Source: Halomonas alkalisoli (GTDB lineage: Bacteria > Pseudomonadota > Gammaproteobacteria > Pseudomonadales > Halomonadaceae). From it: a DNA stretch of 64,000 nt. Shown piece after piece: positions 1 through 64,000 of the stretch. Within the stretch, counting starts at the first letter, position 1, and every line of letters starts with the position of its first letter. A program made the translations under genes and the position numbers. Below the pieces are notes generated by a model. The model made no database searches, was not told the DNA's origin, and saw nothing but the letters and a program-made list of their open reading frames with translations. Where the stretch lies: NCBI RefSeq assembly GCF_021412585.1, contig NZ_JAKCMI010000012.1, forward strand, positions 62,001 to 126,000, given 5' to 3'.

Positions 1-657
1 GTGCAGCAGGCGCTGCTGAAGCTGATCGAGGGTACCACGGCTTCCGTCCCGCCCCAGGGCGGCCGCAAGCATCCTCAGCAGGAGTTCCTGCAGGTCGATA
101 CCGGCAATATCCTGTTCATCGTCGGCGGTGCCTTTGCCGGCCTGGACAAGGTGATCCGCGACCGCGCCGAGAAGGGCGGCATCGGTTTCAACGCCACGGT
201 GAAGAGCAAGGACGAGGCCAAGGGTGTTGGCGCCCTGCTTGCTGATGTCGAGCCGGAGGACCTGGTCAAGTTCGGCCTCATTCCCGAGTTCGTCGGGCGT
301 CTGCCGGTTATTGCCACGCTCACCGAGCTGAGCGAGGATGCGCTGATCCAGATCCTGACCGAGCCGAAGAACTCGCTGGTCAAGCAGTATGCGCGTCTGT
401 TCGACATGGAAGGCGTGGAGCTGGAATTCCGCGAGGATGCCCTGCGTGCCGTGGCGATCAAGGCCATGACCCGCAAGACCGGCGCCCGTGGGCTGCGCTC
501 CATCCTCGAGTCGGTACTGCTGGACACCATGTACGAGATTCCTTCCATGGAAGGGGTGACCAAGGTGGTGATAGACGCCACGGTCATTGCTGGCGAGAGC
601 GAGCCGCTGCTGATCTATTCGCAGCAGGACCAGCGGGTCGACGGCACCGACGGCTGA
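1..657 (+). CDS. clpX: ClpX, ATP-binding subunit of ClpXP protease (3' part only)
   Basis: C-terminal half of the AAA+ unfoldase that feeds substrates into ClpP. The gene enters from the left edge: the GTG at base 1 is an internal Val codon, and the visible 218 residues match the second half of the roughly 424-residue family. The pore-loop IGF that contacts ClpP lies at residues 61-63 of the fragment. The arginine-finger region PEFVGRLP follows, and then the sensor-2 motif GARGLRS. The Walker A and B motifs and the zinc-binding domain lie outside the window. It is followed by lon, the usual order in gammaproteobacteria. Family certain; start not visible. Confidence 0.97.
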
Positions 658-696
658 TGTGCGGCGGGTAATCCCGGCCGATGCTCATGCCAGTGT

Positions 697-721
697 AAGG
701 GGTCGCCTGAGCGACCCCTTT
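697..721 (+). terminator. Stem-loop after clpX
   Basis: A perfect 10-bp stem, AAGGGGTCGC (697-706) paired with GCGACCCCTT (711-720) around a CTGA loop, lies 40 bases after the clpX stop. The T-run after it is short, so termination may be partial. It precedes the lon promoter. Confidence 0.6.
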
Positions 722-745
722 GCCTGTCTGTTCCCCGCTCTCTCC

Positions 746-774
746 CTTGCAATGGGGGCCCTGCGCCCCCATTC
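746..774 (+). promoter_or_regulatory. Sigma-32 (heat-shock)-like promoter of lon
   Basis: CTTGCAA (746-752), 14 bases, then CCCCATTC (767-774). The known sigma-32 consensus is CTTGAAA, 11-16 bases, CCCCATnT, so each box differs by one base. It lies 40 bases upstream of the lon start, and lon is a classic heat-shock gene. The same bases form a GC hairpin (751-773), which could be mistaken for a terminator. Confidence 0.6.
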
Positions 775-813
775 CCTTCCGTATCCACCCGATTCGTTTG
801 AGGAACGTCTGCG

Positions 814-3219
814 ATGCAGCAGAACGCCGATCAGACCCTGAGTCTGCCCCTCCTTCCACTGCGCGACGTCGTCGTCTACCCGCAGATGGTGATACCGCTG
901 TTCGTGGGACGGGAGAAATCCATCCAGGCACTGGATGCGGCCATGGCGGCCGACAAGCGAGTGCTGCTTGTGGCCCAGCGTGAAGCCGGCCAGGACGACC
1001 CCGGCACCGAGGATCTCTTCGGTATCGGCACTGTTGCCGAGATCATGCAGCTTCTCAAGCTGCCCGACGGTACCGTCAAGGTGCTGATCGAGGGTAGCTC
1101 CCGTGCCGATCTCCGTGAGGTGCACCATACCGACCAGGGGTACAGCCTGGCCGAGGCGGTGCTGCGTGACAGCGAGCCGCTCTCGGAGCGTGAGCAGGAG
1201 GCGCTGGTGCGTGTGCTGCTCAACCAGTTCGAGCAGTACGTCAAGCTCTCCAAGAAGGTGCCCAACGAGGTGCTCAACTCCCTTTCCGGGATCGAGGACC
1301 CGAGTCGCCTGGTCGATACCATCTGTGCCCACCTGTCGCTGAAGATCGGCGACAAGCAGCAGCTGCTGGAAATGGACCGGGTCCGTGACCGCATCGAGCA
1401 CCTGATGGCGCTGATCGAGTCGGAAATCGACCTGCTGCAGGTCGAGAAGCGGATTCGCTCCCGGGTCAAGGACCAGATGGAGAAGTCCCAGCGGGAGTAC
1501 TATCTCAACGAGCAGATGAAGGCCATCCAGAAGGAGATGGGCGAGCTCGAGAACGTACCCAATGAAGCCGAGAAGTACGAGGCGTCCATCGAAGAGGCGG
1601 GCATGCCCAAGGACGCCCGCGAGAAGGCGCTGCAGGAGCTGGGCAAGCTCAAGATGATGTCGCCCAACTCGGCCGAGGCCACGGTGGTGCGCTCCTACCT
1701 CGATTGGCTGGTCGCGGTGCCCTGGAAGAAGCGCACCCGGGTCAAGCATGACCTGGTTCATGCCCACAAGGTGCTCGATGAAGACCACTATGGCCTGGAT
1801 GAGGTCAAGGAGCGCATTCTCGAGTACCTCGCCGTGCAGAAGCGGGTCAAGAAGCTCAAGGGGCCGGTGCTCTGCCTGGTCGGCCCGCCCGGGGTGGGCA
1901 AGACCTCGCTGGGCCAGTCGATCGCCCGTGCCACCAACCGCAAGTACGTGCGGTTGGCGCTGGGCGGGGTGCGCGACGAGTCCGAGATTCGTGGCCACCG
2001 CCGCACCTACATCGGCTCGCTGCCGGGCAAGATGGTCCAGCGCATGAGCAAGGCCGGGGTCAGGAACCCGCTGTTCCTGCTCGACGAAGTCGACAAGATT
2101 GGCATGGACCATCGCGGCGATCCGGCATCCGCCCTGCTCGAGGTGCTGGATCCGGAGCAGAACGACAAGTTCAACGATCACTATCTCGAGCTGGACTACG
2201 ACCTGTCCGATGTGATGTTCATCTGTACCGCCAACTCCATGAATATTCCCGGTCCCCTGCTGGACCGCATGGAGATCATCCGGCTTCCCGGCTATACAGA
2301 GGACGAGAAGCTCGCCATCGCGCGTCGCTATCTCGTTGCCAAGCAGCTCAAGGCCAATGGCTTCAAGGACGACGAGCTGAGCTTCGCCGATGACGCGCTG
2401 CTCGAGCTGATACGCTACTATTCCCGCGAGGCCGGCGTGCGCGAGCTGGAACGACAGATTGCCAAGGTCTGCCGCAAGGTGCTGCGTGAGCGCCTGGAGC
2501 AGCAGGGCCAGGGCGCGCAGGCGCCGGTGACGCTGAGTGCGGTGGACATCGAGCAGTATGCCGGTGTAAGGCGCTACAGCTACGGCCTGGCCGACAAGGA
2601 GGACCAGGTGGGGCGTGTTACCGGCCTGGCCTGGACGTCGGTCGGTGGTGAGCTGCTCAACATCGAGTCGGTGGTGACCCCGGGCAAGGGGCGGATCAAC
2701 AAGACCGGCTCGCTGGGTGATGTCATGAAGGAGTCGGTGAGTGCCGCTCACACGGTGGTTCGTGCCCGTGCCACAGTGCTTGGCATCGACCCGGACCGTT
2801 TCGAGAAGGAGGACCTGCACATCCACGTGCCCGAGGGCGCCACGCCGAAGGATGGCCCCAGCGCGGGCATTGCGATGGTGACGGCGATGGTGTCCGCCTA
2901 TACGGCGCGACCGGTTCGTTGCGACCTGGCGATGACCGGTGAGGTCAACCTGCGGGGTGAGGTGATGCCGATCGGCGGCTTGAAGGAGAAATTGCTGGCT
3001 GCGCGGCGCGGTGGTATAAAGATTGTGCTCATTCCGGAAGAGAACCGACGGGATCTCAAAGAGGTGCCGGATAACATCAAGGATGCTTTGGAAATCCGGC
3101 CCGTCCGCTGGATCGATGAGGTGCTTGAGGCGGCTCTGGCTGAAAGGTCTGGCCCCAAGAGTGATGATTCCCGAGCGGATGATTCTGCATCATCCACCTC
3201 AATGATCAGCACGCACTAA
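814..3219 (+). CDS. lon: Lon, ATP-dependent serine protease
   Basis: Cytoplasmic AAA+ protease that degrades misfolded and short-lived regulatory proteins. The 801 residues are close to the E. coli 784. The order is an N-terminal substrate-binding domain (about 1-300), an AAA+ domain with Walker A GPPGVGKT at 357-364 and Walker B FLLDEVDK, then the protease domain. The catalytic dyad is Ser683 (in PKDGPSAG) and Lys726 (in GGLKEKL). The start ATG has GAGGAA upstream. The C-terminus carries a short Ser/Asp-rich tail. It sits between clpX and hupB, the conserved order, and a sigma-32-like promoter precedes it. Confidence 0.98.
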
Positions 3220-3283
3220 CGATATTTTAGCGTCATGCCGGGAGAAAAACCCTGGTATGGCGCGGTTTGGCGCCGTAAGTTGC

Positions 3284-3313
3284 TTGACACATCTTTTACT
3301 GCATTGCTATAAA
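3284..3313 (+). promoter_or_regulatory. Sigma-70 promoter of hupB
   Basis: A perfect -35 box TTGACA (3284-3289), an 18-base spacer, and -10 TATAAA (3308-3313) preceded by TGC, an extended -10. It lies 81 bases before the GTG of hupB. This is the strongest housekeeping promoter I see in the window and fits an abundant nucleoid protein. Confidence 0.85.
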
Positions 3314-3394
3314 CTGCTGCCATGCTGTGATCGTGTTGCCAGGCGAAAGGTGCGCCGATTAGAGCCATTTTCTGAAACAGTCAAGGGGTGAAGT

Positions 3395-3667
3395 GTGAAC
3401 AAATCCGAGCTGATCGAAGCCATCGCCGCGTCTGCCGATATTCCCAAGGCCGCCGCGACTCGTGCATTGGATGCCATGGTCGACACAGTCACCGAGAGTC
3501 TGAAGGGCGGTGAGACTGTCTCCCTGGTGGGCTTTGGTACTTTTTCCGTCAAGGAGCGCGCCGCGCGTACCGGGCGTAACCCTCAGACCGGTGAGCCGAT
3601 CCAGATCAGCGCAGCCAAGGTGCCGACCTTCAAGGCAGGCAAGGCGCTCAAGGACTCCGTGAACTGA
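3395..3667 (+). CDS. hupB: DNA-binding protein HU-beta
   Basis: Small histone-like nucleoid protein that binds and bends DNA as a dimer. The 90 residues match the exact length of E. coli HupB. The N-terminal helices ([11 protein letters not shown]) are followed by the beta-arm region, with the HU signature [21 protein letters not shown] at about residues 48-68. The start is GTG with an AAGGGG-like ribosome site 5-12 bases upstream. It follows lon but has its own strong promoter and a strong terminator, so it is mostly its own transcript. Confidence 0.97.
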
Positions 3668-3731
3668 GTCAACGGGTTATTTGCGCCGCGGGTCGTCGGC
3701 TCACGCAGGCCATCATCGGCAGCAAAAAATC

Positions 3732-3766
3732 AGGCGCATCGCTAAGGCGATGCGCCTTCTTTTTTA
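3732..3766 (+). terminator. Rho-independent terminator of hupB
   Basis: An 11-bp perfect stem, AGGCGCATCGC (3732-3742) and GCGATGCGCCT (3747-3757) around a TAAG loop, followed by TCTTTTTT. A textbook intrinsic terminator 64 bases after the hupB stop. Confidence 0.92.
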
Positions 3767-3820
3767 TGGGCTTACCCTCTGTGCCGGGCGGGGGCCATGG
3801 TGGGAATGCCTCTGTCACCG

Positions 3821-3826
3821 TATAAT
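3821..3826 (+). promoter_or_regulatory. -10 box of ppiD promoter
   Basis: A perfect TATAAT 41 bases before the ppiD ATG and downstream of the hupB terminator. No good -35 box stands at the right distance, so an activator or another sigma factor may help. Confidence 0.5.
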
Positions 3827-3867
3827 ACGGCGCGTCAGCCAGCCAACAATCATCAGCCGAGGCCTCC

Positions 3868-5685
3868 ATGCTGCAAAGTATACGTGACCGCTCCAGAAGT
3901 TGGGGTGCGAAGATCATCATCGGAGCCGTGGTCGTGACCATGGCCCTGTTCGGGGTCGAGTCCCTGGTGGGGCTATTAGGCGGAAGCGGCGACGAAGTAG
4001 CCAAGGTCAATGGCCAGTCGATTACCCGTCAGGAACTGGAGATGGAGGTTCAGCGGGCCATTCGTTCGGGCCAGGTGCCCCCCGAGCAGGAGCGGGCGCT
4101 ACGCGGGCAGGTCCTCGATGAGCTGATCGGCGAGCGACTGCTGACGGCTTTCGCCGAAGATGGCGGCCTGTACCTCTCCGACGAGCAGCTCGATCAAGTG
4201 ATCGTCACGCTGCCGGAATTCCAGAACCAGAATGGTCGCTTCGATGCCGACCTGTTCCGCAACCGCCTGGCCAGCGCCGGTTTCACGCCGTCGTCGTTTC
4301 GCGCTGCGCTGCGGGTGGACCTCAAGCGGCAGCAGGTTCAGCAAGGCCTGGTCACGAGTGACTTCTCCCTGGAAAGTGAGCGGCAGGCCCTGGCGGCACT
4401 GCAGCGTCAAGCTCGCACCTTTCGCTACCATACGCTGACTGCCGGCGACCTGGCCGAGCCTGTCGAAGTCACCGAGCAGGATCTTGTTGCCTACTACGAA
4501 GAGAATGCCGATCGCTACCGGCGTCCCGAGCAGGTTCGGCTCGAGTATGTGGTGCTCGATCGTCAGGAGATGGCGGATGCCGTGGACATCTCCGACGACA
4601 ACCTTCGCAGCGCCTGGGAGGCGCGCGGTCGCGATGTCGATCGGCGTGTGTCCCATATCATGGTGGGCTTCAACGATGAGCGTAGCCGTGATGAAGCCGT
4701 GGCACGCCTGGAGAGCGTTCGCGCGCAGCTCGCCGAGGGAGATGACTTTGCCGACCTGGCGCTCCGCTATTCCGACGACCCGACGACCGCCGAGCAGGGG
4801 GGGGACCTGGGTGTCATCAGTCGCGGATTCTTCGGCGATGAGTTCGATGATGCCGCCTTTGCCCTCGCCCCCGGTCAGGTTTCCGGTATCGTCGAGACCA
4901 GCAGTGGCCTGCATCTGCTGAAGGTGACCGCGCTCGACCAGCCGCCGCTTGAAGAGATGCGCGAAGAGCTAGGGCGTGAGCTGGCGCTGGCGGAGGTCAG
5001 TGATGCCTTCAATCGCCGGGTACAGGCCCTGATCGATGAAAGCTTTGCTGCCGATGATCTTGCCAGCGTGGCCGAACAGCTGGAGCTGGACCTGCAGCAA
5101 AGCGACTGGGTCGCCCGTGACGCTGGTGAGGGTGTGCTATCCGAGCCCGGCGTGCTGCAGGAGGCCTTCAGTGAAGATGTCCTGGTGGAGGGTTTCAACA
5201 GCGATGTCATCGAGCTGGACGAGGACCGCAGGATGGTGTTGCGGGTCGCCGAGCACCGCGATGCCACCGTGCTTCCCCTCGACGAGGTCCGCGATCGCGT
5301 GACGGCAACCGTGGAGCGTCGCAAGCAGCGTGAGGCACTGCTCGAGGTGGCGCGCGCCCAGGTGGAGCTGCTGCGGGAAGGCGAGGAGCTGGAGATTGAA
5401 TGGCGCCGCGTCGAGCGCGCCGCGCGTCAGCAGGATAACGTCCCGCGTTCCGTGTTGCAGGCGGCGTTCCGACTCCCTCACCCCGAGGAGGGTGAGACCG
5501 TCTATGGCCAGGCCTCGGACGAGGATCGGGTGGTGCTCATCGCCCTGGACAGCGTCGAGCAGGGCGAAGTGGATACCGAGGTGGAGAACTTCGTTGCCCG
5601 GATGTCGGAGCAGCTGCGTGCACAGGCGGCGATCCAGGGGCTCCGGTCCTACCTGCGGGAGACGGCGGATATCGATCGCCGCTGA
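3868..5685 (+). CDS. ppiD: PpiD, membrane-anchored periplasmic peptidyl-prolyl isomerase/chaperone
   Basis: Inner-membrane-anchored folding factor that works near the Sec translocon on newly exported proteins. The 605 residues compare with 623 in E. coli. One transmembrane anchor (about residues 14-36, IIIGAVVVTMALFGV) is followed by a SurA-like N-domain (VNGQSITRQEL) and a parvulin domain at about residues 260-353 (SHIM; then GGDLG, FFGDEFD). A long C-terminal chaperone region follows. The position after hupB is conserved in gammaproteobacteria. It is monocistronic, between a TATAAT and a strong terminator. Confidence 0.95.
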   Translation: MLQSIRDRSRSWGAKIIIGAVVVTMALFGVESLVGLLGGSGDEVAKVNGQSITRQELEMEVQRAIRSGQVPPEQERALRGQVLDELIGERLLTAFAEDGGLYLSDEQLDQVIVTLPEFQNQNGRFDADLFRNRLASAGFTPSSFRAALRVDLKRQQVQQGLVTSDFSLESERQALAALQRQARTFRYHTLTAGDLAEPVEVTEQDLVAYYEENADRYRRPEQVRLEYVVLDRQEMADAVDISDDNLRSAWEARGRDVDRRVSHIMVGFNDERSRDEAVARLESVRAQLAEGDDFADLALRYSDDPTTAEQGGDLGVISRGFFGDEFDDAAFALAPGQVSGIVETSSGLHLLKVTALDQPPLEEMREELGRELALAEVSDAFNRRVQALIDESFAADDLASVAEQLELDLQQSDWVARDAGEGVLSEPGVLQEAFSEDVLVEGFNSDVIELDEDRRMVLRVAEHRDATVLPLDEVRDRVTATVERRKQREALLEVARAQVELLREGEELEIEWRRVERAARQQDNVPRSVLQAAFRLPHPEEGETVYGQASDEDRVVLIALDSVEQGEVDTEVENFVARMSEQLRAQAAIQGLRSYLRETADIDRR

Positions 5686-5701
5686 CATTGGAGGAATCGA
5701 T

Positions 5702-5734
5702 AAGCAGGAGGCCCGCGGTGCCTCCTGCTTTTTT
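5702..5734 (+). terminator. Rho-independent terminator of ppiD
   Basis: An 11-bp perfect stem, AAGCAGGAGGC (5702-5712) and GCCTCCTGCTT (5720-5730), followed by TTTT. It starts 17 bases after the ppiD stop. Confidence 0.92.
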
Positions 5735-5814
5735 CTCGCTCAGATATTATACCGTTATCTTGATAGGCATCCGATGCAGCCAGGCGAAGGCAATGCCGGC
5801 CGAGTGACACGGCA

Positions 5815-5833
5815 AGTGTTATCATATAACATT
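5815..5833 (+). promoter_or_regulatory. Zur-like operator upstream of the COG0523 GTPase
   Basis: AGTGTTAT-CAT-ATAACATT: an inverted repeat with 7 of 8 arm positions matching. It closely resembles the gammaproteobacterial Zur box (core GTTAT..ATAAC, arms ending AATGTTAT). It lies 32 bases upstream of the gene start, where it would overlap the promoter. Zur itself is not in the window, so the assignment rests on motif and gene family. Confidence 0.65.
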
Positions 5834-5865
5834 ATGGGCCAATTGCATTTTCCTGGAGGCGTGCG

Positions 5866-6903
5866 ATGTCCGGCACACCGCTTGAATCGATACCCGTACA
5901 TCTGGTGACAGGCTTCCTCGGTAGCGGCAAGAGCACGCTGATCCGTGGCCTGATCGACCAGAAGCCGGCGGATGAGACCTGGGCGATTCTGATCAACGAG
6001 TTCGGTCAGGTAGGTATCGACCAGGCGATGTTCGAGGCGAGGGAAGACCTGGTGGTGAAGGGACTGCCCGGAGGCTGTCTCTGCTGCCAGCTTGCCTTCG
6101 TGCTGCAGGCGACGCTGGTCAACTTGCTTCACCGCCATCGACCGGATCGGCTGATCGTCGAACCGTCGGGCCTGGGGCATCCGGCGGGGCTTCTCGATGT
6201 GCTGCGAGGGGAGGCCTTCCACGGCATTCTCGATGTGCGCGACATCATCGTGGTACTCGACCCGGGGCGCCTCGATGAGCCACGGGTGCGGGAGCACGAG
6301 ACCTTTTGCGACCAGCTGGCCATGGCCGATGCCGTGGTGTTGGCCAAGACCGACCTGGCTTCGGCCGGGCAGGTGGAGGCGGCGCACCGTCATGCGGCCG
6401 ATCACTGGCCGGCGAGGAAATGGATCCTAGAGGCGCCGAATGGACAGCTGCCGATATCACGGCTGCTTCAGAGTGAAGGACATGCCGCCACGGCGGAAGG
6501 GGCACTCGCAAGCGATGCCCACGACCGGCTGCGGGTCGCGGCCGAAAGCGAGCGGGTGGTGCGGCTCGATGACGCTGCGCTGTCGCGCCCCGAGCGGGGG
6601 CAGCCCATGCACGAGACGGCAACGGCGCTGGGCTACACCACGTTGGGATGGCGCTGGCACCCGGATACGCGCTTCGACCTGGATCGCCTGACCGGTGTGC
6701 TCGATCGGCTGTCACCGGAGCTGCGGGTCAAGGGAGTCCTGAATACCGATGCCGGCTGGAAGCTCTATAACCGTGGCGATGGCGCTGCCAGGCTAGAGCC
6801 CAGCGTGTGGCGGCTGGATTCCCGGCTGGAGGTGATCGGGGAGACGGGAAGCCTCCCCGATCCGGAGGCGCTGCAGGCCGAACTGGCGGCCTGTGCTGCG
6901 TGA
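5866..6903 (+). CDS. CobW/COG0523-family GTPase, probable zinc metallochaperone
   Basis: G3E-family P-loop GTPase. The 345 residues carry Walker A GFLGSGKS (16-23), the family hallmark CXCC as GGCLCC (Cys71, 73, 74), the switch segment VEPSGLGHP, a guanine-specificity motif read as AKTD, and a C-terminal CobW_C domain. The COG0523 family includes zinc chaperones such as ZigA/ZagA and YeiR, and the Zur-like box just upstream points to zinc limitation. No cobalamin, nitrile hydratase or folE2 gene is nearby, which argues against those branches. The start ATG has a TGGAGG ribosome site. It is a single-gene unit. Family certain; metal inferred. Confidence 0.88.
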   Translation: MSGTPLESIPVHLVTGFLGSGKSTLIRGLIDQKPADETWAILINEFGQVGIDQAMFEAREDLVVKGLPGGCLCCQLAFVLQATLVNLLHRHRPDRLIVEPSGLGHPAGLLDVLRGEAFHGILDVRDIIVVLDPGRLDEPRVREHETFCDQLAMADAVVLAKTDLASAGQVEAAHRHAADHWPARKWILEAPNGQLPISRLLQSEGHAATAEGALASDAHDRLRVAAESERVVRLDDAALSRPERGQPMHETATALGYTTLGWRWHPDTRFDLDRLTGVLDRLSPELRVKGVLNTDAGWKLYNRGDGAARLEPSVWRLDSRLEVIGETGSLPDPEALQAELAACAA

Positions 6904-6926
6904 TCTCCGGTGCAGAGAGGTGAGGG

Positions 6927-7685
6927 TCATAAATCGATCTGCTGCAGGGTCGGCCGGCCGTCGCTCTCGATGACCACTTCCCAACCCCGGCCGGGCTGCC
7001 AGTCGCCAAGCACGATGCGCTGGGCGGGCATGCCGTCGATCTCGAGCTCATGGACCGCCGGGCGATGGGTGTGGCCGTGGATCAGGGTCGTGACGCCATG
7101 GTCGCGCATCGCCTGGACGACTTCGTCGGGCGTCACGTCCATGATGTCATCGGCCTTGTTGGAGGTGGCTTCACCGGACTGCTGGCGTAGCGAGGCCGCC
7201 AGGGTGATACGATCGGCAATCGGCATGGCCAGCACCTGCTGCTGCCATTCGGGTTGGCGCGCCTGGGCGCGGAAGGCCATATAGGCTTCGTCCCGGGTAC
7301 AGAGGCTATCGCCGTGCATCAGCAGCATTGGCTCGTCGTGGAACATGACCAGGGCCGGGTCGGCCAGCAGCTTCGCGCCGGCAGCGGCAGCGAAGCGCTG
7401 GCCGAGCAGGAAATCACGATTGCCGTGCATCAGGTAGATGGCTGTACCATCGTCAGTGAGTCGGCGTAGCGCGGTGGCGATATCCGCGGCAAGGGCGGCA
7501 TTGCCGCTGGCATCGACATCGACCATGTCGAGGATGTCGTCACCGATCCAGGCCTCGAAGAAGTCGCCGAGTATGTAGAGGGCATCGACCCCACGGGCTC
7601 GTCTCTGGAGCCAGCCGAGAAAGCCATCGATCACCTCGGGGGCTTCAGGATGCAGGTGGAGGTCGGAAACTATCAGGGTGCTCAT
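6927..7685 (-). CDS. lpxH: LpxH, UDP-2,3-diacylglucosamine pyrophosphatase
   Basis: Fourth enzyme of lipid A synthesis. It hydrolyses UDP-2,3-diacylglucosamine to lipid X and UMP at the inner face of the membrane. The 252 residues keep the calcineurin-like metallophosphatase motifs: SDLHL (7-11), GDFFEAWIGDD (about 40-50), GNRD, LMHGDS and GHTHRP. The ppiB-lpxH order, with 79 bases between, is common in this class and suggests one transcript. The 3' end converges on the GTPase gene with 23 bases between. Confidence 0.95.
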   Translation of the reverse strand: MSTLIVSDLHLHPEAPEVIDGFLGWLQRRARGVDALYILGDFFEAWIGDDILDMVDVDASGNAALAADIATALRRLTDDGTAIYLMHGNRDFLLGQRFAAAAGAKLLADPALVMFHDEPMLLMHGDSLCTRDEAYMAFRAQARQPEWQQQVLAMPIADRITLAASLRQQSGEATSNKADDIMDVTPDEVVQAMRDHGVTTLIHGHTHRPAVHELEIDGMPAQRIVLGDWQPGRGWEVVIESDGRPTLQQIDL

Positions 7686-7764
7686 GGGCCATCTCGCAGG
7701 GCTGGGTCATGAAGGCGTCGCGCAACACGCTCGCGAGGGGCGGTCGTGTTGCGCTTCGATCCTG

Positions 7765-8274
7765 TCAGGCGTCGGCAGGGTCATCCTTCATGTAGGCCCG
7801 CTGGATGACCACGTCCTCGGCCGGGACGTCGGCGTGCATGCCACGACGGGTGGTTTCCACGGCGGTGATCTTCTCGACCACGCCCATGCCGTCGACTACC
7901 TCGCCGAAGACGCAGTAGCCCCAGCCCTGGATGTTCTTCCCGCTGTGGTTGAGGAAGTCGTTGTCGGCCACGTTGATGAAGAATTGCGCCGTGGCAGAGT
8001 GGGGGTCCTGGGTCCGCGCCATGGCCAGGGTCCCGACGGTGTTCTTGAGGCCGTTGTCGGCTTCGTTCTCGATGGGGTCGCGGGTTGGTTTCTGGTTGAA
8101 CTCCTGATCGAAGCCGCCACCCTGTACCATGAAGCCAGGGATCACCCGATGAAACAGCGTACCGTCGAAATGACCATCGCGTACGTACTGCTCGAAATTG
8201 GCGGCAGTTTTCGGGGCTTTCTCGTGATTCACGGCAACCGTGATATCACCGAAGTTGGTCTCTAGAACGATCAT
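7765..8274 (-). CDS. ppiB: PpiB, cytoplasmic cyclophilin-type peptidyl-prolyl isomerase
   Basis: Cyclophilin that catalyses cis-trans isomerisation of proline peptide bonds. The 169 residues have no signal peptide, so it is the cytoplasmic PpiB type rather than periplasmic PpiA. Core motifs: [13 protein letters not shown] with the catalytic Arg, [17 protein letters not shown] written here as [15 protein letters not shown], and the Trp-containing loop [17 protein letters not shown] stands before the ATG. It is divergent from glnS and upstream of lpxH. Confidence 0.95.
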
Positions 8275-8318
8275 CGCTTTTTCCTGTGCGCTTTAGCTTT
8301 GGCAATAGCAGGCGCGCC

Positions 8319-8349
8319 TTGGCGCCGTGCAGGGGCGTGACGCTATAAT
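8319..8349 (+). promoter_or_regulatory. Possible sigma-70 promoter of glnS
   Basis: TATAAT (8344-8349) is preceded at a long 19-base spacing by TTGGCG (8319-8324). It would give a leader of about 110 bases before the glnS ATG. The -10 is convincing and the -35 weak. Confidence 0.5.
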
Positions 8350-8464
8350 AGCGGTTTTGCATCGATGCGCGAAGCGCGTCGGGTTGTTCCTTACTCTACG
8401 ACAGCCCACGACACGGGCTTCGCGCCCATGGGCCGCGATTCAACCAGAGGTTTACCGCATCAAC

Positions 8465-10159
8465 ATGTCCACCGAAACCGCCAGCGCGCCGAATTTCATC
8501 CGCAACCAGATCCGCGACGAGATCGAGGCCGGCAAGGCCGACAGGATCGTCACTCGCTTCCCGCCGGAGCCCAACGGCTTCCTGCACGTGGGACATGCGA
8601 AGTCGATCTGTCTCAATTTCGGCCTGGCCGAGCAGTTCGGTGGGGACTGTCATCTGCGCTTCGACGATACCAATCCCGCCAAGGAGGAGCAGGCCTATAT
8701 CGATGCCATCAAGGAGGATGTGGCCTGGCTGGGCTTTCAGTGGGCGGGCGAAGTGCGCTTTGCCTCCGACTACTTCGATCAGCTCTATGCCTGGGCGCAG
8801 CATCTGATCCGGGAGGGCAAGGCCTACGTGGACGACCTCTCTCCCGAAGAGATTCGCGAGTATCGCGGCAGCCTGACCGAGCCCGGCAGGCCGAGCCCCT
8901 ACAGCACGCGCAGTGCGGAAGAGAACCTCGATCTGCTCGAGCGCATGCGCATCGGCGAGTTCGCCGAGGGCGAGAAGGTGCTGCGGGCCAGGATCGACAT
9001 GGCCGCACCGAACATCAATCTGCGCGACCCGATCCTCTATCGTATTCGCCACGCTCATCACCATCAGACCGGTGACAAGTGGAAGATCTATCCCTCCTAC
9101 GACTTCACCCACGGCCAGTCGGATGCCCTCGAAGGCGTCACGCACTCCATCTGTACCCTGGAGTTCGAGGATCACCGGCCGCTCTACGAGTGGTTCCTGG
9201 AGAACCTGCCGGTGCCGGCCAAGCCGCGCCAGATCGAGTTTGCCCGGCTCAACCTCAACTACACCCTGACCTCCAAGCGCAAGCTCAAGCTGCTGGTGGA
9301 CGAGGGTATCGTCGACGGCTGGGACGACCCGCGAATGCCGACCATCTCCGGCATGCGTCGCCGCGGCTATACGCCGGGGTCGATCCGCAAGTTCTGCGAC
9401 ATGATCGGGGTCACCCGCGCCGATGGCGGCCTGGTGGACATCGCCATGCTCTATCACGCCATTCGCTCTGACCTCGAGGACAACGCACCGCGGGCCATGT
9501 GCGTGCTCAAGCCGCTCAAGGTGGTGCTGACCAACGTCGCCGACGATCACGAAGAGGTCTTTGATGTGCCGGGCCACCCCGCCCGCGAGGACATGCCCCT
9601 GCGCCGGGTGCCGTTCACCCGCGAGCTATACATCGACCAGGACGACTTCCTGGAGGAGCCGCCGAAGAAGTTCTTCCGCCTGGCGCCGGGCCAGGAGGTA
9701 CGACTGCGCAACGCCTACGTGATTCGTTGCGACGAGGTGGTGAAGGACAGCACCGGCGAGATCGCCGAGCTGCGCTGCTCGGTGGATTTCGACACCCTGG
9801 GCAAGAATCCCGAGGGGCGCAAGGTCAAGGGCGTGATTCATTGGGTCAGCGCGGCCCATGCCGTGCCGATGGAAGTTCGCCTCTACGACAACCTGTTCCT
9901 GGTCGAACAGCCGGACAAGGACAAGGACGCCGACTTCCTCGAGCACCTCAACCCCGAGTCGCTGCAGGTCTGCCAGGCCATGGGCGAGCCGAGCCTGGCC
10001 GACGCCGCACCCGAGTCGCGCTTCCAGTTCGAGCGCGTGGGTTACTTCTGTGCCGACCGCCACGCCTGTCGCGACGGCAAGCGGGTGTTCAACCGCACCG
10101 TCGGGTTGAAGGACAGTTGGGCCAAGATCCAGAACAAAGACGCTCAGAAGAAGGGCTGA
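8465..10159 (+). CDS. glnS: Glutaminyl-tRNA synthetase
   Basis: Class I synthetase that charges tRNA-Gln. The ATG at 8465 is chosen because [13 protein letters not shown] aligns with the E. coli N-terminus and gives 564 residues (E. coli 554). An in-frame upstream ATG (8327) would add 46 residues unrelated to the family and would start before the -10 box. The HIGH motif is HVGH (41-44, in [12 protein letters not shown]), and the KMSKS equivalent is TSKRK around 269-273. The presence of GlnS means direct Gln-tRNA charging. cysS starts 1 base after the stop, so the two are probably co-transcribed. Confidence 0.96.
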
Positions 10160-10160
10160 C

Positions 10161-11561
10161 ATGCAGATCTACAATACGCTGACGCGCCGCAAGGAAACGT
10201 TCGTACCCATCGAGCCGGGCAGGGTGCGCATGTACGTCTGCGGCATGACCGTCTACGACTACTGCCACCTGGGCCATGCCCGGGTGATGGTGGCGTTCGA
10301 TGTGGTGACCCGCTACCTGCGCTGGCGCGGCCTTGACGTCACCTACGTGCGCAACATCACCGATATCGACGACAAGATCCTCAAGCGTGCCGACGAGAAC
10401 GGCGAGAGCATCGGCGCGTTGACCGAGCGCATGATCGCCGCCATGCACGAGGACGAAGCGCGCCTCTTCGTGCTGCGTCCGGATCATGAGCCGCGTGCCA
10501 CCGGGCATGTGGCCGAAATCATCGCCATGATCGAGACCCTGATCGACAAGGGCTACGCCTACGCGGCGAGCAACGGCGACGTCTACTACCGGGTGCGCAA
10601 GTTCGAGGGCTACGGCAAGCTCAACAACCGCGACCTGGACGAGATGCGCTCCGGGGCCCGGGTCGAGGTCGACGAGCACAAGGAGGACCCGCTCGACTTC
10701 GTGCTGTGGAAAGCGGCCAAGCCCGGCGAGGCGAGCTGGTCGTCGCCCTGGGGCGAGGGGAGGCCGGGCTGGCATATCGAGTGCTCGGCGATGTCGACCT
10801 GCTGCCTGGGGGAGACCTTCGACATTCATGGCGGCGGGCCGGACCTGACCTTTCCCCACCATGAGAACGAGATCGCCCAGAGCGAGGCGGCCACCGGCAA
10901 GCCCTACGTCAACACCTGGATGCATGCGGGAGCGGTGAGGGTGGATCAGGAGAAGATGTCCAAGTCCCTGGGCAACTTCTTCACCATTCGCGAGGTGCTT
11001 GAATCGCATGACCCGGAGGTGGTGCGCTACCTGCTGGTGGCCAGCCACTATCGCAGTGCCATCAACTACGCCCCGGAGTCCCTGGCGGATGCCCGCAAGT
11101 CCCTCGAGCGGTTCTACAACGCCCTCGAAGGGCTGGCGCTCGAGGGCGGTGAGCCACGGGGCGAGGTGGACGCACGGTTCGCCGAGCGCTTCATCGCCGC
11201 CATGGACGACGACTTCAATACCGCCGAAGCGCTGTCGGTGCTCTTCGACCTGGCCCGGGAACTGAACCGGGCCAAGAAGGAAGCGCCGGGACTGGCTCCC
11301 GGCCTTGCCCATGAGCTCAAGCGCCTGGGCGGCGTGCTCGGCCTGTTGCAGCAGGAGCCCGAGGCGTTCCTCAAGGGCGGTGCCGGCGAGCTGCCGCTGA
11401 GTGAGGCAGAGATCGAGGCGAAGATCGTTGCCCGTGCGGAAGCGAAGAAGGCGCGGGATTTTGCCGCCGCCGACGGCATACGGGACGAGCTGGCGGCCCT
11501 TGGCATCATCCTCAAGGATTCCCGCGAGGGGACTAGCTGGGTTCTGGAGAAGACCGACTAG
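10161..11561 (+). CDS. cysS: Cysteinyl-tRNA synthetase
   Basis: Class I synthetase that charges tRNA-Cys. The 466 residues (E. coli 461) have the zinc-ligand Cys27 in [12 protein letters not shown] as HLGH (36-39), the second zinc cluster (CSAMS; FPHHENE) and KMSKS at 265-269. The ATG lies one base after the glnS stop. The C-terminal anticodon-binding region ends normally. A GC-rich hairpin follows the stop. Confidence 0.97.
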
Positions 11562-11580
11562 CCGTGACGTCACCCGGATC

Positions 11581-11605
11581 AGCGCCCGGCCCTTGGCCGG
11601 GCGCT
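11581..11605. terminator. GC-rich stem-loop between convergent cysS and DUF1853 gene
   Basis: An 11-bp perfect stem, AGCGCCCGGCC (11581-11591) and GGCCGGGCGCT (11595-11605) around CTT, 20 bases after cysS and just beyond the 3' end of the opposing gene. No T-run on either strand, so a bidirectional barrier at best. Confidence 0.5.
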
Positions 11606-11611
11606 CTGCGT

Positions 11612-12607
11612 TCAGCCCAGGGCTTTTGCGGGCGGAAGCGGGATCTGGCGCGGCCAGTCATCAGCGACCACGAATAGCCGCCGAAAGCCATCGCCCGTGT
11701 GGCGGTCGCCTCCTGCCAGCAGGGCGATCTGGACCGGCGAGCCGTGGCCCTGGAAGTGCTGCGCCAGGCGAGCTTCAATGTCGGGCAGGGGAGTGAATGC
11801 CTCGTCTCTAGGCAGGGCCAGCCAGTGCGGCTTTGCCAGCCAGGCGGCGTGGGTCCCCCGGGGCAACCCGTCGCGGAAGTTGCGCCACTCGCCCCAGTGC
11901 AGCCACTCTCCCCTGAGATGCTCATGGGTCGCCTCCCGGGGCGGCGGTAGTGCCTGGTGCCAGGGATAGAAGAGCACGCCGGGCATCGCCAGCTGGGGCT
12001 GGATGAGTGGCTCCGGGGTGGGGCCGATATCCCTGGGGCGAGTGTGGAGCCGGATCGCCAGGCGGGTCTCGGCCCGCTCTGTCAGGCGCAGTTGATGACG
12101 ATGGAGGTGCTCGCGCTTGGTCGCCAGGCTATCGGCGCCACCGGGGCCGATCCAGCGCGCTTGGTCGCTGCTGTCGCCCGGGCCTTCCGGCAGGCCGAGA
12201 TAGAACTTGATGGCCACCTCCAGGTGGATGGGCATCGGATCGTTGCGACGACGATAGAGCAGGTCGAGCTCGCCCAGGGTGCGCTTGCCCTGGTGGATGC
12301 GCAGGTTATGCGCCAGTAGCCGGGTACCGGGCGCGGCATCGAGCAGGAACTGCCAGAGTCTTTCATGATAGAGCCCCATGCGGCCGTCAACGGTACTGCC
12401 GACGCGTCGTTCGAGCGCCTGTGGGGCGGCTTCCAGCCCGAGGAGGAAGTCTGCGAGCCGACGGTCGTCTGTCAGCCCCAGCGCCTCTCGGGAGGGGCGC
12501 CCCGGCCACTCGGCGTGGATCAGGTCCGGCGCCAGCAGGATCCAGGCCAGGTCGCGCACCAGGGGGTGATGACAGTCAGCGAGATGTGGGTCGCCGCTTG
12601 CAAGCAT
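11612..12607 (-). CDS. DUF1853 family protein of unknown function
   Basis: Recognised as the DUF1853 family from the segments PLVRDLAW near the N-terminus, ERLWQFLL, the acidic GELDLLYRRR and HLEVAIKFYLGLP. The GELD...HLEVAIKF spacing resembles a restriction-nuclease-like metal site (E..D..E.K), but activity is not shown. I chose the ATG at 12607 (331 residues), which puts PLVRDLAW about 14 residues from the start. A GTG at 12658 would extend it by 17 residues into the promoter of the divergent osmF operon. No signal peptide or membrane segment. Function unknown. Confidence 0.75.
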   Translation of the reverse strand: MLASGDPHLADCHHPLVRDLAWILLAPDLIHAEWPGRPSREALGLTDDRRLADFLLGLEAAPQALERRVGSTVDGRMGLYHERLWQFLLDAAPGTRLLAHNLRIHQGKRTLGELDLLYRRRNDPMPIHLEVAIKFYLGLPEGPGDSSDQARWIGPGGADSLATKREHLHRHQLRLTERAETRLAIRLHTRPRDIGPTPEPLIQPQLAMPGVLFYPWHQALPPPREATHEHLRGEWLHWGEWRNFRDGLPRGTHAAWLAKPHWLALPRDEAFTPLPDIEARLAQHFQGHGSPVQIALLAGGDRHTGDGFRRLFVVADDWPRQIPLPPAKALG

Positions 12608-12638
12608 GGTAAATAAGCATTCCGCGTTGAGATCGGGT

Positions 12639-12668
12639 CTGACAGCCAAACTGTACACCCCTTATACT
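12639..12668 (+). promoter_or_regulatory. Promoter of the osmF-yehYXW operon
   Basis: CTGACA (12639-12644), an 18-base spacer, and TATACT (12663-12668), 26 bases before the first likely start. In E. coli the homologous operon is RpoS- and osmolarity-dependent. The -10 would be read by either sigma factor. Confidence 0.6.
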
Positions 12669-12694
12669 CGGGGAACATTCTCAACCAATGGGTG

Positions 12695-13612
12695 ATGGCG
12701 ATGAAGCGCTCCCTGACCGGTCTGGCAGTCCTGACGACTGCCTCCCTGCTCACCCTGTCCGTGGCCCAGGCCAGCGATCCCGTGGTGGTGTCCTCCAAGA
12801 TCGATACCGAAGGGTCGGTGCTCGGCCAGCTGATCATGCAGCGGCTCGAGCAGGCCGGTATCGAGGTCGAGGATCGGCTGCAGCTGGGCGGCACCAGCAT
12901 CGTGCGCAGCGCCTTGAAGGCCGGCGAAATCGACCTCTATCCCGAGTATACCGGCAATGGCGCCTTCTTCTTCGACATGGCAGACAGCGATGTCTGGAAT
13001 GACGCCGGCGAGGCCTATGCCACGGTGCGGAAGCTGGACGCCGAGGATGGCCTGGTCTGGCTGACGCCGGCCGATGCCAACAACACCTGGGCCATGAGCG
13101 TCCGCGGCGACCTGGCGCGTGAGCAGGGCCTGGCCACGCTGGAAGATCTGGCGGATTACCTGGCGGAGGGTGGCGAGTTCAAGTTTGCCGCCAGTGCGGA
13201 GTTCGTTGAATCCGAGCAGGCCTTGCCGGCATTCCAGCAGGCCTACGGCTTCGAGCTGTCGTCGGACCAGCTGCTGGTGCTGTCGGGCGGGAATACGGCC
13301 GCCACCATGCGGGCCGCTGCCCAGCAGACCAGTGGCGTCAACGGGGCCATGACCTACGGCACCGACGGTGGCCTCGGTGCGCTGGACCTGGTGGTGCTGG
13401 AGGATACGCTTGGCGTTCAGCCGGTGTATCAGCCGGCGCCGGTGGTGCGTGAATCGGTGCTCGCGGCGTACCCCGAGATCGAGTCGCTGCTGGCGCCGGT
13501 CTTCCAGGCGCTGGATCTCGAGACCCTGCAGCGCCTCAACGGGCAAGTGGCCGTCGATGGGCTGGACCCGCGCCAGGTTGCCGAGGATTTTCTCGCCGAC
13601 CTCGCGGAATGA
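12695..13612 (+). CDS. osmF: OsmF/YehZ-type periplasmic substrate-binding protein (glycine betaine family)
   Basis: Binding protein of an ABC importer in the OpuAC/quaternary amine family, delivering substrate to the two permeases encoded downstream. A signal peptide is evident (MKRS, hydrophobic core, cut after AQA), followed by the family motif DLYPEYTGNG, which lines the ligand site. Three in-frame starts exist (GTG 12692, ATG 12695, ATG 12701); ATG 12695 is a choice. The gene order Z-Y-X-W matches E. coli yehZYXW. That E. coli system has low affinity for glycine betaine, so the true ligand may differ. Confidence 0.85.
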   Translation: MAMKRSLTGLAVLTTASLLTLSVAQASDPVVVSSKIDTEGSVLGQLIMQRLEQAGIEVEDRLQLGGTSIVRSALKAGEIDLYPEYTGNGAFFFDMADSDVWNDAGEAYATVRKLDAEDGLVWLTPADANNTWAMSVRGDLAREQGLATLEDLADYLAEGGEFKFAASAEFVESEQALPAFQQAYGFELSSDQLLVLSGGNTAATMRAAAQQTSGVNGAMTYGTDGGLGALDLVVLEDTLGVQPVYQPAPVVRESVLAAYPEIESLLAPVFQALDLETLQRLNGQVAVDGLDPRQVAEDFLADLAE

Positions 13613-13615
13613 TTC

Positions 13616-14782
13616 GTGACGACTGACAGGTCCCCACCCAACTGGGTATTGCTGTGCCTGATGTTGGCGGGGGTACTTGCCTGGCTGGCCCTCGACGCGG
13701 TGAGTGTCGCGCCGAACCGCCTCGTCGCCGGCACCCCCCATCGCGCCCATGAGGTGCATGGCTGGTGGGCGGCGCTGCTGGCCAGCCTGCCCATGCTGGC
13801 GGTAATGGGCCTGGCCTGGCGGCCTGACACCCGACGCCTGCAGGCCGCCCTGGTTGTGGTGGTCGGGCTGCTGGTCATGATGCCGCTGTGGCTGGCAACG
13901 GCCGTCGCGGCCCTGGCCGATCCCGACATGCCCCAGGCGCGACTGGGGATCGGCGCCTCGCTCTGGCTGTTGCTGTTCCTGTGGCTGCTGGTACTGATCG
14001 AGCTGCGCACCCGCCTGGGCCTGGCGCGTACATTCGGCTGGCTGTTGTTGCTGCCTGTCGTGTGCGCCTGGTGGCTGTCACTGTCGCTCTGGCTCGAGCC
14101 GCTGGCGCTCTATCGGGAGTATCAGGGGCGTAGCGATCAGTTCGCCTCGGCCCTCGTCTACCACCTGGCACTGGTCGGCGCGGCGGTGGGTGCGAGCCTG
14201 CTGCTGGGGATCGTGCTGGCGCTGGGCATGCGTCGCTACCCCGGCATGCGCAAGGCCGGCTTCGGCGTACTCAATTTCGTTCAGACCATCCCCAGTCTGG
14301 CCCTCTTTGGATTGCTGCTGGCCCCCCTGGCCTGGCTGGCGTCGCGGGTCGACTGGCTGGCGTCCATGGGGGTGAGCGGCATCGGCTGGGCGCCGGCCTG
14401 GCTGGCACTGGTGGGCTACAGCCTGCTGCCCATGGTGCGCAACACCTATGTCGCGCTGGAGGGGGTCGAGCCGGCCGTGATCGAATCGGCCCGGGGAATG
14501 GGCATGAGTCGTCGTCAGACCTTCCTGCAGGTGCGCCTCCCGCTGGCGCTGCCGGTGGTGCTGGAGGGCGTGCGGATCACCACGGTCCAGGCGATCGGCC
14601 TCACGGCCGTGGCGGCGTTGATCGGCGCCGGTGGACTGGGCACCTTCATCTTCCAGGGCCTGGGCCAGGCGGCGATGGACCTGGTGCTGCTCGGTGCGCT
14701 GCCCATCATCGCCCTGGCCATGATTGCCGATGCGCTGCTGGGCGCACTGGCCGAACGGCTTCGCCACGGAGGGACCCCATGA
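13616..14782 (+). CDS. yehY: ABC importer permease, YehY type
   Basis: Inner-membrane permease of the osmoprotectant importer. The 388 residues match YehY (385), the longer of the two permeases. An N-terminal half with four or so hydrophobic segments is followed by the conserved ABC permease core, including the EAA-type loop IESARGMGMSRRQTFLQVRLP. The start is GTG, 3 bases after the osmF stop. It ends in a 4-base ATGA overlap with the ATPase gene. Confidence 0.88.
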   Translation: MTTDRSPPNWVLLCLMLAGVLAWLALDAVSVAPNRLVAGTPHRAHEVHGWWAALLASLPMLAVMGLAWRPDTRRLQAALVVVVGLLVMMPLWLATAVAALADPDMPQARLGIGASLWLLLFLWLLVLIELRTRLGLARTFGWLLLLPVVCAWWLSLSLWLEPLALYREYQGRSDQFASALVYHLALVGAAVGASLLLGIVLALGMRRYPGMRKAGFGVLNFVQTIPSLALFGLLLAPLAWLASRVDWLASMGVSGIGWAPAWLALVGYSLLPMVRNTYVALEGVEPAVIESARGMGMSRRQTFLQVRLPLALPVVLEGVRITTVQAIGLTAVAALIGAGGLGTFIFQGLGQAAMDLVLLGALPIIALAMIADALLGALAERLRHGGTP

Positions 14783-15720
14783 TCGAGCTCTTTGACGTCA
14801 CCAAGCGTTTCGGCAGCGAGACCGCCGTGGACGGCATTTCGCTGCGGGTCGAGAAGGGCGAATTCTGCGCCCTGGTGGGCACCTCCGGCTGCGGCAAGTC
14901 GACCACGCTGCGCATGATCAACCGGCTGATCGAGCATAGCGAGGGTGAGATCCATCTCGACGGCCAGCCGGTGCGATCCTTCAATGAGGAGCTGCTGCGC
15001 CGACGCATCGGCTACGTGATCCAGAATACCGGGCTCTTCCCGCACTGGACGGTGGCACGCAATATCGGGCTGGTTCCGCGACTTCTCAAGTGGCCGCGCG
15101 GTCAGATACGCGAGCGGACCGAGGAGTTGCTGGAGCTGCTGGGGCTGCCGCGCGAGGAATTTGCCGACAAGTACCCCCATCAGCTGTCGGGGGGGCAGGC
15201 GCAGCGAGTCGGCGTGGCCCGGGCCCTTGCTGCCGACCCCGAGATCCTGCTCATGGACGAGCCCTTCGGCGCCCTGGACCCGATTACCCGTAAAACGCTG
15301 CAGCGTGAGCTGCAGGATCTCCAGGCACGGCTGAACAAGACCGTGGTCTTCGTGACCCATGACATGGATGAAGCCCTGGCCCTGGCCGATCGCCTGGTGG
15401 TGATGCACCAGGGGCGCATCATTCAGCAGGGGCGTCCCATCGACCTGCTGCATGATCCGGTCGATGCGTTCGTCGAGTCCCTGCTGGGCGGCTTGGATCG
15501 GGGGCTCAAGGAGGCGGCACTGACCCGCGTCAGCGAGCGCATGGCGCCCTTTGGTCCGCGGCTGCTGGCCAGCGAGCGTATTCCCTACCGGGCGCCGCTG
15601 AGCCAGGCGCTGTCGGTGATGCTGTGGCACCGGGTGGAGCGCCTGACGGTGGTCGACGACGAGGACATCCCCATCGGCGAGCTATCGCTGCGCCGGCTGC
15701 TGGGTGCCAAGCCATCATGA
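14779..15720 (+). CDS. yehX: ABC importer ATPase, YehX type
   Basis: ATP-binding subunit that drives the importer. Walker A GTSGCGKST, signature LSGGQAQRV, Walker B LLMDEPFGALD and a switch His in FVTHDMDEA are all intact. The 313 residues compare with 308 for YehX. The last 60 or so residues look like a single CBS-type unit (MLWHRVERLTVVDDEDIPIG). In OpuA-type ATPases CBS domains sense ionic strength; whether one unit can do so is unknown. A strong GGAGGG stands 5 bases before the ATG, which overlaps the permease stop. Confidence 0.9.
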   Translation: MIELFDVTKRFGSETAVDGISLRVEKGEFCALVGTSGCGKSTTLRMINRLIEHSEGEIHLDGQPVRSFNEELLRRRIGYVIQNTGLFPHWTVARNIGLVPRLLKWPRGQIRERTEELLELLGLPREEFADKYPHQLSGGQAQRVGVARALAADPEILLMDEPFGALDPITRKTLQRELQDLQARLNKTVVFVTHDMDEALALADRLVVMHQGRIIQQGRPIDLLHDPVDAFVESLLGGLDRGLKEAALTRVSERMAPFGPRLLASERIPYRAPLSQALSVMLWHRVERLTVVDDEDIPIGELSLRRLLGAKPS

Positions 15721-16499
15721 GCGAAAGCGAAGTCCTGACGGTATCTCGCAGCCATGCCAGTCGCGGGATGGCTTCATGGCGACACTGGGTCGTGCCGCTG
15801 ATCTGGCTGACGCTGCTGCTGGCACTCACCTTCGGCATGGCGCAGTTGGAGGCGGTCTTGCGGCTGGTCGAGCCCGATACCCGCCAGGTGCTCTATCACC
15901 GTACGAGCCTTGCCGCCCTGCTGGGCCAGCATGTGTTCGTGGTAGCCGTGGCGTCGGTGCTGGCCATTGTGCTGGGAGTGGGTGGCGCCATTGCCGTCAC
16001 GCGGCCGGCCGGCCGCGATTTCCTGCCCCTGGTCGCCCAGGTCGCCTCCATCGGACAGACGTTTCCTCCGGTGGCCGTCCTGGCGCTTGCGGTGCCGGCG
16101 CTTGGGTTCGGCACCTTGCCGATCATCGTGGCGCTGCTGTTGTACGGCCTGCTGCCCATCGTGCGTAACACCCTGGCGGGGCTCTCGGGCATCGACCCGG
16201 GCGTTCACGAGGCGGCCCGGGGCATGGGCATGACCCGAGGCCAGATCCTGTGCCAGGTCGAGCTGCCGCTGGCGGCGCCGGTGATTCTTGCCGGCATCCG
16301 CACCTCCGTCACCATCAATATCGCCACGGCTGCGATCGGTGCCACGGTCGGCGCGAGCAACCTGGGCGACCCCATCATCTCCGGTATCGTCAACGGCAAT
16401 ACCGCCTACATCGTGCAGGGGGCCCTGCTGATCGGGCTGCTGGCGATCACCGTCGACAGTACGTTCGAGCGTCTGCTGCGTCGACCGACGGCCCGTTAG
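15717..16499 (+). CDS. yehW: ABC importer permease, YehW type
   Basis: Second inner-membrane permease. The ATG at 15717 overlaps the ATPase stop in ATGA, giving 260 residues (YehW 243). About six hydrophobic segments and an EAA-type loop HEAARGMGMTRGQILCQVELP resemble the loop in the first permease, as expected for a heterodimeric pore. It is last in the four-gene operon. The 216 bases after it hold no gene, only the bkd promoter region. Confidence 0.9.
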   Translation: MSESEVLTVSRSHASRGMASWRHWVVPLIWLTLLLALTFGMAQLEAVLRLVEPDTRQVLYHRTSLAALLGQHVFVVAVASVLAIVLGVGGAIAVTRPAGRDFLPLVAQVASIGQTFPPVAVLALAVPALGFGTLPIIVALLLYGLLPIVRNTLAGLSGIDPGVHEAARGMGMTRGQILCQVELPLAAPVILAGIRTSVTINIATAAIGATVGASNLGDPIISGIVNGNTAYIVQGALLIGLLAITVDSTFERLLRRPTAR

Positions 16500-16589
16500 C
16501 GCGATATCCAACAGAGGCGAGAGCGCAGGCAGTGGATTCATCAGGTCGATTGCGGAAGGGCTAGCAAAATAGATGCTTTTGATGGCATC

Positions 16590-16604
16590 TTACGTTAACG
16601 TCAA
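16590..16604 (+). promoter_or_regulatory. LiuR-like operator in the bkd promoter
   Basis: TTACGTTAACGTCAA with a perfect 10-base core ACGTTAACGT. It resembles the TTTACGT..ACGTAAA-type palindromes described for LiuR, the MerR-family regulator of branched-chain amino acid catabolism. A possible -35 TTGATG (16579-16584) precedes it, and a -10 at about 19 bases spacing would put the palindrome in the spacer, the normal place for a MerR-type site. No liuR gene lies in the window. Confidence 0.55.
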
Positions 16605-16715
16605 CTAACCAGCGTTGGCGGTACGCTGGAGACAACCTCTGGCAGCCGACTACATTACAGTCAACACTGCCCTCACAAGGGGCGGCTTTCCTCCTGCCAC
16701 CACCCAAGGAACAGG

Positions 16716-17945
16716 ATGATGACAACAACATACGACGTCCATTCGCCAAGCTTCATGACCGGCGATGAATTCCAGATCCCCACCTTCCGGCTCCTGCAGC
16801 AGGACGGCACCCTGTTCGAAGGCGCCGAGGCACCCGAACTCGACAAGGAGAAGGCGCTCAGGATCTACCGCGCCATGCTCGTGACCCGTGTGCTCGACGA
16901 GCGCATGCTGGCAGCCCAGCGCCAGGGGCGGCTCTCCTTCTACATGCAGTGCACGGGTGAAGAGGCGGCGGTCATCGGCGCCACGGCGGCGCTGGACGAT
17001 GCCGACATGATCATGGCCCAGTACCGCGAGCAGGGCGCGCTCGCCTATCGCGGCTTCACCTACGACGAGTTCATGAACCAGCTGTTCGGCAATGAACTCG
17101 ACTACGGCAAGGGCCGGCAGATGCCGATCCACTACGGGTCGCGCAAGCTGCACTACATGACCATCTCCTCGCCGCTGGCGACGCAGATTCCCCAGGCGAC
17201 CGGCTACGCCTACGGTCAGAAGATGGCCGGAGAGGGGCACTGCACCATTACCTTCTTCGGTGAAGGCGCGGCCTCCGAGGGTGATTTCCACGCGGCCCTG
17301 AACATGGCCTCGGTGCACAAGGTGCCGGTGATCTTCTTCTGCCGCAACAACGGCTATGCGATCTCGACCCCGGCCACCGAACAGTTTGCCGCCGACGGCA
17401 TCGCGCCACGCGCCTTCGGCTATCGCATGCATGTCATCCGCGTCGACGGCAACGATATCCTGGCGGTCTATCGCGCTACCCAGGAGGCCCGCGCCATCGC
17501 CGTGGAGCAGAATGAACCGGTGCTGATCGAGGCCATGACCTACCGGCTGGCGGCCCACTCCTCCTCGGACGATCCTTCCGGCTACCGCTCGCGCAAGGAG
17601 GAGGAGGCCTGGCGCGAGAAGGACCCCATCCTGCGCATGCAGCGCTGGCTCCTCGACCGGCAATGGTGGAGCGAAGAGGAGGAGAAGGACCTTCAGGAGA
17701 GCCTGCGTCGTGAGGTGCTGGAGACCATGAAGCGCGCCGAGAAACGCCCGCCGCCCCCGCTGGAGAGCCTCGTCACCGATGTCTACGCCGACGTGACGCC
17801 GGCACTGCAGCGTCAGCTCGATGCGCTCAAGACCCATATTCGCAAGTATCCGGACGCCTATCCGAAGGGAGCGAGCTCACTCGACCCCGACGTCAGCGTC
17901 TCCAGCGATGCCGCCAAGGCCAGCGACGACCAGGAAGGAGCCTGA
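16716..17945 (+). CDS. bkdA1: Branched-chain 2-oxoacid dehydrogenase E1 alpha subunit
   Basis: Thiamine-diphosphate-binding alpha chain of the complex that decarboxylates the 2-oxoacids of Val, Leu and Ile. The 409 residues fit BkdA1 (410 in Pseudomonas). The ThDP motif runs from [10 protein letters not shown] (182) to RNN (212), and NNGYAISTP and [11 protein letters not shown] are hallmarks of the branched-chain rather than the pyruvate enzyme. Two ATGs in tandem (16716, 16719) follow AAGGA; either could start. E1 beta begins 1 base after the stop. The C-terminal 30 residues are Ser/Asp-rich. Confidence 0.92.
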
Positions 17946-17946
17946 G

Positions 17947-18924
17947 ATGCCGAAGATGAACATGCTGCAGGCAATCAACAATGCCCTGGATATCGCCATG
18001 GCCGAGGACGACAAGGTCCTCTGCTTCGGCGAGGACGTGGGGGTCTTTGGTGGGGTGTTCCGTGCCACCAGCCACCTGCAGGAGAAGTACGGCCGCGCCC
18101 GTTGCTTCAATACCCCGCTGGTGGAGCAGGGCATCATCGGCTTCGCCAATGGCCTGGCGGCCCAGGGGTCGGTGCCGGTGGCGGAGATCCAGTTCGCCGA
18201 CTACATCTTTCCGGCCTTCGACCAGATCGTCAACGAGACGGCCAAGTTCCGCTACCGCTCCGGTGACCTGTTCAACGTGGGCGGCCTGACGATCCGCACG
18301 CCCTACGGCGGCGGCATTGCCGGGGGGCTCTACCACTCCCAGTCGCCGGAGGCCTACTTCGCCCACACGCCGGGGCTGAAGGTCGTGGTGCCGCGCAACC
18401 CCTACCAGGCGAAGGGGCTGCTGCTGGCGGCCATCCGCGACCCCGATCCGGTGATCTTCTTCGAGCCCAAGCGGCTGTATCGCGCCTCCACCGGCGAGGT
18501 GCCGGAGAACGACTACCAGCTGCCGATCGGTGAGGCGGAGGTGACCAAGGAGGGCACCGATGTCACGGTGTTGGGCTGGGGGGCCCAGATGGAGCTGATC
18601 GAGAAGGCGGTCGAGATGGCCGAGAAGGCGGGTATCTCCTGCGAGATCATCGACCTGCGCTCCATCCTGCCCTGGGACGAGGACTCGGTTGTCGAGTCGG
18701 TGCTCAAGACCGGCCGACTGGTGATCAGCCATGAGGCGACGCGTACCGGCGGCTTTGCCAGCGAGATTGCCGCCACCATACAGGAGCGCTGCTTCCTGTA
18801 CCTGGAATCGCCCATCGAACGGGTGACCGGCATGGATACCCCTTTCCCGCTGACGCTGGAGAAGGAGTACATGCCGGACCACCTCAAGATCTACGAAGCC
18901 ATCCGGGCCAGCGTGGATTTCTGA
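17947..18924 (+). CDS. bkdA2: Branched-chain 2-oxoacid dehydrogenase E1 beta subunit
   Basis: Beta chain of the alpha2beta2 E1. The ATG at 17947 is chosen for its GGAAGGAG ribosome site and the family N-terminus [11 protein letters not shown], giving 325 residues. Motifs include [28 protein letters not shown] and [18 protein letters not shown], as in branched-chain E1 beta. The C-terminal transketolase-like domain ([12 protein letters not shown]) is complete. It is separated from E2 by 28 bases. Confidence 0.93.
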
Positions 18925-18952
18925 CGATCGATATCAGGACAGGAGATGCAAG

Positions 18953-20578
18953 ATGAGTGACTTCATGCTGCCCGATATCGGTGAAGGTATCGTGGAATGC
19001 GAGATCGTGGAATGGCGCGTCAGCGAAGGCGACGTCATCGAGGAGGACCAGCCGGTGGTCGAGGTGATGACCGACAAGGCGCTGGTGGAGATCACTGCGC
19101 CGGAAGCCGGTCGAGTCACCAGGCTGTACGTGCCCAAGGGGGAGATCGCCAAGGTCCACTCCCCGCTGTTTGCCTACGAGAGCGATGCGGAAGAGGGCGG
19201 CGATAGCGGCCAGGCCAGCGCTGCCCCGGTGGAGAGGGCGACGGCGGAGCCTGCCCCTGCACCGACGGCGACCCCACCCGGCTCCCCATCCGCTTCGGCT
19301 CCCGTCGCCGCGACGGACTTCATCCTGCCGGATATCGGCGAGGGCATCGTCGAGTGCGAGGTGGTGGAGTGGCGTGTCGCCGAGGGGGACACTATCGAAG
19401 AGGACCAGCCGCTGGTCGATGTGATGACCGACAAGGCGCTGGTGGAGATCACCGCGCCCGAGGCGGGGCGAGTCGCGAAGCTGTACGTTCCCAAGGGCGA
19501 GATTGCCAAGGTCCATGCACCGCTGTTCGCCTATGAGCCGGCGGTAGTGGAGAGTCCGCAGCCGGCTCGCTCCGCACCCCCGGCGCCAGAGCAACCGGCG
19601 AAGCCGGCCTCGGATGCCCCGCAGGGCCTGGGCGTGGCAACGACGGGGCGAGGCCCCTACGGGCGTATCCCGGCGAGCCCCGCCGTGCGCCGCCTGCTGC
19701 GCGAGCATGATCTGGCGCTGGAAGCGGTGCCGGGATCGGGCAAGGAGGGGCGGGTGCTCAAGGAGGATGTGCTGCGCCACCTCGAGCAGGGTGGCGAGTC
19801 GACACCGGCCGCGACTGGCCGGACAGCTGGCACGCCTGAGAGGACGCCGGCGCCTGCACCCACCGGCGAAGGCGAGATCACCGTCGAGCCGATCCGTGGC
19901 GTGCGCGCGGTCATGGCCCGTCGGATGGTGGAGTCCGCCAGCACGATTCCGCACTTCCAGTATGGCGAGGAGATCGACGTCACCGACCTGCTGGCCTTGC
20001 GTGCCCGTCTCAAGCCCCAGGCAGAGGCGCAGGGCACGCGCATGACCCTGATGCCGTTCTTCATGAAGGCCATGGCGCTGGCGGTGAAGGAGTACCCCAT
20101 CCTCAATGCCCGGCTCAATGCCGATGTCAGCGAGATCCACTACCTGCCCTCCTGCAATGTGGGCATGGCGGTGGATAGCAAGGCGGGCCTCCTGGTACCC
20201 AACGTGAAACATGTCGAGCGTCGCACCTTGCTCGATGTGGCCAGGGAGGTCGAGCGGCTGACCGCGGCGGCGCGGGAGGGGCGAGTGGACCAGGCCGACC
20301 TCAAGGGTGGCACCATCAGCATCTCCAATATCGGCGCGCTGGGGGGGACCTATGCGGCCCCGATCATCAACGCACCGGAACTGGCCATCGTCGCCATCGG
20401 CAAGACCCAGTGGCTGCCACGTTTCGATGACAGCGGCGAGGTGGTGCGGCGGGCGATCATGACCATTACCTGGGCGGGGGATCACCGCGTCATCGATGGG
20501 GGCACCATCGCCCGCTTCTGCAATGCCTGGAAAGGGTATCTGGAGAATCCGGAAACGATGCTCCTCCACCTTGGGTGA
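18953..20578 (+). CDS. bkdB: Branched-chain 2-oxoacid dehydrogenase E2 acyltransferase with two lipoyl domains
   Basis: Core acyltransferase of the complex. Order in 541 residues: lipoyl domain 1 (4-76, Lys42 in TDKA), Ala/Pro-rich linker, lipoyl domain 2 (123-195, Lys161), linker, E3/E1-binding domain (about 235-280, RIPASPAVRRLLRE), linker, and catalytic domain (310-541) with HRVIDGG (His511, Asp515). The two lipoyl domains are identical at 64 of 73 positions, a recent-looking duplication; Pseudomonas BkdB has one. No dihydrolipoamide dehydrogenase gene follows, so E3 must come from elsewhere in the genome. Confidence 0.93.
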   Translation: MSDFMLPDIGEGIVECEIVEWRVSEGDVIEEDQPVVEVMTDKALVEITAPEAGRVTRLYVPKGEIAKVHSPLFAYESDAEEGGDSGQASAAPVERATAEPAPAPTATPPGSPSASAPVAATDFILPDIGEGIVECEVVEWRVAEGDTIEEDQPLVDVMTDKALVEITAPEAGRVAKLYVPKGEIAKVHAPLFAYEPAVVESPQPARSAPPAPEQPAKPASDAPQGLGVATTGRGPYGRIPASPAVRRLLREHDLALEAVPGSGKEGRVLKEDVLRHLEQGGESTPAATGRTAGTPERTPAPAPTGEGEITVEPIRGVRAVMARRMVESASTIPHFQYGEEIDVTDLLALRARLKPQAEAQGTRMTLMPFFMKAMALAVKEYPILNARLNADVSEIHYLPSCNVGMAVDSKAGLLVPNVKHVERRTLLDVAREVERLTAAAREGRVDQADLKGGTISISNIGALGGTYAAPIINAPELAIVAIGKTQWLPRFDDSGEVVRRAIMTITWAGDHRVIDGGTIARFCNAWKGYLENPETMLLHLG

Positions 20579-20648
20579 GAAACGCCGGTTCATGTCGTCT
20601 CGTCTCGAGAGCGGCAGGGATCGGCGTAATCGGATGGGAAGGTGATGT

Positions 20649-22508
20649 ATGTCCCAGGCGCGGCTGCAGCAGTTCTATATTCCGGAAGAGCAGTCGATCT
20701 ACCTGCTCAGCCACGACGATGCCCGCAAGCTCAAGGAGTGGGTGGCGCTGTGTCAGGCCCAGCTGTCCCAGCTGGGCTACCGGGATATCGCCCTGATCGG
20801 CAAGGGCGCCTACGGCTTCGTCTTCGCCGGGGTCACCGCCCACGACGAGGAGTATGTCTTCAAGTTCACCCGGGTCAACCTGCCCCAGCACCTCCAGGAC
20901 CGCCTGGAGGAGGAGGCCTTCATGCTGGAGCAGGTCGACCATCCGCGGGTGCCGAAGCTGGTGGCCTACCAGCGGGTGCGGAACCAGTCGATCCTCGTCA
21001 TGCAGCGGGCACCGGGGCTCAACCTGGAGGAGGTCTCGCTGCGCGAGGGCCGGCTCCCGCCCCGGCTGGTGGTGCGTATCGCCGGGCAGCTGGCGGATAT
21101 CCTGGGTACGCTGCGTCGTGAGTCTGGGCCGGCAGGGCGCCCTATCGTGCATGGCGATATCAAGCCCTCGAACCTGGTCTTCGATGCACGCCGCGAGGCG
21201 GTCGCGCTGATCGACTGGGGCTCCTCGGTATTCGCCCAGCTCGATGCCAACCAGCAGTTCGTGGCGGCCAACGTCATGGAGCTGATGTCGGACAATCTCC
21301 AGCAGACCAACGCCCGCCTGGGCGATGTCTACTTCATCGGGGAAGAGCAGCTCAACGGGGCGCTCTCCTCGCCGCGCTTCGACGAGCAGGGCACGGCGGG
21401 CACCCTCTACGCCCTGGCGTCCGCCCAGTCCTGCCGCTTCGGCCATCGCGCCATACCTGCCACCTCGCTGGGCCTGCCCATGGAGTTCGCCCGCATGCTC
21501 GACGGCATGCTGGACCCTGACCCCCGGGTGCGGCTGCGTGCCGGCGACCATTTCATTCGCGAGATGCCAAGGCTCGCACGCCTGGTGATGATCGATCTCC
21601 CCGAGCCGCAGGAAGCGGCGCTGGTGCCCACTTGGCTGCGGCCCTCCAGCCGTGAGATCGACACCGTGGTCTACAGTTCGCGCAAGGCCTTCCTGCGTGA
21701 GGAGGGCGCACCGGAGACCCTCAGTGACGTCAACGACGTCCAGCTCGACCGCTACTACAAGAACTTCATGCAGGGCATGGGGGAGACGGAGAAAGCGTTT
21801 CTCGCCGCCGTCAGCCGGCTGGGGAAGTATCCGGTGGTTGGCGGGCTGGCCGTACGCTGGGAAGCCGAGGGCGTCTATATCGACACCTCGCTCAACCTGC
21901 ACGACGCCGCGCTGAAGTCCGCCTTCGTGGCGGCCGTCAACAACATGGTCAACCTCGCCCGGGCGATCTATCGGCAGGGCATCTTCAAGAGCTGCCTGTT
22001 CAATGCCCGCGATACCCTTCACCTGGACCGGGAGGGGCCGGATTGTCCCTTCGTGGTCGAGCCGGGCATGCTCCTGCGCTATGACGTCAGCGCCATGCCC
22101 GAGCTGGAAGACCGCAGCCGACTGCACAGCTACTTCGAGGATGGGCCCGACCCGGAGGAGTTCCTGGTGCTGCCCGAGGAGATCATCGTCTCGCTGGAAG
22201 CGCTCAACGAGATCCACCATACCGGCATGATCATCTTCGAGGCACTGCCGCAGCACCTGAAGATCCACAGCTATTACCGGCTGCTGGATCCCTCGCGGGA
22301 GACGGAGTTCCGCCAGCGTCTGGACGATATCCTGTCGGCGGTGGGCCTGATCGAAGGGCTGGGGGTTTCCGGCTTCATGAAGATGCCCTACAAGGACACC
22401 CGTTTCTTTGCCCATGTGGAGCGACAGCCGGAGCGCTACTACCCCCGGGATCCCCGGCTGGCGCAACGCGACGCAAGCGCCGCGTTGCGCCAGGATCCGG
22501 CCGGTTGA
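20649..22508 (+). CDS. Hanks-type Ser/Thr protein kinase with unknown C-terminal domain
   Basis: 619 residues. The kinase fold spans about 40-310: glycine loop GKGAYGFV (51-58), VAIK-type lysine in FKF (Lys72), catalytic loop HGDIKPSN (168-175; Gly replaces the Arg of HRD), and metal motif DWG (189-191) instead of DFG. The HGD/DWG pair occurs in divergent prokaryotic kinases and in small-molecule phosphotransferases. Residues about 330-600 form a soluble alpha/beta region I do not recognise; there is no transmembrane segment. It lies 70 bases after bkdB on the same strand without a terminator, so co-transcription with the dehydrogenase is likely. Substrate unknown. Confidence 0.75.
   Translation: MSQARLQQFYIPEEQSIYLLSHDDARKLKEWVALCQAQLSQLGYRDIALIGKGAYGFVFAGVTAHDEEYVFKFTRVNLPQHLQDRLEEEAFMLEQVDHPRVPKLVAYQRVRNQSILVMQRAPGLNLEEVSLREGRLPPRLVVRIAGQLADILGTLRRESGPAGRPIVHGDIKPSNLVFDARREAVALIDWGSSVFAQLDANQQFVAANVMELMSDNLQQTNARLGDVYFIGEEQLNGALSSPRFDEQGTAGTLYALASAQSCRFGHRAIPATSLGLPMEFARMLDGMLDPDPRVRLRAGDHFIREMPRLARLVMIDLPEPQEAALVPTWLRPSSREIDTVVYSSRKAFLREEGAPETLSDVNDVQLDRYYKNFMQGMGETEKAFLAAVSRLGKYPVVGGLAVRWEAEGVYIDTSLNLHDAALKSAFVAAVNNMVNLARAIYRQGIFKSCLFNARDTLHLDREGPDCPFVVEPGMLLRYDVSAMPELEDRSRLHSYFEDGPDPEEFLVLPEEIIVSLEALNEIHHTGMIIFEALPQHLKIHSYYRLLDPSRETEFRQRLDDILSAVGLIEGLGVSGFMKMPYKDTRFFAHVERQPERYYPRDPRLAQRDASAALRQDPAG
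22460..22491. terminator. Perfect stem-loop in the 3' end of the kinase gene
   Basis: GGCGCAACGCG (22460-22470) and CGCGTTGCGCC (22481-22491), an 11-bp perfect stem with a 10-base loop, lie within the last 17 codons of the kinase and 30 bases from the 3' end of the opposing TRAP gene. No T-run. Possibly a barrier between convergent transcripts. Confidence 0.4.
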
Positions 22509-22520
22509 TTGGTTGATTCC

Positions 22521-23825
22521 TCAGCGAGTCATCGCCTGGGGCAGGTAGAGGGCGATCTCGGGGAAGATGTGCAGCAGCGCGATGGAGGCCAGCATCAGCA
22601 GGAAGAAGGGCAGGGTCGCCTTGGTGATGGTGACGATATCCTTGCCGGTCAGCCCCTGGATGACGAACAGGTTGAAACCCACCGGCGGGGTGATCTGCGA
22701 CATTTCCACCACGACGACCAGGTAGATGCCGAACCAGATCAGGTCGAAACCCGCTGCGCTGACCAGCGGCATCAGAATGGCCGTGACCAGCAATATCAGC
22801 GAAATGCCGTCGAGGAAACAGCCCATCACCAGCAGCAGCAGGGTCAGTGCCACCAGCAGCATGGTGGGTGACAGCCCCATCTCGCCGATGGCCCGGGCCA
22901 GCTGCATGGGAACCTGGGTAAAGCCCATGGCCGACGTGAGGAACGACGCACCGGCAATGATGAAGGCGATCATGCAGGCGGTACGCACCGCCGCGAATAG
23001 CGACGCCTTGAAGGTGGCAAGGCCGAAGCTGCCGGTACAGCGTGCGATCACGATGGAGAGCACCACGCCGACCGCTGCTGCCTCGGTGGGCGAGGCCAGG
23101 CCACCGTAGATCGACACGATGATGCCGCCGATCAGCAGCAGGACCGGTATCAGCGACAGCGTGTGGCGAAGCTTCTCCGCCAGGGGCATCGACGACTCGT
23201 CGTGTCCGGTAAGGCCTTGGCGGTTGCCCTTGAGCAGCGACCAGAGGATGAGGTAGCTCATGAACAGGGCCAGGATCAACAGCCCCGGGCCGATGCCCGC
23301 CATGAACAGCCGTGAGATCGACTGCTCGGTCACCACGCCATAGACGATCAAGACGATGGAGGGCGGGATCAGCAGGCCCAGGGTGGAGGCGCTGGCCAGC
23401 GTGCCGATCGCCATGCCGCTGTCATAGCCGCGACGCTCGAGCTCCGGCAGGGTCATCTTGCCCACGGTGGCGCAGGTGGCCGCCGACGAACCGCAGACCG
23501 CCGCGAACATGCCGCTGCCGATGATGTTGGTATGCAGCAGCCGGCCGGGCAGTCGGTTGAGCCATGGCGAGAGACCGCGGAACATGCTGTCGGCCAGGCC
23601 CGAGCGGAACAGGATCTCGCCCATCCAGATGAACATGGGCAGGGCGGTCAGGTCCCAGCCGTAGCTGGCGCCCCAGAAGTCCGATGCCAGGATCGGGCCC
23701 GGTGCAAAGGGGCTGAAGAAGGCCAGCGCTACCCAGGCGGTACCGATCAGCGCGAAGGCGATCCAGACGCCGCTGCCCAGAAGCAGTGCCAGCGTGAATA
23801 TGGTAGCCAGACTCAATGTCAGCAC
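22521..23825 (-). CDS. TRAP transporter large permease (DctM family)
   Basis: Twelve-helix membrane subunit of a tripartite ATP-independent periplasmic transporter, which uses the sodium gradient to import an organic acid caught by the binding protein. The 434 residues are wholly hydrophobic in character, with DctM features such as GSGMFAAVCGSSAATCATVG, the helical-hairpin region around the substrate site, and a C-terminal MSQITPPVGFNLFVIQG. It is third in dctP-dctQ-dctM order, 33 bases after the small subunit. Confidence 0.92.
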   Translation of the reverse strand: MLTLSLATIFTLALLLGSGVWIAFALIGTAWVALAFFSPFAPGPILASDFWGASYGWDLTALPMFIWMGEILFRSGLADSMFRGLSPWLNRLPGRLLHTNIIGSGMFAAVCGSSAATCATVGKMTLPELERRGYDSGMAIGTLASASTLGLLIPPSIVLIVYGVVTEQSISRLFMAGIGPGLLILALFMSYLILWSLLKGNRQGLTGHDESSMPLAEKLRHTLSLIPVLLLIGGIIVSIYGGLASPTEAAAVGVVLSIVIARCTGSFGLATFKASLFAAVRTACMIAFIIAGASFLTSAMGFTQVPMQLARAIGEMGLSPTMLLVALTLLLLVMGCFLDGISLILLVTAILMPLVSAAGFDLIWFGIYLVVVVEMSQITPPVGFNLFVIQGLTGKDIVTITKATLPFFLLMLASIALLHIFPEIALYLPQAMTR

Positions 23826-23858
23826 GAGAGTATCTCCGAGAGAGGATAGAGGTCGGGC

Positions 23859-24422
23859 TCAGCGTGTCTCGCTGTCGTCGATCGCCGTCGCTTCGCGAAA
23901 GCTCGACGGGTCGCGGGCGGCGATGCGCAAGGCGATGATCAGCGCCTCAAGCAGAGCGAGGCAGAGCAGCCCCACGCCGGTTGCCAGGACGGTCTGCGGA
24001 ATCCATAGGGGAATCGCCAGGAATCCTGACGAGACGTCATTGAACTGCAGGCTCTCCCTGGCCAGTTCGATCAGCCCATAGCCGAGCAGCAGGCTGAGGG
24101 TCAGGGCAACCAGCAGCCCGAAGACCTCGAACCAGACACGTATGGCCGAGGGCAGCCGCGAGATCAGCAGCGTCACGCGAATGTGGGCATGATGCACGAA
24201 GGTATAGGCGAGGCCGAGAAAGGTCGCACCGACCAGCAGGTAGGAGGCGATCTCCGACACCCCGGTGATGCTCAGTCCGGTTCGCCGCAGGCCAATCAGT
24301 ACCAGGCCGGCATCCATGAACCTGAAGGCGACCTGCAGGGAAACCAGGACGCAGATGGTGATCATGCAGGCGGCCGCCCCCCAGGCACCGAGGCGGTAGA
24401 GCGGATCGAATTTGAAAGTCAT
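23859..24422 (-). CDS. TRAP transporter small permease (DctQ family)
   Basis: Four-helix small membrane subunit that pairs with DctM. The 187 residues have hydrophobic segments near 13-32, 58-76, 95-118 and 145-168. The sequence is poorly conserved across the family, so the call leans on the helix pattern and on its place between the binding protein (67 bases upstream) and DctM. Confidence 0.88.
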   Translation of the reverse strand: MTFKFDPLYRLGAWGAAACMITICVLVSLQVAFRFMDAGLVLIGLRRTGLSITGVSEIASYLLVGATFLGLAYTFVHHAHIRVTLLISRLPSAIRVWFEVFGLLVALTLSLLLGYGLIELARESLQFNDVSSGFLAIPLWIPQTVLATGVGLLCLALLEALIIALRIAARDPSSFREATAIDDSETR

Positions 24423-24489
24423 GATTTAGCCTCACTGCGAACTCGAGGGAGGGCGCGGCGGATTGCCGCCGCACCTTCGTGGTCAGGCC

Positions 24490-25473
24490 TCAGTTGTCAC
24501 GCTGCTCGCGATACGTTTCGAGTACCTGCTTGGCCGTGTCATCGGCGCGCTCTTCCCAATCGTTGAACAGCCTGTCGCCTGCTGCCTGCAGGGCGGCTGC
24601 CACCTCGTCGTTCGGCGTGGATACGGTGATGCCGTTCTCCTGCAGGGCCTGGGTACTGGCTTCGTTGTCGTCGCGGCTCATCTGCCAGCCGCGCTCTTCG
24701 GCACGGGCGGCCGCTTCGAGAACGGCCTCCTGGGTCGCCTCATCCAGGCGGTCGAAGGCGCGCTGGTTGATGAAGACGATATTCTTCGGCAGCCACAGGT
24801 TGGCGTCGGTGTAATGAGAGACGTAATCCCAGGCGGTCATCGAGTTGCCGGTGGAGGTCGAGGTGATCATGGCGTCGACCCGCCCGGTGCTGAAGGCGGT
24901 GGGAATATCGGACTCTTCGGTTTCGGTGGGGTTGCCGCCAAGGTAGTTGACGAAGCGCTGGGTATTGATGTTGGGTGCACGGACCCGCAGGCCTTCGAAC
25001 TGCTCTGCACTGTTCAGTTCGAAGTCGGTATAGATGCCCTGGGAGGGCCAGGCCACGGCGTAGAGGGGCATCATGCCCTGGTTGGCGAACAGTTCGGTGA
25101 TGATGGGCTTGGTGGCCTCCCACAGGGCAAAGGCCTCCTCGTAGCTGCCCGCCACCCCCGGCAGGGTATCGACCTCGAAGATCGGGTCGTCGTTGGAGAG
25201 GACCGAGAGAAAGACCTCGCCCACCTCGATGGTGCCGCGACGAACCGACGGCTTGATCTCGCCGTGGGCGACCAGGGAGCCGCCGCTGTGCACGTTGATG
25301 CGCAGTTCGCCGTCGGTGGCCTCCGCCACGTCCTCGGCGAACTGCTTGACGTTCTTGGTATGGAAGCTGGCATCGCCATAGGGGGTCGCCATGGTCCATT
25401 CCGCTGCCTGGGCGGTCGCGGCGAACCCGAGGGCGGCCGCCAGCATCACGGGGGTGGCTATCGTCTTGTGCAT
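24490..25473 (-). CDS. TRAP transporter periplasmic binding protein (DctP family)
   Basis: Extracytoplasmic solute receptor. The ATG at 25473 gives 327 residues beginning with a signal peptide (MHKTIATPV, cut after AQA); AAGAGG stands upstream. The family segment LRVRAPNINTQ holds the Arg that binds the substrate carboxylate. A reading frame extends 46 residues upstream but covers the end of the lysR gene and is not the start. The gene begins 16 bases after lysR. The ligand cannot be told from sequence; an organic acid is expected. Confidence 0.93.
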   Translation of the reverse strand: MHKTIATPVMLAAALGFAATAQAAEWTMATPYGDASFHTKNVKQFAEDVAEATDGELRINVHSGGSLVAHGEIKPSVRRGTIEVGEVFLSVLSNDDPIFEVDTLPGVAGSYEEAFALWEATKPIITELFANQGMMPLYAVAWPSQGIYTDFELNSAEQFEGLRVRAPNINTQRFVNYLGGNPTETEESDIPTAFSTGRVDAMITSTSTGNSMTAWDYVSHYTDANLWLPKNIVFINQRAFDRLDEATQEAVLEAAARAEERGWQMSRDDNEASTQALQENGITVSTPNDEVAAALQAAGDRLFNDWEERADDTAKQVLETYREQRDN

Positions 25474-25489
25474 GGTAAAGACCTCTTGT

Positions 25490-26482
25490 TCATGTTGATT
25501 GTCGTGTTGTTGCCTGAGGGTGAGTCGTAGGGTATTGCGGCCGCACCCAACGGCCTTCGAAATCCGGATCTTCCATCTCGTTCTGTCGCCTTTGCGCATA
25601 GTCTTCGGCACAGGCCTGTGCCAGCCGGCCGATGCTGCGACAGAAGCGGGGATGATTCGCCGTGCGCCATATCACATCATAGTGCATGTCCGGTAGCGGC
25701 CTTGGCAGCGCGATTCGATGGAGCTCTCCGCTGCGCCACTGGTCAAGCATCGTGGCGACCGGGAGTGCACCAAATCCCAGGCCTTCCATGGTCATTCGGG
25801 CGATGGTCATCAGTGTACTGACGCTGTGTATCTGCGGCTGTTTCAGCTTCTCTCGGGCCAGGTATTGAAGGAGTTCCTCATAGGGCCTGGCTTTCTTGCC
25901 GAAGGAGATGAAGGGAAGTGTTTTCATCCATTGTCGTGGGCTTTCCAACAGCATTTCGGCATGGACGGGCGCGACAAACATGCCCATTTCATAGGGGCTG
26001 AGGGGCATGCTTTCGATACGATCCTCGGCAAGATATCCATTCATTGCCAGCAGGATATCCAGGTCGTTCCTTTCGAGCCGCTCGTTCAATGCAGGTGAAT
26101 AATCGACGGTCAGTTCGATGACCAGGTCCGGGTGCTTGCCGGTCAGCCGACGCATGAAATCCGGCAGCCAGCTGTGGGCGATGGTCTCGATGGTTCCGAC
26201 CCGCAGGGGGGCCGAAAAGGTCTCCTCGCTGTCGAACAGCTGCATCGCCTCATCGCGCTGGTGCAACATGCGCTCGGCATGGAGGAAGAACTCCCGTCCT
26301 CGCATCGTGGGTTGAATGGGACGCGCCGAGCGCTCCAGCAGCCGTTCGCCCACGGTCGATTCGAGCCGTGAGATGCGCTCGGACACCGAGGGTTGCGTCA
26401 GGTGCAGGTGTGACGCCGCCTTGCGAAACGAACCCAGCCGCACTGCCCAGACGAAAGCCTCGAGCTCCTTGAAATCGAGCAC
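25490..26482 (-). CDS. LysR-family transcriptional regulator
   Basis: 330 residues: an N-terminal winged helix-turn-helix (FRKAASHLHLTQPSVSERI, about 19-37) and a periplasmic-binding-like effector domain from about 90. Most LysR genes are divergent from their targets; this one is placed within the same-strand unit, between the VOC gene (12 bases upstream) and dctP (16 bases downstream). It therefore probably controls its own operon. The C-terminal 35 residues are a polar extension. Confidence 0.92.
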   Translation of the reverse strand: MLDFKELEAFVWAVRLGSFRKAASHLHLTQPSVSERISRLESTVGERLLERSARPIQPTMRGREFFLHAERMLHQRDEAMQLFDSEETFSAPLRVGTIETIAHSWLPDFMRRLTGKHPDLVIELTVDYSPALNERLERNDLDILLAMNGYLAEDRIESMPLSPYEMGMFVAPVHAEMLLESPRQWMKTLPFISFGKKARPYEELLQYLAREKLKQPQIHSVSTLMTIARMTMEGLGFGALPVATMLDQWRSGELHRIALPRPLPDMHYDVIWRTANHPRFCRSIGRLAQACAEDYAQRRQNEMEDPDFEGRWVRPQYPTTHPQATTRQST

Positions 26483-26494
26483 CCGGCGGTCTCG

Positions 26495-26932
26495 TCACTG
26501 CTTCTTGAACAGCTGGCTCTCCCGATCCTTGAACGCCTTGAACTCCAGCGCGTTGCCGGAGGGATCGTAGAAGAACATGGTGGCCTGCTCGCCGGGCTCA
26601 CCCTTGAAGCGGATATAGGGTTCTATCTCGAAGCGCACGCCGTGTGTCTTGAGCTTGCTGGCGAGCGCCTCCCAGGCCTCCATCTCCAGCACCACGCCAA
26701 AATGCGGTACCGGCACACCGTGGCCATCGACAGGGTTGGTGTGGCTGGTGACGGGGGTGTCCTTGAGGGCCGGATTGAGGTGGCAGACGAACTGGTGCCC
26801 GAACAGGTTGAAATCGACCCAGCTTTCCGAGGATCGACCTTCAGGGCAGCCCAGGAAGTCACCGTAGAATGACCTCGCTTCATCGATATCGCGGACCTGA
26901 ACGGCAAGGTGGAAAGGGTCGGAAACGGACAT
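26495..26932 (-). CDS. VOC-superfamily (glyoxalase/dioxygenase fold) protein
   Basis: 145 residues with two beta-alpha-beta-beta-beta modules. Candidate metal ligands are His8 (PFHLAV), His77 (VPHFGV) and Glu130 (NALEFK), the usual H-H-E set. The segment [14 protein letters not shown] is typical of small dioxygenase-like VOC proteins. An AGGAGG ribosome site and a possible -10 TACAAT (26954-26959 on the minus strand) precede it, so it is likely the first gene of the VOC-lysR-TRAP operon. It may act on the imported compound; the reaction is unknown. Confidence 0.85.
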
Positions 26933-27038
26933 GGGACCTCCTGAATTCTTGTCATTGTACCGGGTAAAACCTAGTTAAATTGATAATCCTCAAGGAGGCT
27001 GTCGTCAACCACTTTTGTAAATAATATCAGCTTGATAG

Positions 27039-27080
27039 GGGGTGCCGATAAAGAATATCGGAAAAAACGATTGGCACCCC
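27039..27080. promoter_or_regulatory. Inverted repeat upstream of pxpA
   Basis: GGGGTGCC (27039-27046) and GGCACCCC (27073-27080) form 8-bp arms, with an inner hairpin CCGATA-AAGAA-TATCGG (27045-27061) sharing two bases with the left arm. The right arm covers the -35 box of the candidate pxpA promoter, so this looks like an operator. It lies in the 217-base divergent gap between the VOC gene and pxpA, which is AT-richer than its surroundings. Confidence 0.5.
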
Positions 27081-27100
27081 AAAAGACCTCTCCATATAGT
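27071..27100 (+). promoter_or_regulatory. Candidate pxpABC promoter
   Basis: TTGGCA (27071-27076), an 18-base spacer, and TATAGT (27095-27100), 49 bases upstream of pxpA. The -35 is part of the inverted repeat, which would allow repression by a bound regulator. Confidence 0.55.
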
Positions 27101-27149
27101 GCATTAATCAAGTAGCAGATATTCACTCGCCATAATAAAAGGAATCGTC

Positions 27150-27902
27150 ATGGTCATGCCCTTGCTCAATTGCGATATGGGGGAAAGCTTCGGCAACTGG
27201 ACCCTGGGCATGGATGAGGACGTGATGCCCTTCGTGGATTGCGCCAATGTCGCCTGCGGCTTCCATGCCTCGGACCCTCACGTGATGCGCCGTACCGTGG
27301 CTCTGGCTGCCCGGCATGATGTCCGAATCGGCGCTCACCCCGCCTATCCTGACCTGATGGGCTTCGGCCGCCGCTCGATGGCCTGCACCCCCGCCGAAGT
27401 CGAGGACATGGTGCTCTACCAGATCGGTGCCCTGGCGGGGCTCTGCCGGGCGGAAGGTACCGCCATCCAGTACGTCAAGCCCCATGGTGCCCTCTACAAC
27501 GACATGGCACGGGATCCGGCGCTGCTCGAGGGAGTCATGCGGGCGGTTCTTGCCTACGACGCCAGCCTGCCACTGATGGTCATGGCAACGGCTGACCCGG
27601 AGCCCTTCCGGACGCTTGCCGCAAAGATGGGGCTGTCGATCTGGTTCGAGACCTTCGCCGACCGTGCCTACGATGCCCAGGGCCACCTGGTCTCGCGCCG
27701 GCTGCCCAACGCCGTGCACCACGACGAAGCCACCATCGTGGCCCAGGCGGTAGCGCTGGCCAGGGGCGAGGCCTTGACGGCCAGCGACGGCTCTGCCCTG
27801 AGCCTGCCCTGCGATACGATTTGCGTGCACGGGGACAATCCCGAGTCGGTAGCGGCGGTGCGGGCCATTCGCGACGCCTTTCACAGCCTGGGGGAAGCGT
27901 GA
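27150..27902 (+). CDS. pxpA: 5-oxoprolinase subunit PxpA (LamB/YcsF family)
   Basis: Subunit of the ATP-dependent prokaryotic 5-oxoprolinase, which opens pyroglutamate to glutamate. The 250 residues begin with [10 protein letters not shown] (7-15), then GAHPAYPD (61-68) and [10 protein letters not shown] (109-118), all conserved in the family. AAAAGGA precedes the ATG. It overlaps the next gene by 4 bases if that gene starts at GTG 27899. Confidence 0.94.
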
Positions 27903-28603
27903 GGGCAGGCATCGAAACGACGGCCATGGACGTGCTGATGGTCAGGCTCTTCGACACCATCGAAGAGTCCAACATGGCGTGGATCATCGCCGCCGATCGG
28001 GCTCTGCGCGTGGCCTTCGGCAAGACGCTGATCGACCTGGTGCCGTCGTATACCACACTGATGGTTCACTATGATTGCCGTGTGCTGTCGCATGGCGAGG
28101 CCCATGGGCGAATTCGAGAGGCGCTGGAATACCTTCAGCCCGCGGACACCCAGGCAGGGCAGCGCCATGAGATAGCCGTGTGGTATCACGAGAGCGTCGG
28201 TCCCGAGCTGCAGCGAGTGGCGGATCGGGCGGGTATTTCCATCGACGCGCTGATTCGGCGCCACTGCGATCACGACTACTGCGTCTTTGCCCTGGGCTTC
28301 GCGCCCGGTTACGGATTCATGGGGCTGGTGGAGGAGGCGCTGGCCACGCCGCGCCTGGAGACGCCGCGGCGCAAGGTCGCCGCGGGCAGCGTCGGCATTG
28401 CGGGTCGTCAGACCGCCATCTACCCGCTGCCGTCGCCTGGTGGCTGGAATATCCTGGGGCGCACCGCGGTGCCGCTGTTCGAGCATGCCCGCCGCGGCGA
28501 CCCGCTGCTGAAGCCGGGAGACCGGGTGCGCTTCCAGGCCGTCTCCCGTGACGAGTTCGAGGCGCAGGGCGGCGATACCACGCCACTGGAGGAGCGCCCA
28601 TGA
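27899..28603 (+). CDS. pxpB: 5-oxoprolinase subunit PxpB (KipI-like)
   Basis: Second subunit of 5-oxoprolinase, related to the kinase inhibitor KipI. I chose the GTG at 27899: it overlaps the pxpA stop (GTGA) and has GGGGGAA 2-8 bases upstream, giving 234 residues. The ATG at 27926 has no ribosome site. Motifs: [31 protein letters not shown] and [11 protein letters not shown], the KipI/PxpB hallmarks. Confidence 0.93.
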
Positions 28604-29559
28604 ACGACGCCGGCACCCAGGGGATGCGTGTCATCCAGGCCGGCCCCCTGGCCATGATCGAGGATGGCGGGAGGGTCGGCGTGCGCCATCTCGGCGTGAC
28701 CCAGAGCGGTGCCGCCGACTGGGTCTCGCTCTATTGGGCCAATTGGCTGCTGGGCAACGCCCCTGACAGCGCCGCCCTGGAGATCGTGGTGGGGGGCGGC
28801 TTGACCCTCGAGGTCGAACGCGCCACGAGGCTGGCACTGGTAGGCGCCGATCTCGATGCGCGACTCGATGACACGCCACTCGTCCCCGGCAAGAGCTTCG
28901 CGGTGCGCGAAGGCCAGCGGCTGGTTTTCCGGCAGCCACGGGATGGGCTGCGCAGCTATCTGGCCTTTCCCGGTGGGCTGGAGGCGCCGGAGGTGCTGGG
29001 TAGCCGCAGTACCACGCCGCGGGAACGGCTCGGCGGCCTGCACGGCGATGGCCAGCCACTCAAGGTTGGGGACCGCCTTGCCTGGCGGGGAGAGCCGGTC
29101 GACCCGCGCAGCATTCCGGAAGGCCTGTTGCCCCCGATGCCGCAGCCGGGCTGTCGACTGGCACTGGTACCCGGCGCCCAGATCGGCGAATTCACCGGTT
29201 CAAGCCTCTATGCCGCTTTCAATGCCGATTGGCGGGTCGATGATCGCGCCGACCGCATGGGGGTTCGGCTGCGGGGGCCGCAGCTGATGTCTCTCCTGGG
29301 GAGCATGATTTCCGAGGGCATTCCACTAGGGGCGGTCCAGGTGCCGCCGGATGGGCAGCCGATCGTCCTGCTCAATGATCGTCAGACGATCGGTGGATAC
29401 CCCCGCCTGGGTGCCCTGACGCCGCTTGCCGCTGCCAGGCTGGCCCAGTGCCTGCCGGGACAGGAGGTCAGGCTGGTGGCCGTCTCACGGGAGCGGGCGG
29501 TCGCCGACTATCGGTGGGTAATGCGGAACTTCAGCGACGGCGGGCCTGCGTCACGCTGA
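28600..29559 (+). CDS. pxpC: 5-oxoprolinase subunit PxpC (KipA-like, biotin-dependent carboxylase-like fold)
   Basis: Third subunit of 5-oxoprolinase. The ATG overlaps the pxpB stop (ATGA) and follows GGAGGAGC. In 319 residues the family signatures are DGGRVGVRHLGVTQSGAAD near the N-terminus, SYLAFPGGLE, and a C-terminal QPIVLLNDRQTIGGYPRLG. With pxpA and pxpB this is a complete operon. No transporter of the usual pyroglutamate-linked type lies directly downstream. Confidence 0.94.
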   Translation: MNDAGTQGMRVIQAGPLAMIEDGGRVGVRHLGVTQSGAADWVSLYWANWLLGNAPDSAALEIVVGGGLTLEVERATRLALVGADLDARLDDTPLVPGKSFAVREGQRLVFRQPRDGLRSYLAFPGGLEAPEVLGSRSTTPRERLGGLHGDGQPLKVGDRLAWRGEPVDPRSIPEGLLPPMPQPGCRLALVPGAQIGEFTGSSLYAAFNADWRVDDRADRMGVRLRGPQLMSLLGSMISEGIPLGAVQVPPDGQPIVLLNDRQTIGGYPRLGALTPLAAARLAQCLPGQEVRLVAVSRERAVADYRWVMRNFSDGGPASR

Positions 29560-29585
29560 GCCTGGCGTTGCGGTTGTCGCCCCTC

Positions 29586-29801
29586 TCAAGCGCCGAGCCC
29601 GCTTTCCCGCAGCAGCTGATCCAGGCTCGTCTTGGTGACCGGTCGTTTGCTGGCGCCTTCCATATGCAGCTGGATTTCCAGGTCGTCCATGCCGGTGTCG
29701 AGGCAGCGCTCGATCAGCTCGGCCTTGCTCATGCCGGTCTGCTGGCAGAGTTTATCAAGACGGGATTCGGTTTCACGGGAAAATCGCAGTAGATGTGGCA
29801 T
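29586..29801 (-). CDS. Small ribbon-helix-helix DNA-binding protein, orphan antitoxin-like
   Basis: 71 residues. The N-terminal half fits a CopG/ParD-type ribbon-helix-helix: a strand (HLLRFSRE), helix A (TESRLDKLCQQTG) and helix B (SKAELIERCLDTG). The C-terminal tail is short and polar, as in antitoxins that bind a toxin with that end. No toxin-sized frame lies next to it; pxpC converges from one side and the GntR gene is 215 bases away on the other. GGAGAG precedes the ATG. A real gene is likely; function unknown. Confidence 0.65.
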   Translation of the reverse strand: MPHLLRFSRETESRLDKLCQQTGMSKAELIERCLDTGMDDLEIQLHMEGASKRPVTKTSLDQLLRESGLGA

Positions 29802-29866
29802 GGCATCGTCTCTCCATTGTCCCGTCCGTTCGGCATCGCGCTGCGACAGGCCTGTAGACCGGTATT

Positions 29867-29882
29867 CTCTTAAAGATAAGAG
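29867..29882. promoter_or_regulatory. Palindrome upstream of the ribbon-helix-helix gene
   Basis: CTCTTA-AAGA-TAAGAG, 65 bases upstream of the start of the small ribbon-helix-helix gene. A short symmetric AT-rich site of this kind could be its own operator; it could also be the remains of a terminator. Confidence 0.35.
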
Positions 29883-29986
29883 GCGCGTGCTGCCTTGTCA
29901 CCTCTTGGGCTCACCGCCTGATGATGCCTGTCTCCTGTGACCGCGCCATGACAGCGTTGCCGCGGTGGTTCAAAGAAGTGGAGCTT

Positions 29987-30018
29987 GAAGGAAGTGGCTC
30001 TCGAAGGAAGTGGCTCTC
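29987..30018. repeat. 16-bp tandem repeat at the 3' end of the GntR gene
   Basis: GAAGGAAGTGGCTCTC occurs twice in a row (29987-30002, 30003-30018), with a third, diverged unit (11 of 16 matches) just before (29971-29986). The last copy covers most of the GntR stop codon, so copy-number change would leave the protein intact. Confidence 0.8.
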
Positions 30019-30706
30019 AGGCCAGGCCGCGGCGCACCATGACCTCGGTAATGATCGGTACCGGAGTCATCAGGTGCTCGCGCATCATGTCGGCGGCACG
30101 CTCGGCCTTGCGCTCCAGGATCACATCGACCAGCGCCGTATGCTCCCGGCGCTTGCGTTCCAGGGCTTCTTCGGAAAAGACCGTCTCGCACAGCCAGAGA
30201 TGGCGATAGCGCTCCACCTGGTCGAACAGGCTCTCGCGGACCTGCAGCAGGTGAGGGGAGCGGCATCCGCTGGCAATGGCGGTATGAAAGGCCTGGTGGC
30301 GGGTATCCCAGATATCGAGGAGCTCATCGGGGGTATTGACCTCCATGACCTTTGACAGCGTATGGGCCTTGGCCAGTATCTCGGCCTCCCAGCTGTCGTC
30401 ACCGCGCTCGATGGCCAGTTTCAGGATCAGCCCCTCGAGCTGGGCACGGGCGTCGTAGAGATCGGCAAGCTCGGCCAGCGACATCGGCGCGACCCGGTAG
30501 CCACGCTGACTGATGGCCACCACCAGGCGCTCCGCCACCAGCTGGGACAAGGCCTCGCGCAGCGGGCCGATGCCCAGGTCGTAACGCTCCTTGAGGCGGC
30601 TCATCAGCAGCTTTTCGCCAGGCTGGAAGACGCCGCGGGTGATGTCGTGCTTCAGCCAGCTGTAGGCGCTGATGCCAAGGTTCTGTCGTGGGCTGCTGTC
30701 CATCAT
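30017..30706 (-). CDS. GntR-family (FCD) regulator, CsiR/GlaR-like
   Basis: 229 residues: an N-terminal winged helix (YSWLKHDITRGVFQPGEKL, then GPLREALSQLVAERLV) and an all-helical FCD ligand-binding domain ending LLTPIPII-like as HLMTPVPIITEVM. Nearly every segment resembles E. coli CsiR (GlaR), the repressor of the glutarate/gab genes, but those genes are not in the window. Adjacent genes are the 5-oxoprolinase operon and a lipid transporter. A TTGGTGCCAA-type site in its own promoter region suggests autoregulation. Confidence 0.88.
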   Translation of the reverse strand: MMDSSPRQNLGISAYSWLKHDITRGVFQPGEKLLMSRLKERYDLGIGPLREALSQLVAERLVVAISQRGYRVAPMSLAELADLYDARAQLEGLILKLAIERGDDSWEAEILAKAHTLSKVMEVNTPDELLDIWDTRHQAFHTAIASGCRSPHLLQVRESLFDQVERYRHLWLCETVFSEEALERKRREHTALVDVILERKAERAADMMREHLMTPVPIITEVMVRRGLA

Positions 30707-30739
30707 CGGTCATCCTTGCTTTTGCAGAGCATGATAACC

Positions 30740-30752
30740 AATTGGCACCAAG
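30740..30752. promoter_or_regulatory. Possible GntR operator
   Basis: On the plus strand AATTGGCACCAAG, containing the palindrome TTGG-CA-CCAA (30742-30751), 33 bases upstream of the GntR start. A possible -10 TATCAT on the minus strand lies just inside. The 9-mer ATTGGCACC is repeated at 27070-27078 in the pxpA promoter. Confidence 0.45.
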
Positions 30753-30827
30753 ACGGTAATGGCAGGACATTCAATCCAAGTGTCCTTTATTGAAGAAAGT
30801 ATCCTCCATTGCAGCAAGGCGTGGATA

Positions 30828-31475
30828 TTACTGGCTCTGCTGCTGTCGTGCCTGGCGCTCGGCGATCTGCTCCACCGTCCAGTCTACCAACTCCTGGGCC
30901 AGCCGGTCCGCCGCCAGGCCGAGAGCATCGACCACTGCGGCAATGTCCTCACTCTCTGCGGCCTGGCGCTGTGTGAAGCGCCGGCTGGACTGAAGCTGTC
31001 GTGAGCGGGAATCGATCAGGCGTGCATCCAGCCGAATGACGCCTTCAGGGCGGCCGTCACGGTATTCGCTCTGGAATGTACGCAGGTCGCTGGTGAGCTC
31101 CAGGTCGGCGGAGAGCGGCGTGTCGGCATGGATCAGCCGGGTGATTCGCCCATCCTCGTGGAAGGCATCGAGCAGGCGATTGCGTATCAGCACGGGTGTG
31201 GCATTCGCCCACCGAGCACCCTGGTAGACCTGAGGCTGGTTGGGGGTCGGCACCACGACGATACGTGATCCGTCCAGCAGGCCCCCGGCGCTGGGCGTGG
31301 CCAGGCGCAGGGTGGCATCCGCTGCTGGTGCCTGGGCCTGGTGGGCGCTCTCCAGGGGTTGGGTGGGCAGGTCGTAGAGCCTGACGGGATCGCTTCCCGG
31401 CATCAGGGTGCAGGCGGAGAGCAGCCCCAGGGCGCCGAACGATAGCAGCCTGATCAAAGATAGCCTTGTCCTCAC
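30828..31475 (-). CDS. ABC-type transport auxiliary lipoprotein (PqiC-like)
   Basis: 215 residues with a lipoprotein signal peptide and lipobox LLSAC (Cys22). It belongs to the ABC-transport auxiliary lipoprotein family found with MCE systems, thought to complete the path to the outer membrane. The GTG start overlaps the stop of the MCE gene (GTGA). It is the last gene of a four-gene operon. A hairpin 40-65 bases beyond its stop (AGGACA...TGTCCT) lacks a T-run on this strand. Confidence 0.85.
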   Translation of the reverse strand: MRTRLSLIRLLSFGALGLLSACTLMPGSDPVRLYDLPTQPLESAHQAQAPAADATLRLATPSAGGLLDGSRIVVVPTPNQPQVYQGARWANATPVLIRNRLLDAFHEDGRITRLIHADTPLSADLELTSDLRTFQSEYRDGRPEGVIRLDARLIDSRSRQLQSSRRFTQRQAAESEDIAAVVDALGLAADRLAQELVDWTVEQIAERQARQQQSQ

Positions 31476-32413
31476 GGGGTAAACTCCTCGACGCCATCAC
31501 GTCCCAGCAGGAAGTCGGCTGGGCTCTCCTCCAGGCGACGGATGACCCGGTTGAGGGTGCTGAGCGTGTTGCGCAGCTCGACCGTCGCGGGACCCAGCCC
31601 CTCGATGCCCCGAATGCCGCTTTCCAGGGCGCCCTGGTTGGCACCAAGCAGCGCCTCTATCTGCTCGGCGGTCCGGGCCAGGCTAGCGGTGGTCTGGCGG
31701 GCGCCATCCATGATCTCCTCGCCCTGGCCGCCGAGCATGCCACCGGCCCGTTCGATGAACATTCGTAGCTCCTCGAGGGCCTCGACGCCTTCTGCGGAAA
31801 GCGCCTCCATGCGTGCCACCAGTCGACTGGGGCCGTCGCCGACGCGTGCCAGGCTGGCGGTGGTTCGCTCCAGGTTGGCCAGGATGTTCTGAACGCTATC
31901 GGTGTTCTCCTCCGACAGCAGCGCTTCGAGTCGATCAAGCACTCGGTTGACGTTGCCGAGAATCTCCTCGCCATCACCGAGCAGGGCACTCAGTGGCGAA
32001 GGATCGGCGACGATGCGGGGCGGGGCTTCGCCGGCAGCGGCGATCAGGAGCGGGCTCTCCGGTGTGCCGCCATGGAGCTGAATCGACATGCTGCCGGTGA
32101 TATTGGCCAGCGCCAGCCGGGCACGGGTATCGTGTCGAATGGGCACACGGCTTTCCACGCGAATGCGTGCCAGCACGTTGCGGGGATCTTCCGGGTCGAG
32201 GCGCAGGTCGGTGACCTCGCCAACCCGTACCCCGCTGTACTCAACGGCGTTGCCTTCCGACAGGCCGCTGACGCTACGATCGAAGAAGACCTCATAGTGA
32301 AGATATTCCCGGTCGCTGGTGGTTTGTGACATCCACAGGACGAACAGCAGGCCACCGGCCAGGGCCAGCACGGTGAACAGGCCGATCACGACGTGGTGTG
32401 CTCGCGTTTCCAT
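31472..32413 (-). CDS. MCE-domain lipid-binding protein (MlaD-like)
   Basis: One N-terminal membrane anchor (VVIGLFTVLALAGGLLFVLWM), then an MCE domain (about 38-118, with YSGVRVGEVTDLRLD and ITGSMSIQLHGG), then a long helical tail of about 170 residues. MCE proteins form hexameric rings that carry lipids across the periplasm. The ATG at 32413 stands 7 bases after GGAGG; a GTG directly before it is possible. The long tail is unlike E. coli MlaD (183 residues) and nearer to the PA3213-type proteins of Pseudomonas. Confidence 0.9.
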   Translation of the reverse strand: METRAHHVVIGLFTVLALAGGLLFVLWMSQTTSDREYLHYEVFFDRSVSGLSEGNAVEYSGVRVGEVTDLRLDPEDPRNVLARIRVESRVPIRHDTRARLALANITGSMSIQLHGGTPESPLLIAAAGEAPPRIVADPSPLSALLGDGEEILGNVNRVLDRLEALLSEENTDSVQNILANLERTTASLARVGDGPSRLVARMEALSAEGVEALEELRMFIERAGGMLGGQGEEIMDGARQTTASLARTAEQIEALLGANQGALESGIRGIEGLGPATVELRNTLSTLNRVIRRLEESPADFLLGRDGVEEFTP

Positions 32414-33204
32414 CACTGATCCTCCAACCGCTGTGCGGCCTGGCTGGCCGCTCGGCCCCTGGGGCCATGAAAGTAGTCGCGTATCCAGTCGTCGTCGGTG
32501 GCCTCCACTGTCGCCAGATCATCGGCGACGAGCACCCGCTTCCTGGCGATCACCGCAACCCGGTCGCAGGCGGTATACAGCGTATCGAGATCGTGGGTGA
32601 CCAGGAACACGCTGAAGCCCAGGGCATCGCGAAGGGTCATCAGCAACTGGTCGAAGGCCGCTGCTCCGATAGGGTCGAGGCCGGCAGTGGGTTCATCGAG
32701 GAACAGCACTTCCGGGTCCAGCGCCAGGGCCCGCGCCAGGGCCGCCCGCTTCGTCATGCCGCCGGAGAGGGCGTCAGGAGCCAGCAAAGCCGCCTCCGGC
32801 GGCAGCCCCGCCAGTGCCAGCTTGACCCGGGCGAGATGCTCGGCATCGGCGCGAGACAGGCCCGCATGTTCGATCAGGGGCAGGGCCACGTTCTCCTGCA
32901 GGTTGAGGGAGGTGAACAGGGCGCCACGCTGGAACATCACGCCGAAGCGGCGCTCCAGCCGGGACCGCTGGTCGGCGGGCAGGCGTCGCAGGTCCTGGCC
33001 GAAGACCCGGATGCTGCCACCGTCGGGGTGCTTCAGGCCAACGATACTGCGAAGCAGCACCGACTTGCCGGTCCCCGAACCGCCGACGACACCGAGGATT
33101 TCACCGCGCCGGATGTCGAGGTCGAGATCTTCGTGGACCACGTGAGGGCCGAATCGATTGACCAGGCCGCGTACTTCGATGACCGCCTCTTCGGATCTGC
33201 TCAC
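32413..33204 (-). CDS. MCE-system ABC ATPase (MlaF-like)
   Basis: 263 residues with Walker A GGSGTGKS, signature LSGGMTKR, Walker B VLFLDEPTAGLDP and switch THDLD. The GGMTKR form of the signature is typical of MlaF/Mkl ATPases that serve MCE systems. GTG start overlapping the permease stop. It drives lipid movement through the permease encoded just upstream. Confidence 0.93.
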   Translation of the reverse strand: MSRSEEAVIEVRGLVNRFGPHVVHEDLDLDIRRGEILGVVGGSGTGKSVLLRSIVGLKHPDGGSIRVFGQDLRRLPADQRSRLERRFGVMFQRGALFTSLNLQENVALPLIEHAGLSRADAEHLARVKLALAGLPPEAALLAPDALSGGMTKRAALARALALDPEVLFLDEPTAGLDPIGAAAFDQLLMTLRDALGFSVFLVTHDLDTLYTACDRVAVIARKRVLVADDLATVEATDDDWIRDYFHGPRGRAASQAAQRLEDQ

Positions 33205-34337
33205 CAGCCCATCTCCATGAAGAACATGGCCGCCAGGGCGTCGATCAGGATCACCATGAAGATAGACTGTACCACGCTCGAGGTGGTGTGCTCGCCGACC
33301 GACTGGGCGCTGCCGCTGGCCTTGAAACCCTCCAGGCAGCCGATGACCGCAATCAGGAAGGCGAAGATGGGGGCCTTGCCGAGCCCCACCAGGAAGTGCC
33401 GCAGGGGGGTGTCGCGCTGCAGGATGTCGAGGAACTGGGTCAGCGAGATGTCCAGCGCCAGGACACAGACCATCGCCCCTCCCGCGATGCCGCTGAGCAT
33501 GCCGATGAAGGTGAGTATCGGCAGGCTGATCATCATTGCCAGGACCCGGGGCAAGACCAGCAGCTCCATGGGGCTGAGTCCCTGGGCGCGCAGGGCATCG
33601 ATCTCCTCGTTGGCCTTCATCGAACCGATCTGGGCGGTGAAGGCGCTGGCCGTTCGGCCGGCCAGCATGATGGCGGCAAGCAGTACGCCGAATTCGCGCA
33701 GGAAGGCGTAGGCCACCAGGTTGACGGTAAAGATGGTGGCACCGAAGTCGCGCAGTACCGTGGCGCCGAGGAAGGCCACGACGGCACCGACCAGAAAGGT
33801 GAGCAGGGCGACGATGGGGATGGCGTTGAGCCCGGTCTGCTGGATATGGGCGACCAGGGCGGTGACACGCCAGCGCCAGGGCTTCAGCAGCACCGACGCC
33901 AGGCTGCCCAGGGTCAGGCCGATGAAGCCGAGCAGCTGGAGCTGCTGCCGCCCCAAATTTTCCATGATTCGGCCGATCTCCCCCAGGGCAGCGACGGCAG
34001 GAGACCGAGTAGGAGTGGGGATAGGGTCGGAATGTTGCATGGCGCCGGCGACAGCCAGCAGCAGTGCATGGCGTTCGGCCGGCTGTTCGGGTGCCCAGTT
34101 CGCTACCTCGAGCATCCGCTCCGGCCCGATGATCTCGACCAGCAGTACTGCACCGGAGGTATCCAGTTCGCCCAGTCCCTTCAGGTCCAGATCCTGCGTA
34201 TTCGCGGCATGGCCAGGGCGCTGCTGTTCAATCGTCTTGCGGAGCCGTTGATGGTGCGGCAACGTCCAGTCACCGGTGGCGCGAAGCCCGCCGGCCTGCC
34301 GTTCTAGCTTGCCGGGGGATAAAGCGGTCTGTGGCAT
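33201..34337 (-). CDS. MCE-system permease with N-terminal STAS domain (MlaE-like)
   Basis: 378 residues from the ATG at 34337. Residues about 15-100 form a STAS-like domain (DLKGLGELDTSGAVLLVE), then a MlaE permease with five or so membrane segments, including RTASAFTAQIGSMKANEEIDA and VLPRVLAMM. The fusion joins the roles that MlaB and MlaE play as separate proteins in E. coli. A TTG 36 bases upstream is an unlikely start. It is first of the four-gene operon. Confidence 0.92.
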   Translation of the reverse strand: MPQTALSPGKLERQAGGLRATGDWTLPHHQRLRKTIEQQRPGHAANTQDLDLKGLGELDTSGAVLLVEIIGPERMLEVANWAPEQPAERHALLLAVAGAMQHSDPIPTPTRSPAVAALGEIGRIMENLGRQQLQLLGFIGLTLGSLASVLLKPWRWRVTALVAHIQQTGLNAIPIVALLTFLVGAVVAFLGATVLRDFGATIFTVNLVAYAFLREFGVLLAAIMLAGRTASAFTAQIGSMKANEEIDALRAQGLSPMELLVLPRVLAMMISLPILTFIGMLSGIAGGAMVCVLALDISLTQFLDILQRDTPLRHFLVGLGKAPIFAFLIAVIGCLEGFKASGSAQSVGEHTTSSVVQSIFMVILIDALAAMFFMEMGW

Positions 34338-34490
34338 CGCGTATCGCCTGTCTTTCCCTGAAGGTGGCTGCAATGGCGCTGAGATATCACTATACCCTTA
34401 TGCAGCGGGGGGTGACAGCGCGCGCCAGGCCACTGCTCCTAGATGCCACGGATGCCGGAGACGGGCGAGACAGCGTAACGGCGATTGACG

Positions 34491-35300
34491 TCAGCCGCCG
34501 TGCTGCAGCTCGCCGAGAATCTGCGTCGCCAGGCTCTTCAGTCGTGGCCCCAGGTTCTCGACCAGGACCTGATGGCTGAGGCGATGCGAGGCGCCACCGC
34601 AGTTGACCGCCATGACTTCGGCGCCGTCCTCGAGGATCAGCGGTGTGGCCACGGCGCTGATCTGCGACTGCCAGTCACCTTCCGAGAGGCAGAAACCGTA
34701 GCGCTCGTAATCCTCCTGGCTACGCTTGATGCCGGCCTCCAGTGCCGGCCATTCGCTGCCATGTGCCTCGGCGAGTTCGGTCATCACGGCGTCGCGGCGG
34801 GCAGCGGGCAGGCCGCATAGCCAGGCACGACCGATCGCCGTCGTCGCCATGGGCAGTCGCGAACCCACATCGAGGCGCATGATCAGGGGGCCGCTGCCGT
34901 GGCAGCTTTCGATGTACATCATCGAGGTCTTGTCGGCGGCCCCCAGGCTGACATTGCAGTCGGTGGCTTCGGCCAGCTGCTGCATGAAGGGGCGGGCGAT
35001 CTCGCGAATGCCCTGGTTGGCCAGGAAACGGTATCCCAGGGCGAGGATGCCAGGCCCGAGCCGGTACTTCTCCAGCCGGGTGTTGTGCTTCAGGTAGCCG
35101 AGCTGCGTCAGCGTATAGGTCAGGCGCGAGACCGTGGGGCGCGGAATGCCGGTGCGGCTGGAGAGTTCGGCATTGCCCAGGTACTCCTCGCCGGCGCCGA
35201 AGGCACGCAGCAGTTCGAGGCCGCGAGCCAGGGCGGTGACGAAGTTGCGGTCCTTGGCCGGAGCGGCCTGGTCATCATCCAGAGGGGCTGGCTTGTTCAT
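34491..35300 (-). CDS. IclR-family regulator of the acyl-CoA cluster
   Basis: 269 residues from the ATG at 35300 (AGGGAA upstream). The N-terminal winged helix (NAELSSRTGIPRPTVSRLTYTL, about 42-63) is followed by an IclR effector domain (ATTAIGRAWL; YGFCLSEGDWQSQISAVATPL). It resembles PcaR/PobR-type regulators of aromatic and dicarboxylic acid pathways. It lies 98 bases after a thiolase gene on the same strand. Four matching IclR-type palindromes near three promoters of this cluster suggest it controls all of them. Confidence 0.9.
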   Translation of the reverse strand: MNKPAPLDDDQAAPAKDRNFVTALARGLELLRAFGAGEEYLGNAELSSRTGIPRPTVSRLTYTLTQLGYLKHNTRLEKYRLGPGILALGYRFLANQGIREIARPFMQQLAEATDCNVSLGAADKTSMMYIESCHGSGPLIMRLDVGSRLPMATTAIGRAWLCGLPAARRDAVMTELAEAHGSEWPALEAGIKRSQEDYERYGFCLSEGDWQSQISAVATPLILEDGAEVMAVNCGGASHRLSHQVLVENLGPRLKSLATQILGELQHGG

Positions 35301-35398
35301 GGGAGTTCCCTGTGGCGAGATGGTTGCGCGGAGTATCGCATATTGCCCCGGGAACGGTCCGTCGACGACGACAGGCCCGGGGCGTTGCCATGGCGGCC

Positions 35399-36607
35399 TC
35401 AGGCATCGAGGCGCTCGATAAGGGTCGCGATGCCCTGGCCGACGCCGATGCACATGGTGACGAGCGCATACCGCCCCCGTGTGGCCTCCAGTTGGCGCAG
35501 CGCGGTCAGCGCCAGGCGGGCGCCGGAGGCGCCGAGAGGGTGGCCGATGGCGATGGCGCCGCCGTTGGCATTCAGGCGGCTGTCGTCGGGGTCGAGGCCG
35601 AGCTGCTTGACGCAGCCCAGCACCTGAACGGCGAACGCCTCGTTGATCTCTATCACGTCCACCTGTTCGAGGGTCAGTCCGGCCCGTTCCAGTGCCTTGC
35701 GGCTCGCCGGTACCGGACCGAGCCCCATGACCCGGGGCGGTACCCCGGCCAGGGCGCTGGCGACGATCCGCGCCCGCGGGGCGACTCCCGCGCGCTCGCC
35801 GGCGGCCCGGCTGCCGACAATCAGCGCGGCGGCGCCGTCGTTGAGCCCGGAGGCGTTGCCGGCGGTGACCACGCCGCCGTCGAACAGCGGACCCAGCCTG
35901 CTCAGCTTGTCGGCGTCGGTACCCGGGCGCGGGTGCTCGTCCCTGTCGACCACTAGCGGGGGCTGCTTGCGGCCCTGAGGCACCTCGACGGCGAGCAGCT
36001 CGTCATCGTAGAAGCCGCGGGCGAGCGCCTCTGCGTAGCGTGCCTGGGAGCGGGCGGCGAAGGCGTCGCTCGCGTCACGGCCGATGTCGAGGTCGCGGGC
36101 CACGTTGTCGGCGGTCTCGGGCATGCTATGGCTGCCGAACTCGCGGGCGATCCAGGGATTGGGGAAGCGCGAACCGATTACTGTGTCGTACAGCGGCTGG
36201 TTGCGGGCGAAGGCCGACTCGGCCTTGCCAAGCACATAGGGCGCGCGGGACATCGACTCCACGCCACCGGCCAGGAAGAGCTCGCCTTCGCCGAGGCGAG
36301 TGGCCCGCGCTGCGTCGACCATGGCCGCCAGGCCGCTACCGCACAAGCGGTTGACCGTCTGGGCCGCCACCTCGACGGGCAGGCCGGCCAGCAGGCCCGC
36401 ATGGCGCGCCACGTTGCGGGAATCCTCGCCCGCCTGGTTGGTGCAGCCTGCCAGCACCTCCTCATAGGACGCCGGGGTGAAGTCGTTGCGTGCCACCAGG
36501 GCCTTGAGAACGTGCCCCAGCAGGTCGTCGGGTCGCATGCCGGCGAGTCCGCCACCGTGGCGGCCGAAGGGGGTCCGCAGCCCGTCGTAGATATAGGCGT
36601 CTTGCAT
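35399..36607 (-). CDS. Acetyl-CoA acyltransferase, 3-oxoadipyl-CoA thiolase type
   Basis: Thiolase that cleaves a 3-oxoacyl-CoA to acetyl-CoA and a shortened acyl-CoA. The 402 residues have nucleophile Cys89 (NRLCGSG), His356 (GHPLGASG) and Cys386 (MCIGVGQG). The length, IYDGLRTPFGRHGG near the start, and MGLGPVPASRKALERAG resemble PcaF/PaaJ/DcaF, which use dicarboxylic 3-oxoadipyl-CoA. It lies 22 bases after the hydroxyacyl-CoA dehydrogenase gene, in one operon. Substrate inferred. Confidence 0.92.
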   Translation of the reverse strand: MQDAYIYDGLRTPFGRHGGGLAGMRPDDLLGHVLKALVARNDFTPASYEEVLAGCTNQAGEDSRNVARHAGLLAGLPVEVAAQTVNRLCGSGLAAMVDAARATRLGEGELFLAGGVESMSRAPYVLGKAESAFARNQPLYDTVIGSRFPNPWIAREFGSHSMPETADNVARDLDIGRDASDAFAARSQARYAEALARGFYDDELLAVEVPQGRKQPPLVVDRDEHPRPGTDADKLSRLGPLFDGGVVTAGNASGLNDGAAALIVGSRAAGERAGVAPRARIVASALAGVPPRVMGLGPVPASRKALERAGLTLEQVDVIEINEAFAVQVLGCVKQLGLDPDDSRLNANGGAIAIGHPLGASGARLALTALRQLEATRGRYALVTMCIGVGQGIATLIERLDA

Positions 36608-36629
36608 GGAAATCGTCTCCGATTGGTGC

Positions 36630-38180
36630 TCAAGGGGTGGTCAGCGGTAGCCCCAGGGTGGCGCGGCGGCGCAACCATGGGCTGGCCCGGTAGCGGGGGT
36701 CGCCGGTGGCTGCGAGCAGGTTGTCGAGAATGGCGAGTATCCGGCGGCTGCCGTAGTGGTCGCCCATGGCCAGGGGGCCGCGGGGATAGCCCAGCCCGAG
36801 CTCCACGGCGCGGTCGATGGTATCCGGCTCGGCCACGCCCTGCTGGGCGATCTCGCTGCCCACGTTGACGATGCAGGCCACCACCCGCTGCAGCACGAAA
36901 CCGTTGCTGTCGTTGAAGGCGCTGACCGGTGTGCCGTCGTGGCCGAGCAGGGCCATGGCGGCGTTGCGGTAATCGGCAAGAGTGGCCGGGGTGGTCATCA
37001 GGCTGCGGCGCTTGTTTAGGCCGGCCAGCAGGTCCACGGCCACGCAGCGTTCCGCCGGCAGGCCCAGGCGCAGGGCGCAGCCGGTGGCATCTTCGCCCAG
37101 CGGTGCCACCAGGCAGAGCGCTTCCGGCGATGGCTCAGGGCCGCTCTCCAGCGTCCAGCCCGCACCGTGTACCAGTTCGGCGAGCTGTGCATGAGCCTCA
37201 TCAGCCTCGGCGCCGATCCATACCGGGCGCGGTGAGGCATCGGGCAGTGGCGGCTCATCGGGGACCTCCGGCCTGCCGTCGACGTAGCGGTAGAAGCCCT
37301 CGCCGCTCTTGCGACCCAGCAGGCCGGCGGTCAGCCGCTGGCGTGTCAGCGGCGAGGGACGGAAGCGCGGCTCCTCATAGTACTGATGGTAGATCGACTC
37401 CATTACCGCATGGGAGACATCCAGACCGGTCAGGTCGAGCAGGGTGAAGGGACCCATGCGAAAGCCACCCTGGTCGACCAGGATGCGATCGATGGTGGCA
37501 TGATCGGTCACGCTCTCGCCGAGGATGCGCAGCGCCTCGGTGCCGAAGGCGCGCCCGGCGTGGTTGACCAGGAAGCCCGGCGTGTCAGTGGCTCGCGCGG
37601 TGAAATGTCCCATGGCCTTGCCCAGCGCTTCGACCCTCTCGGTCACGTCGTCTGCCGTGCGCAGCCCAGGGATCACCTCGACGATCTTCATCAGCGGCAC
37701 GGGGTTGAAGAAGTGGAAGCCGATGACGCGCTGAGGTCGGCGGCAGGCCGAGGCAATGGCGGTCACCGAGAGCGATGAGGTATTGGTGGCCAGCACCGCC
37801 CGGTCGTCGAGGATCTCCTCGAGCTGCTGGAACAGGGTCTGTTTTGCCTCGAGCTGCTCGACGATGGCTTCGACGACGATATCGCACCCGGCCAGGTCGG
37901 CAAGGCTCGCGGCTTCCTTTAGGCTGGCGCGAAAGCGTTCGGCGTCGGTTTCGCTCAAGCGCTGCTTCTGTACACCTCGATCCCACAGGCCCCCGATGAA
38001 CTCACGCGCCTCGTCGATGGCGCCGTCGCGCAGGTCATGCAGGTACACGGTCAGTCCGGCCTGGGCGGCGATCTGGGCGATGCCGCGGCCCATGGCGCCG
38101 GTACCGACGATGCCCAGCGTCCGGTAGGGAGGGGGCGGTGTGTCCGCTTTCGGTATCTCCTTGGACATTCCTTTCGACAT
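36630..38180 (-). CDS. 3-hydroxyacyl-CoA dehydrogenase (PaaH/DcaH-like)
   Basis: NAD-dependent oxidation of a 3-hydroxyacyl-CoA. The ATG at 38180 gives 516 residues; AGAGGAC stands upstream. Rossmann motif GTGAMGRG (26-33), Asp49 at the end of strand 2, catalytic His in GFHFFNPVPLMKIVEV, then two tandem C-terminal dehydrogenase domains, as in PaaH/PaaC (about 500 residues). It supplies the activity that the hydratase of this cluster seems to have lost. An IclR-type palindrome lies 29 bases upstream of the start. Confidence 0.93.
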   Translation of the reverse strand: MSKGMSKEIPKADTPPPPYRTLGIVGTGAMGRGIAQIAAQAGLTVYLHDLRDGAIDEAREFIGGLWDRGVQKQRLSETDAERFRASLKEAASLADLAGCDIVVEAIVEQLEAKQTLFQQLEEILDDRAVLATNTSSLSVTAIASACRRPQRVIGFHFFNPVPLMKIVEVIPGLRTADDVTERVEALGKAMGHFTARATDTPGFLVNHAGRAFGTEALRILGESVTDHATIDRILVDQGGFRMGPFTLLDLTGLDVSHAVMESIYHQYYEEPRFRPSPLTRQRLTAGLLGRKSGEGFYRYVDGRPEVPDEPPLPDASPRPVWIGAEADEAHAQLAELVHGAGWTLESGPEPSPEALCLVAPLGEDATGCALRLGLPAERCVAVDLLAGLNKRRSLMTTPATLADYRNAAMALLGHDGTPVSAFNDSNGFVLQRVVACIVNVGSEIAQQGVAEPDTIDRAVELGLGYPRGPLAMGDHYGSRRILAILDNLLAATGDPRYRASPWLRRRATLGLPLTTP

Positions 38181-38209
38181 GGCATCGTCCTCTCGAATCG
38201 TGTTTGTTG

Positions 38210-38224
38210 TTTCGCTTTGCGGAA
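38210..38224. promoter_or_regulatory. IclR-type operator, site 1 (dehydrogenase-thiolase operon)
   Basis: TTTCGC-TTT-GCGGAA, arms matching at 5 of 6 positions, 29 bases upstream of the hydroxyacyl-CoA dehydrogenase ATG. It is preceded by TTGTTG, as is site 3, which stands at exactly the same distance from its gene. Confidence 0.6.
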
Positions 38225-38293
38225 TACTATTTCGTTTATTGACTGCCATCCTAGGCTATGCAAGAGTGCCTGACAACCAAGTGCGGTCTTTGA

Positions 38294-38308
38294 TTCTGCT
38301 TAGCGAAA
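38294..38308. promoter_or_regulatory. IclR-type operator, site 2 (acyl-CoA dehydrogenase operon)
   Basis: TTCTGC-TTA-GCGAAA, the same palindrome pattern, 74 bases upstream of the divergent acyl-CoA dehydrogenase ATG. With site 1 it brackets the 202-base divergent promoter region. Confidence 0.55.
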
Positions 38309-38382
38309 TAAGGACAGATGAGCCTGACGAATTCAAGGTATCTCGTCCAGACCAGCCGCCTTCTTCCTTATGAGGACATGTC

Positions 38383-39534
38383 ATGATTCGCGATACCGAA
38401 CTGCTCGATCAGCTGATCGATACCATTTCCCGCTTCGTACGCGAGCGCCTGATACCCAATGAGGCGCGGCTGGCAGAAGACGATGCCGTGCCGCCCGAGC
38501 TGCTCGAGGAGATGAAGGAGATGGGGCTGTTCGGCCTGTCGATCCCGGAGGAGTACGGCGGCCTGGGCCTGACCATGGAGGAGGAGGCGCTGGTGGCGAT
38601 GGAGATCGGCAAGACCTCGCCGGCCTTCCGCTCGGTATTCGGCACCAATAACGGCATCGGCGCCCAGGGCATCCTGATCGATGGCACACCGGAGCAGAAG
38701 GCGAAATACGTGCCTCGCCTGGCCACCGGTGAACTGCTCAGTTCCTTCTGCCTGACCGAGCCGGACTCCGGCTCCGACGCCGCCAGCCTGCGCACCACGG
38801 CGGTGCGTGACGGCGATCACTATGTGCTCAACGGCACCAAGCGCTACATCACCAACGGCCCCGAAGCCGACGTCTTCACCGTGATGGCGCGCACCGATCC
38901 CGCCAACAAGGGCGCGGGCGGAATCACCGCCTTCATCGTCGATGGCGACGCGCCGGGTCTCAAGCGCGGGCCGTCGGACAAGAAGATGGGCCAGAAGGGG
39001 GCCCACACCTGCGATATCATCTTCGAGGATTGCCGGGTGCCGGCCGAGAACATCATCGGTGGCGAGGAGGGCAAGGGCTTCAAGACCGCCATGAAGGTGC
39101 TCGATCGCGGCCGGCTGCATATCTCGGCGGTGTGCGTGGGCGTGGCCGAGCGTCTTGTCGAGGAGTCGCTCAATTACGCTATCGAACGCAAGCAGTTTGG
39201 CGTGCCGCTGGCCGAGCACCAGCTGATTCAGGCGATGCTCGCCGACAGCAAGACAGAAGCCTATGCCGGTCGCAGCATGGTGCTCGACGCCGCGCGACGC
39301 AAGGATGCCGGTGAGAAGGTGTCGACGCTGGCGTCCTGCTGCAAGCTGTTCTGCGCCGAGATGGTGGGGCGCGTCGCCGACCGGGCGGTGCAGGTCCACG
39401 GCGGTGCCGGCTACATGGCCGAGTATGCGGTGGAGCGCTTCTACCGCGACGTGCGCCTGTTCCGCATCTACGAGGGCACGACCCAGATTCAGCAAGTGGT
39501 GATCGCGCGCAACATGGTGCGGGAGGCGAGCTGA
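38383..39534 (+). CDS. Acyl-CoA dehydrogenase (DcaA-like)
   Basis: FAD enzyme that makes the 2,3-double bond in an acyl-CoA. The 383 residues keep CLTEPDSGSDAASL (FAD/substrate loop), VHGGAGYMAEY and catalytic Glu364 in RIYEGTTQIQ. The whole sequence resembles the adipate-type DcaA of Acinetobacter (IPEEYGGLGLTMEEE; FGTNNGIGAQGI). Start MIRDTELLDQL. It overlaps the ligase gene in TGATG, so the three plus-strand genes form one operon. Confidence 0.92.
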   Translation: MIRDTELLDQLIDTISRFVRERLIPNEARLAEDDAVPPELLEEMKEMGLFGLSIPEEYGGLGLTMEEEALVAMEIGKTSPAFRSVFGTNNGIGAQGILIDGTPEQKAKYVPRLATGELLSSFCLTEPDSGSDAASLRTTAVRDGDHYVLNGTKRYITNGPEADVFTVMARTDPANKGAGGITAFIVDGDAPGLKRGPSDKKMGQKGAHTCDIIFEDCRVPAENIIGGEEGKGFKTAMKVLDRGRLHISAVCVGVAERLVEESLNYAIERKQFGVPLAEHQLIQAMLADSKTEAYAGRSMVLDAARRKDAGEKVSTLASCCKLFCAEMVGRVADRAVQVHGGAGYMAEYAVERFYRDVRLFRIYEGTTQIQQVVIARNMVREAS

Positions 39535-41159
39535 TGGCTCTCCGACGTGAGCCGAAGGCTCTCTCGGTATCCCGCCGGGCACCCGACGAGGCGATCTTCG
39601 GCCGCCTGGCAAGCGACCTGGTGGCCGAGCTGCCCGAGCGCCTGAGTACTCGGGTATTGGAAAACGCCGAGCGGCTTGCCGATGAGCCGGCGCTGGTCGA
39701 CGGCGAGGTGCGCTGGAGCTACGCCGAGCTGGGCCGCGAGATTCGAGCCGCCGCCGAGTGGCTCGATTCGCTGGGCGTTCGACCGGGCGATCGCATCATG
39801 ACGGTGAGCGAGAACTGCCGGGCGCTGGTGGTGCTGCTGCTGGCGGCCAGCGAGCGGGATGTCTGGGTGGCCATCGTCAATTCGCGCCTCTCGGGCCAGG
39901 AAATCGACGCGATCCGCGACAACTGCCAGCCGCGCCGGGTGTTCTACACCAGCGAGGCCTCGCCGGAAGCCGAGGCCCACGGCGTTCGGCATGGCGCCGA
40001 GGCCTGTGAACACCCCAGCCTGGGTCGGCTGATGCGCACGCCCCAGGCCGATGTCGAGCCGGAGCCTGTCGCAGCCGGCGGTGCCGACCAGGTCGCGGCG
40101 ATGATCTACACCTCGGGCACCACCGGCACGCCCAAGGGGGTGATGCTGACCCACCGGGGCATCCTGTTCATTGCCACGCTCTCGGGGGGCATGCGTCACC
40201 TCAGCCAGGGCGAGCGCGTCTATGGCGTGCTGCCGATGTCCCACGTGTTCGGTCTTTCATCGGTCTGCATGGGGTCGCTCTACAACGGCGCCTGTCTCTA
40301 TACCGTGCCACGCTTCGATGCCGCGTCCATGCTGGCGGCACTGGTGCATGAGCGCATCACCGTACTGCAGGGCGTACCGGCCATGTTCGCGCGTACGCTG
40401 GAGTTTCTGCGTCGCGAAGGGCGGCCGCTGGAGGCGCCGGCCTTACGCTACATCTCCGCCGGCGGCTCCCCGCTTGATGGCGACCTCAAGGGGCGGGTCC
40501 AGGCACTGTTTGGCTTGACGCTGCACAACGGCTACGGCCTCACCGAAGCGAGCCCGACCATCAGCCAGACCCGCATCGACGATCGCTTCGGCAACAATAC
40601 CGTGGGCCGGGTGCTGCCGCTGCTGGAGTATCGCCTGGAGCCGCTGGGCGAGGGCGGCGAGGATGAGCCCGATCACGCAGGCGCAGGCGAGCTATGGGTG
40701 CGCGGCCCCAATGTGATGAAGGGCTATTTTCGCCAGCCCGCTGCCACGCGTGCGTGCCTCACCGACGACGGCTGGCTCAATACCGGCGACATCGCCCGCT
40801 TCGACGAGGACGACCAGCTCTACATCGTCGGTCGCAGCAAGGAGCTGATCATTCGCTCCGGTTTCAACATCTACCCGCCCGACGTGGAGGCGGTGATCAA
40901 CGAACACCCTGACGTGACCCTGTCGGCGGTGGTCGGGCTCCCGGTCGAAGGCAACGAGGAGGTGGTCGCCTTCGTCCAGTGCGAGCCCGGCGCCATGCTC
41001 AGCGAGGCCGAGCTGCGCGACTTCATCGGCCCGCGGCTGGCGCCCTACAAGCGGCCGACTCGCCTGATCCTGCTGGATGCCTTGCCGGCCACCGCCAGTG
41101 GCAAGATCCTCAAGGGACGCTTGCGTGACATGGCCGGAAGGGAGGACCCTCCCGAGTGA
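39534..41159 (+). CDS. AMP-forming acyl-CoA ligase
   Basis: Activates a free acid to its CoA thioester with ATP. The 541 residues carry YTSGTTGTPKGVMLTH, GYGLTEASP, the hinge GRSKELIIRSGFNIYP and the catalytic C-terminal Lys in TASGKILKGRLRD. It looks like the medium/aryl-CoA ligase branch (long-chain-type FadD or PimA-like). The ATG overlaps the dehydrogenase stop by one base. Probably the entry enzyme of the pathway; substrate unknown. Confidence 0.92.
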   Translation: MALRREPKALSVSRRAPDEAIFGRLASDLVAELPERLSTRVLENAERLADEPALVDGEVRWSYAELGREIRAAAEWLDSLGVRPGDRIMTVSENCRALVVLLLAASERDVWVAIVNSRLSGQEIDAIRDNCQPRRVFYTSEASPEAEAHGVRHGAEACEHPSLGRLMRTPQADVEPEPVAAGGADQVAAMIYTSGTTGTPKGVMLTHRGILFIATLSGGMRHLSQGERVYGVLPMSHVFGLSSVCMGSLYNGACLYTVPRFDAASMLAALVHERITVLQGVPAMFARTLEFLRREGRPLEAPALRYISAGGSPLDGDLKGRVQALFGLTLHNGYGLTEASPTISQTRIDDRFGNNTVGRVLPLLEYRLEPLGEGGEDEPDHAGAGELWVRGPNVMKGYFRQPAATRACLTDDGWLNTGDIARFDEDDQLYIVGRSKELIIRSGFNIYPPDVEAVINEHPDVTLSAVVGLPVEGNEEVVAFVQCEPGAMLSEAELRDFIGPRLAPYKRPTRLILLDALPATASGKILKGRLRDMAGREDPPE

Positions 41160-42544
41160 GGCCGGCGCGTCTGCGCGCCGGCCTGCTGGTCGTCGTCACG
41201 CTGGCCACCCTGTGTCACCTCGTCTTCGTCAGCACGACCCTTCAGGCTATCGGCGTCTTGGCCCTGGCTGGCTATCTGGCCACGCTGCGTGGCAGCCTCT
41301 CGCCCATGGCGCGGGGGTTGCTGCTCGCAGCCGGCATCTTGACCCTGATGGCGCTATGGCGTGCCGAGGCGCCCGGCCGGCTGCTGTTCGAGGCGGCCGG
41401 GCGCTTCGCCTTCTTCGCCACCTTCGTCGTCGCGCTCAGTCTGTTGCGCCTGCCGGCCTACCGGTCGCGGCTGGTGCGCCGCTGCGGCGAGGCAATGCTG
41501 CTGCAGCCACCCGGGCGCCGCTATCCCATTCTTTCCGCCGGTTCCGCGCTGTTCGGCATCATCCTCAACATCGGCGTGCTCAACCTCTTTGCCGGCATGA
41601 TCGAGAAGAGCAACACCCTGGCGGCGGCCCAGGGGCGTGCCTGGGTACGGCAGGCGCGCCAGCGGCGGATGATGCTCGCGCTGCTGCGGGGCTTTTCATT
41701 GGCGCCGCTGATTTCCCCCATGGGGATCGGGGTGGCGGTCGTACTCTCGAACCTGCACGAGCTGCGCTGGATCGACCTGGCGCCCTACGTGATCGGCGCG
41801 GCGCTGCTCATCTTCCTGGTGGGCTGGGCCGTAGACCACCTGACAGGCCCGCATCCAGCCGCCGGTGGCGCCAGGCACCCGGCGCCTTCGCTGGCACCCC
41901 TGGGACAGTTCTGCCTGCTGCTGCTGAGTATCGTCTCGCTGGTGTTCCTGCTCTCCTGGGTGCTCGAGGTGCGGCTGCCCATCGCTGCCCTGGTCGGGGC
42001 GCCGCTGGGTGCGCTTGGTTGGCTTGCCTGGCAGCGGCGTCGGCTCGGCCTGCTGGGTGTGCCGGCGGCGCTGGCCAGCCTGCGGCGACAGCTGCCGTGG
42101 CTTGTGGCGCCCATCGGCAATGAAGTGGTGGTGCTTGGGGCGGCGGGATACCTCGGCCACCTCTGCGTGGCGCTGGTGCCGGTGGATAGCCTGGGACCGC
42201 TGCTGGTCGTCATCGAGCCGCTGGGAGCGGGCAATGCGGTGCTGGCAATGCTGGCAGTGGTGGGGCTGGCTCAGGTCGGGGTCAATCCCATCGTGACCGT
42301 GACCCTGCTCGTCGGCCTGCTGCCCTCGCTGCCCATCGAGGGGTTGACCCCGGCGCTGGTCGGCGCCTCGCTGATGGTGGGCTGGGCGCTGGCGCTGATG
42401 TCCTCGCCGATGACCGCATCGATGCTGATCCTGTCGCGTTTCACCGGCGTGGCGTCGACCCGCATTGGCTACCGCTGGAACGCACGCTTCCTTGTCGCCG
42501 CGATTCCGCTGCTCTCCGGCTGGTTCCTGTTCGTCTCCTGGTGA
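41156..42544 (+). CDS. Polytopic membrane protein of unknown function
   Basis: 462 residues, about 10-12 hydrophobic segments, GTG start overlapping the ligase stop (GTGA). I do not recognise the family. The pattern (a pair of hydrophobic halves joined by a basic loop RRLGLLG; PLISPMGIGVAVVLSN in one half, LMSSPMTASMLILSRFTG in the other) suggests two related halves, as in anion or dicarboxylate transporter folds. Tight translational coupling to a CoA ligase suggests import or export of the pathway substrate. No signal peptide, no ATPase motif. Confidence 0.7.
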   Translation: MRPARLRAGLLVVVTLATLCHLVFVSTTLQAIGVLALAGYLATLRGSLSPMARGLLLAAGILTLMALWRAEAPGRLLFEAAGRFAFFATFVVALSLLRLPAYRSRLVRRCGEAMLLQPPGRRYPILSAGSALFGIILNIGVLNLFAGMIEKSNTLAAAQGRAWVRQARQRRMMLALLRGFSLAPLISPMGIGVAVVLSNLHELRWIDLAPYVIGAALLIFLVGWAVDHLTGPHPAAGGARHPAPSLAPLGQFCLLLLSIVSLVFLLSWVLEVRLPIAALVGAPLGALGWLAWQRRRLGLLGVPAALASLRRQLPWLVAPIGNEVVVLGAAGYLGHLCVALVPVDSLGPLLVVIEPLGAGNAVLAMLAVVGLAQVGVNPIVTVTLLVGLLPSLPIEGLTPALVGASLMVGWALALMSSPMTASMLILSRFTGVASTRIGYRWNARFLVAAIPLLSGWFLFVSW

Positions 42545-42578
42545 CCTGGCTGAGGTGTTGCCGAGCTGTTTCCGAAGC

Positions 42579-43682
42579 TCAGGCGGCGCTTAGCCCCTCG
42601 CTGACGAACTCCAGGTGATGGTCGACGTCACCCAGATGGTGATCGAACATCACCAGGTGTCTGGCGTAGTGGGAGATTCGACACTCTTCGGTCATGCCCA
42701 TGGCGCCGTGGAGCTGGATGGCCTGCTCGGCGACGAAGCGGGCCGCTTCCCCGCAGTAGGCCTTGGCTGCGGCAACGCGGTAGTCGCGCTCGTCACTGGG
42801 GCGCTCGAGGCTGGCGGCGGCGAGGATCGCCATGGACCGAGCCTGCTCCAGGTTCAGGTGCATGTCGACCATGCGATGCTGCAGCACCTGGAAGCTTGCC
42901 AGCGGGGTGCCGAACTGCCGGCGCTCCTTGAGGTAGGCCAGCGTCTGGTCGCAGGCGGCCTCCATGGCGCCCACCGCTTCGGCGCAGAGCGCGGCGCGCC
43001 CCAACGCCAATACCTCCGCCAGGGCTTCGGCGGCGTCTTCACCAAGGCGGGCGTCGTGGGGTAGGGCCACGCCCTTCAGTTGCACGTCGCTGGCGATCTG
43101 GTCGTCCAGTGTCGGATAGTCGCGTCGCTCGAGTCCCGGGCTGTCGGCAGGCACCAGGAAGACGCCGAGCGTGCCGTCGTCGACCCGGGCGCTAACCAGC
43201 AGTGCCGTGGCCGAAGGGGCCGCTATCACGACCTGCTTGGCACCCTCGATGATCCAGCCGTCCGCCTGTCGGCGGGCGCACGTGGCGATGGCGTGGGCAT
43301 CGTAGCGGGCGGCGGTCTCCTGCCAGGCCAGGGCCAGTCGCAGCTCGCCTTCCAGCAACGGGGCCAGCCAGCGCTCACGCTGGGGCGCATCAGCCAGCCG
43401 GGCCAGCAGGGTGCCTGGCAGCAGCAGGCCGGCCAGGTAGGGCTCGCGCACCAGGCCACGGCCAAGCGCCTGCATCACGATCATCACGTCGATGCCGTCA
43501 CCGCCCAGGCCACCGGCCTCCTCGGTAAACGGTAGTTGCAGCAGCCCCAGTTCGGCGAAGGTGCCCCACAGGGGAGAGGGCTCCCCGTGCAGGGCGTCAG
43601 TCTCGGTTGGCGCCTGGTCGGCGACCAGGCGCTCCAGGGTATCGGCGAGCATGCGCTGCTCGTCGCTGTATGCGAAGTTCAT
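42579..43682 (-). CDS. Acyl-CoA dehydrogenase, small-subunit type (PimD-like)
   Basis: 367 residues with the three-domain dehydrogenase fold (AYSDEQRMLADTLERLV at the start; LAYLKERRQFGTPLASFQVLQH). The C-terminus (QLHGAMGMTEECRISHY) has no YEGT-type catalytic glutamate. It starts 9 bases after its partner gene. Paired large and small dehydrogenase genes like this are known from pimeloyl-CoA dehydrogenase (PimC-PimD) and form mixed complexes. Last in the minus-strand operon. Confidence 0.88.
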   Translation of the reverse strand: MNFAYSDEQRMLADTLERLVADQAPTETDALHGEPSPLWGTFAELGLLQLPFTEEAGGLGGDGIDVMIVMQALGRGLVREPYLAGLLLPGTLLARLADAPQRERWLAPLLEGELRLALAWQETAARYDAHAIATCARRQADGWIIEGAKQVVIAAPSATALLVSARVDDGTLGVFLVPADSPGLERRDYPTLDDQIASDVQLKGVALPHDARLGEDAAEALAEVLALGRAALCAEAVGAMEAACDQTLAYLKERRQFGTPLASFQVLQHRMVDMHLNLEQARSMAILAAASLERPSDERDYRVAAAKAYCGEAARFVAEQAIQLHGAMGMTEECRISHYARHLVMFDHHLGDVDHHLEFVSEGLSAA

Positions 43683-43691
43683 GTCAGTTCC

Positions 43692-44885
43692 TTACATGCC
43701 GAGTAGGGTCTTGGCGACGATGCTCTTCTGGATCTCGTTGCTGCCGCCGTAGATCGAGAGCTTGCGTCGATTGAAATACTGCGCGCCCAGGGCGGCATGC
43801 TCGGCTTCTTCGCGCTCCAGCTCCTGGTCGCCGTAGAGATGGTCGGGGAAGAAGGGCAGCGCCTGAGGGCCCAGGGCGCGCCGGGTCAGCTCACTGAGCT
43901 CCTGGCGCAGCTCCGAACCGCGGACCTTGAGCAGCGAGCTTTCGGCACCCGGCGCCCCGCCGTCGCGGGCGGCGGCGAGCACGCGAAGGTGGGTGACCTC
44001 CAGTGCCATCAGTTCGATCTCCGCCTTGACCACGCGCTGACGAAAGTGTGGCTGCTCGAGCAGCGGGCGGCCGCGATGCTGGATCTCCAAGGCCACCGAC
44101 TTGAGGTGGCGCAGGGCCTGCTTGGCGTGGCCAAGCCCGGCGATGCCGGTGCGCTCATGGGTAAGCAGGAACTTGGCGCAGGTCCAGCCCTGGCCCTCTT
44201 CCCCTATACGGTTGGCGACCGGGACGCGCACCTCATCGAGGAACACCTCGTTGACCTCATGGGCGCCATCGAGGGTAATGATCGGGCGAACGCTGATGCC
44301 GGGAGTTTCCATGTCGATCAACAGGAAGCTGATACCGGCCTGCTTCTTGGCCTCGGGATCGGTGCGTACCAGGCAGAACATCATGTTGGCGTGCTGGCCC
44401 AGGGTGGTCCAGCTCTTCTGGCCGGTGACGACATACTCATCGCCGTCACGCACGGCGCGAGTGCGCAGGCTGGCCAGGTCTGAGCCGGCGCCGGGTTCGG
44501 AGTAGCCCTGGCACCACCAATCCTGGTTGGAGAGGATGCGCGGCACATAGTGGCGTTTCTGCGTCTCGCTGCCGAACTTCATGATCACCGGGGCGACCAT
44601 GCTGACGCCGAAGGGCACGATGGTCGGGGCGTGGGCCGCGGCACACTCCTCTTCGAAGATGTGCCGTTCCACCGGGCCCCAGCCCGGGCCGCCATGCTCT
44701 TGCGGCCAGTTGACGCCAAGCCAGCCGCGTACACTGAGACTATCCTGCCAGCGCAGGTGATCGTCGGCGGAGAGGCGCCGCCCCAGGCGGACGCGCTCCC
44801 GGATGTCGTCGGGCAAACCGGTAGCCAGGAAGTCGCGCACTTCCCGGCGAAACGCCTGCTCCTCGGCGGTGAATTCGAGGTTCAT
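43692..44885 (-). CDS. Acyl-CoA dehydrogenase, large-subunit type (PimC-like)
   Basis: 397 residues. FAD-side motifs are strong (GYSEPGAGSDLASL; WTTLGQHANMMF; RTDPEAKKQAGISFLLID), and the C-terminus reads IYGGSNEIQKSI, where the usual catalytic Glu of IYEGT is Gly. The base may sit elsewhere, as in isovaleryl-CoA dehydrogenase. The start overlaps the hydratase stop by one base. Resembles PimC, the pimeloyl-CoA dehydrogenase large chain. Confidence 0.9.
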   Translation of the reverse strand: MNLEFTAEEQAFRREVRDFLATGLPDDIRERVRLGRRLSADDHLRWQDSLSVRGWLGVNWPQEHGGPGWGPVERHIFEEECAAAHAPTIVPFGVSMVAPVIMKFGSETQKRHYVPRILSNQDWWCQGYSEPGAGSDLASLRTRAVRDGDEYVVTGQKSWTTLGQHANMMFCLVRTDPEAKKQAGISFLLIDMETPGISVRPIITLDGAHEVNEVFLDEVRVPVANRIGEEGQGWTCAKFLLTHERTGIAGLGHAKQALRHLKSVALEIQHRGRPLLEQPHFRQRVVKAEIELMALEVTHLRVLAAARDGGAPGAESSLLKVRGSELRQELSELTRRALGPQALPFFPDHLYGDQELEREEAEHAALGAQYFNRRKLSIYGGSNEIQKSIVAKTLLGM

Positions 44886-46309
44886 CAGGCGTCTCCTCCG
44901 GCGGTGTGGCAGGCCTGTCGGTGGGGGCCGCCCAGGTGGCGCGGATAGCCCAGGTCCTCGATGGCGAGCAGGTCGATATCGCTATCGCGATAGGCCCAGC
45001 CACGCTCCGCCAGCATCAGGCTGGCCGCTTCCATGGCCGCCTGGGGGTTGGCGGCATCGCCGTGCGCGGCCTTTGCCAGCGTCGCCAGCAGGCTGCCCTG
45101 GCGGCTTGCCACGATGGCAAGGCGCAGCGCCTTGAGTGCATTGGCCACGGCTTGCTGCTGCCCGGCGTCGGCACGCAGGGTGACCAGCTCCGCCATGTTG
45201 CCCTCTTCAGGAACGACCAACGCCAGGTCAGCGTCGATGGCGTCAAGGGCTTCGGCTTCGGCCGGGGATAGCAGTGCGATGTGCAGGCAGGGCGCGGGGC
45301 AGGGCGTGGCGCTGCCCGGAGCGGCCAGGCAGGCCTGGGCATTGGCGTCGGGATTGTCGCTTAGATCGATGCCGGCGCGCTCGGCCTTGCCCTTGAGCTG
45401 CGCGAACAGTGGATGCTCGCCGAGCAAGGCGAGTCGTGTCAGGGCCGGTGCATCGCTGGCGTCGGGCACCTTGTGCGGCGCGCGAGCGGCAAAGAAGGCG
45501 TGGATCAGCCCGGCGCGCTGGGGCGAATCCATGCAGGCGAGGAACAGTTCGCGCTCCCGGCGCAGGCCCTCGGCCAGGCTGCCTTCGCTGCTGGCGGCGA
45601 TCGCCTCGATGCAGCGGAACGGTGAATAAAGCTCGGGTACCTCTTGTTCGAGCCTGGCACGATAACGCTCGATGGCCACTGGATCGGCCGCGGGGGGTGG
45701 CAGCTCGCCGGTTACCCGCGGCGAGCGCTTGCCGGCCAGCACGTCTCGCGCCGCTGCCAGGCCGGCTTCGAGAGGGTCGTTGGTGTCCGCCAAGGCATCG
45801 ACGATACCGAGTTCTAGCGCCTCGTCCGCGGCTGCGAAACGTCCGCTGGTGATCAGGTCGAGCGCCGCCGCGATGCCGGCCAGGCGTGGCAGCCGCTGGG
45901 TGCCACCGGCGCCCGGCAGCAGCCCGAGCTTGACCTCGGGCAGACCCACCCGGGTGCCGGGCAGGGCGACCCGAAGCTGGCAGCCCAGAGCGACTTCGAG
46001 CCCGCCACCGAGGGCCGTGCCGTGCAGGACGGCGACGATGGGCTTGGCGCTGGCCTCCTGATGCCTGATCACGTCCGGCAGGATCGGCGCCTGGGGCGGC
46101 TTGCCGAACTCGCGAATATCGGCACCGGCGATGAAGGTCCTGCCGCGAGCGACCAGCACCAGGACGCGAGCTTCGGGGTCTTCGTTGCCCTGTGCAATGG
46201 CCTCCACCAGGCCTTGGCGTACGGCCTGGCCCAGGGCGTTGACCGGCGGGTTGTCGATGACGATCACGCCGATATCGTCATGGCGCTGGTATGTGACCGG
46301 AGTCGTCAT
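44885..46309 (-). CDS. Enoyl-CoA hydratase with degenerate C-terminal dehydrogenase remnant
   Basis: 474 residues. Residues 1-200 are a complete crotonase: oxyanion loop AGAD (61-64), GGGLEVAL with Glu105, and [14 protein letters not shown] with Glu125. After the linker (HAFFAAR), where bifunctional FadJ/PimF-type proteins begin their NAD domain with GxGxxG, this protein has [12 protein letters not shown]. The end ([23 protein letters not shown]) still matches the C-terminus of the dehydrogenase part. About 200 residues of that part are missing, so hydration only is expected; the separate dehydrogenase gene can replace the lost half. Confidence 0.85.
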
Positions 46310-46364
46310 GGGGTGGAGCTCCCAGTATCTGGAGTGGAGGAGAACGAGTCATGCAAACGGTAGC

Positions 46365-48389
46365 TCATGAGTCCGTGGGCGGCGTCAGCGTCGCCGCCTG
46401 TGGCCGGGCCCGGCGCTGGCTCCAGCGCGCCAGCAGTACGGCAGGGACCAGGGCGGCAAGGGCGTAGGCGAACAGCTCGACCTGGCTGAGCGGCACCATG
46501 CCGCCACCGGGCAAGGCGAACAGCAGACCGGCCACCAGCACCAGGCCGCGGACAAGCGTCTCGCAAACGGCACCGACACCGAGTCGCCCGACACCGATCA
46601 GATACCCCTGCATGGCGGAGGCAAACAGCACGATGCCCACCAGCGCCTGTACGAAGACCAGGCCGATCTGGAGCGGCTCGCCCTGCATGATCAGCGCCGG
46701 GTTGAGCACGAACAGGAAAGGAATGAAGTAGATCACGCTACCCAGTCGCATGGCCTGCAGGCCGGTGGCCATGGGGCGCGCGCCGGCCACGGTAGCGGCG
46801 GCAAAGGCGCCCAGGGCCACCGGTGGGGTGATGAAGCTGAGCATGCCCCAATAGAGGATGAACATGTGCACCGCCATGGGGTCGAGCCCGCCGCCCTGGA
46901 TCAACGCCGGGGCCAGTGCCACCGCGAGGAAGATGTAGGCGGCGGTGACGGTCATGCCGATGCCGAGCACGAAGCTGGTCAGCGCACCCATGAGCAGCAG
47001 CAGCGGCACGCTGCCACCGGCGATATGGATGAAGTCGTTGGCGATGGTGCCGGAGAGGCCGGTCATCGACAGGGCGCCGACCAGCATGCCGACGCCGGCC
47101 AGGATGGCGATCAGCTCGGCGAACAGCTTGGCCGCCGAGGAGAGCGACTCGCCCAGCTCGCGCAGCCCCCAGCGGTTGCGGCGCGAGAACTGGTTGAGCA
47201 CCAGCAGCAGGGCGGTGGCATAGAAGGGAGCCACGGCTTCGCGCTGCATCACCAACAGCATCCATACCAGCAGTGCGAAGACGAAGATGAAGTACCACCC
47301 CTCCTTCAGCGTCTGCAACAGTGAGGGCAATTCAGCGGCGGGAAGCCCCTTGATATCGTGGCGCGCGGCGTAGGCATCGATCTGGATGAACAGCCCCAGG
47401 AAATAGAGAATCGAGGGAATGACCGCGGCCAGGGCGACGGCCGCATAGGGCACGTCGAGGAACATCGCCATGACGAAGGCGGTGGCGCCCATCACCGGGG
47501 GCATCAGCACCCCGCCGGTGGAGGCGCAGGCTTCCACGCCGCCGGAAAAAGAGCGGCCCATGCCGATACGACGCATGGCGGGAATCGACAGCACGCCGGT
47601 GGTCAGCACGTTGCTGATCACGCTGCCGCTCATCGAGCCCATCAGGCCGCTGGAGAAGATCGAGACCTTGGCCGGCCCACCGCGGACGTGGCCGAGCAGG
47701 GCGAAGGCCAGGTTGATGAAGAACTTGCCACCACCGCTCTTCTGCAGCACCACGCCGAACACCAGGAAGCCGATGACCAGGCCGGCGAAGGCCTGCAGCG
47801 GCACGCCCATGATGCTCTCGGTGCTCATGGTGTGGTACATGGCGGTCTCCTCCAGGGTGGAGGGGAACGCCTGGATCGGCCCGGGCACGATATCCGCGAC
47901 CAAAGGGTAGAGAGAGAACAGCGACACGATGACGGCGATGGGCCAGCCGCCGGCGCGCCGGGCTGCCTCCACGATCAGAAGCCACCAGGCATAGCTGGCC
48001 AGGATGGCGATATCGGGGGCGGCAAAGGCCCAGCCGCGCTCGAGAATCGACTCGGCGTTGTAGACGAAGTAGCCGCCGACAATCAGCGTCGCCAGGCACA
48101 GCGCGTAGTCGTACCAGGGCACCGGGCGGTGTTGCAGGGACGACTTGATCGGCCACAGCAGATAGACCAGCGGCAGCAGCAGGGCCACCACGGCATAGTA
48201 GAACTGGGTCTCCAACCCGGTGATGAAGCGCAGCCAACCCGTGTTGAAGAGGTAATCCAGGGTCATCAACATCAGCAGGACTGTCACTGCGCCGGGAATC
48301 CAGCGCAATGCAGGGGGAAGCGGACGAACGTGGGTGACCTTTTCCTTGAGCTCGCGCGTCGAATCGGCAGGGGGAGTGGGGTTGGTCAT
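46365..48389 (-). CDS. TAXI-type TRAP transporter fused permease (4TM/12TM)
   Basis: 674 residues from the ATG at 48389. About 16 hydrophobic segments join the DctQ-like and DctM-like parts in one chain, the usual form in TAXI systems. Motifs include GSMSGSVISNVLTTGVLSIP and ASTGGVLMPPVMGATAFVMA. A TTG 33 bases upstream is possible but less likely. It follows the TAXI receptor by 66 bases, and the hydratase gene starts 55 bases after it. Imports the compound degraded by the cluster (inferred). Confidence 0.92.
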   Translation of the reverse strand: MTNPTPPADSTRELKEKVTHVRPLPPALRWIPGAVTVLLMLMTLDYLFNTGWLRFITGLETQFYYAVVALLLPLVYLLWPIKSSLQHRPVPWYDYALCLATLIVGGYFVYNAESILERGWAFAAPDIAILASYAWWLLIVEAARRAGGWPIAVIVSLFSLYPLVADIVPGPIQAFPSTLEETAMYHTMSTESIMGVPLQAFAGLVIGFLVFGVVLQKSGGGKFFINLAFALLGHVRGGPAKVSIFSSGLMGSMSGSVISNVLTTGVLSIPAMRRIGMGRSFSGGVEACASTGGVLMPPVMGATAFVMAMFLDVPYAAVALAAVIPSILYFLGLFIQIDAYAARHDIKGLPAAELPSLLQTLKEGWYFIFVFALLVWMLLVMQREAVAPFYATALLLVLNQFSRRNRWGLRELGESLSSAAKLFAELIAILAGVGMLVGALSMTGLSGTIANDFIHIAGGSVPLLLLMGALTSFVLGIGMTVTAAYIFLAVALAPALIQGGGLDPMAVHMFILYWGMLSFITPPVALGAFAAATVAGARPMATGLQAMRLGSVIYFIPFLFVLNPALIMQGEPLQIGLVFVQALVGIVLFASAMQGYLIGVGRLGVGAVCETLVRGLVLVAGLLFALPGGGMVPLSQVELFAYALAALVPAVLLARWSQRRARPQAATLTPPTDS

Positions 48390-48455
48390 GGTGGCGTCCG
48401 TGAATCGGGGAAGGGGCGGCAAGGCCGCCCCAGGTTCAGGCTGAGAGGGCGCGGC

Positions 48456-49616
48456 TTATTCGAACACCGGTTCGAGACCGGCGTCGCTGAGTGCCTCGGC
48501 GCGCGCCTGCATCCAGGCATCACGGAACTCATCCTCGTCTTCAGGTGCGTCGGCAATGAAGTCGCTCCAGGTGGCGACGAGCAGCTCCTGGCGCTCCACC
48601 AGCCCCTTCTGGTGCGCCTGCATCTCGTCGGTCCAGACGCCAATCTCCTCGTAGTACTCGACGACCGCATCGTGGAACGGTATGACCCACTGCAGATCCT
48701 GGTACTCGAAGGCGTAGCCCACGGCGCCGGGTGCGGCATCCTTGTAGTCGTCGTAGTTTTCCTGCAACGCCTTGATCAGGCCATAGGCCACCTTGTCGTC
48801 GAGGTCCTGATTGCCGACCACGATCGGATAGGGATAGCTGGCGCTGGGCACGGGGTTGTCGGCGCTGATGTCACCCGCGCCGGCTGTCACCTCATGGGGG
48901 CGGAAGTACGGCGCCACGGCCATCATGCGCTCCCAGCCCTCGGCATTGTCGGGGTCCAATACCGGCCAGCTGATGCCTCGAGGACTGCTTGCAAGCTGCT
49001 GCGCTGGCGGAGTCACGGTGGTGGTGAAGGAGGCATCGGCGTTGCCGGCAATGATGCCGTCGAAGGAGCGGGCATAGCCGGGAAAGTCGATGCGCTCCAC
49101 GTCGTCCCAGGTCAATCCACCGAAGGCAAGGTAGGCTTCGGTGCCCTTGTTCAGGGCATCGTCCCCGCGAATATAGGCGATACGCTTGCCGGCCAGGTCA
49201 GCCGGCGTCACGACGTCGAGATCCCCGGCGACCGCCAGTGACAGGCCGAACGAAGCCGTAGAAGTGGTAATCACTCGGATGGGCTGGGGGCCCCAGTCGC
49301 GGTGAGCGAACATCATGACCCCTTCGGCACCGTAATAGCTGGCGATCCCGCAGGCGCAGAGGTCGACGCGGCCCTGCTTGAGCGGCGTCATCCGCGAGAC
49401 ATCGTTGTCGCCAGGCAGGATACGCACCGAGGTGCCGTAGGTATTCTGCAGCATGTTGCCGATGGCCACGGCCTGGGCGTAGCCGCTTGAATTCGTGCCG
49501 TAGGCGGTCCAGGCCATGGTGCGCGGGAGCTCGACCTCGCTTGCCTGGGCCACGCCGGCGGAGAGCAGCGAGAGCGGCAGGGCGGCGAGAATGAGTGAGC
49601 GGGAGAACTGGCGCAT
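48456..49616 (-). CDS. TAXI-family TRAP solute receptor
   Basis: Periplasmic binding protein for the fused permease. The ATG at 49616 (AGGAGT upstream) gives 386 residues with a signal peptide (MRQFSRSLILAALPLSLLSA, cut after AQA). TAXI features are the GTNSSGYAQAVAIGNML segment and the AGKRIAYIRGDD loop. First gene of an operon that continues through permease, hydratase and the PimC/PimD pair. Two IclR-type palindromes lie upstream. Confidence 0.92.
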   Translation of the reverse strand: MRQFSRSLILAALPLSLLSAGVAQASEVELPRTMAWTAYGTNSSGYAQAVAIGNMLQNTYGTSVRILPGDNDVSRMTPLKQGRVDLCACGIASYYGAEGVMMFAHRDWGPQPIRVITTSTASFGLSLAVAGDLDVVTPADLAGKRIAYIRGDDALNKGTEAYLAFGGLTWDDVERIDFPGYARSFDGIIAGNADASFTTTVTPPAQQLASSPRGISWPVLDPDNAEGWERMMAVAPYFRPHEVTAGAGDISADNPVPSASYPYPIVVGNQDLDDKVAYGLIKALQENYDDYKDAAPGAVGYAFEYQDLQWVIPFHDAVVEYYEEIGVWTDEMQAHQKGLVERQELLVATWSDFIADAPEDEDEFRDAWMQARAEALSDAGLEPVFE

Positions 49617-49645
49617 GGAACGACTCCTGTACAAAGCGATTGTTG

Positions 49646-49660
49646 TTTTGCTGTGCGGTA
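49646..49660. promoter_or_regulatory. IclR-type operator, site 3 (TAXI operon, proximal)
   Basis: TTTTGC-TGT-GCGGTA, 29 bases upstream of the TAXI receptor ATG. The surrounding 24 bases match the region of site 1 at 19 positions, and the distance to the start codon is identical. Confidence 0.55.
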
Positions 49661-49742
49661 TTTGATTCCGAAACTGCACTCGATACTAGGAAGGCGACGA
49701 GTCGGTGTCAACGCATGCTTGTCCCTGTCGCGAGGCTTGCTC

Positions 49743-49757
49743 GTCCGCTTGGCGGAA
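49743..49757. promoter_or_regulatory. IclR-type operator, site 4 (TAXI operon, distal)
   Basis: GTCCGC-TTG-GCGGAA, with a perfect TCCGC-N3-GCGGA core, 126 bases upstream of the TAXI receptor. It lies in the 264-base gap before the SulP gene, which otherwise holds no recognisable gene. Confidence 0.5.
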
Positions 49758-49880
49758 CACAGGTGTCAACTGATTGATAAGTCGCTGGAAGAGGGGGAGA
49801 GGCGGAAGCTGCGGCGAATGCCAAAAAGCGAAACATGCGACCAAGGTATAGGCTTTTCTGGCGCAAGGAGAGGTGGTGCG

Positions 49881-51602
49881 TCAGTCCATGGCGTCGGAGG
49901 GGCGTGACAATTCGCGCCAGGCGGCATAGGTGCTCAGGAACACCCGGCCGGTCATGTCGTCGAGGAAGTCGCTGCGCTTGAGCTGGTCCATGACCGGGCC
50001 TTTAACCTCGGCCAGATGCAGCGTGACCCTGGAGTCGGAGAGACGCGCGTTGATGGCGTCGAGGCTCTCCAGGGCGGAGGCGTCGATCAGGTTGACCGCC
50101 GAACAGATCAATACCACGTGCTCGAGTTCGGGGCGGGTGGCGACCAGGTCGTAGACGGTATCCTCCAGGTAGCGGGCATTGGCGAAATAGAGGCTTTCAT
50201 CGATGCGCAGCAGGGCCAGGTGGCTGACGGTCTCGGTGTCGTGGCGTTCGACGTTGCGGAAGTGCTCGGTGTCCGGTATGCGGCCCACCAATGCACTGTG
50301 GGGGCGGCTGGTGCGATAGAGGAACAGGCCGATGGAAAGCGCGACACCGCTGATGATGCCGGCTTCCACCCCCTCTACCAGGGTCAGCAGGATGGTCAGC
50401 GCCATGGCCGAGAAATCGCTGCGGGAGTAGCGCCAGGTTTGGCGGATCATGGGAATGTCCACCAGGGTCAGAATCGCCACGGTGATGGTGGCGGCCAGGG
50501 TGGCAATGGGCAGGTGGTAGAGGGCCGGGGTGAAGTAGAGCGTGATCGCGCCGATGCCGATGGCGGCGAAAAAGCCGGCGAGTGGCGTGCGGGCGCCCGC
50601 ATCATAGTTGATCACCGTGCGTGACAGGCCTCCTGTGACGGGCATGCCGGCGGAAAAGGCCGCTGCCAGGTTGGCTCCGCCGAGCCCGATCAACTCCTGG
50701 TTGGGAGAGATGCGTTCACGCCGCCTGGCGGCGAGCATCTGCCCCATGGAGACGGACTCGACGAAACCCACCACGCTGATCAGGAAGGCCGGGATCATCA
50801 AGGCCCGCCACAGCGAGGTGTCGAAGCCGGGGAGCGTCAGGGGAGGCAGCCCACGGGGTATGTCGCCGATGACGGCCACGCCCTGTGCGGCAAGGTCGAA
50901 ATACCAGGTGATCCAGGTGGTGACCACCACGGCCAGGACGGGGCCGGCCCGGGTGAGCAGGTCGGCCAGGTTGCCGGGCAGGCCGAGCCCCCGCAACGCC
51001 CGCTTGCCGCGCAGCCGCAGCAGGACCAGAAACAGCAGGCAGCCGCCCCCCAGGGCCAGGGTGGGCAGGTGGACTTCCGGTAACCCGGTGACCAGCTCCG
51101 AGACGCGCGGCAACAGCGCGGTGGAACTGGCGTCGATACCCAGCAGGTGGCCGGCCTGGCTGGCCGCGATCAGGATGCCGGAAGCGGACAGGAAACCGGC
51201 GATTACCGGGTGGCTCAGGAAGTTGGCCAGAAAGCCCATGCGCAGCATCCCCATGACCACCAGCATCAACCCGGAGAGCAGGGACAGCACCAGGGCCGCC
51301 TGGAGATAGGCCGCGCTGCCGGGTGCGGCGACCCCGCTCAGGGCCGCCCCTGTCATCAGCGCAATGATGGCAACAGGGCCCACGGCAAGCGTTCGACTGG
51401 TGCCAAGCAGGGTATAGGCCAGCAGCGGAAGCAGGCTGGCGTAAAGGCCCACCACCGGCGGCAGGCCGGCAAGAATGGCATAGGCCAGTGACTGCGGTAT
51501 CACCATCATGGTGACGATCGCTCCGGCCAGCAGATCGGCGCCGCACAGCCGGCGGTTGTAGTGAGGAAGCCACGTCAGTATCGGCAGGTAGCGCTTGAGC
51601 AT
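49881..51602 (-). CDS. SulP-family anion transporter with STAS domain
   Basis: 573 residues from the ATG at 51602. A membrane domain of about 14 segments starts with DLLAGAIVTMMVIPQSLAYAILAGLPPVVGLY, the SulP signature, and a C-terminal STAS domain follows (about 440-560, VNLIDASALESLDAIN). Substrate could be sulfate, bicarbonate or another anion. Divergent from metY, a sulfur-assimilation gene, which mildly favours sulfate. An upstream extension of 52 residues is not supported. Confidence 0.9.
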   Translation of the reverse strand: MLKRYLPILTWLPHYNRRLCGADLLAGAIVTMMVIPQSLAYAILAGLPPVVGLYASLLPLLAYTLLGTSRTLAVGPVAIIALMTGAALSGVAAPGSAAYLQAALVLSLLSGLMLVVMGMLRMGFLANFLSHPVIAGFLSASGILIAASQAGHLLGIDASSTALLPRVSELVTGLPEVHLPTLALGGGCLLFLVLLRLRGKRALRGLGLPGNLADLLTRAGPVLAVVVTTWITWYFDLAAQGVAVIGDIPRGLPPLTLPGFDTSLWRALMIPAFLISVVGFVESVSMGQMLAARRRERISPNQELIGLGGANLAAAFSAGMPVTGGLSRTVINYDAGARTPLAGFFAAIGIGAITLYFTPALYHLPIATLAATITVAILTLVDIPMIRQTWRYSRSDFSAMALTILLTLVEGVEAGIISGVALSIGLFLYRTSRPHSALVGRIPDTEHFRNVERHDTETVSHLALLRIDESLYFANARYLEDTVYDLVATRPELEHVVLICSAVNLIDASALESLDAINARLSDSRVTLHLAEVKGPVMDQLKRSDFLDDMTGRVFLSTYAAWRELSRPSDAMD

Positions 51603-51741
51603 CCGTTCTCTTCGAGGTTGAGTGTCTGGGCCGGCAGGAGGCGTAGAGCACCAGACTAAACGATATTGGTGCAAGGGTTGAGACTTGGTTAGCATCAGGT
51701 GAAATAAAACCGAACGTTTCTTCGAACCGACAGGACACGCC

Positions 51742-53016
51742 ATGAAGCCCGAGACCATCGCCCTGCACCACGGCTACTCACCCGACGACCAGCATGCCGT
51801 GGCCGTTCCTATCCACCAGACCACCTCGTTTTCCTTCGACAACGCCCAGCATGCGGCCGACCTGTTCGATCTCAAGGTCGAGGGAAACATCTATTCTCGC
51901 ATCATGAATCCAACCTGTGCGGTGCTTGAGCAGCGCGTCGCTGCACTGGAAGGCGGTATCGCCGGCCTGGCGGTCGCCTCCGGCATGGCCGCGATCACCT
52001 ATGCCATCCAGACCATCGCCGAGGCCGGTGACAATATCGTCTCCATCAGCGAACTGTATGGCGGCACCTACAACCTGTTTGCGCATACCTTGCCGCGCCA
52101 GGGCATCGAGGTGCGCTTCGCCGACAAGGATGACATCGAGGGCATCGCGTCGCTGATCGATGCGCGGACCAAGGCCGTCTTCTGCGAAAGCGTTGGCAAC
52201 CCGTCCGGCAGCGTTGTCGACATGGCGCGCCTGACCGAGGCCGCCCATCGCCATGGCGTTCCGGTGATCGTGGACAACACCGTGCCCACCCCCTTCCTGT
52301 GGCGGCCGATAGAGCAGGGGGCGGACATCGTCATCCACTCCGCGACCAAGTATATCGGCGGCCATGGCACCACGGTTGGCGGCGTCATCGTCGATTCCGG
52401 CAGGTTCCCCTGGGCCGATCATCCGCAGCGCTTCCCGCTGCTCAACGAGCCCGACGTCTCCTATCATGGGGTGAGCTATACCCGCGACGTCGGCGAAGCC
52501 GCCTTCATCGCCCGTGCACGGGTGGTGCCGCTGCGGAACATGGGGGCGGCACTGTCGGCCCAGGCGGCGTGGAATCTCCTGCAGGGTCTGGAAACGCTGT
52601 CGCTGCGGATCGAGCGTATCTGCGCCAATGCGCGGAAGGTGGCCGAGTACCTGGAGGGACATCCGGCGGTGAACTGGGTCCAGTACGCCGGTCTTCCCGC
52701 TCACAAGGATCATGAGCTCGCCCAGCGCTACATGGACGGCCATGCCTCGGGCATTCTCAGCTTCGGCATCCAGGGCGGCCGCGAGGCGGGGGCGCGCTTC
52801 TACGACGCGCTGGGCATGATCCTGCGCCTGGTCAACATCGGCGACGCCAAGACCTGCTCGTCGATTCCCGCATCGACTACTCACCGCCAGCTGAATGACG
52901 AGGAAATGATCGCCGCCGGCGTGACACCCGACATGGTGCGCCTCTCCATCGGCATCGAGCATATCGATGATATTATCGCCGATCTGGAGCAGGCGCTCGC
53001 CGCCAGTCAGGCCTGA
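51742..53016 (+). CDS. metY: O-acetylhomoserine aminocarboxypropyltransferase (sulfhydrylase)
   Basis: PLP enzyme that makes homocysteine from O-acetylhomoserine and sulfide. The 424 residues align along their length with Pseudomonas MetY, with PLP Lys203 in HSATKYIGGHGT and the conserved end MVRLSIGIEHIDDIIADLEQAL. One oddity: the usual HPAST motif reads CSSIPAST, with Ile375 in place of His. Divergent from sulP with a 139-base gap. Single-gene unit. Confidence 0.93.
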   Translation: MKPETIALHHGYSPDDQHAVAVPIHQTTSFSFDNAQHAADLFDLKVEGNIYSRIMNPTCAVLEQRVAALEGGIAGLAVASGMAAITYAIQTIAEAGDNIVSISELYGGTYNLFAHTLPRQGIEVRFADKDDIEGIASLIDARTKAVFCESVGNPSGSVVDMARLTEAAHRHGVPVIVDNTVPTPFLWRPIEQGADIVIHSATKYIGGHGTTVGGVIVDSGRFPWADHPQRFPLLNEPDVSYHGVSYTRDVGEAAFIARARVVPLRNMGAALSAQAAWNLLQGLETLSLRIERICANARKVAEYLEGHPAVNWVQYAGLPAHKDHELAQRYMDGHASGILSFGIQGGREAGARFYDALGMILRLVNIGDAKTCSSIPASTTHRQLNDEEMIAAGVTPDMVRLSIGIEHIDDIIADLEQALAASQA

Positions 53017-53206
53017 CGGCGTGGGCGCCCCTGCATGGGGCGGCCCACCCCACAGTCGGTATATCCTGAGGCATAACTTCATTATATCGGCTGATGTGTC
53101 ATCGACTTGAGTTGTGCTTTGGTCTCTCAGGCCAAAGTGGTGATGCGAATGCCACTCGCAAGACGCTAATCTCTGATTATTCCCAATAACAAAGAGAAAA
53201 GGCGTC

Positions 53207-54799
53207 ATGCGGATACTGATGTTTCTGTTAGCCGCGGTCTCTCTTGCCGCGGGCGTTTTCGTATTGAACGATCTCGGCTCAGGATGGCAGCTCTACCTGG
53301 GCCTGGGTCTCGGCGTCCTGGCCGGCAGCCTCTTGTCGCTGATCGGGCTGGCCAATGTCTATGGAGCCAATGCCGCAGCCCTGGAGACGCAGGGCATCAA
53401 GGCCTGGCTGCCGGCCACACGGGATTACCTCTCATTGCGGCGCATGGCCCATGGCCTGATACGCCAGGCCAGCAACACCGCGATCGCCTCCGCCGAAGTG
53501 TCGCATCATGCCGACCGCATGGATCAGCGCCTCGAGCGCCAGGGGCACACGGTGCGCGAGGCCTCCGCCAGCATGGCCTCGATCACTTCTGCCATCGAAC
53601 AGGTGGCAGCCAGTGCGGCCAACGTGGCGAATCTTGCCAGCCGCTCCCGGGATGCCAGCCATGTCAGTCGTGAAGCGCTTGGCCAGGTCATCGAGGAGAT
53701 GCAGGCGCTGGCCGAGCGTTCGGAAGAGGCGCTGGAACTGCTCAACATGCTGAGCCAGAAGGCCGACAGCGTGCGCCACGTCACCTCGCTGATCGAGGAG
53801 ATCGCCGAACAGACCAATCTGCTGTCACTGAATGCCTCGATCGAGGCGGCCCGTGCCGGCGAGCACGGTCGTGGCTTTGCCGTGGTGGCCGGTGAGGTGC
53901 GCCAGCTGGCGGGGCGTACGGCGGATGCCACCCGCAACGTCGAAGCCCTGGTCGGTGATATCGGGGACAGCAGCCATCGCGTGGTCGATACCATCGGTCA
54001 TCTGATGCAGCGCGTCGGTGATCGTGCCAAGGAGATGAGCAAGGTCGGTGAACAGCTCACCGAGATGACCGGCAACTTCGATCAGGTCGAAAGCGAGATC
54101 CGCTCCATTGCCGAGGCCATGGACGATACCAACCGGCACTCCCAGCGAGTGGCAGGAACGCTGACGACCCTGGAGGGTGAGACCGAGCAGGGCACCCACG
54201 ATATGCATGGCCTTGCAAGCCAGGCCCGCTCGCTCATGGAGGGGGCGGAAGCCGTCGATGGGGCGCTGGCGCAACAGCGGCTGGAAGGGCGTCACCAGCA
54301 GGTATTCGAGGCGGCACGACAGGCCGCGGCCAAGCTCGGCTCACTGCTCGATTCGGCCATCAAGCGCGGTGAGCTCGACGAGCAGACCCTTTTCCAAGCC
54401 ACCTACACCCCGATACCCGATACCAATCCCCCGCAGTACATGACCGGTTTCGTCAGCTATACGGACGAACACTTTCCGGCCATCCAGGAGCCGCTGTTGG
54501 AGCGTCTGGGGGTGGCCTACGCCATCGGCATCGACCGCCGCGGCTACATACCGACGCATAACCAGAACGTCAGCCAGCCGCCCCGGGGCGACTATGACCA
54601 CGATCTCAAGTTCTGCCGCAACCGACGGATCTACGAAGACCCCACCGGTCAGCGCTGCGGTTCCCATGAAAAAACGCTGCTGTTGCAGACCTACAAGCGT
54701 GACACCGGCGAGATCATGCACGACCTCTCGGTGCCGATCTACGTGGGTGGCAAGCACTGGGGTGGTTTCCGTGTCGGCTACAAGCCCGAAGCGGCCTGA
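53207..54799 (+). CDS. Methyl-accepting chemotaxis protein with C-terminal sensor domain
   Basis: 530 residues. Two N-terminal membrane segments (about 2-20 and 27-52) are joined by only a few residues, so there is no periplasmic sensor. A cytoplasmic signalling hairpin follows, with the CheA/CheW-binding tip [12 protein letters not shown] from 198. After it comes a C-terminal domain (about 350-530) with Cys470 and Cys484 and the segment [19 protein letters not shown], a cytoplasmic sensor fold seen in some proteobacterial receptors. It probably senses an internal signal such as redox or metabolic state. No CheB/CheR pentapeptide at the end. Confidence 0.9.
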
Positions 54800-54819
54800 T
54801 CGTTGCTGGCGCTAGCCGG

Positions 54820-55746
54820 TCATTTCGACTGGCTCCCTGCTGGAGCCAGTGGTGGCCGGGAACGGGTATGCCACGCCGACCAGGAATACAGCGCCAGGCT
54901 GGTCCAGATCAACACGAAGGTGGCCAGCTGGACCGGGGAGAGCGGCTCGCGAAACACCAGCAGTGCGATGAAAAACTGAATGGTGGGGTTGAGATACATC
55001 AGAAAGCCGAGCGTCGCCAGGCGCAGCCGTCGCGCGGCACCGGCGAAAGCGAGCAGGGGCAGGGCGGTGATCACCCCGCTGGCTATCAACAGCAGGGTCG
55101 TGCGAGGCGCGTCGAGAAAATGGGATAGCTCGGCCATCGAAAGCCAGGAGAGCGCCATCAGCCCCAGGGGCAGGAGCAGCAGGGTTTCCACGAAGAGGCC
55201 GGAAAGGCCGTCCAAGGGCACCTGCTTGCGCAGCAGGCCGTAGGTGCCGAAGGAGAGCGCAAGGGTCAGGCTGATCCATGGCAGCTCCCCCAGCAGCACC
55301 AGCTGTATCACGATGGCCGTCGCGGCAAGCAGTACGGCCAGGCTCTGCAGCCCCGCCATGCGTTCGCGTAGTACCAGCATGCCGAGCGCGACATTGACCA
55401 GCGGCGTGAGAAAGTAGCCCAGGCTTGCCTGGAAGACCTGGCGGGTCTCCACGGCATAGATATAGAGTCCCCAATTGATCGCAATCAACACGGCGCAGCC
55501 GAGTACTCGACCGAGCCGCCTGGGTTCGGCCAGCGCCTGGCGTATCGGGTGCCAGCGCTTCATCACCGTGACAAGCCCCACCAGGAAGAGACACGACCAG
55601 ATGACGCGGTGAATCAGGACCTCGAAGGCGGGCACACCCTGGAACAGGGCGAAGAACAGCGGAAAACAGCCCCACATCACATAGGCGGTAAGCCCGAAGG
55701 CAACACCCTTGGCGGCTTCAGGGTCGGAGAGGGGCTTGGTGAACAT
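54820..55746 (-). CDS. rarD: RarD-type EamA-family transporter
   Basis: 308 residues from the ATG at 55746, about ten membrane segments in two EamA repeats. RarD hallmarks: YVMWGCFPLFF near the start, EVLIHRVIWS, INWGLYIYAVE, ASLGYFLTPLVNVALG and FLMYLNPTIQFFIA. The transported substrate is unknown (drug/metabolite superfamily; chloramphenicol sensitivity name only). Convergent with the chemoreceptor gene, 20 bases apart. Confidence 0.93.
   Translation of the reverse strand: MFTKPLSDPEAAKGVAFGLTAYVMWGCFPLFFALFQGVPAFEVLIHRVIWSCLFLVGLVTVMKRWHPIRQALAEPRRLGRVLGCAVLIAINWGLYIYAVETRQVFQASLGYFLTPLVNVALGMLVLRERMAGLQSLAVLLAATAIVIQLVLLGELPWISLTLALSFGTYGLLRKQVPLDGLSGLFVETLLLLPLGLMALSWLSMAELSHFLDAPRTTLLLIASGVITALPLLAFAGAARRLRLATLGFLMYLNPTIQFFIALLVFREPLSPVQLATFVLIWTSLALYSWSAWHTRSRPPLAPAGSQSK
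54828..54850. terminator. Stem-loop at the chemoreceptor/rarD junction
   Basis: ACTGGCTCC (54828-54836) and GGAGCCAGT (54842-54850), a 9-bp perfect stem inside the last codons of rarD and 29 bases after the chemoreceptor stop. No T-run. May act on transcripts from both sides. Confidence 0.4.
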
Positions 55747-55878
55747 TCCATCGTCTCTTGGTGAAAGCAATAACTTAGCAGGCTATTTGTCTCTTTTCCA
55801 TGGCGGCGAGCGCTGGCTGACGGCGCAGCCCTGCTGAGTTAGGCTGTGAAGATGGCGATTCACCCAAGGGAAGCCGAG

Positions 55879-56694
55879 ATGACCGATTTGCGTACGACAC
55901 TGGTGCAGTGCGACCTGCGCTGGGAAGACCCGGATGCCAACTGCCGCATGCTGGAAGAGGAATTGGGCGAACTCGATGGTTCGCAGACCGACCTGATCGT
56001 ATTGCCGGAGATGTTCTCCACCGGCTTCACCATGAACTCGCGTGAAATGGCCGAGCCCATGGAGGAGAGCCGCGCCGTGGCCTGGATCCAGCAGCAGGCC
56101 ATCGATCGTGGCTGTGTGGTGACCGGGAGCGTAGCCGTGGTGGAAGGCGAGCACTATTACAATCGTCTCATCTGGGCACGTCCGGATGGCAGCCGCGCCC
56201 ATTACGACAAGCGCCACCTGTTTCGTATGGCCGGCGAGCACGAGCGCTACTCCATGGGCCACGAGCGTGTGATCGTCACGTTGAAGGGCTTTCGCATCCT
56301 GCTGAGCGTCTGTTACGACCTGCGCTTCCCCGTCTGGCTGCGTCAACAACCCGCCGCGAATGAGCATTTCGAATACGATGCCCTGCTCTGCGTGGCCAAC
56401 TGGCCCGCCCCGCGGCGCCATCCCTGGCGCATCCTGCTCCAGGCGCGGGCTATCGAGAACCTCTGCCCGGTGATCGGCGTCAATCGTGTCGGCGAAGATG
56501 CCAATGGCATGGCTTACGCCGGCGACTCGATGCTGGTGGACTTCAAGGGAGAGGCGATGATCGACGAGCCCCGGGACCAGCCCTTCATCAAGACGGGGGT
56601 GCTTTCCCGGGATGCGCTCGATGCCTTCCGCGAGAAATTTCCGGCGTGGCGGGATGCCGATCATTTCAATGTCGCCGATGGGGTGGGTTTCTGA
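55879..56694 (+). CDS. Carbon-nitrogen hydrolase, omega-amidase YafV type
   Basis: Nitrilase-superfamily amidase. The ATG at 55879 (AAGGGAA upstream) gives 271 residues with the catalytic triad Glu44 (LPEMFSTGF), Lys111 (YDKRHLF) and Cys145 (VCYDLRFP). The pattern matches YafV/Nit2-like omega-amidases, which hydrolyse 2-oxoglutaramate or 2-oxosuccinamate. It overlaps rsuA by one base (TGATG). Confidence 0.9.
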   Translation: MTDLRTTLVQCDLRWEDPDANCRMLEEELGELDGSQTDLIVLPEMFSTGFTMNSREMAEPMEESRAVAWIQQQAIDRGCVVTGSVAVVEGEHYYNRLIWARPDGSRAHYDKRHLFRMAGEHERYSMGHERVIVTLKGFRILLSVCYDLRFPVWLRQQPAANEHFEYDALLCVANWPAPRRHPWRILLQARAIENLCPVIGVNRVGEDANGMAYAGDSMLVDFKGEAMIDEPRDQPFIKTGVLSRDALDAFREKFPAWRDADHFNVADGVGF

Positions 56695-57395
56695 TGCGGC
56701 TGGACCGATTTCTTTCCGAGACTACCGACTTGACCCGCAGCCTGGCGAAGAAGGCACTGCACCGGGGCGAGGTCACCGTCAATGGCGAGGTGATCAAGCA
56801 GCCCGCGCTTCAGGTGGGCGAGCAGGACCGGGTGCTCTGGGAGGATGAGCCCCTGGTGCTGGTCGGACTGCGCTATATCATGTTGAACAAGCCGGCTGGC
56901 GTGGAGTGCACCGCCCGGCATGGATTATATCCTCGGGCAATCGACCTGATCGACCTGCCCAAGGCCGATCGCCTGCAGACGGTGGGGCGGCTCGATGTCG
57001 ACACTACCGGCATGGTCCTGCTGACCGACGACGGGCAGTGGTCTCATCGTGTCACGTCGCCCCGCAAGCGCTGTGGCAAGGTCTACCGGGTCACCCTGGC
57101 TGAGCCGCTCGAGGGTGAGGCGCTGGAGCGCGCCGTGGCCTGCTTTGCCGAAGGGCTCCTGCTCGACGGGGAGGAGAAACCGACGCAGCCCGCCGAGCTG
57201 GCCATGCTGACCCCTGTCGACGCCGAGCTGACGCTCTACGAGGGAAAATATCATCAGGTAAAGCGCATGTTCGGCGCTATCGGTAACCGTGTGGAAGCGC
57301 TTCACCGGGCAGCCATCGGGCCGTTGAGCCTCGGCGAGCTGGCGCCAGGTGAGTGGCGGGAGCTGACTGACGTGGAGGTGGCGGCCTTTCTCTGA
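56694..57395 (+). CDS. rsuA: 16S rRNA pseudouridine(516) synthase
   Basis: Makes pseudouridine 516 in 16S rRNA. The ATG overlaps the amidase stop, giving 233 residues (E. coli 231). An N-terminal S4 domain (MRLDRFLSE; GEVTVNGEVIKQP) is followed by the catalytic domain with Asp101 in GRLDVDTTG and TSPRKRCGKVYRV. The full-length match is to RsuA rather than RluB/E/F. It converges on the diguanylate cyclase with 2 bases between stop codons, leaving no room for a terminator. Confidence 0.94.
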   Translation: MRLDRFLSETTDLTRSLAKKALHRGEVTVNGEVIKQPALQVGEQDRVLWEDEPLVLVGLRYIMLNKPAGVECTARHGLYPRAIDLIDLPKADRLQTVGRLDVDTTGMVLLTDDGQWSHRVTSPRKRCGKVYRVTLAEPLEGEALERAVACFAEGLLLDGEEKPTQPAELAMLTPVDAELTLYEGKYHQVKRMFGAIGNRVEALHRAAIGPLSLGELAPGEWRELTDVEVAAFL

Positions 57396-57397
57396 AC

Positions 57398-59140
57398 TCA
57401 GGACGCGGCGTAGGTTTCGAAGCGGTCTCGGCCGCGTTGCTTGGCGCGGTAGAGCGCCTGGTCGGCTAGCCGAATCAATTCCACGGGATCGTCGGTATGA
57501 TCGGGGTAGGTGGCGATACCGCAAGAGAGGCTGACGCGGCCCAGTTCCTTTTCGCCATGCATAAAGCGTTGGTCACGCATCGACACGAGGAACCGTTCGA
57601 TGCGATCCGTCGCCTCGGCGGACGTGGCGCCCGGCATGACGACAACGAACTCCTCACCGCCCAACCGACAGACCGCATCGTCTTCGCGGAAATAGTCACT
57701 GAGTAGTTTTCCCATGGTCATGAGTACGGTATCGCCGGCCTCATGGCCATGGAGATCATTGAAATGCTTGAAATGGTCAATATCGAGCATGACCAGGGTC
57801 ACAGGCTTCCCCCGCCGGGCGATCGCGGCCTCCTGCTGGAACATCTCGTCGAAGTGGCGCCGGTTCTTCAGCCCCGTCAAGGGGTCCTGATAGGAGAAGG
57901 CGAGCAGCTTCTCGACCATCTTCTGGAGCGCCTGGGTACGCTCTTCCACTTGCTGCTCGAGACGCTGATTGAGCCGAACCAGCTCAGTCTGGGTGCGAGA
58001 GTAGTGGCGTATTGAAATCGCCACGAGAGTCAGGCTGAAGGCCAGGGCGCCGGCGCTGACCGGCACGCGGGCCCAGGGCAGCAGCCCGTGAGCCACGGCC
58101 ATGTCGATCAGCAGGAGCAGCCCGAACAGCGCATAGGTGGCGACGATCCATCGCTGCTCGCCATTGAGCGCGCTCACTCGCAGCGCAAGGATGATGAACA
58201 GGGATGGCAGGGTGATGGCCAGCAGGACATCGTAAACGGGAAAGGTGCTGGAAAGATTGACGGCCCCACTCATGGCTAGCGTCAACGCTGCCACGAGGTA
58301 GGCGAGATGGAGTTGCCATAATAGACGGATCCAGCGTGAGTGCCGTGAATCGAACCAGTGCTCGAGCAGCAGTCCTATACCGATCGGTAACGCATAATAG
58401 CCAGCGGCTGCCAGGTAGTCCCACAACAGCGGCAGGTTCAGCAGCAGCTGGCTGGCCTGGGTCTCGGCAAGAATCATGATGCCGGAGGCGAAAGAGAAGA
58501 GGCCGATACCGGCAAAGCTGCGTCGCCTGGAGTGGATCAAGGCAAAGACGCCGGCCAGCAAGGCAAGAAGCAGGGAGAAGGCACTGATCACCAGATCGAC
58601 GGCTGAATTCGTGAGTATGAATTGCCAGAGGTCGGGGCGGTCCATGAGCTTCACCTCGCCCCACAGGCCGATATCGGTATAGTTGGAGAAGATCCGGAAA
58701 TAGAGCGGCTTGTTGGCGAAATCCTCCGGCAGGCTGATCATATGCCAAGGCCAACCTTCGAAGCGCCCCTTGCCCTGTTCATCGAAATGACCGTACTGGT
58801 AGATCAATTCCGATTCCAGGTAGACCTGTACGATCAGATCGACACTGTAGATATAAAGCACGGGATCACGCCATTCGCCCGAAGGCAGGGTGATGCGGAA
58901 CCAGGCATTACTTTCGCCATCTCGGCCCGGCGGATTGGAAGGGAAGTCGATCGCCTGCCACGCCTCCGTGGCTTCTTCCTGGGTCCACGTGGGCGTGCCA
59001 TCGGCTTGCAGCGGCGAATCCCCCCAGCGGTACTCCCAACCCGCATCGAGATCCAGCGGCGCCGTGGAGGCGAGAAGAAGCTGTGGTGTGATAGCAAGCA
59101 GCAGCGCCCAGAGCAGGGAAAGGGAGAGTCTCATAGGCAT
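57398..59140 (-). CDS. Membrane diguanylate cyclase with 7TMR-DISM sensor
   Basis: Makes cyclic di-GMP. From the ATG at 59140, 580 residues: signal sequence, periplasmic beta-rich 7TMR-DISM extracellular domain (about 25-170), seven membrane segments (about 185-385), a coiled coil (about 385-415), then a GGDEF domain with intact GGEEF (494-498). An inhibitory RxxD site (REDD) lies five residues before it, so product inhibition is expected. GTG 59143 and ATG 59134 are alternative starts; none has a clear ribosome site. The sensed ligand is unknown. Confidence 0.92.
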   Translation of the reverse strand: MPMRLSLSLLWALLLAITPQLLLASTAPLDLDAGWEYRWGDSPLQADGTPTWTQEEATEAWQAIDFPSNPPGRDGESNAWFRITLPSGEWRDPVLYIYSVDLIVQVYLESELIYQYGHFDEQGKGRFEGWPWHMISLPEDFANKPLYFRIFSNYTDIGLWGEVKLMDRPDLWQFILTNSAVDLVISAFSLLLALLAGVFALIHSRRRSFAGIGLFSFASGIMILAETQASQLLLNLPLLWDYLAAAGYYALPIGIGLLLEHWFDSRHSRWIRLLWQLHLAYLVAALTLAMSGAVNLSSTFPVYDVLLAITLPSLFIILALRVSALNGEQRWIVATYALFGLLLLIDMAVAHGLLPWARVPVSAGALAFSLTLVAISIRHYSRTQTELVRLNQRLEQQVEERTQALQKMVEKLLAFSYQDPLTGLKNRRHFDEMFQQEAAIARRGKPVTLVMLDIDHFKHFNDLHGHEAGDTVLMTMGKLLSDYFREDDAVCRLGGEEFVVVMPGATSAEATDRIERFLVSMRDQRFMHGEKELGRVSLSCGIATYPDHTDDPVELIRLADQALYRAKQRGRDRFETYAAS

Positions 59141-59318
59141 CACTTGGGGCAGGAAGGCAGGCCACAGTATAGAGCAACAATTCGTCGAAACCGCCTTCGT
59201 TGTTCACAAGGTGGTACGTAATTATCAACGCTGGATTGGACGGGCCATGCTATTTATACCGTTATCTTCCTGTCAGCCGCCTCCTGGCCCTGACCTCGCA
59301 AAGCGCTCATGCGTACAG

Positions 59319-59334
59319 GACGGTAAGCACCGTC
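59319..59334 (-). terminator. Short hairpin after yejF
   Basis: GACGGT-GCTT-ACCGTC on the minus strand, directly abutting the yejF stop codon. A 6-bp stem without a T-run; weak. The rest of the 194-base gap to the cyclase gene shows nothing else I can name. Confidence 0.35.
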
Positions 59335-60933
59335 TCAGGCGTCAGGACGAAGTCCCGCCGCCTTGACCAGCGCCCGCGTGTAGTCGCTGGTGGGGTTCTC
59401 GAGTACATCCTGGCAGTTGCCTTCCTCAATCAGCTCACCGTCCTTCAGCACCATCACCCGGTGGGCCATGGCACGCACGACAGCAAGGTCATGGCTGATG
59501 AAGAGGTAGCTCAATTCCCTGCGAGTCTGCAGGTCGCGAAGCAGTTCCACGAGTTGCTTCTGTACGGTTCGATCAAGCGCCGAAGTCGGCTCGTCGAGTA
59601 TCACCAGGTCGGGTTCGAGAATGAGCGCCCGAGCCACGGCGATGCGCTGGCGCTGGCCTCCCGAAAACTCATGGGGGTAGCGTGCGGCACAATCGGCGGG
59701 TAGGCCGACCTCGTGGAGCGTGGCTTGAACCCGTTGCAGGACCTCGCTGTCCGTAAGCTTGGGATAGTGGAAGCGCAGTCCCTCACTGACGATTTCCGAG
59801 ACTGGCAGGCGTGGGGATAGCGAGCCATAGGGGTCCTGGAAGACGACCTGGAAGCGGCGTCGACGCTTGCGCAGGGCGTTACCGCTCAAGCGGTCGAGAC
59901 GTTCGCCGCCGAAGTCGATCTCGCCGTCACAGGGCGTGAGTCGCAGTAGCGCCATGGCCAGGGTGGTCTTGCCGGAGCCTGATTCACCGACGATGCCCAG
60001 GGTCTCGCCGGGGGCGATGTGCAGGTCCACCGGCTTGACCGCCACGAAGGCTGGCGGACGCTTGGCGAACAGCCGCCTTGGTCGCTGGAAACTGACCGTC
60101 ACACCGCGTGCGCTGATCAGCGGGGCGCCGGCCGGCACCGGCGAGGGGTGCCCGGCGGGTTCGGCATCCAGCAGGGTGCGGGTATAGTCGCTACGAGGTG
60201 AGTGGAAGACCTCGGAAACCGGACCGGTCTCCTGCTCCCGGCCGTTGTAGAGCACGCAGACCCGGTCGGCATGCCGACGAACCAGGTTGAGGTCATGGGT
60301 GATGAAGAGCATGCCCATGCCGTGGCGATCGCGCAGCTCGGCGAGCAGGGCGAGAATCTCCTGCTGAACGGTGACGTCGAGCGCGGTGGTGGGCTCGTCG
60401 GCGATCAGCAGTTCGGGGTCGTTGGCAATGGCCATGGCGATCATCACCCGCTGTCGCTGGCCGCCGGAGAGCTGGTGTGGCCAGGCGTCCAGCAGCTCAT
60501 CGGGGCGTGGCAGTTTCACCTGCTCCAGCAGCTTGCGCGTGCGTTCGCGTGCCGCCCGGCCGGATAGTCCCTGATGCAGCCGCAGTGTCTCCCCGATCTG
60601 CTTGGCTACGGTGTGCAGCGGGTTGAGCGACGTCATCGGTTCCTGAAAGATGAAACCGACACGCCCACCACGAAGCCCCTGCCAGTCGCGCTTCCTGAGG
60701 CGGGTCAGGTCAGTTTCGCCCAGCCAGCGGCCACCCTCCACCTGAGCATTGTCGGGTAGCAGGTTCATGGCGCCCAGCGCCGATACCGACTTGCCGGAAC
60801 CGGATTCGCCCACCAGGGCGAGAGTTTCGCCACGCCGCACCTCGAGGGACAGCTCCTGCAATACCGGAACGCCGTTGAACGCGATGGTCAGCTTGTCGAA
60901 ACGCAGCAAGTCTCGTGAATGCGATTCAGGCAT
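59335..60933 (-). CDS. yejF: Peptide ABC importer, double ATPase (YejF)
   Basis: 532 residues from the ATG at 60933 (E. coli YejF 529) with two ABC domains: Walker A GESGSGKS in each, LSGGQRQRV and FSGGQRQRI signatures, LLIADEPTTALD and LVILDEPTSALD. It powers the importer for peptides, including microcin C in E. coli. The start lies 8 bases inside the end of yejE. Last gene of yejABEF. Confidence 0.95.
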   Translation of the reverse strand: MPESHSRDLLRFDKLTIAFNGVPVLQELSLEVRRGETLALVGESGSGKSVSALGAMNLLPDNAQVEGGRWLGETDLTRLRKRDWQGLRGGRVGFIFQEPMTSLNPLHTVAKQIGETLRLHQGLSGRAARERTRKLLEQVKLPRPDELLDAWPHQLSGGQRQRVMIAMAIANDPELLIADEPTTALDVTVQQEILALLAELRDRHGMGMLFITHDLNLVRRHADRVCVLYNGREQETGPVSEVFHSPRSDYTRTLLDAEPAGHPSPVPAGAPLISARGVTVSFQRPRRLFAKRPPAFVAVKPVDLHIAPGETLGIVGESGSGKTTLAMALLRLTPCDGEIDFGGERLDRLSGNALRKRRRRFQVVFQDPYGSLSPRLPVSEIVSEGLRFHYPKLTDSEVLQRVQATLHEVGLPADCAARYPHEFSGGQRQRIAVARALILEPDLVILDEPTSALDRTVQKQLVELLRDLQTRRELSYLFISHDLAVVRAMAHRVMVLKDGELIEEGNCQDVLENPTSDYTRALVKAAGLRPDA

Positions 60934-62011
60934 TGGGCTGAGTCCTGGTCTGGGGAGTGGCACTCGGGGCGTGTTGGATATGGCGCGGATCGAAGGCATC
61001 GCGCAGCCCCTCGCCGATGAAGACGAGCAGCGACAGCATCAGCGACAGGCTGACGAAGGCGGTGATCCCAAGCCATGGGGCGTGCAGGTTGTTCTTGCCC
61101 TGGGCCACCAGCTCACCCAGCGATGGTGAGCCGGGCGGCAGGCCGAAGCCGAGGAAATCCAGGGCGGTCAATGTGGTGATGGCACCGGTGAACAGGAAGG
61201 GAATGAAGGTCAGTGTCGCCACCATGGCGTTGGGGAGGACGTGACGCCACATGATCAGGCGCGAGGGCAGGCCCATGGCCTTGGCGGCACGCACATACTC
61301 CAGGTTGCGTGCCCGCAGGAACTCGGCGCGTACCACGTCCACCAGTCCCAGCCAGGAGAACAGCAGCATGATGCCCAGCAGCCACCAGAAGCCGGGCTGC
61401 ACCAGGCTGGCCAGGATGATCAGGAGAAACAGTACCGGCAGTCCCGACCAGATCTCTGTCAGCCGTTGGCCGACCAGGTCGGTCTTGCCGCCAAAGTAGC
61501 CCTGTATGCCACCGATGAGCACGCCCATCACCAGGGAGCCGGCAGTCAGCACCAGGGCGAAGAACACCGACAAGCGGAAACCATAGATGACCCGGGCCAG
61601 GACATCGCGTCCCTGGTCATCGGTGCCCAGCCAATGCCGCCTGTCGGGGGGCGATGGCGAAGGACGCATCATCTGCATGTCCAGGGTCTGGTAGGAGAAC
61701 GGGATCGGTGGCCAGAGAGCCCAGCCGTGATCCTCGATCTGCGCCTGTATGAACGGGTCGTGGTAGTCGGTGCGTGTCGGCAGGAAGCCGCCGAACTCGG
61801 TTTCGGGGTAATCCACCAGCAGGGGGGCATACCACTGCCCATCGAACTGCATCACGATGGGCTTGTCGTTGGCGATCAGCTCGGCGAGGAGGCTGAGGCC
61901 AAACAGTACCAGGAAGATCAGCAGCGATACCCGCGCCCGGCGGTTCTGGCGGAAGACGCTGATGCGTCGCCGGGCGATGGGGGAGAGCTTGGAGGTGAAC
62001 GCAAGGGTCAT
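60926..62011 (-). CDS. yejE: Peptide ABC importer permease (YejE)
   Basis: 361 residues from the ATG at 62011 (E. coli 341). One N-terminal membrane segment, a periplasmic loop with the YejE-type segments DYPETEFGGFLPTRTDYHDPFI and WLGTDDQGRDVLARVIYG, then the permease core ending LRDAFDPR. It starts 4 bases after yejB. The C-terminal 20 residues are a polar tail. Confidence 0.95.
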   Translation of the reverse strand: MTLAFTSKLSPIARRRISVFRQNRRARVSLLIFLVLFGLSLLAELIANDKPIVMQFDGQWYAPLLVDYPETEFGGFLPTRTDYHDPFIQAQIEDHGWALWPPIPFSYQTLDMQMMRPSPSPPDRRHWLGTDDQGRDVLARVIYGFRLSVFFALVLTAGSLVMGVLIGGIQGYFGGKTDLVGQRLTEIWSGLPVLFLLIILASLVQPGFWWLLGIMLLFSWLGLVDVVRAEFLRARNLEYVRAAKAMGLPSRLIMWRHVLPNAMVATLTFIPFLFTGAITTLTALDFLGFGLPPGSPSLGELVAQGKNNLHAPWLGITAFVSLSLMLSLLVFIGEGLRDAFDPRHIQHAPSATPQTRTQPNA

Positions 62012-62015
62012 TGGC

Positions 62016-63089
62016 TCAGGACTCCCGGGTCTCGAAATCGATACGTGGATCCACCCAGACATAGGTGAGGTCGGAAATCAGCTTGAGGATCAGCCCGATC
62101 AGGGTATAGAGGAACAGCGTGCCGAAGATCACCGGATAGTCGCGCTGCATTACCGCTTCGAACCCCAGGAGCCCCAGCCCCTCCAGTGAGAAGATCACCT
62201 CGATCAACAGCGAGCCCGTAAAGAAGATCGTGATCAGCGCGCCGGGCATGCCGGCGATGATGATCAGCATGGCGTTGCGGAACACGTGGCCATAGAGTGT
62301 CCGACGGTCACTGGCGCCCTTGGCTCGGGCGGTGAGCACGTACTGCTTGTGGATCTCGTCGAGGAAGCTGTTCTTGGTCAGCATGGTCAGGGTGGCGAAG
62401 CTGCCAACGGTCATGGCCACCACCGGCAGGGTAATGTGCCAGAAGTAATCCTTGATCTTGCCCCAGGTGGAGAGCTCGTGAAAATCCGGCGAGGTGAGGC
62501 CGCGAAGGGGGAACAGGTCCCAGTAGCTGCCCCCTGCAAACAGCACGATGAGCAGGATGGCGAACAGAAAGCCGGGGATGGCGTAACCCACGATTACCAG
62601 CCCCGAGGTCCAGACGTCGAACCGTGATCCATGATGCAGCGCTTTGCGGATACCCAGCGGAATCGATATCAGGTAGACCAGCAGCGTGGTCCAGAGGCCG
62701 AGGGATATCGACACCGGCAATCGCTCGATCATCAGTTCGACGACCGGCCGGTCACGGAAGAAGCTATTGCCGAAGTCAAAGGTGGCATAGTCGCGCATCA
62801 TCCCCAGGAAGCGGATATGGGCGGGCTTGTCGAAACCGAACTGCTGCTCGAGTTGTTCGATGAAGCGTGGGTCCACGCCGCGAGCACCGCGTGATTCGTC
62901 CCGTACCACGACGTCGCCGCCGCCGGCATCGAGGCGGGTGCTGGACATGGCGTCGATACCCTCGAAGCGCGCCATCATCTGGTCGATGGGCCCGCCCGGG
63001 GCGGCCTGCACGATGATGAAATTGAGCAGCATGATCCCGATCAGGGTCGGGATCATAAGCAGCAGTCGGCGCAGGATGTAGCGGCTCAC
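62016..63089 (-). CDS. yejB: Peptide ABC importer permease (YejB)
   Basis: 357 residues (E. coli 364), GTG start with AAGGA upstream. The N-terminal [24 protein letters not shown] is typical of DppB/YejB permeases. A periplasmic insertion ([19 protein letters not shown]) is seen in YejB, and the EAA-type loop is [15 protein letters not shown]. It follows yejA by 50 bases. Confidence 0.95.
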
Positions 63090-63139
63090 GATGGGGTCGT
63101 CCTTATGAAAGCAGCAGTGGCTGTGGGTACCCGCACGGC

Positions 63140-64000
63140 TTATCGACGGCGAAGACGACGGTTGATTTCGTCTTCCCGTTCACTGTCGACCCACCAGGCC
63201 GAGAGGTCGAAGCCGTACTTGGGGAAGGGCTCGGGGTAGCCGAACTTGTCCCAGACGGCAATTCGCGTCTCGCCGGAATGGTAGTGGGGGATGGTGATGA
63301 AGTTCCACAGCAGCACCCGGTCCAGGGCACGGGCGGCGGTGTTGAGTTCGCTCCGGCTGTCGGCCCGTATCAGACGCTCCACCAGCTCGTCGACCACGGG
63401 GCTCTGCAACCCCATCAGGTTGCGGCTCTGAGGGCTTTCGGCGAAGTCGCTGGTCCAGAATTCGCGCTGTTCGTTGCCGGGGTTGTTGGACTGGGGAAAC
63501 TGCCCGGTGATGATCTCGAAGTCGAAGCTTCTCAGGCGGTTGAGGTACTGGTTGATATCGACGATACGCAGGCTGCCCTGTATGCCGAGGCGTGACATGT
63601 TGCGCAGCATGGGCTGCACGACCCGCTCCAGGCCACTGTCGAACAGCATGACCTCGACGGACAGCGGACGGCCGCTATCGCCATTCACCAGGACTCCATC
63701 CCGAAATTCGTAGCCCGCCTCCAGCAGCAGCTCGTAGGCCAGGCGCAGGCGTTCACGTAGCTCGGTCGGGTGGTCGATGGGCAGTTCGCTGCCGAAGACC
63801 CGCTCGGGCAAGTCGTCACGATGCGGCTCGAGCAGGGCGAGTTCCGGCTCGCTCGGCAGGCCCTCGGCGGCCATCTCGGAGTTCTGGAAGTAGCTCTCTG
63901 TCCGGCTGTAGGAGTCGTAGAAGAGGTTGGCATTGAGCCAGGGGAAGTCGAAGGTGAGATTGAGCGCCTCGCGTACGCGAACGTCCTGGAATTTTTCCTC
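63140..64000 (-). CDS. yejA: Peptide ABC importer binding protein YejA (C-terminal part)
   Basis: The last 286 residues of an SBP_bac_5-type oligopeptide-binding protein; E. coli YejA has about 604, so roughly half lies beyond the right edge. The frame is open to the last base. Matching segments: [26 protein letters not shown] and [12 protein letters not shown], both YejA-like. The signal peptide is outside the window. Confidence 0.93.

What the first reader, a model, noticed from the sequence alone, without database searches (positions are those of the whole stretch)
34491..49757. One IclR-type operator repeated at three promoters of a dicarboxylate-like beta-oxidation cluster
Four palindromes share the pattern TTyyGC-N3-GCGrAA: TTTCGC-TTT-GCGGAA (38210), TTCTGC-TTA-GCGAAA (38294), TTTTGC-TGT-GCGGTA (49646) and GTCCGC-TTG-GCGGAA (49743). 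They sit before the dehydrogenase-thiolase, acyl-CoA dehydrogenase-ligase-membrane protein, and TAXI-hydratase-PimCD units. Sites 1 and 3 lie exactly 29 bases before their start codons and share 19 of 24 flanking bases. An IclR gene lies inside the cluster. This ties ten catabolic and transport genes into one probable regulon for import, activation and beta-oxidation of an unidentified acid.
Basis: partly seen in the sequence, partly recalled or inferred. Interest (0 to 1): 0.75.

Follow-up and report, generated by a model that had tools for sequence, protein, structure and literature searches.

The report
Three-box IclR operators control acid-burning genes
In a Halomonas-type bacterium the same short DNA element sits just past three predicted promoters of a gene cluster predicted to break down an organic acid, and because the element is kept in all 36 related genome stretches examined and lies near 16 of 24 more distant relatives of the cluster's IclR-type regulator gene, it is likely the switch on which that regulator acts, probably as a repressor.

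Summary
The four sites are real and exceed chance. Two exact 12/12 copies lie 84 bp apart in one divergent promoter (0.03 expected in 64 kb), and the pair recurs in 37 of 37 Halomonadaceae loci. The unit is larger than reported: a three-box operator, RYGRAA-N5-TTYYGC-N3-GCRRAA, mostly 11-15 bases past a predicted -10, a repressor's position. Site 4 has only two boxes. In relatives a further operator precedes etfBA: present in 28 of 30 loci with etfB, 0 of 7 without, the window included. Near 24 more distant, reciprocal-best IclR relatives (one in the same family) there are 24 exact sites in 432 kb against 1.2 expected, in 16 of 24 loci, often before pim-like beta-oxidation genes. Best reading: the IclR represses import, activation and beta-oxidation of a probable medium-chain dicarboxylate. 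Binding, repression and substrate are untested. Genome-wide counts of the pattern do not exceed reversed-pattern controls. The operator class is known (PMC8222616), so this is a new member of a known kind.

The parts
34491..35300 (-). iclR: IclR-family regulator, 269 aa from the ATG at 35300 (start chosen by eye); last gene of the had-thl-iclR unit
   Evidence: HTH_IclR and IclR_C above Pfam cut-offs; PcaR/PcaU/PobR model 140 bits, below its cut-off; recognition helix 99.8% conserved over 38 orthologues
35399..36607 (-). thl: thiolase, 3-oxoadipyl-CoA thiolase type
   Evidence: NF006001 655 bits, cut-off 622; beta-ketoadipyl-CoA thiolase structures 6pca-6pcd among the five best sequence matches
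36630..38180 (-). had: 3-hydroxyacyl-CoA dehydrogenase
   Evidence: NF006124 679 bits, cut-off 508
38210..38235 (-). operator 1, three-box: ACGAAA-TAGTA-TTCCGC-AAA-GCGAAA in the sense of had
   Evidence: 0 mismatches to RYGRAA-N5-TTYYGC-N3-GCRRAA; third box at least 5/6 in 37 of 37 loci
38248..38276 (-). predicted had promoter TTGTCA-17-TAGGAT
   Evidence: only promoter-like hit in 38150-38400 on either strand; 17-bp spacer and 9 of 12 in 37 of 37 loci
38239..38267 (+). predicted acd promoter TTGACT-17-AAGAGT, weak (8 of 12)
   Evidence: best call in the 60 bases upstream of the operator; not found by the stricter scan; sequence block conserved
38283..38308 (+). operator 2: GCGGTC-TTTGA-TTCTGC-TTA-GCGAAA; core exact, third box weak
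   Evidence: 2 mismatches; a core of at least 10 of 12 in 37 of 37 loci, 82-85 or 94-95 bp from operator 1
38383..39534 (+). acd: acyl-CoA dehydrogenase
   Evidence: Pfam Acyl-CoA_dh domains
39534..41159 (+). lig: AMP-forming acyl-CoA ligase
   Evidence: AMP-binding and AMP-binding_C
41156..42544 (+). mem: membrane protein with ion-transporter-superfamily fold (predicted)
42579..43682 (-). pimD-like small acyl-CoA dehydrogenase subunit
   Evidence: TIGR03203 322 bits, below cut-off 652.7
43692..44885 (-). pimC-like large acyl-CoA dehydrogenase subunit
   Evidence: TIGR03204 463 bits, below cut-off 623.85
44885..46309 (-). ech: enoyl-CoA hydratase, 474 aa, C-terminal part unmatched in Pfam
   Evidence: ECH_1 residues 11-180
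46365..48422 (-). taxiP: fused TRAP permease
   Evidence: TIGR02123 580 bits, cut-off 320.65
48456..49616 (-). taxiS: TAXI-type solute-binding protein
   Evidence: weak matches to TAXI binding-protein structures 9ibo and 8s4j, E about 8e-7
49646..49671 (-). operator 3, three-box: TCGGAA-TCAAA-TACCGC-ACA-GCAAAA in the sense of taxiS
   Evidence: 2 mismatches; third box at least 5/6 in 10 of 10 loci
49683..49711 (-). predicted taxiS promoter TTGACA-17-TAGTAT
   Evidence: only promoter-like hit in 49600-49900 on either strand;
49743..49757 (.). site 4: two-box palindrome 97 bp upstream of operator 3, without a third box
   Evidence: present in 8 of the 10 loci that have taxiS above 80% and operator 3

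Best explanation
The repeated element is a conserved three-box operator (RYGRAA-N5-TTYYGC-N3-GCRRAA) that is likely bound by the cluster's own IclR-family protein, which is predicted to repress the cluster by sitting just downstream of the predicted -10 elements until an acid or its degradation product releases it. Shown here: the element, its conservation, its joint absence with etfBA, and its enrichment near reciprocal-best IclR relatives in the phylum. Inferred: binding by this IclR; repression, from the operator's position at roughly +5 to +31; negative autoregulation, because iclR is the last gene of the had-thl-iclR unit; and a medium-chain dicarboxylate as the acid, from the pim-like genes, the 3-oxoadipyl-CoA-type thiolase and two predicted carboxylate-type transporters.
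For: Two exact sites in one promoter against 0.03 expected in 64 kb. Pair present in 37 of 37 loci, spaced 82-85 bp in 32 and 94-95 bp in 4; the remaining locus, L029, is 84 once an overlapping 10/12 match is set aside. Third box of at least 5/6 at exactly -11: had 37/37, etfBA 26/28, TAXI 10/10, acd 16/37. Gap from -10 to operator: 12 in 34/37 (had), 13-15 in 33/37 (acd), 11-12 in 14/28 (etfBA), 11-12 in 8/10 (TAXI). 28 of 30 loci with etfB beside mem have the etf operator, 0 of 7 without etfB. In rearranged loci L016, L017, L040 and G007 a site lies before ech. Seven zero-mismatch three-box hits in six cluster-bearing genomes, each within about 3.5 kb of the membrane protein gene; none in three genomes of the same genus without it. 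IclR recognition helix 99.8% conserved against 78% for residues 111 to the end. More distant loci: 24 exact sites in 432 kb against 1.2 expected, 16 of 24 loci, 20 of 24 sites within 400 bp upstream of a homologue's start, 24 of 24 IclR reciprocal best; without the one same-family locus (L194) it is 21 sites in 15 of 23 loci.
Against: No binding or expression data. Genome-wide, the pattern is not over-represented: strict 15-mer 4+2 matches against 6+7 in the control, one-mismatch 94 against 83 per strand, three-box with two mismatches 8 against 10 in the window genome and 91 against 78 over nine genomes. 8 of 24 distant IclR loci have no exact site, including L156 and L188-L190, whose IclR is among the most similar (53-57%); three of the eight (L189, L191, L198) have an 11/12 site within about 170 bp upstream of iclR. 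L207's exact site is 7 kb from iclR and may be chance. L009 and L011 keep etfB without the operator. Operator 2's third box is weak in most loci and site 4 has none. The third box is not always on the upstream side: it lies on the gene side at the ech sites of L016, L017, L040 and G007 and of L195-L197 and L204. One search looked for promoters only in the 60 bases upstream of each operator, so the downstream position is independently supported only for had and taxiS in the window; the acd call is poor (8 of 12) and the etfBA calls scatter. Many of the 37 loci are close relatives and not independent.
Confidence: 0.74

Rival explanations
1. The IclR binds these operators but acts as a ligand-dependent activator or dual regulator, as PcaU and PobR do (recalled), or loops the two operators of the divergent promoter.
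For: Operators 1 and 2 lie about 8 (82-85 bp) or about 9 (94-95 bp) helical turns apart at 10.5 bp per turn; operator 1 also lies on the upstream side of the predicted acd promoter; the family holds repressors, activators and dual regulators (PMC8222616 section 4).
Against: For had and taxiS an unrestricted scan of the window regions puts the operator downstream of the -10, and the gap is nearly constant over loci. Only two spacing classes exist, so the phase argument is weak.
Confidence: 0.16
2. The operators belong to another transcription factor, and the IclR is only a neighbour.
For: Binding was not tested; some close IclR relatives (L156, L188-L190) have no exact site in the stretch examined.
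Against: The two-box core fits the WTT-11-AAW IclR consensus of PMC8222616 and the third box its three-box class. Exact sites recur near reciprocal-best IclR relatives in 16 of 24 more distant loci. L031 and L032, which lack iclR beside thl, still have the orthologue.
Confidence: 0.08
3. Chance palindromes, or repeats kept for another reason such as RNA hairpins.
For: A terminator-like stem is called at 38208-38226; genome-wide counts do not exceed controls.
Against: Placement, conservation and enrichment figures; the third box lies outside the hairpin, and in operator 1 it is the called T-rich tail.
Confidence: 0.02

Closest known systems
Three-box IclR operators of Suvorova and Gelfand 2021 (PMC8222616), with PcaU, PobR and HmgR as tested cases cited there
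   Same: Three half-sites of alternating direction, one pair fitting the group 1 consensus (WTTYCRYW3RYGRAAW) and one pair resembling group 2; position close before genes
   Different: Halomonas has no occurrence in the main text; its supplementary tables could not be read here, so whether this regulog is listed there is unknown
pimFABCDE operon of Rhodopseudomonas palustris (Harrison and Harwood 2005, not read; described in passages of PMC3223731 and, as accompanied by an IclR-type gene, of PMC2864759)
   Same: Ligase, thiolase, PimC-like and PimD-like dehydrogenases, hydratase, hydroxyacyl-CoA dehydrogenase, nearby IclR; distant loci L200-L203 have a pim-like gene order with an operator in the iclR/ech divergent promoter
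   Different: Here three separate units, hydratase and hydroxyacyl-CoA dehydrogenase in separate units, an added single acyl-CoA dehydrogenase, TAXI-TRAP and a second transporter instead of an ABC transporter, and etfBA in most relatives; pimC/pimD model cut-offs not reached
PcaR/PcaU/PobR subfamily (TIGR02431)
   Same: Closest NCBIfam model to the regulator (140 bits); acids as effectors in that subfamily (recalled)
   Different: Well below the curated cut-off of 284.75
DASS/VcINDY and TRAP-M transporters (for the membrane protein)
   Different: 9-14% identity in the best eleven rows; no Pfam or NCBIfam match; substrate unknown

Membership tests
IclR family | IclR HTH domain and IclR C-terminal effector domain | tested here: met
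   PF09339 59 bits (cut-off 22), PF01614 67 bits (cut-off 24)
PcaR/PcaU/PobR subfamily | TIGR02431 score at or above 284.75 | tested here: not met
   140.2 bits
IclR three-box operator class (PMC8222616) | Group 1 palindrome with odd spacing (WTTYCRYW3RYGRAAW) | tested here: met
   TTYYGC-N3-GCRRAA core; consensus read
IclR three-box operator class (PMC8222616) | Third box of alternating direction at a fixed distance | tested here: met
   -11 in had 37/37, etfBA 26/28, TAXI 10/10, acd 16/37; absent at site 4
IclR three-box operator class (PMC8222616) | Binding by the IclR protein | not testable with these tools
   Needs gel shift or footprint; indirect support
pim dicarboxylate pathway | PimC and PimD equivalog scores | tested here: not met
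   462.7 against 623.85 and 322.1 against 652.7
pim dicarboxylate pathway | Growth on or induction by C7-C14 dicarboxylates | not testable with these tools
   Experiment needed
3-oxoadipyl-CoA thiolase (PRK08131) | NF006001 score at or above 622 | tested here: met
   655 bits
Ion transporter superfamily (membrane protein) | Fold shared with DASS, ArsB and TRAP-M chains | tested here: met

The most novel reading that the evidence does not exclude
This IclR and its three-box operator define a phylum-wide switch for pim-type (medium-chain dicarboxylate) beta-oxidation, which in Halomonadaceae captured a dedicated electron transfer flavoprotein and two transporters, so that the pathway is controlled from import to electron disposal by one operator, gained and lost with each module.
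Probability: 0.52. Interest if true: 0.58.

Novelty: new member of a known kind. Interest (0 to 1): 0.45.

Why it matters
If true, it gives an unstudied IclR a defined operator, a regulon and a short list of candidate effectors. It ties an unnamed membrane protein family (named 'hypothetical' where a source names it, or 'H+/gluconate symporter' in 2 of 120 listed relatives) to carboxylate catabolism. It shows an operator present and absent together with an etfBA module. It also offers a candidate dicarboxylate sensor part for Halomonas, which is used in industry (recalled), and three-box sites on which to test alternative IclR dimerization.

Tried and rejected
Genome-wide patterns do not stand out from reversed-pattern controls: strict 15-mer 4+2 against 6+7, one mismatch 94 against 83 per strand, three-box with two mismatches 8 against 10 in the window genome. 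So no regulon members outside the cluster are claimed. The two strict hits elsewhere in the genome were read and lie inside open frames. The idea that the iclR was lost in L031 and L032 was dropped: both genomes have it, L032's on what looks like the same contig (same length), L031's on another contig. The idea that contig ends downstream of the membrane protein mark rRNA operons was dropped: the gene there is etfB, of which genomes hold several similar copies. Fold matches not listed for the membrane protein are not taken as excluded. Literature: seven searches listed no paper on this regulon;'s 29 papers 20 were listed. The library lacks most subscription papers, and the supplements of PMC8222616 were not readable. 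Papers seen: PMC8222616 abstract, passages and sections 4 and 12; PMC12543098, PMC3223731 and PMC2864759 passages only; Harrison and Harwood 2005 and Popp 2002 not read. Not done: structure of the IclR, effector docking, a tree of the regulator.

Full report
What was checked. The four sites are at the stated coordinates. Two match TTYYGC-N3-GCRRAA exactly (38210, 38294) and two have one mismatch (49646, 49743). The window has 2 exact matches against 0.03 expected from a first-order Markov model, and 9 matches of 11 or more of 12 letters against 1.67 expected. The 29-base distances are right. The '19 of 24 flanking bases' is 14 of 24 for true flanks, and up to 20 of 24 for a span that includes the site.

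Conservation. A search with the membrane protein gave 36 loci, in Billgrantia, Halomonas, Vreelandella, Franzmannia, Salinicola and Modicisalibacter records. The window and all 36 have two sites of at least 10 of 12 in the had/acd promoter. The spacing is 82-85 bp in 33 loci (L029 counted after setting one overlapping match aside) and 94-95 bp in four (L030, L035-L037), about 8 and 9 helical turns. Only two classes exist, so the phase is suggestive at best. Many loci are close relatives; the 37 are not 37 independent events.

The unit is a three-box operator. Aligned in the sense of the regulated gene, a third half-site lies at exactly -11 from the palindrome: at least 5 of 6 letters in 37 of 37 had sites, 26 of 28 etfBA sites, 10 of 10 TAXI sites and 16 of 37 acd sites; site 4 has none (0 of 8). 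The boxes alternate in direction. This fits the three-box class predicted for 32 orthologous groups of IclR proteins and cited as known for PcaU, PobR and HmgR in PMC8222616 (abstract, passages, sections 4 and 12 read). The side of the third box is not universal: at the ech sites of L016, L017, L040 and G007 and of L195-L197 and L204 it lies on the gene side.

Where it sits. In the window the only promoter-like hits of an unrestricted scan are TTGTCA-17-TAGGAT for had and TTGACA-17-TAGTAT for taxiS. Over the loci, in the 60 bases upstream of each operator, the best promoter ends 12 bases before the third box in 34 of 37 had promoters, 13-15 in 33 of 37 acd promoters, 11-12 in 14 of 28 etfBA promoters and 11-12 in 8 of 10 TAXI promoters. 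That search could not have found a promoter elsewhere, and the acd calls are weak (8 of 12). The position would put the operator at about +5 to +31, where a bound protein blocks the polymerase. Hence repression is inferred; it is not shown.

A further operator, and its absence. In most relatives another operator lies 26-300 bp past the membrane protein gene, before etfB and etfA. Of 30 loci with etfB there, 28 have the operator and two (L009, L011) do not; of 7 without etfB, the window included, none has it. The window genome's three partial etfB genes lie at ends of other contigs, and no operator was called in the 4.5-6 kb read around each. In L031, L032 and G007 a further acyl-CoA dehydrogenase gene lies between operator and etfB. 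In rearranged loci (L016, L017, L040, G007) a site lies before ech. Zero-mismatch three-box sites were found 7 times in six cluster-bearing genomes, always beside the cluster, and not in three genomes of the same genus without the membrane protein. With two mismatches the nine genomes give 91 hits against 78 in the control.

The link to the IclR. Over 38 orthologues the recognition helix is 99.8% conserved, against 78% for residues 111 to the end. All ten relatives searched, including the two that lack the gene beside thl, have the orthologue at 68-77% identity. Searches of 274 class-level and 398 phylum-level genomes gave more IclR relatives, in 4 and 33 genomes besides the window's (G174 in both); 24 loci were fetched, one of them (L194) from the same family. 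All 24 are reciprocal best with the window IclR among the six IclR-like genes found in the window genome. They hold 24 exact 12/12 sites in 432,123 bases against 1.2 expected; 16 of 24 loci have at least one, or 21 sites in 15 of 23 loci without L194. 20 of the 24 sites lie within 400 bp upstream of a homologue's start, and 15 have a third box of 5 or 6 letters on one side or the other. In L200-L203 the genes run in a pim-like order with the operator in the iclR/ech divergent promoter. Against this: 8 of 24 loci have no exact site, and L156 and L188-L190 are among the closest by regulator identity; three of the eight (L189, L191, L198) have an 11/12 site within about 170 bp upstream of iclR. 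L207's site is 7 kb from its iclR.

What acid. The pimFABCDE operon of R. palustris is described as serving medium-chain dicarboxylates, and as induced by C7-C14 dicarboxylates and a C8 fatty acid (PMC3223731, passages), and as accompanied by an IclR-type gene (PMC2864759, passage). A PimCD-like pair has dicarboxylate phenotypes in beta-proteobacteria (PMC12543098, passage). With the 3-oxoadipyl-CoA-type thiolase and two carboxylate-type transporters, a medium-chain dicarboxylate is the best guess for the window cluster; a fatty acid is not excluded. This is homology, not a test.

Verdict. The operator class is known, so this is a new member of a known kind. Whether this regulog is already in the supplementary tables of PMC8222616 could not be checked.

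Noticed in passing
G007 (loci L139, L141-L144), G032 (L145-L147), window genome contigs C6, C7, C15: etfB exists in several similar copies per genome (G007: five, 91-97% DNA identity among themselves, 80-93% to copies in other genomes; window fragments 92-96% alike), and in 12 of 36 loci the contig ends inside etfB. Recent duplication or gene conversion are both possible.
   Followed up: partly
L008 and L020, acd promoter: A second copy of the 15-mer lies 15 bp after operator 2, a tandem duplication.
   Followed up: no
window 57550-57564: TTTCGCCATGCATAA scores next after the four sites in a matrix built from them; its surroundings were not examined.
   Followed up: no
window 44885-46309: The hydratase is 474 aa but its Pfam match ends near residue 186; the C-terminal part is unassigned.
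   Followed up: no
L040 (Halomonas sulfidaeris record): Several cluster genes are split into separate matches (thl, acd, mem, etfB, etfA, pimC, pimD, TAXI genes), suggesting sequencing errors or decay.
   Followed up: no
L137 (G059:C33) and L138 (G058:C210): A more distant TAXI transporter (39-50% identity) lies between iclR and thl in L032's genome, and its binding-protein gene lies near iclR in L031's.
   Followed up: no
L141 (G007:C1:586000-600000): A second pimC/pimD-like cluster with its own etfBA and had, without a called operator.
   Followed up: no
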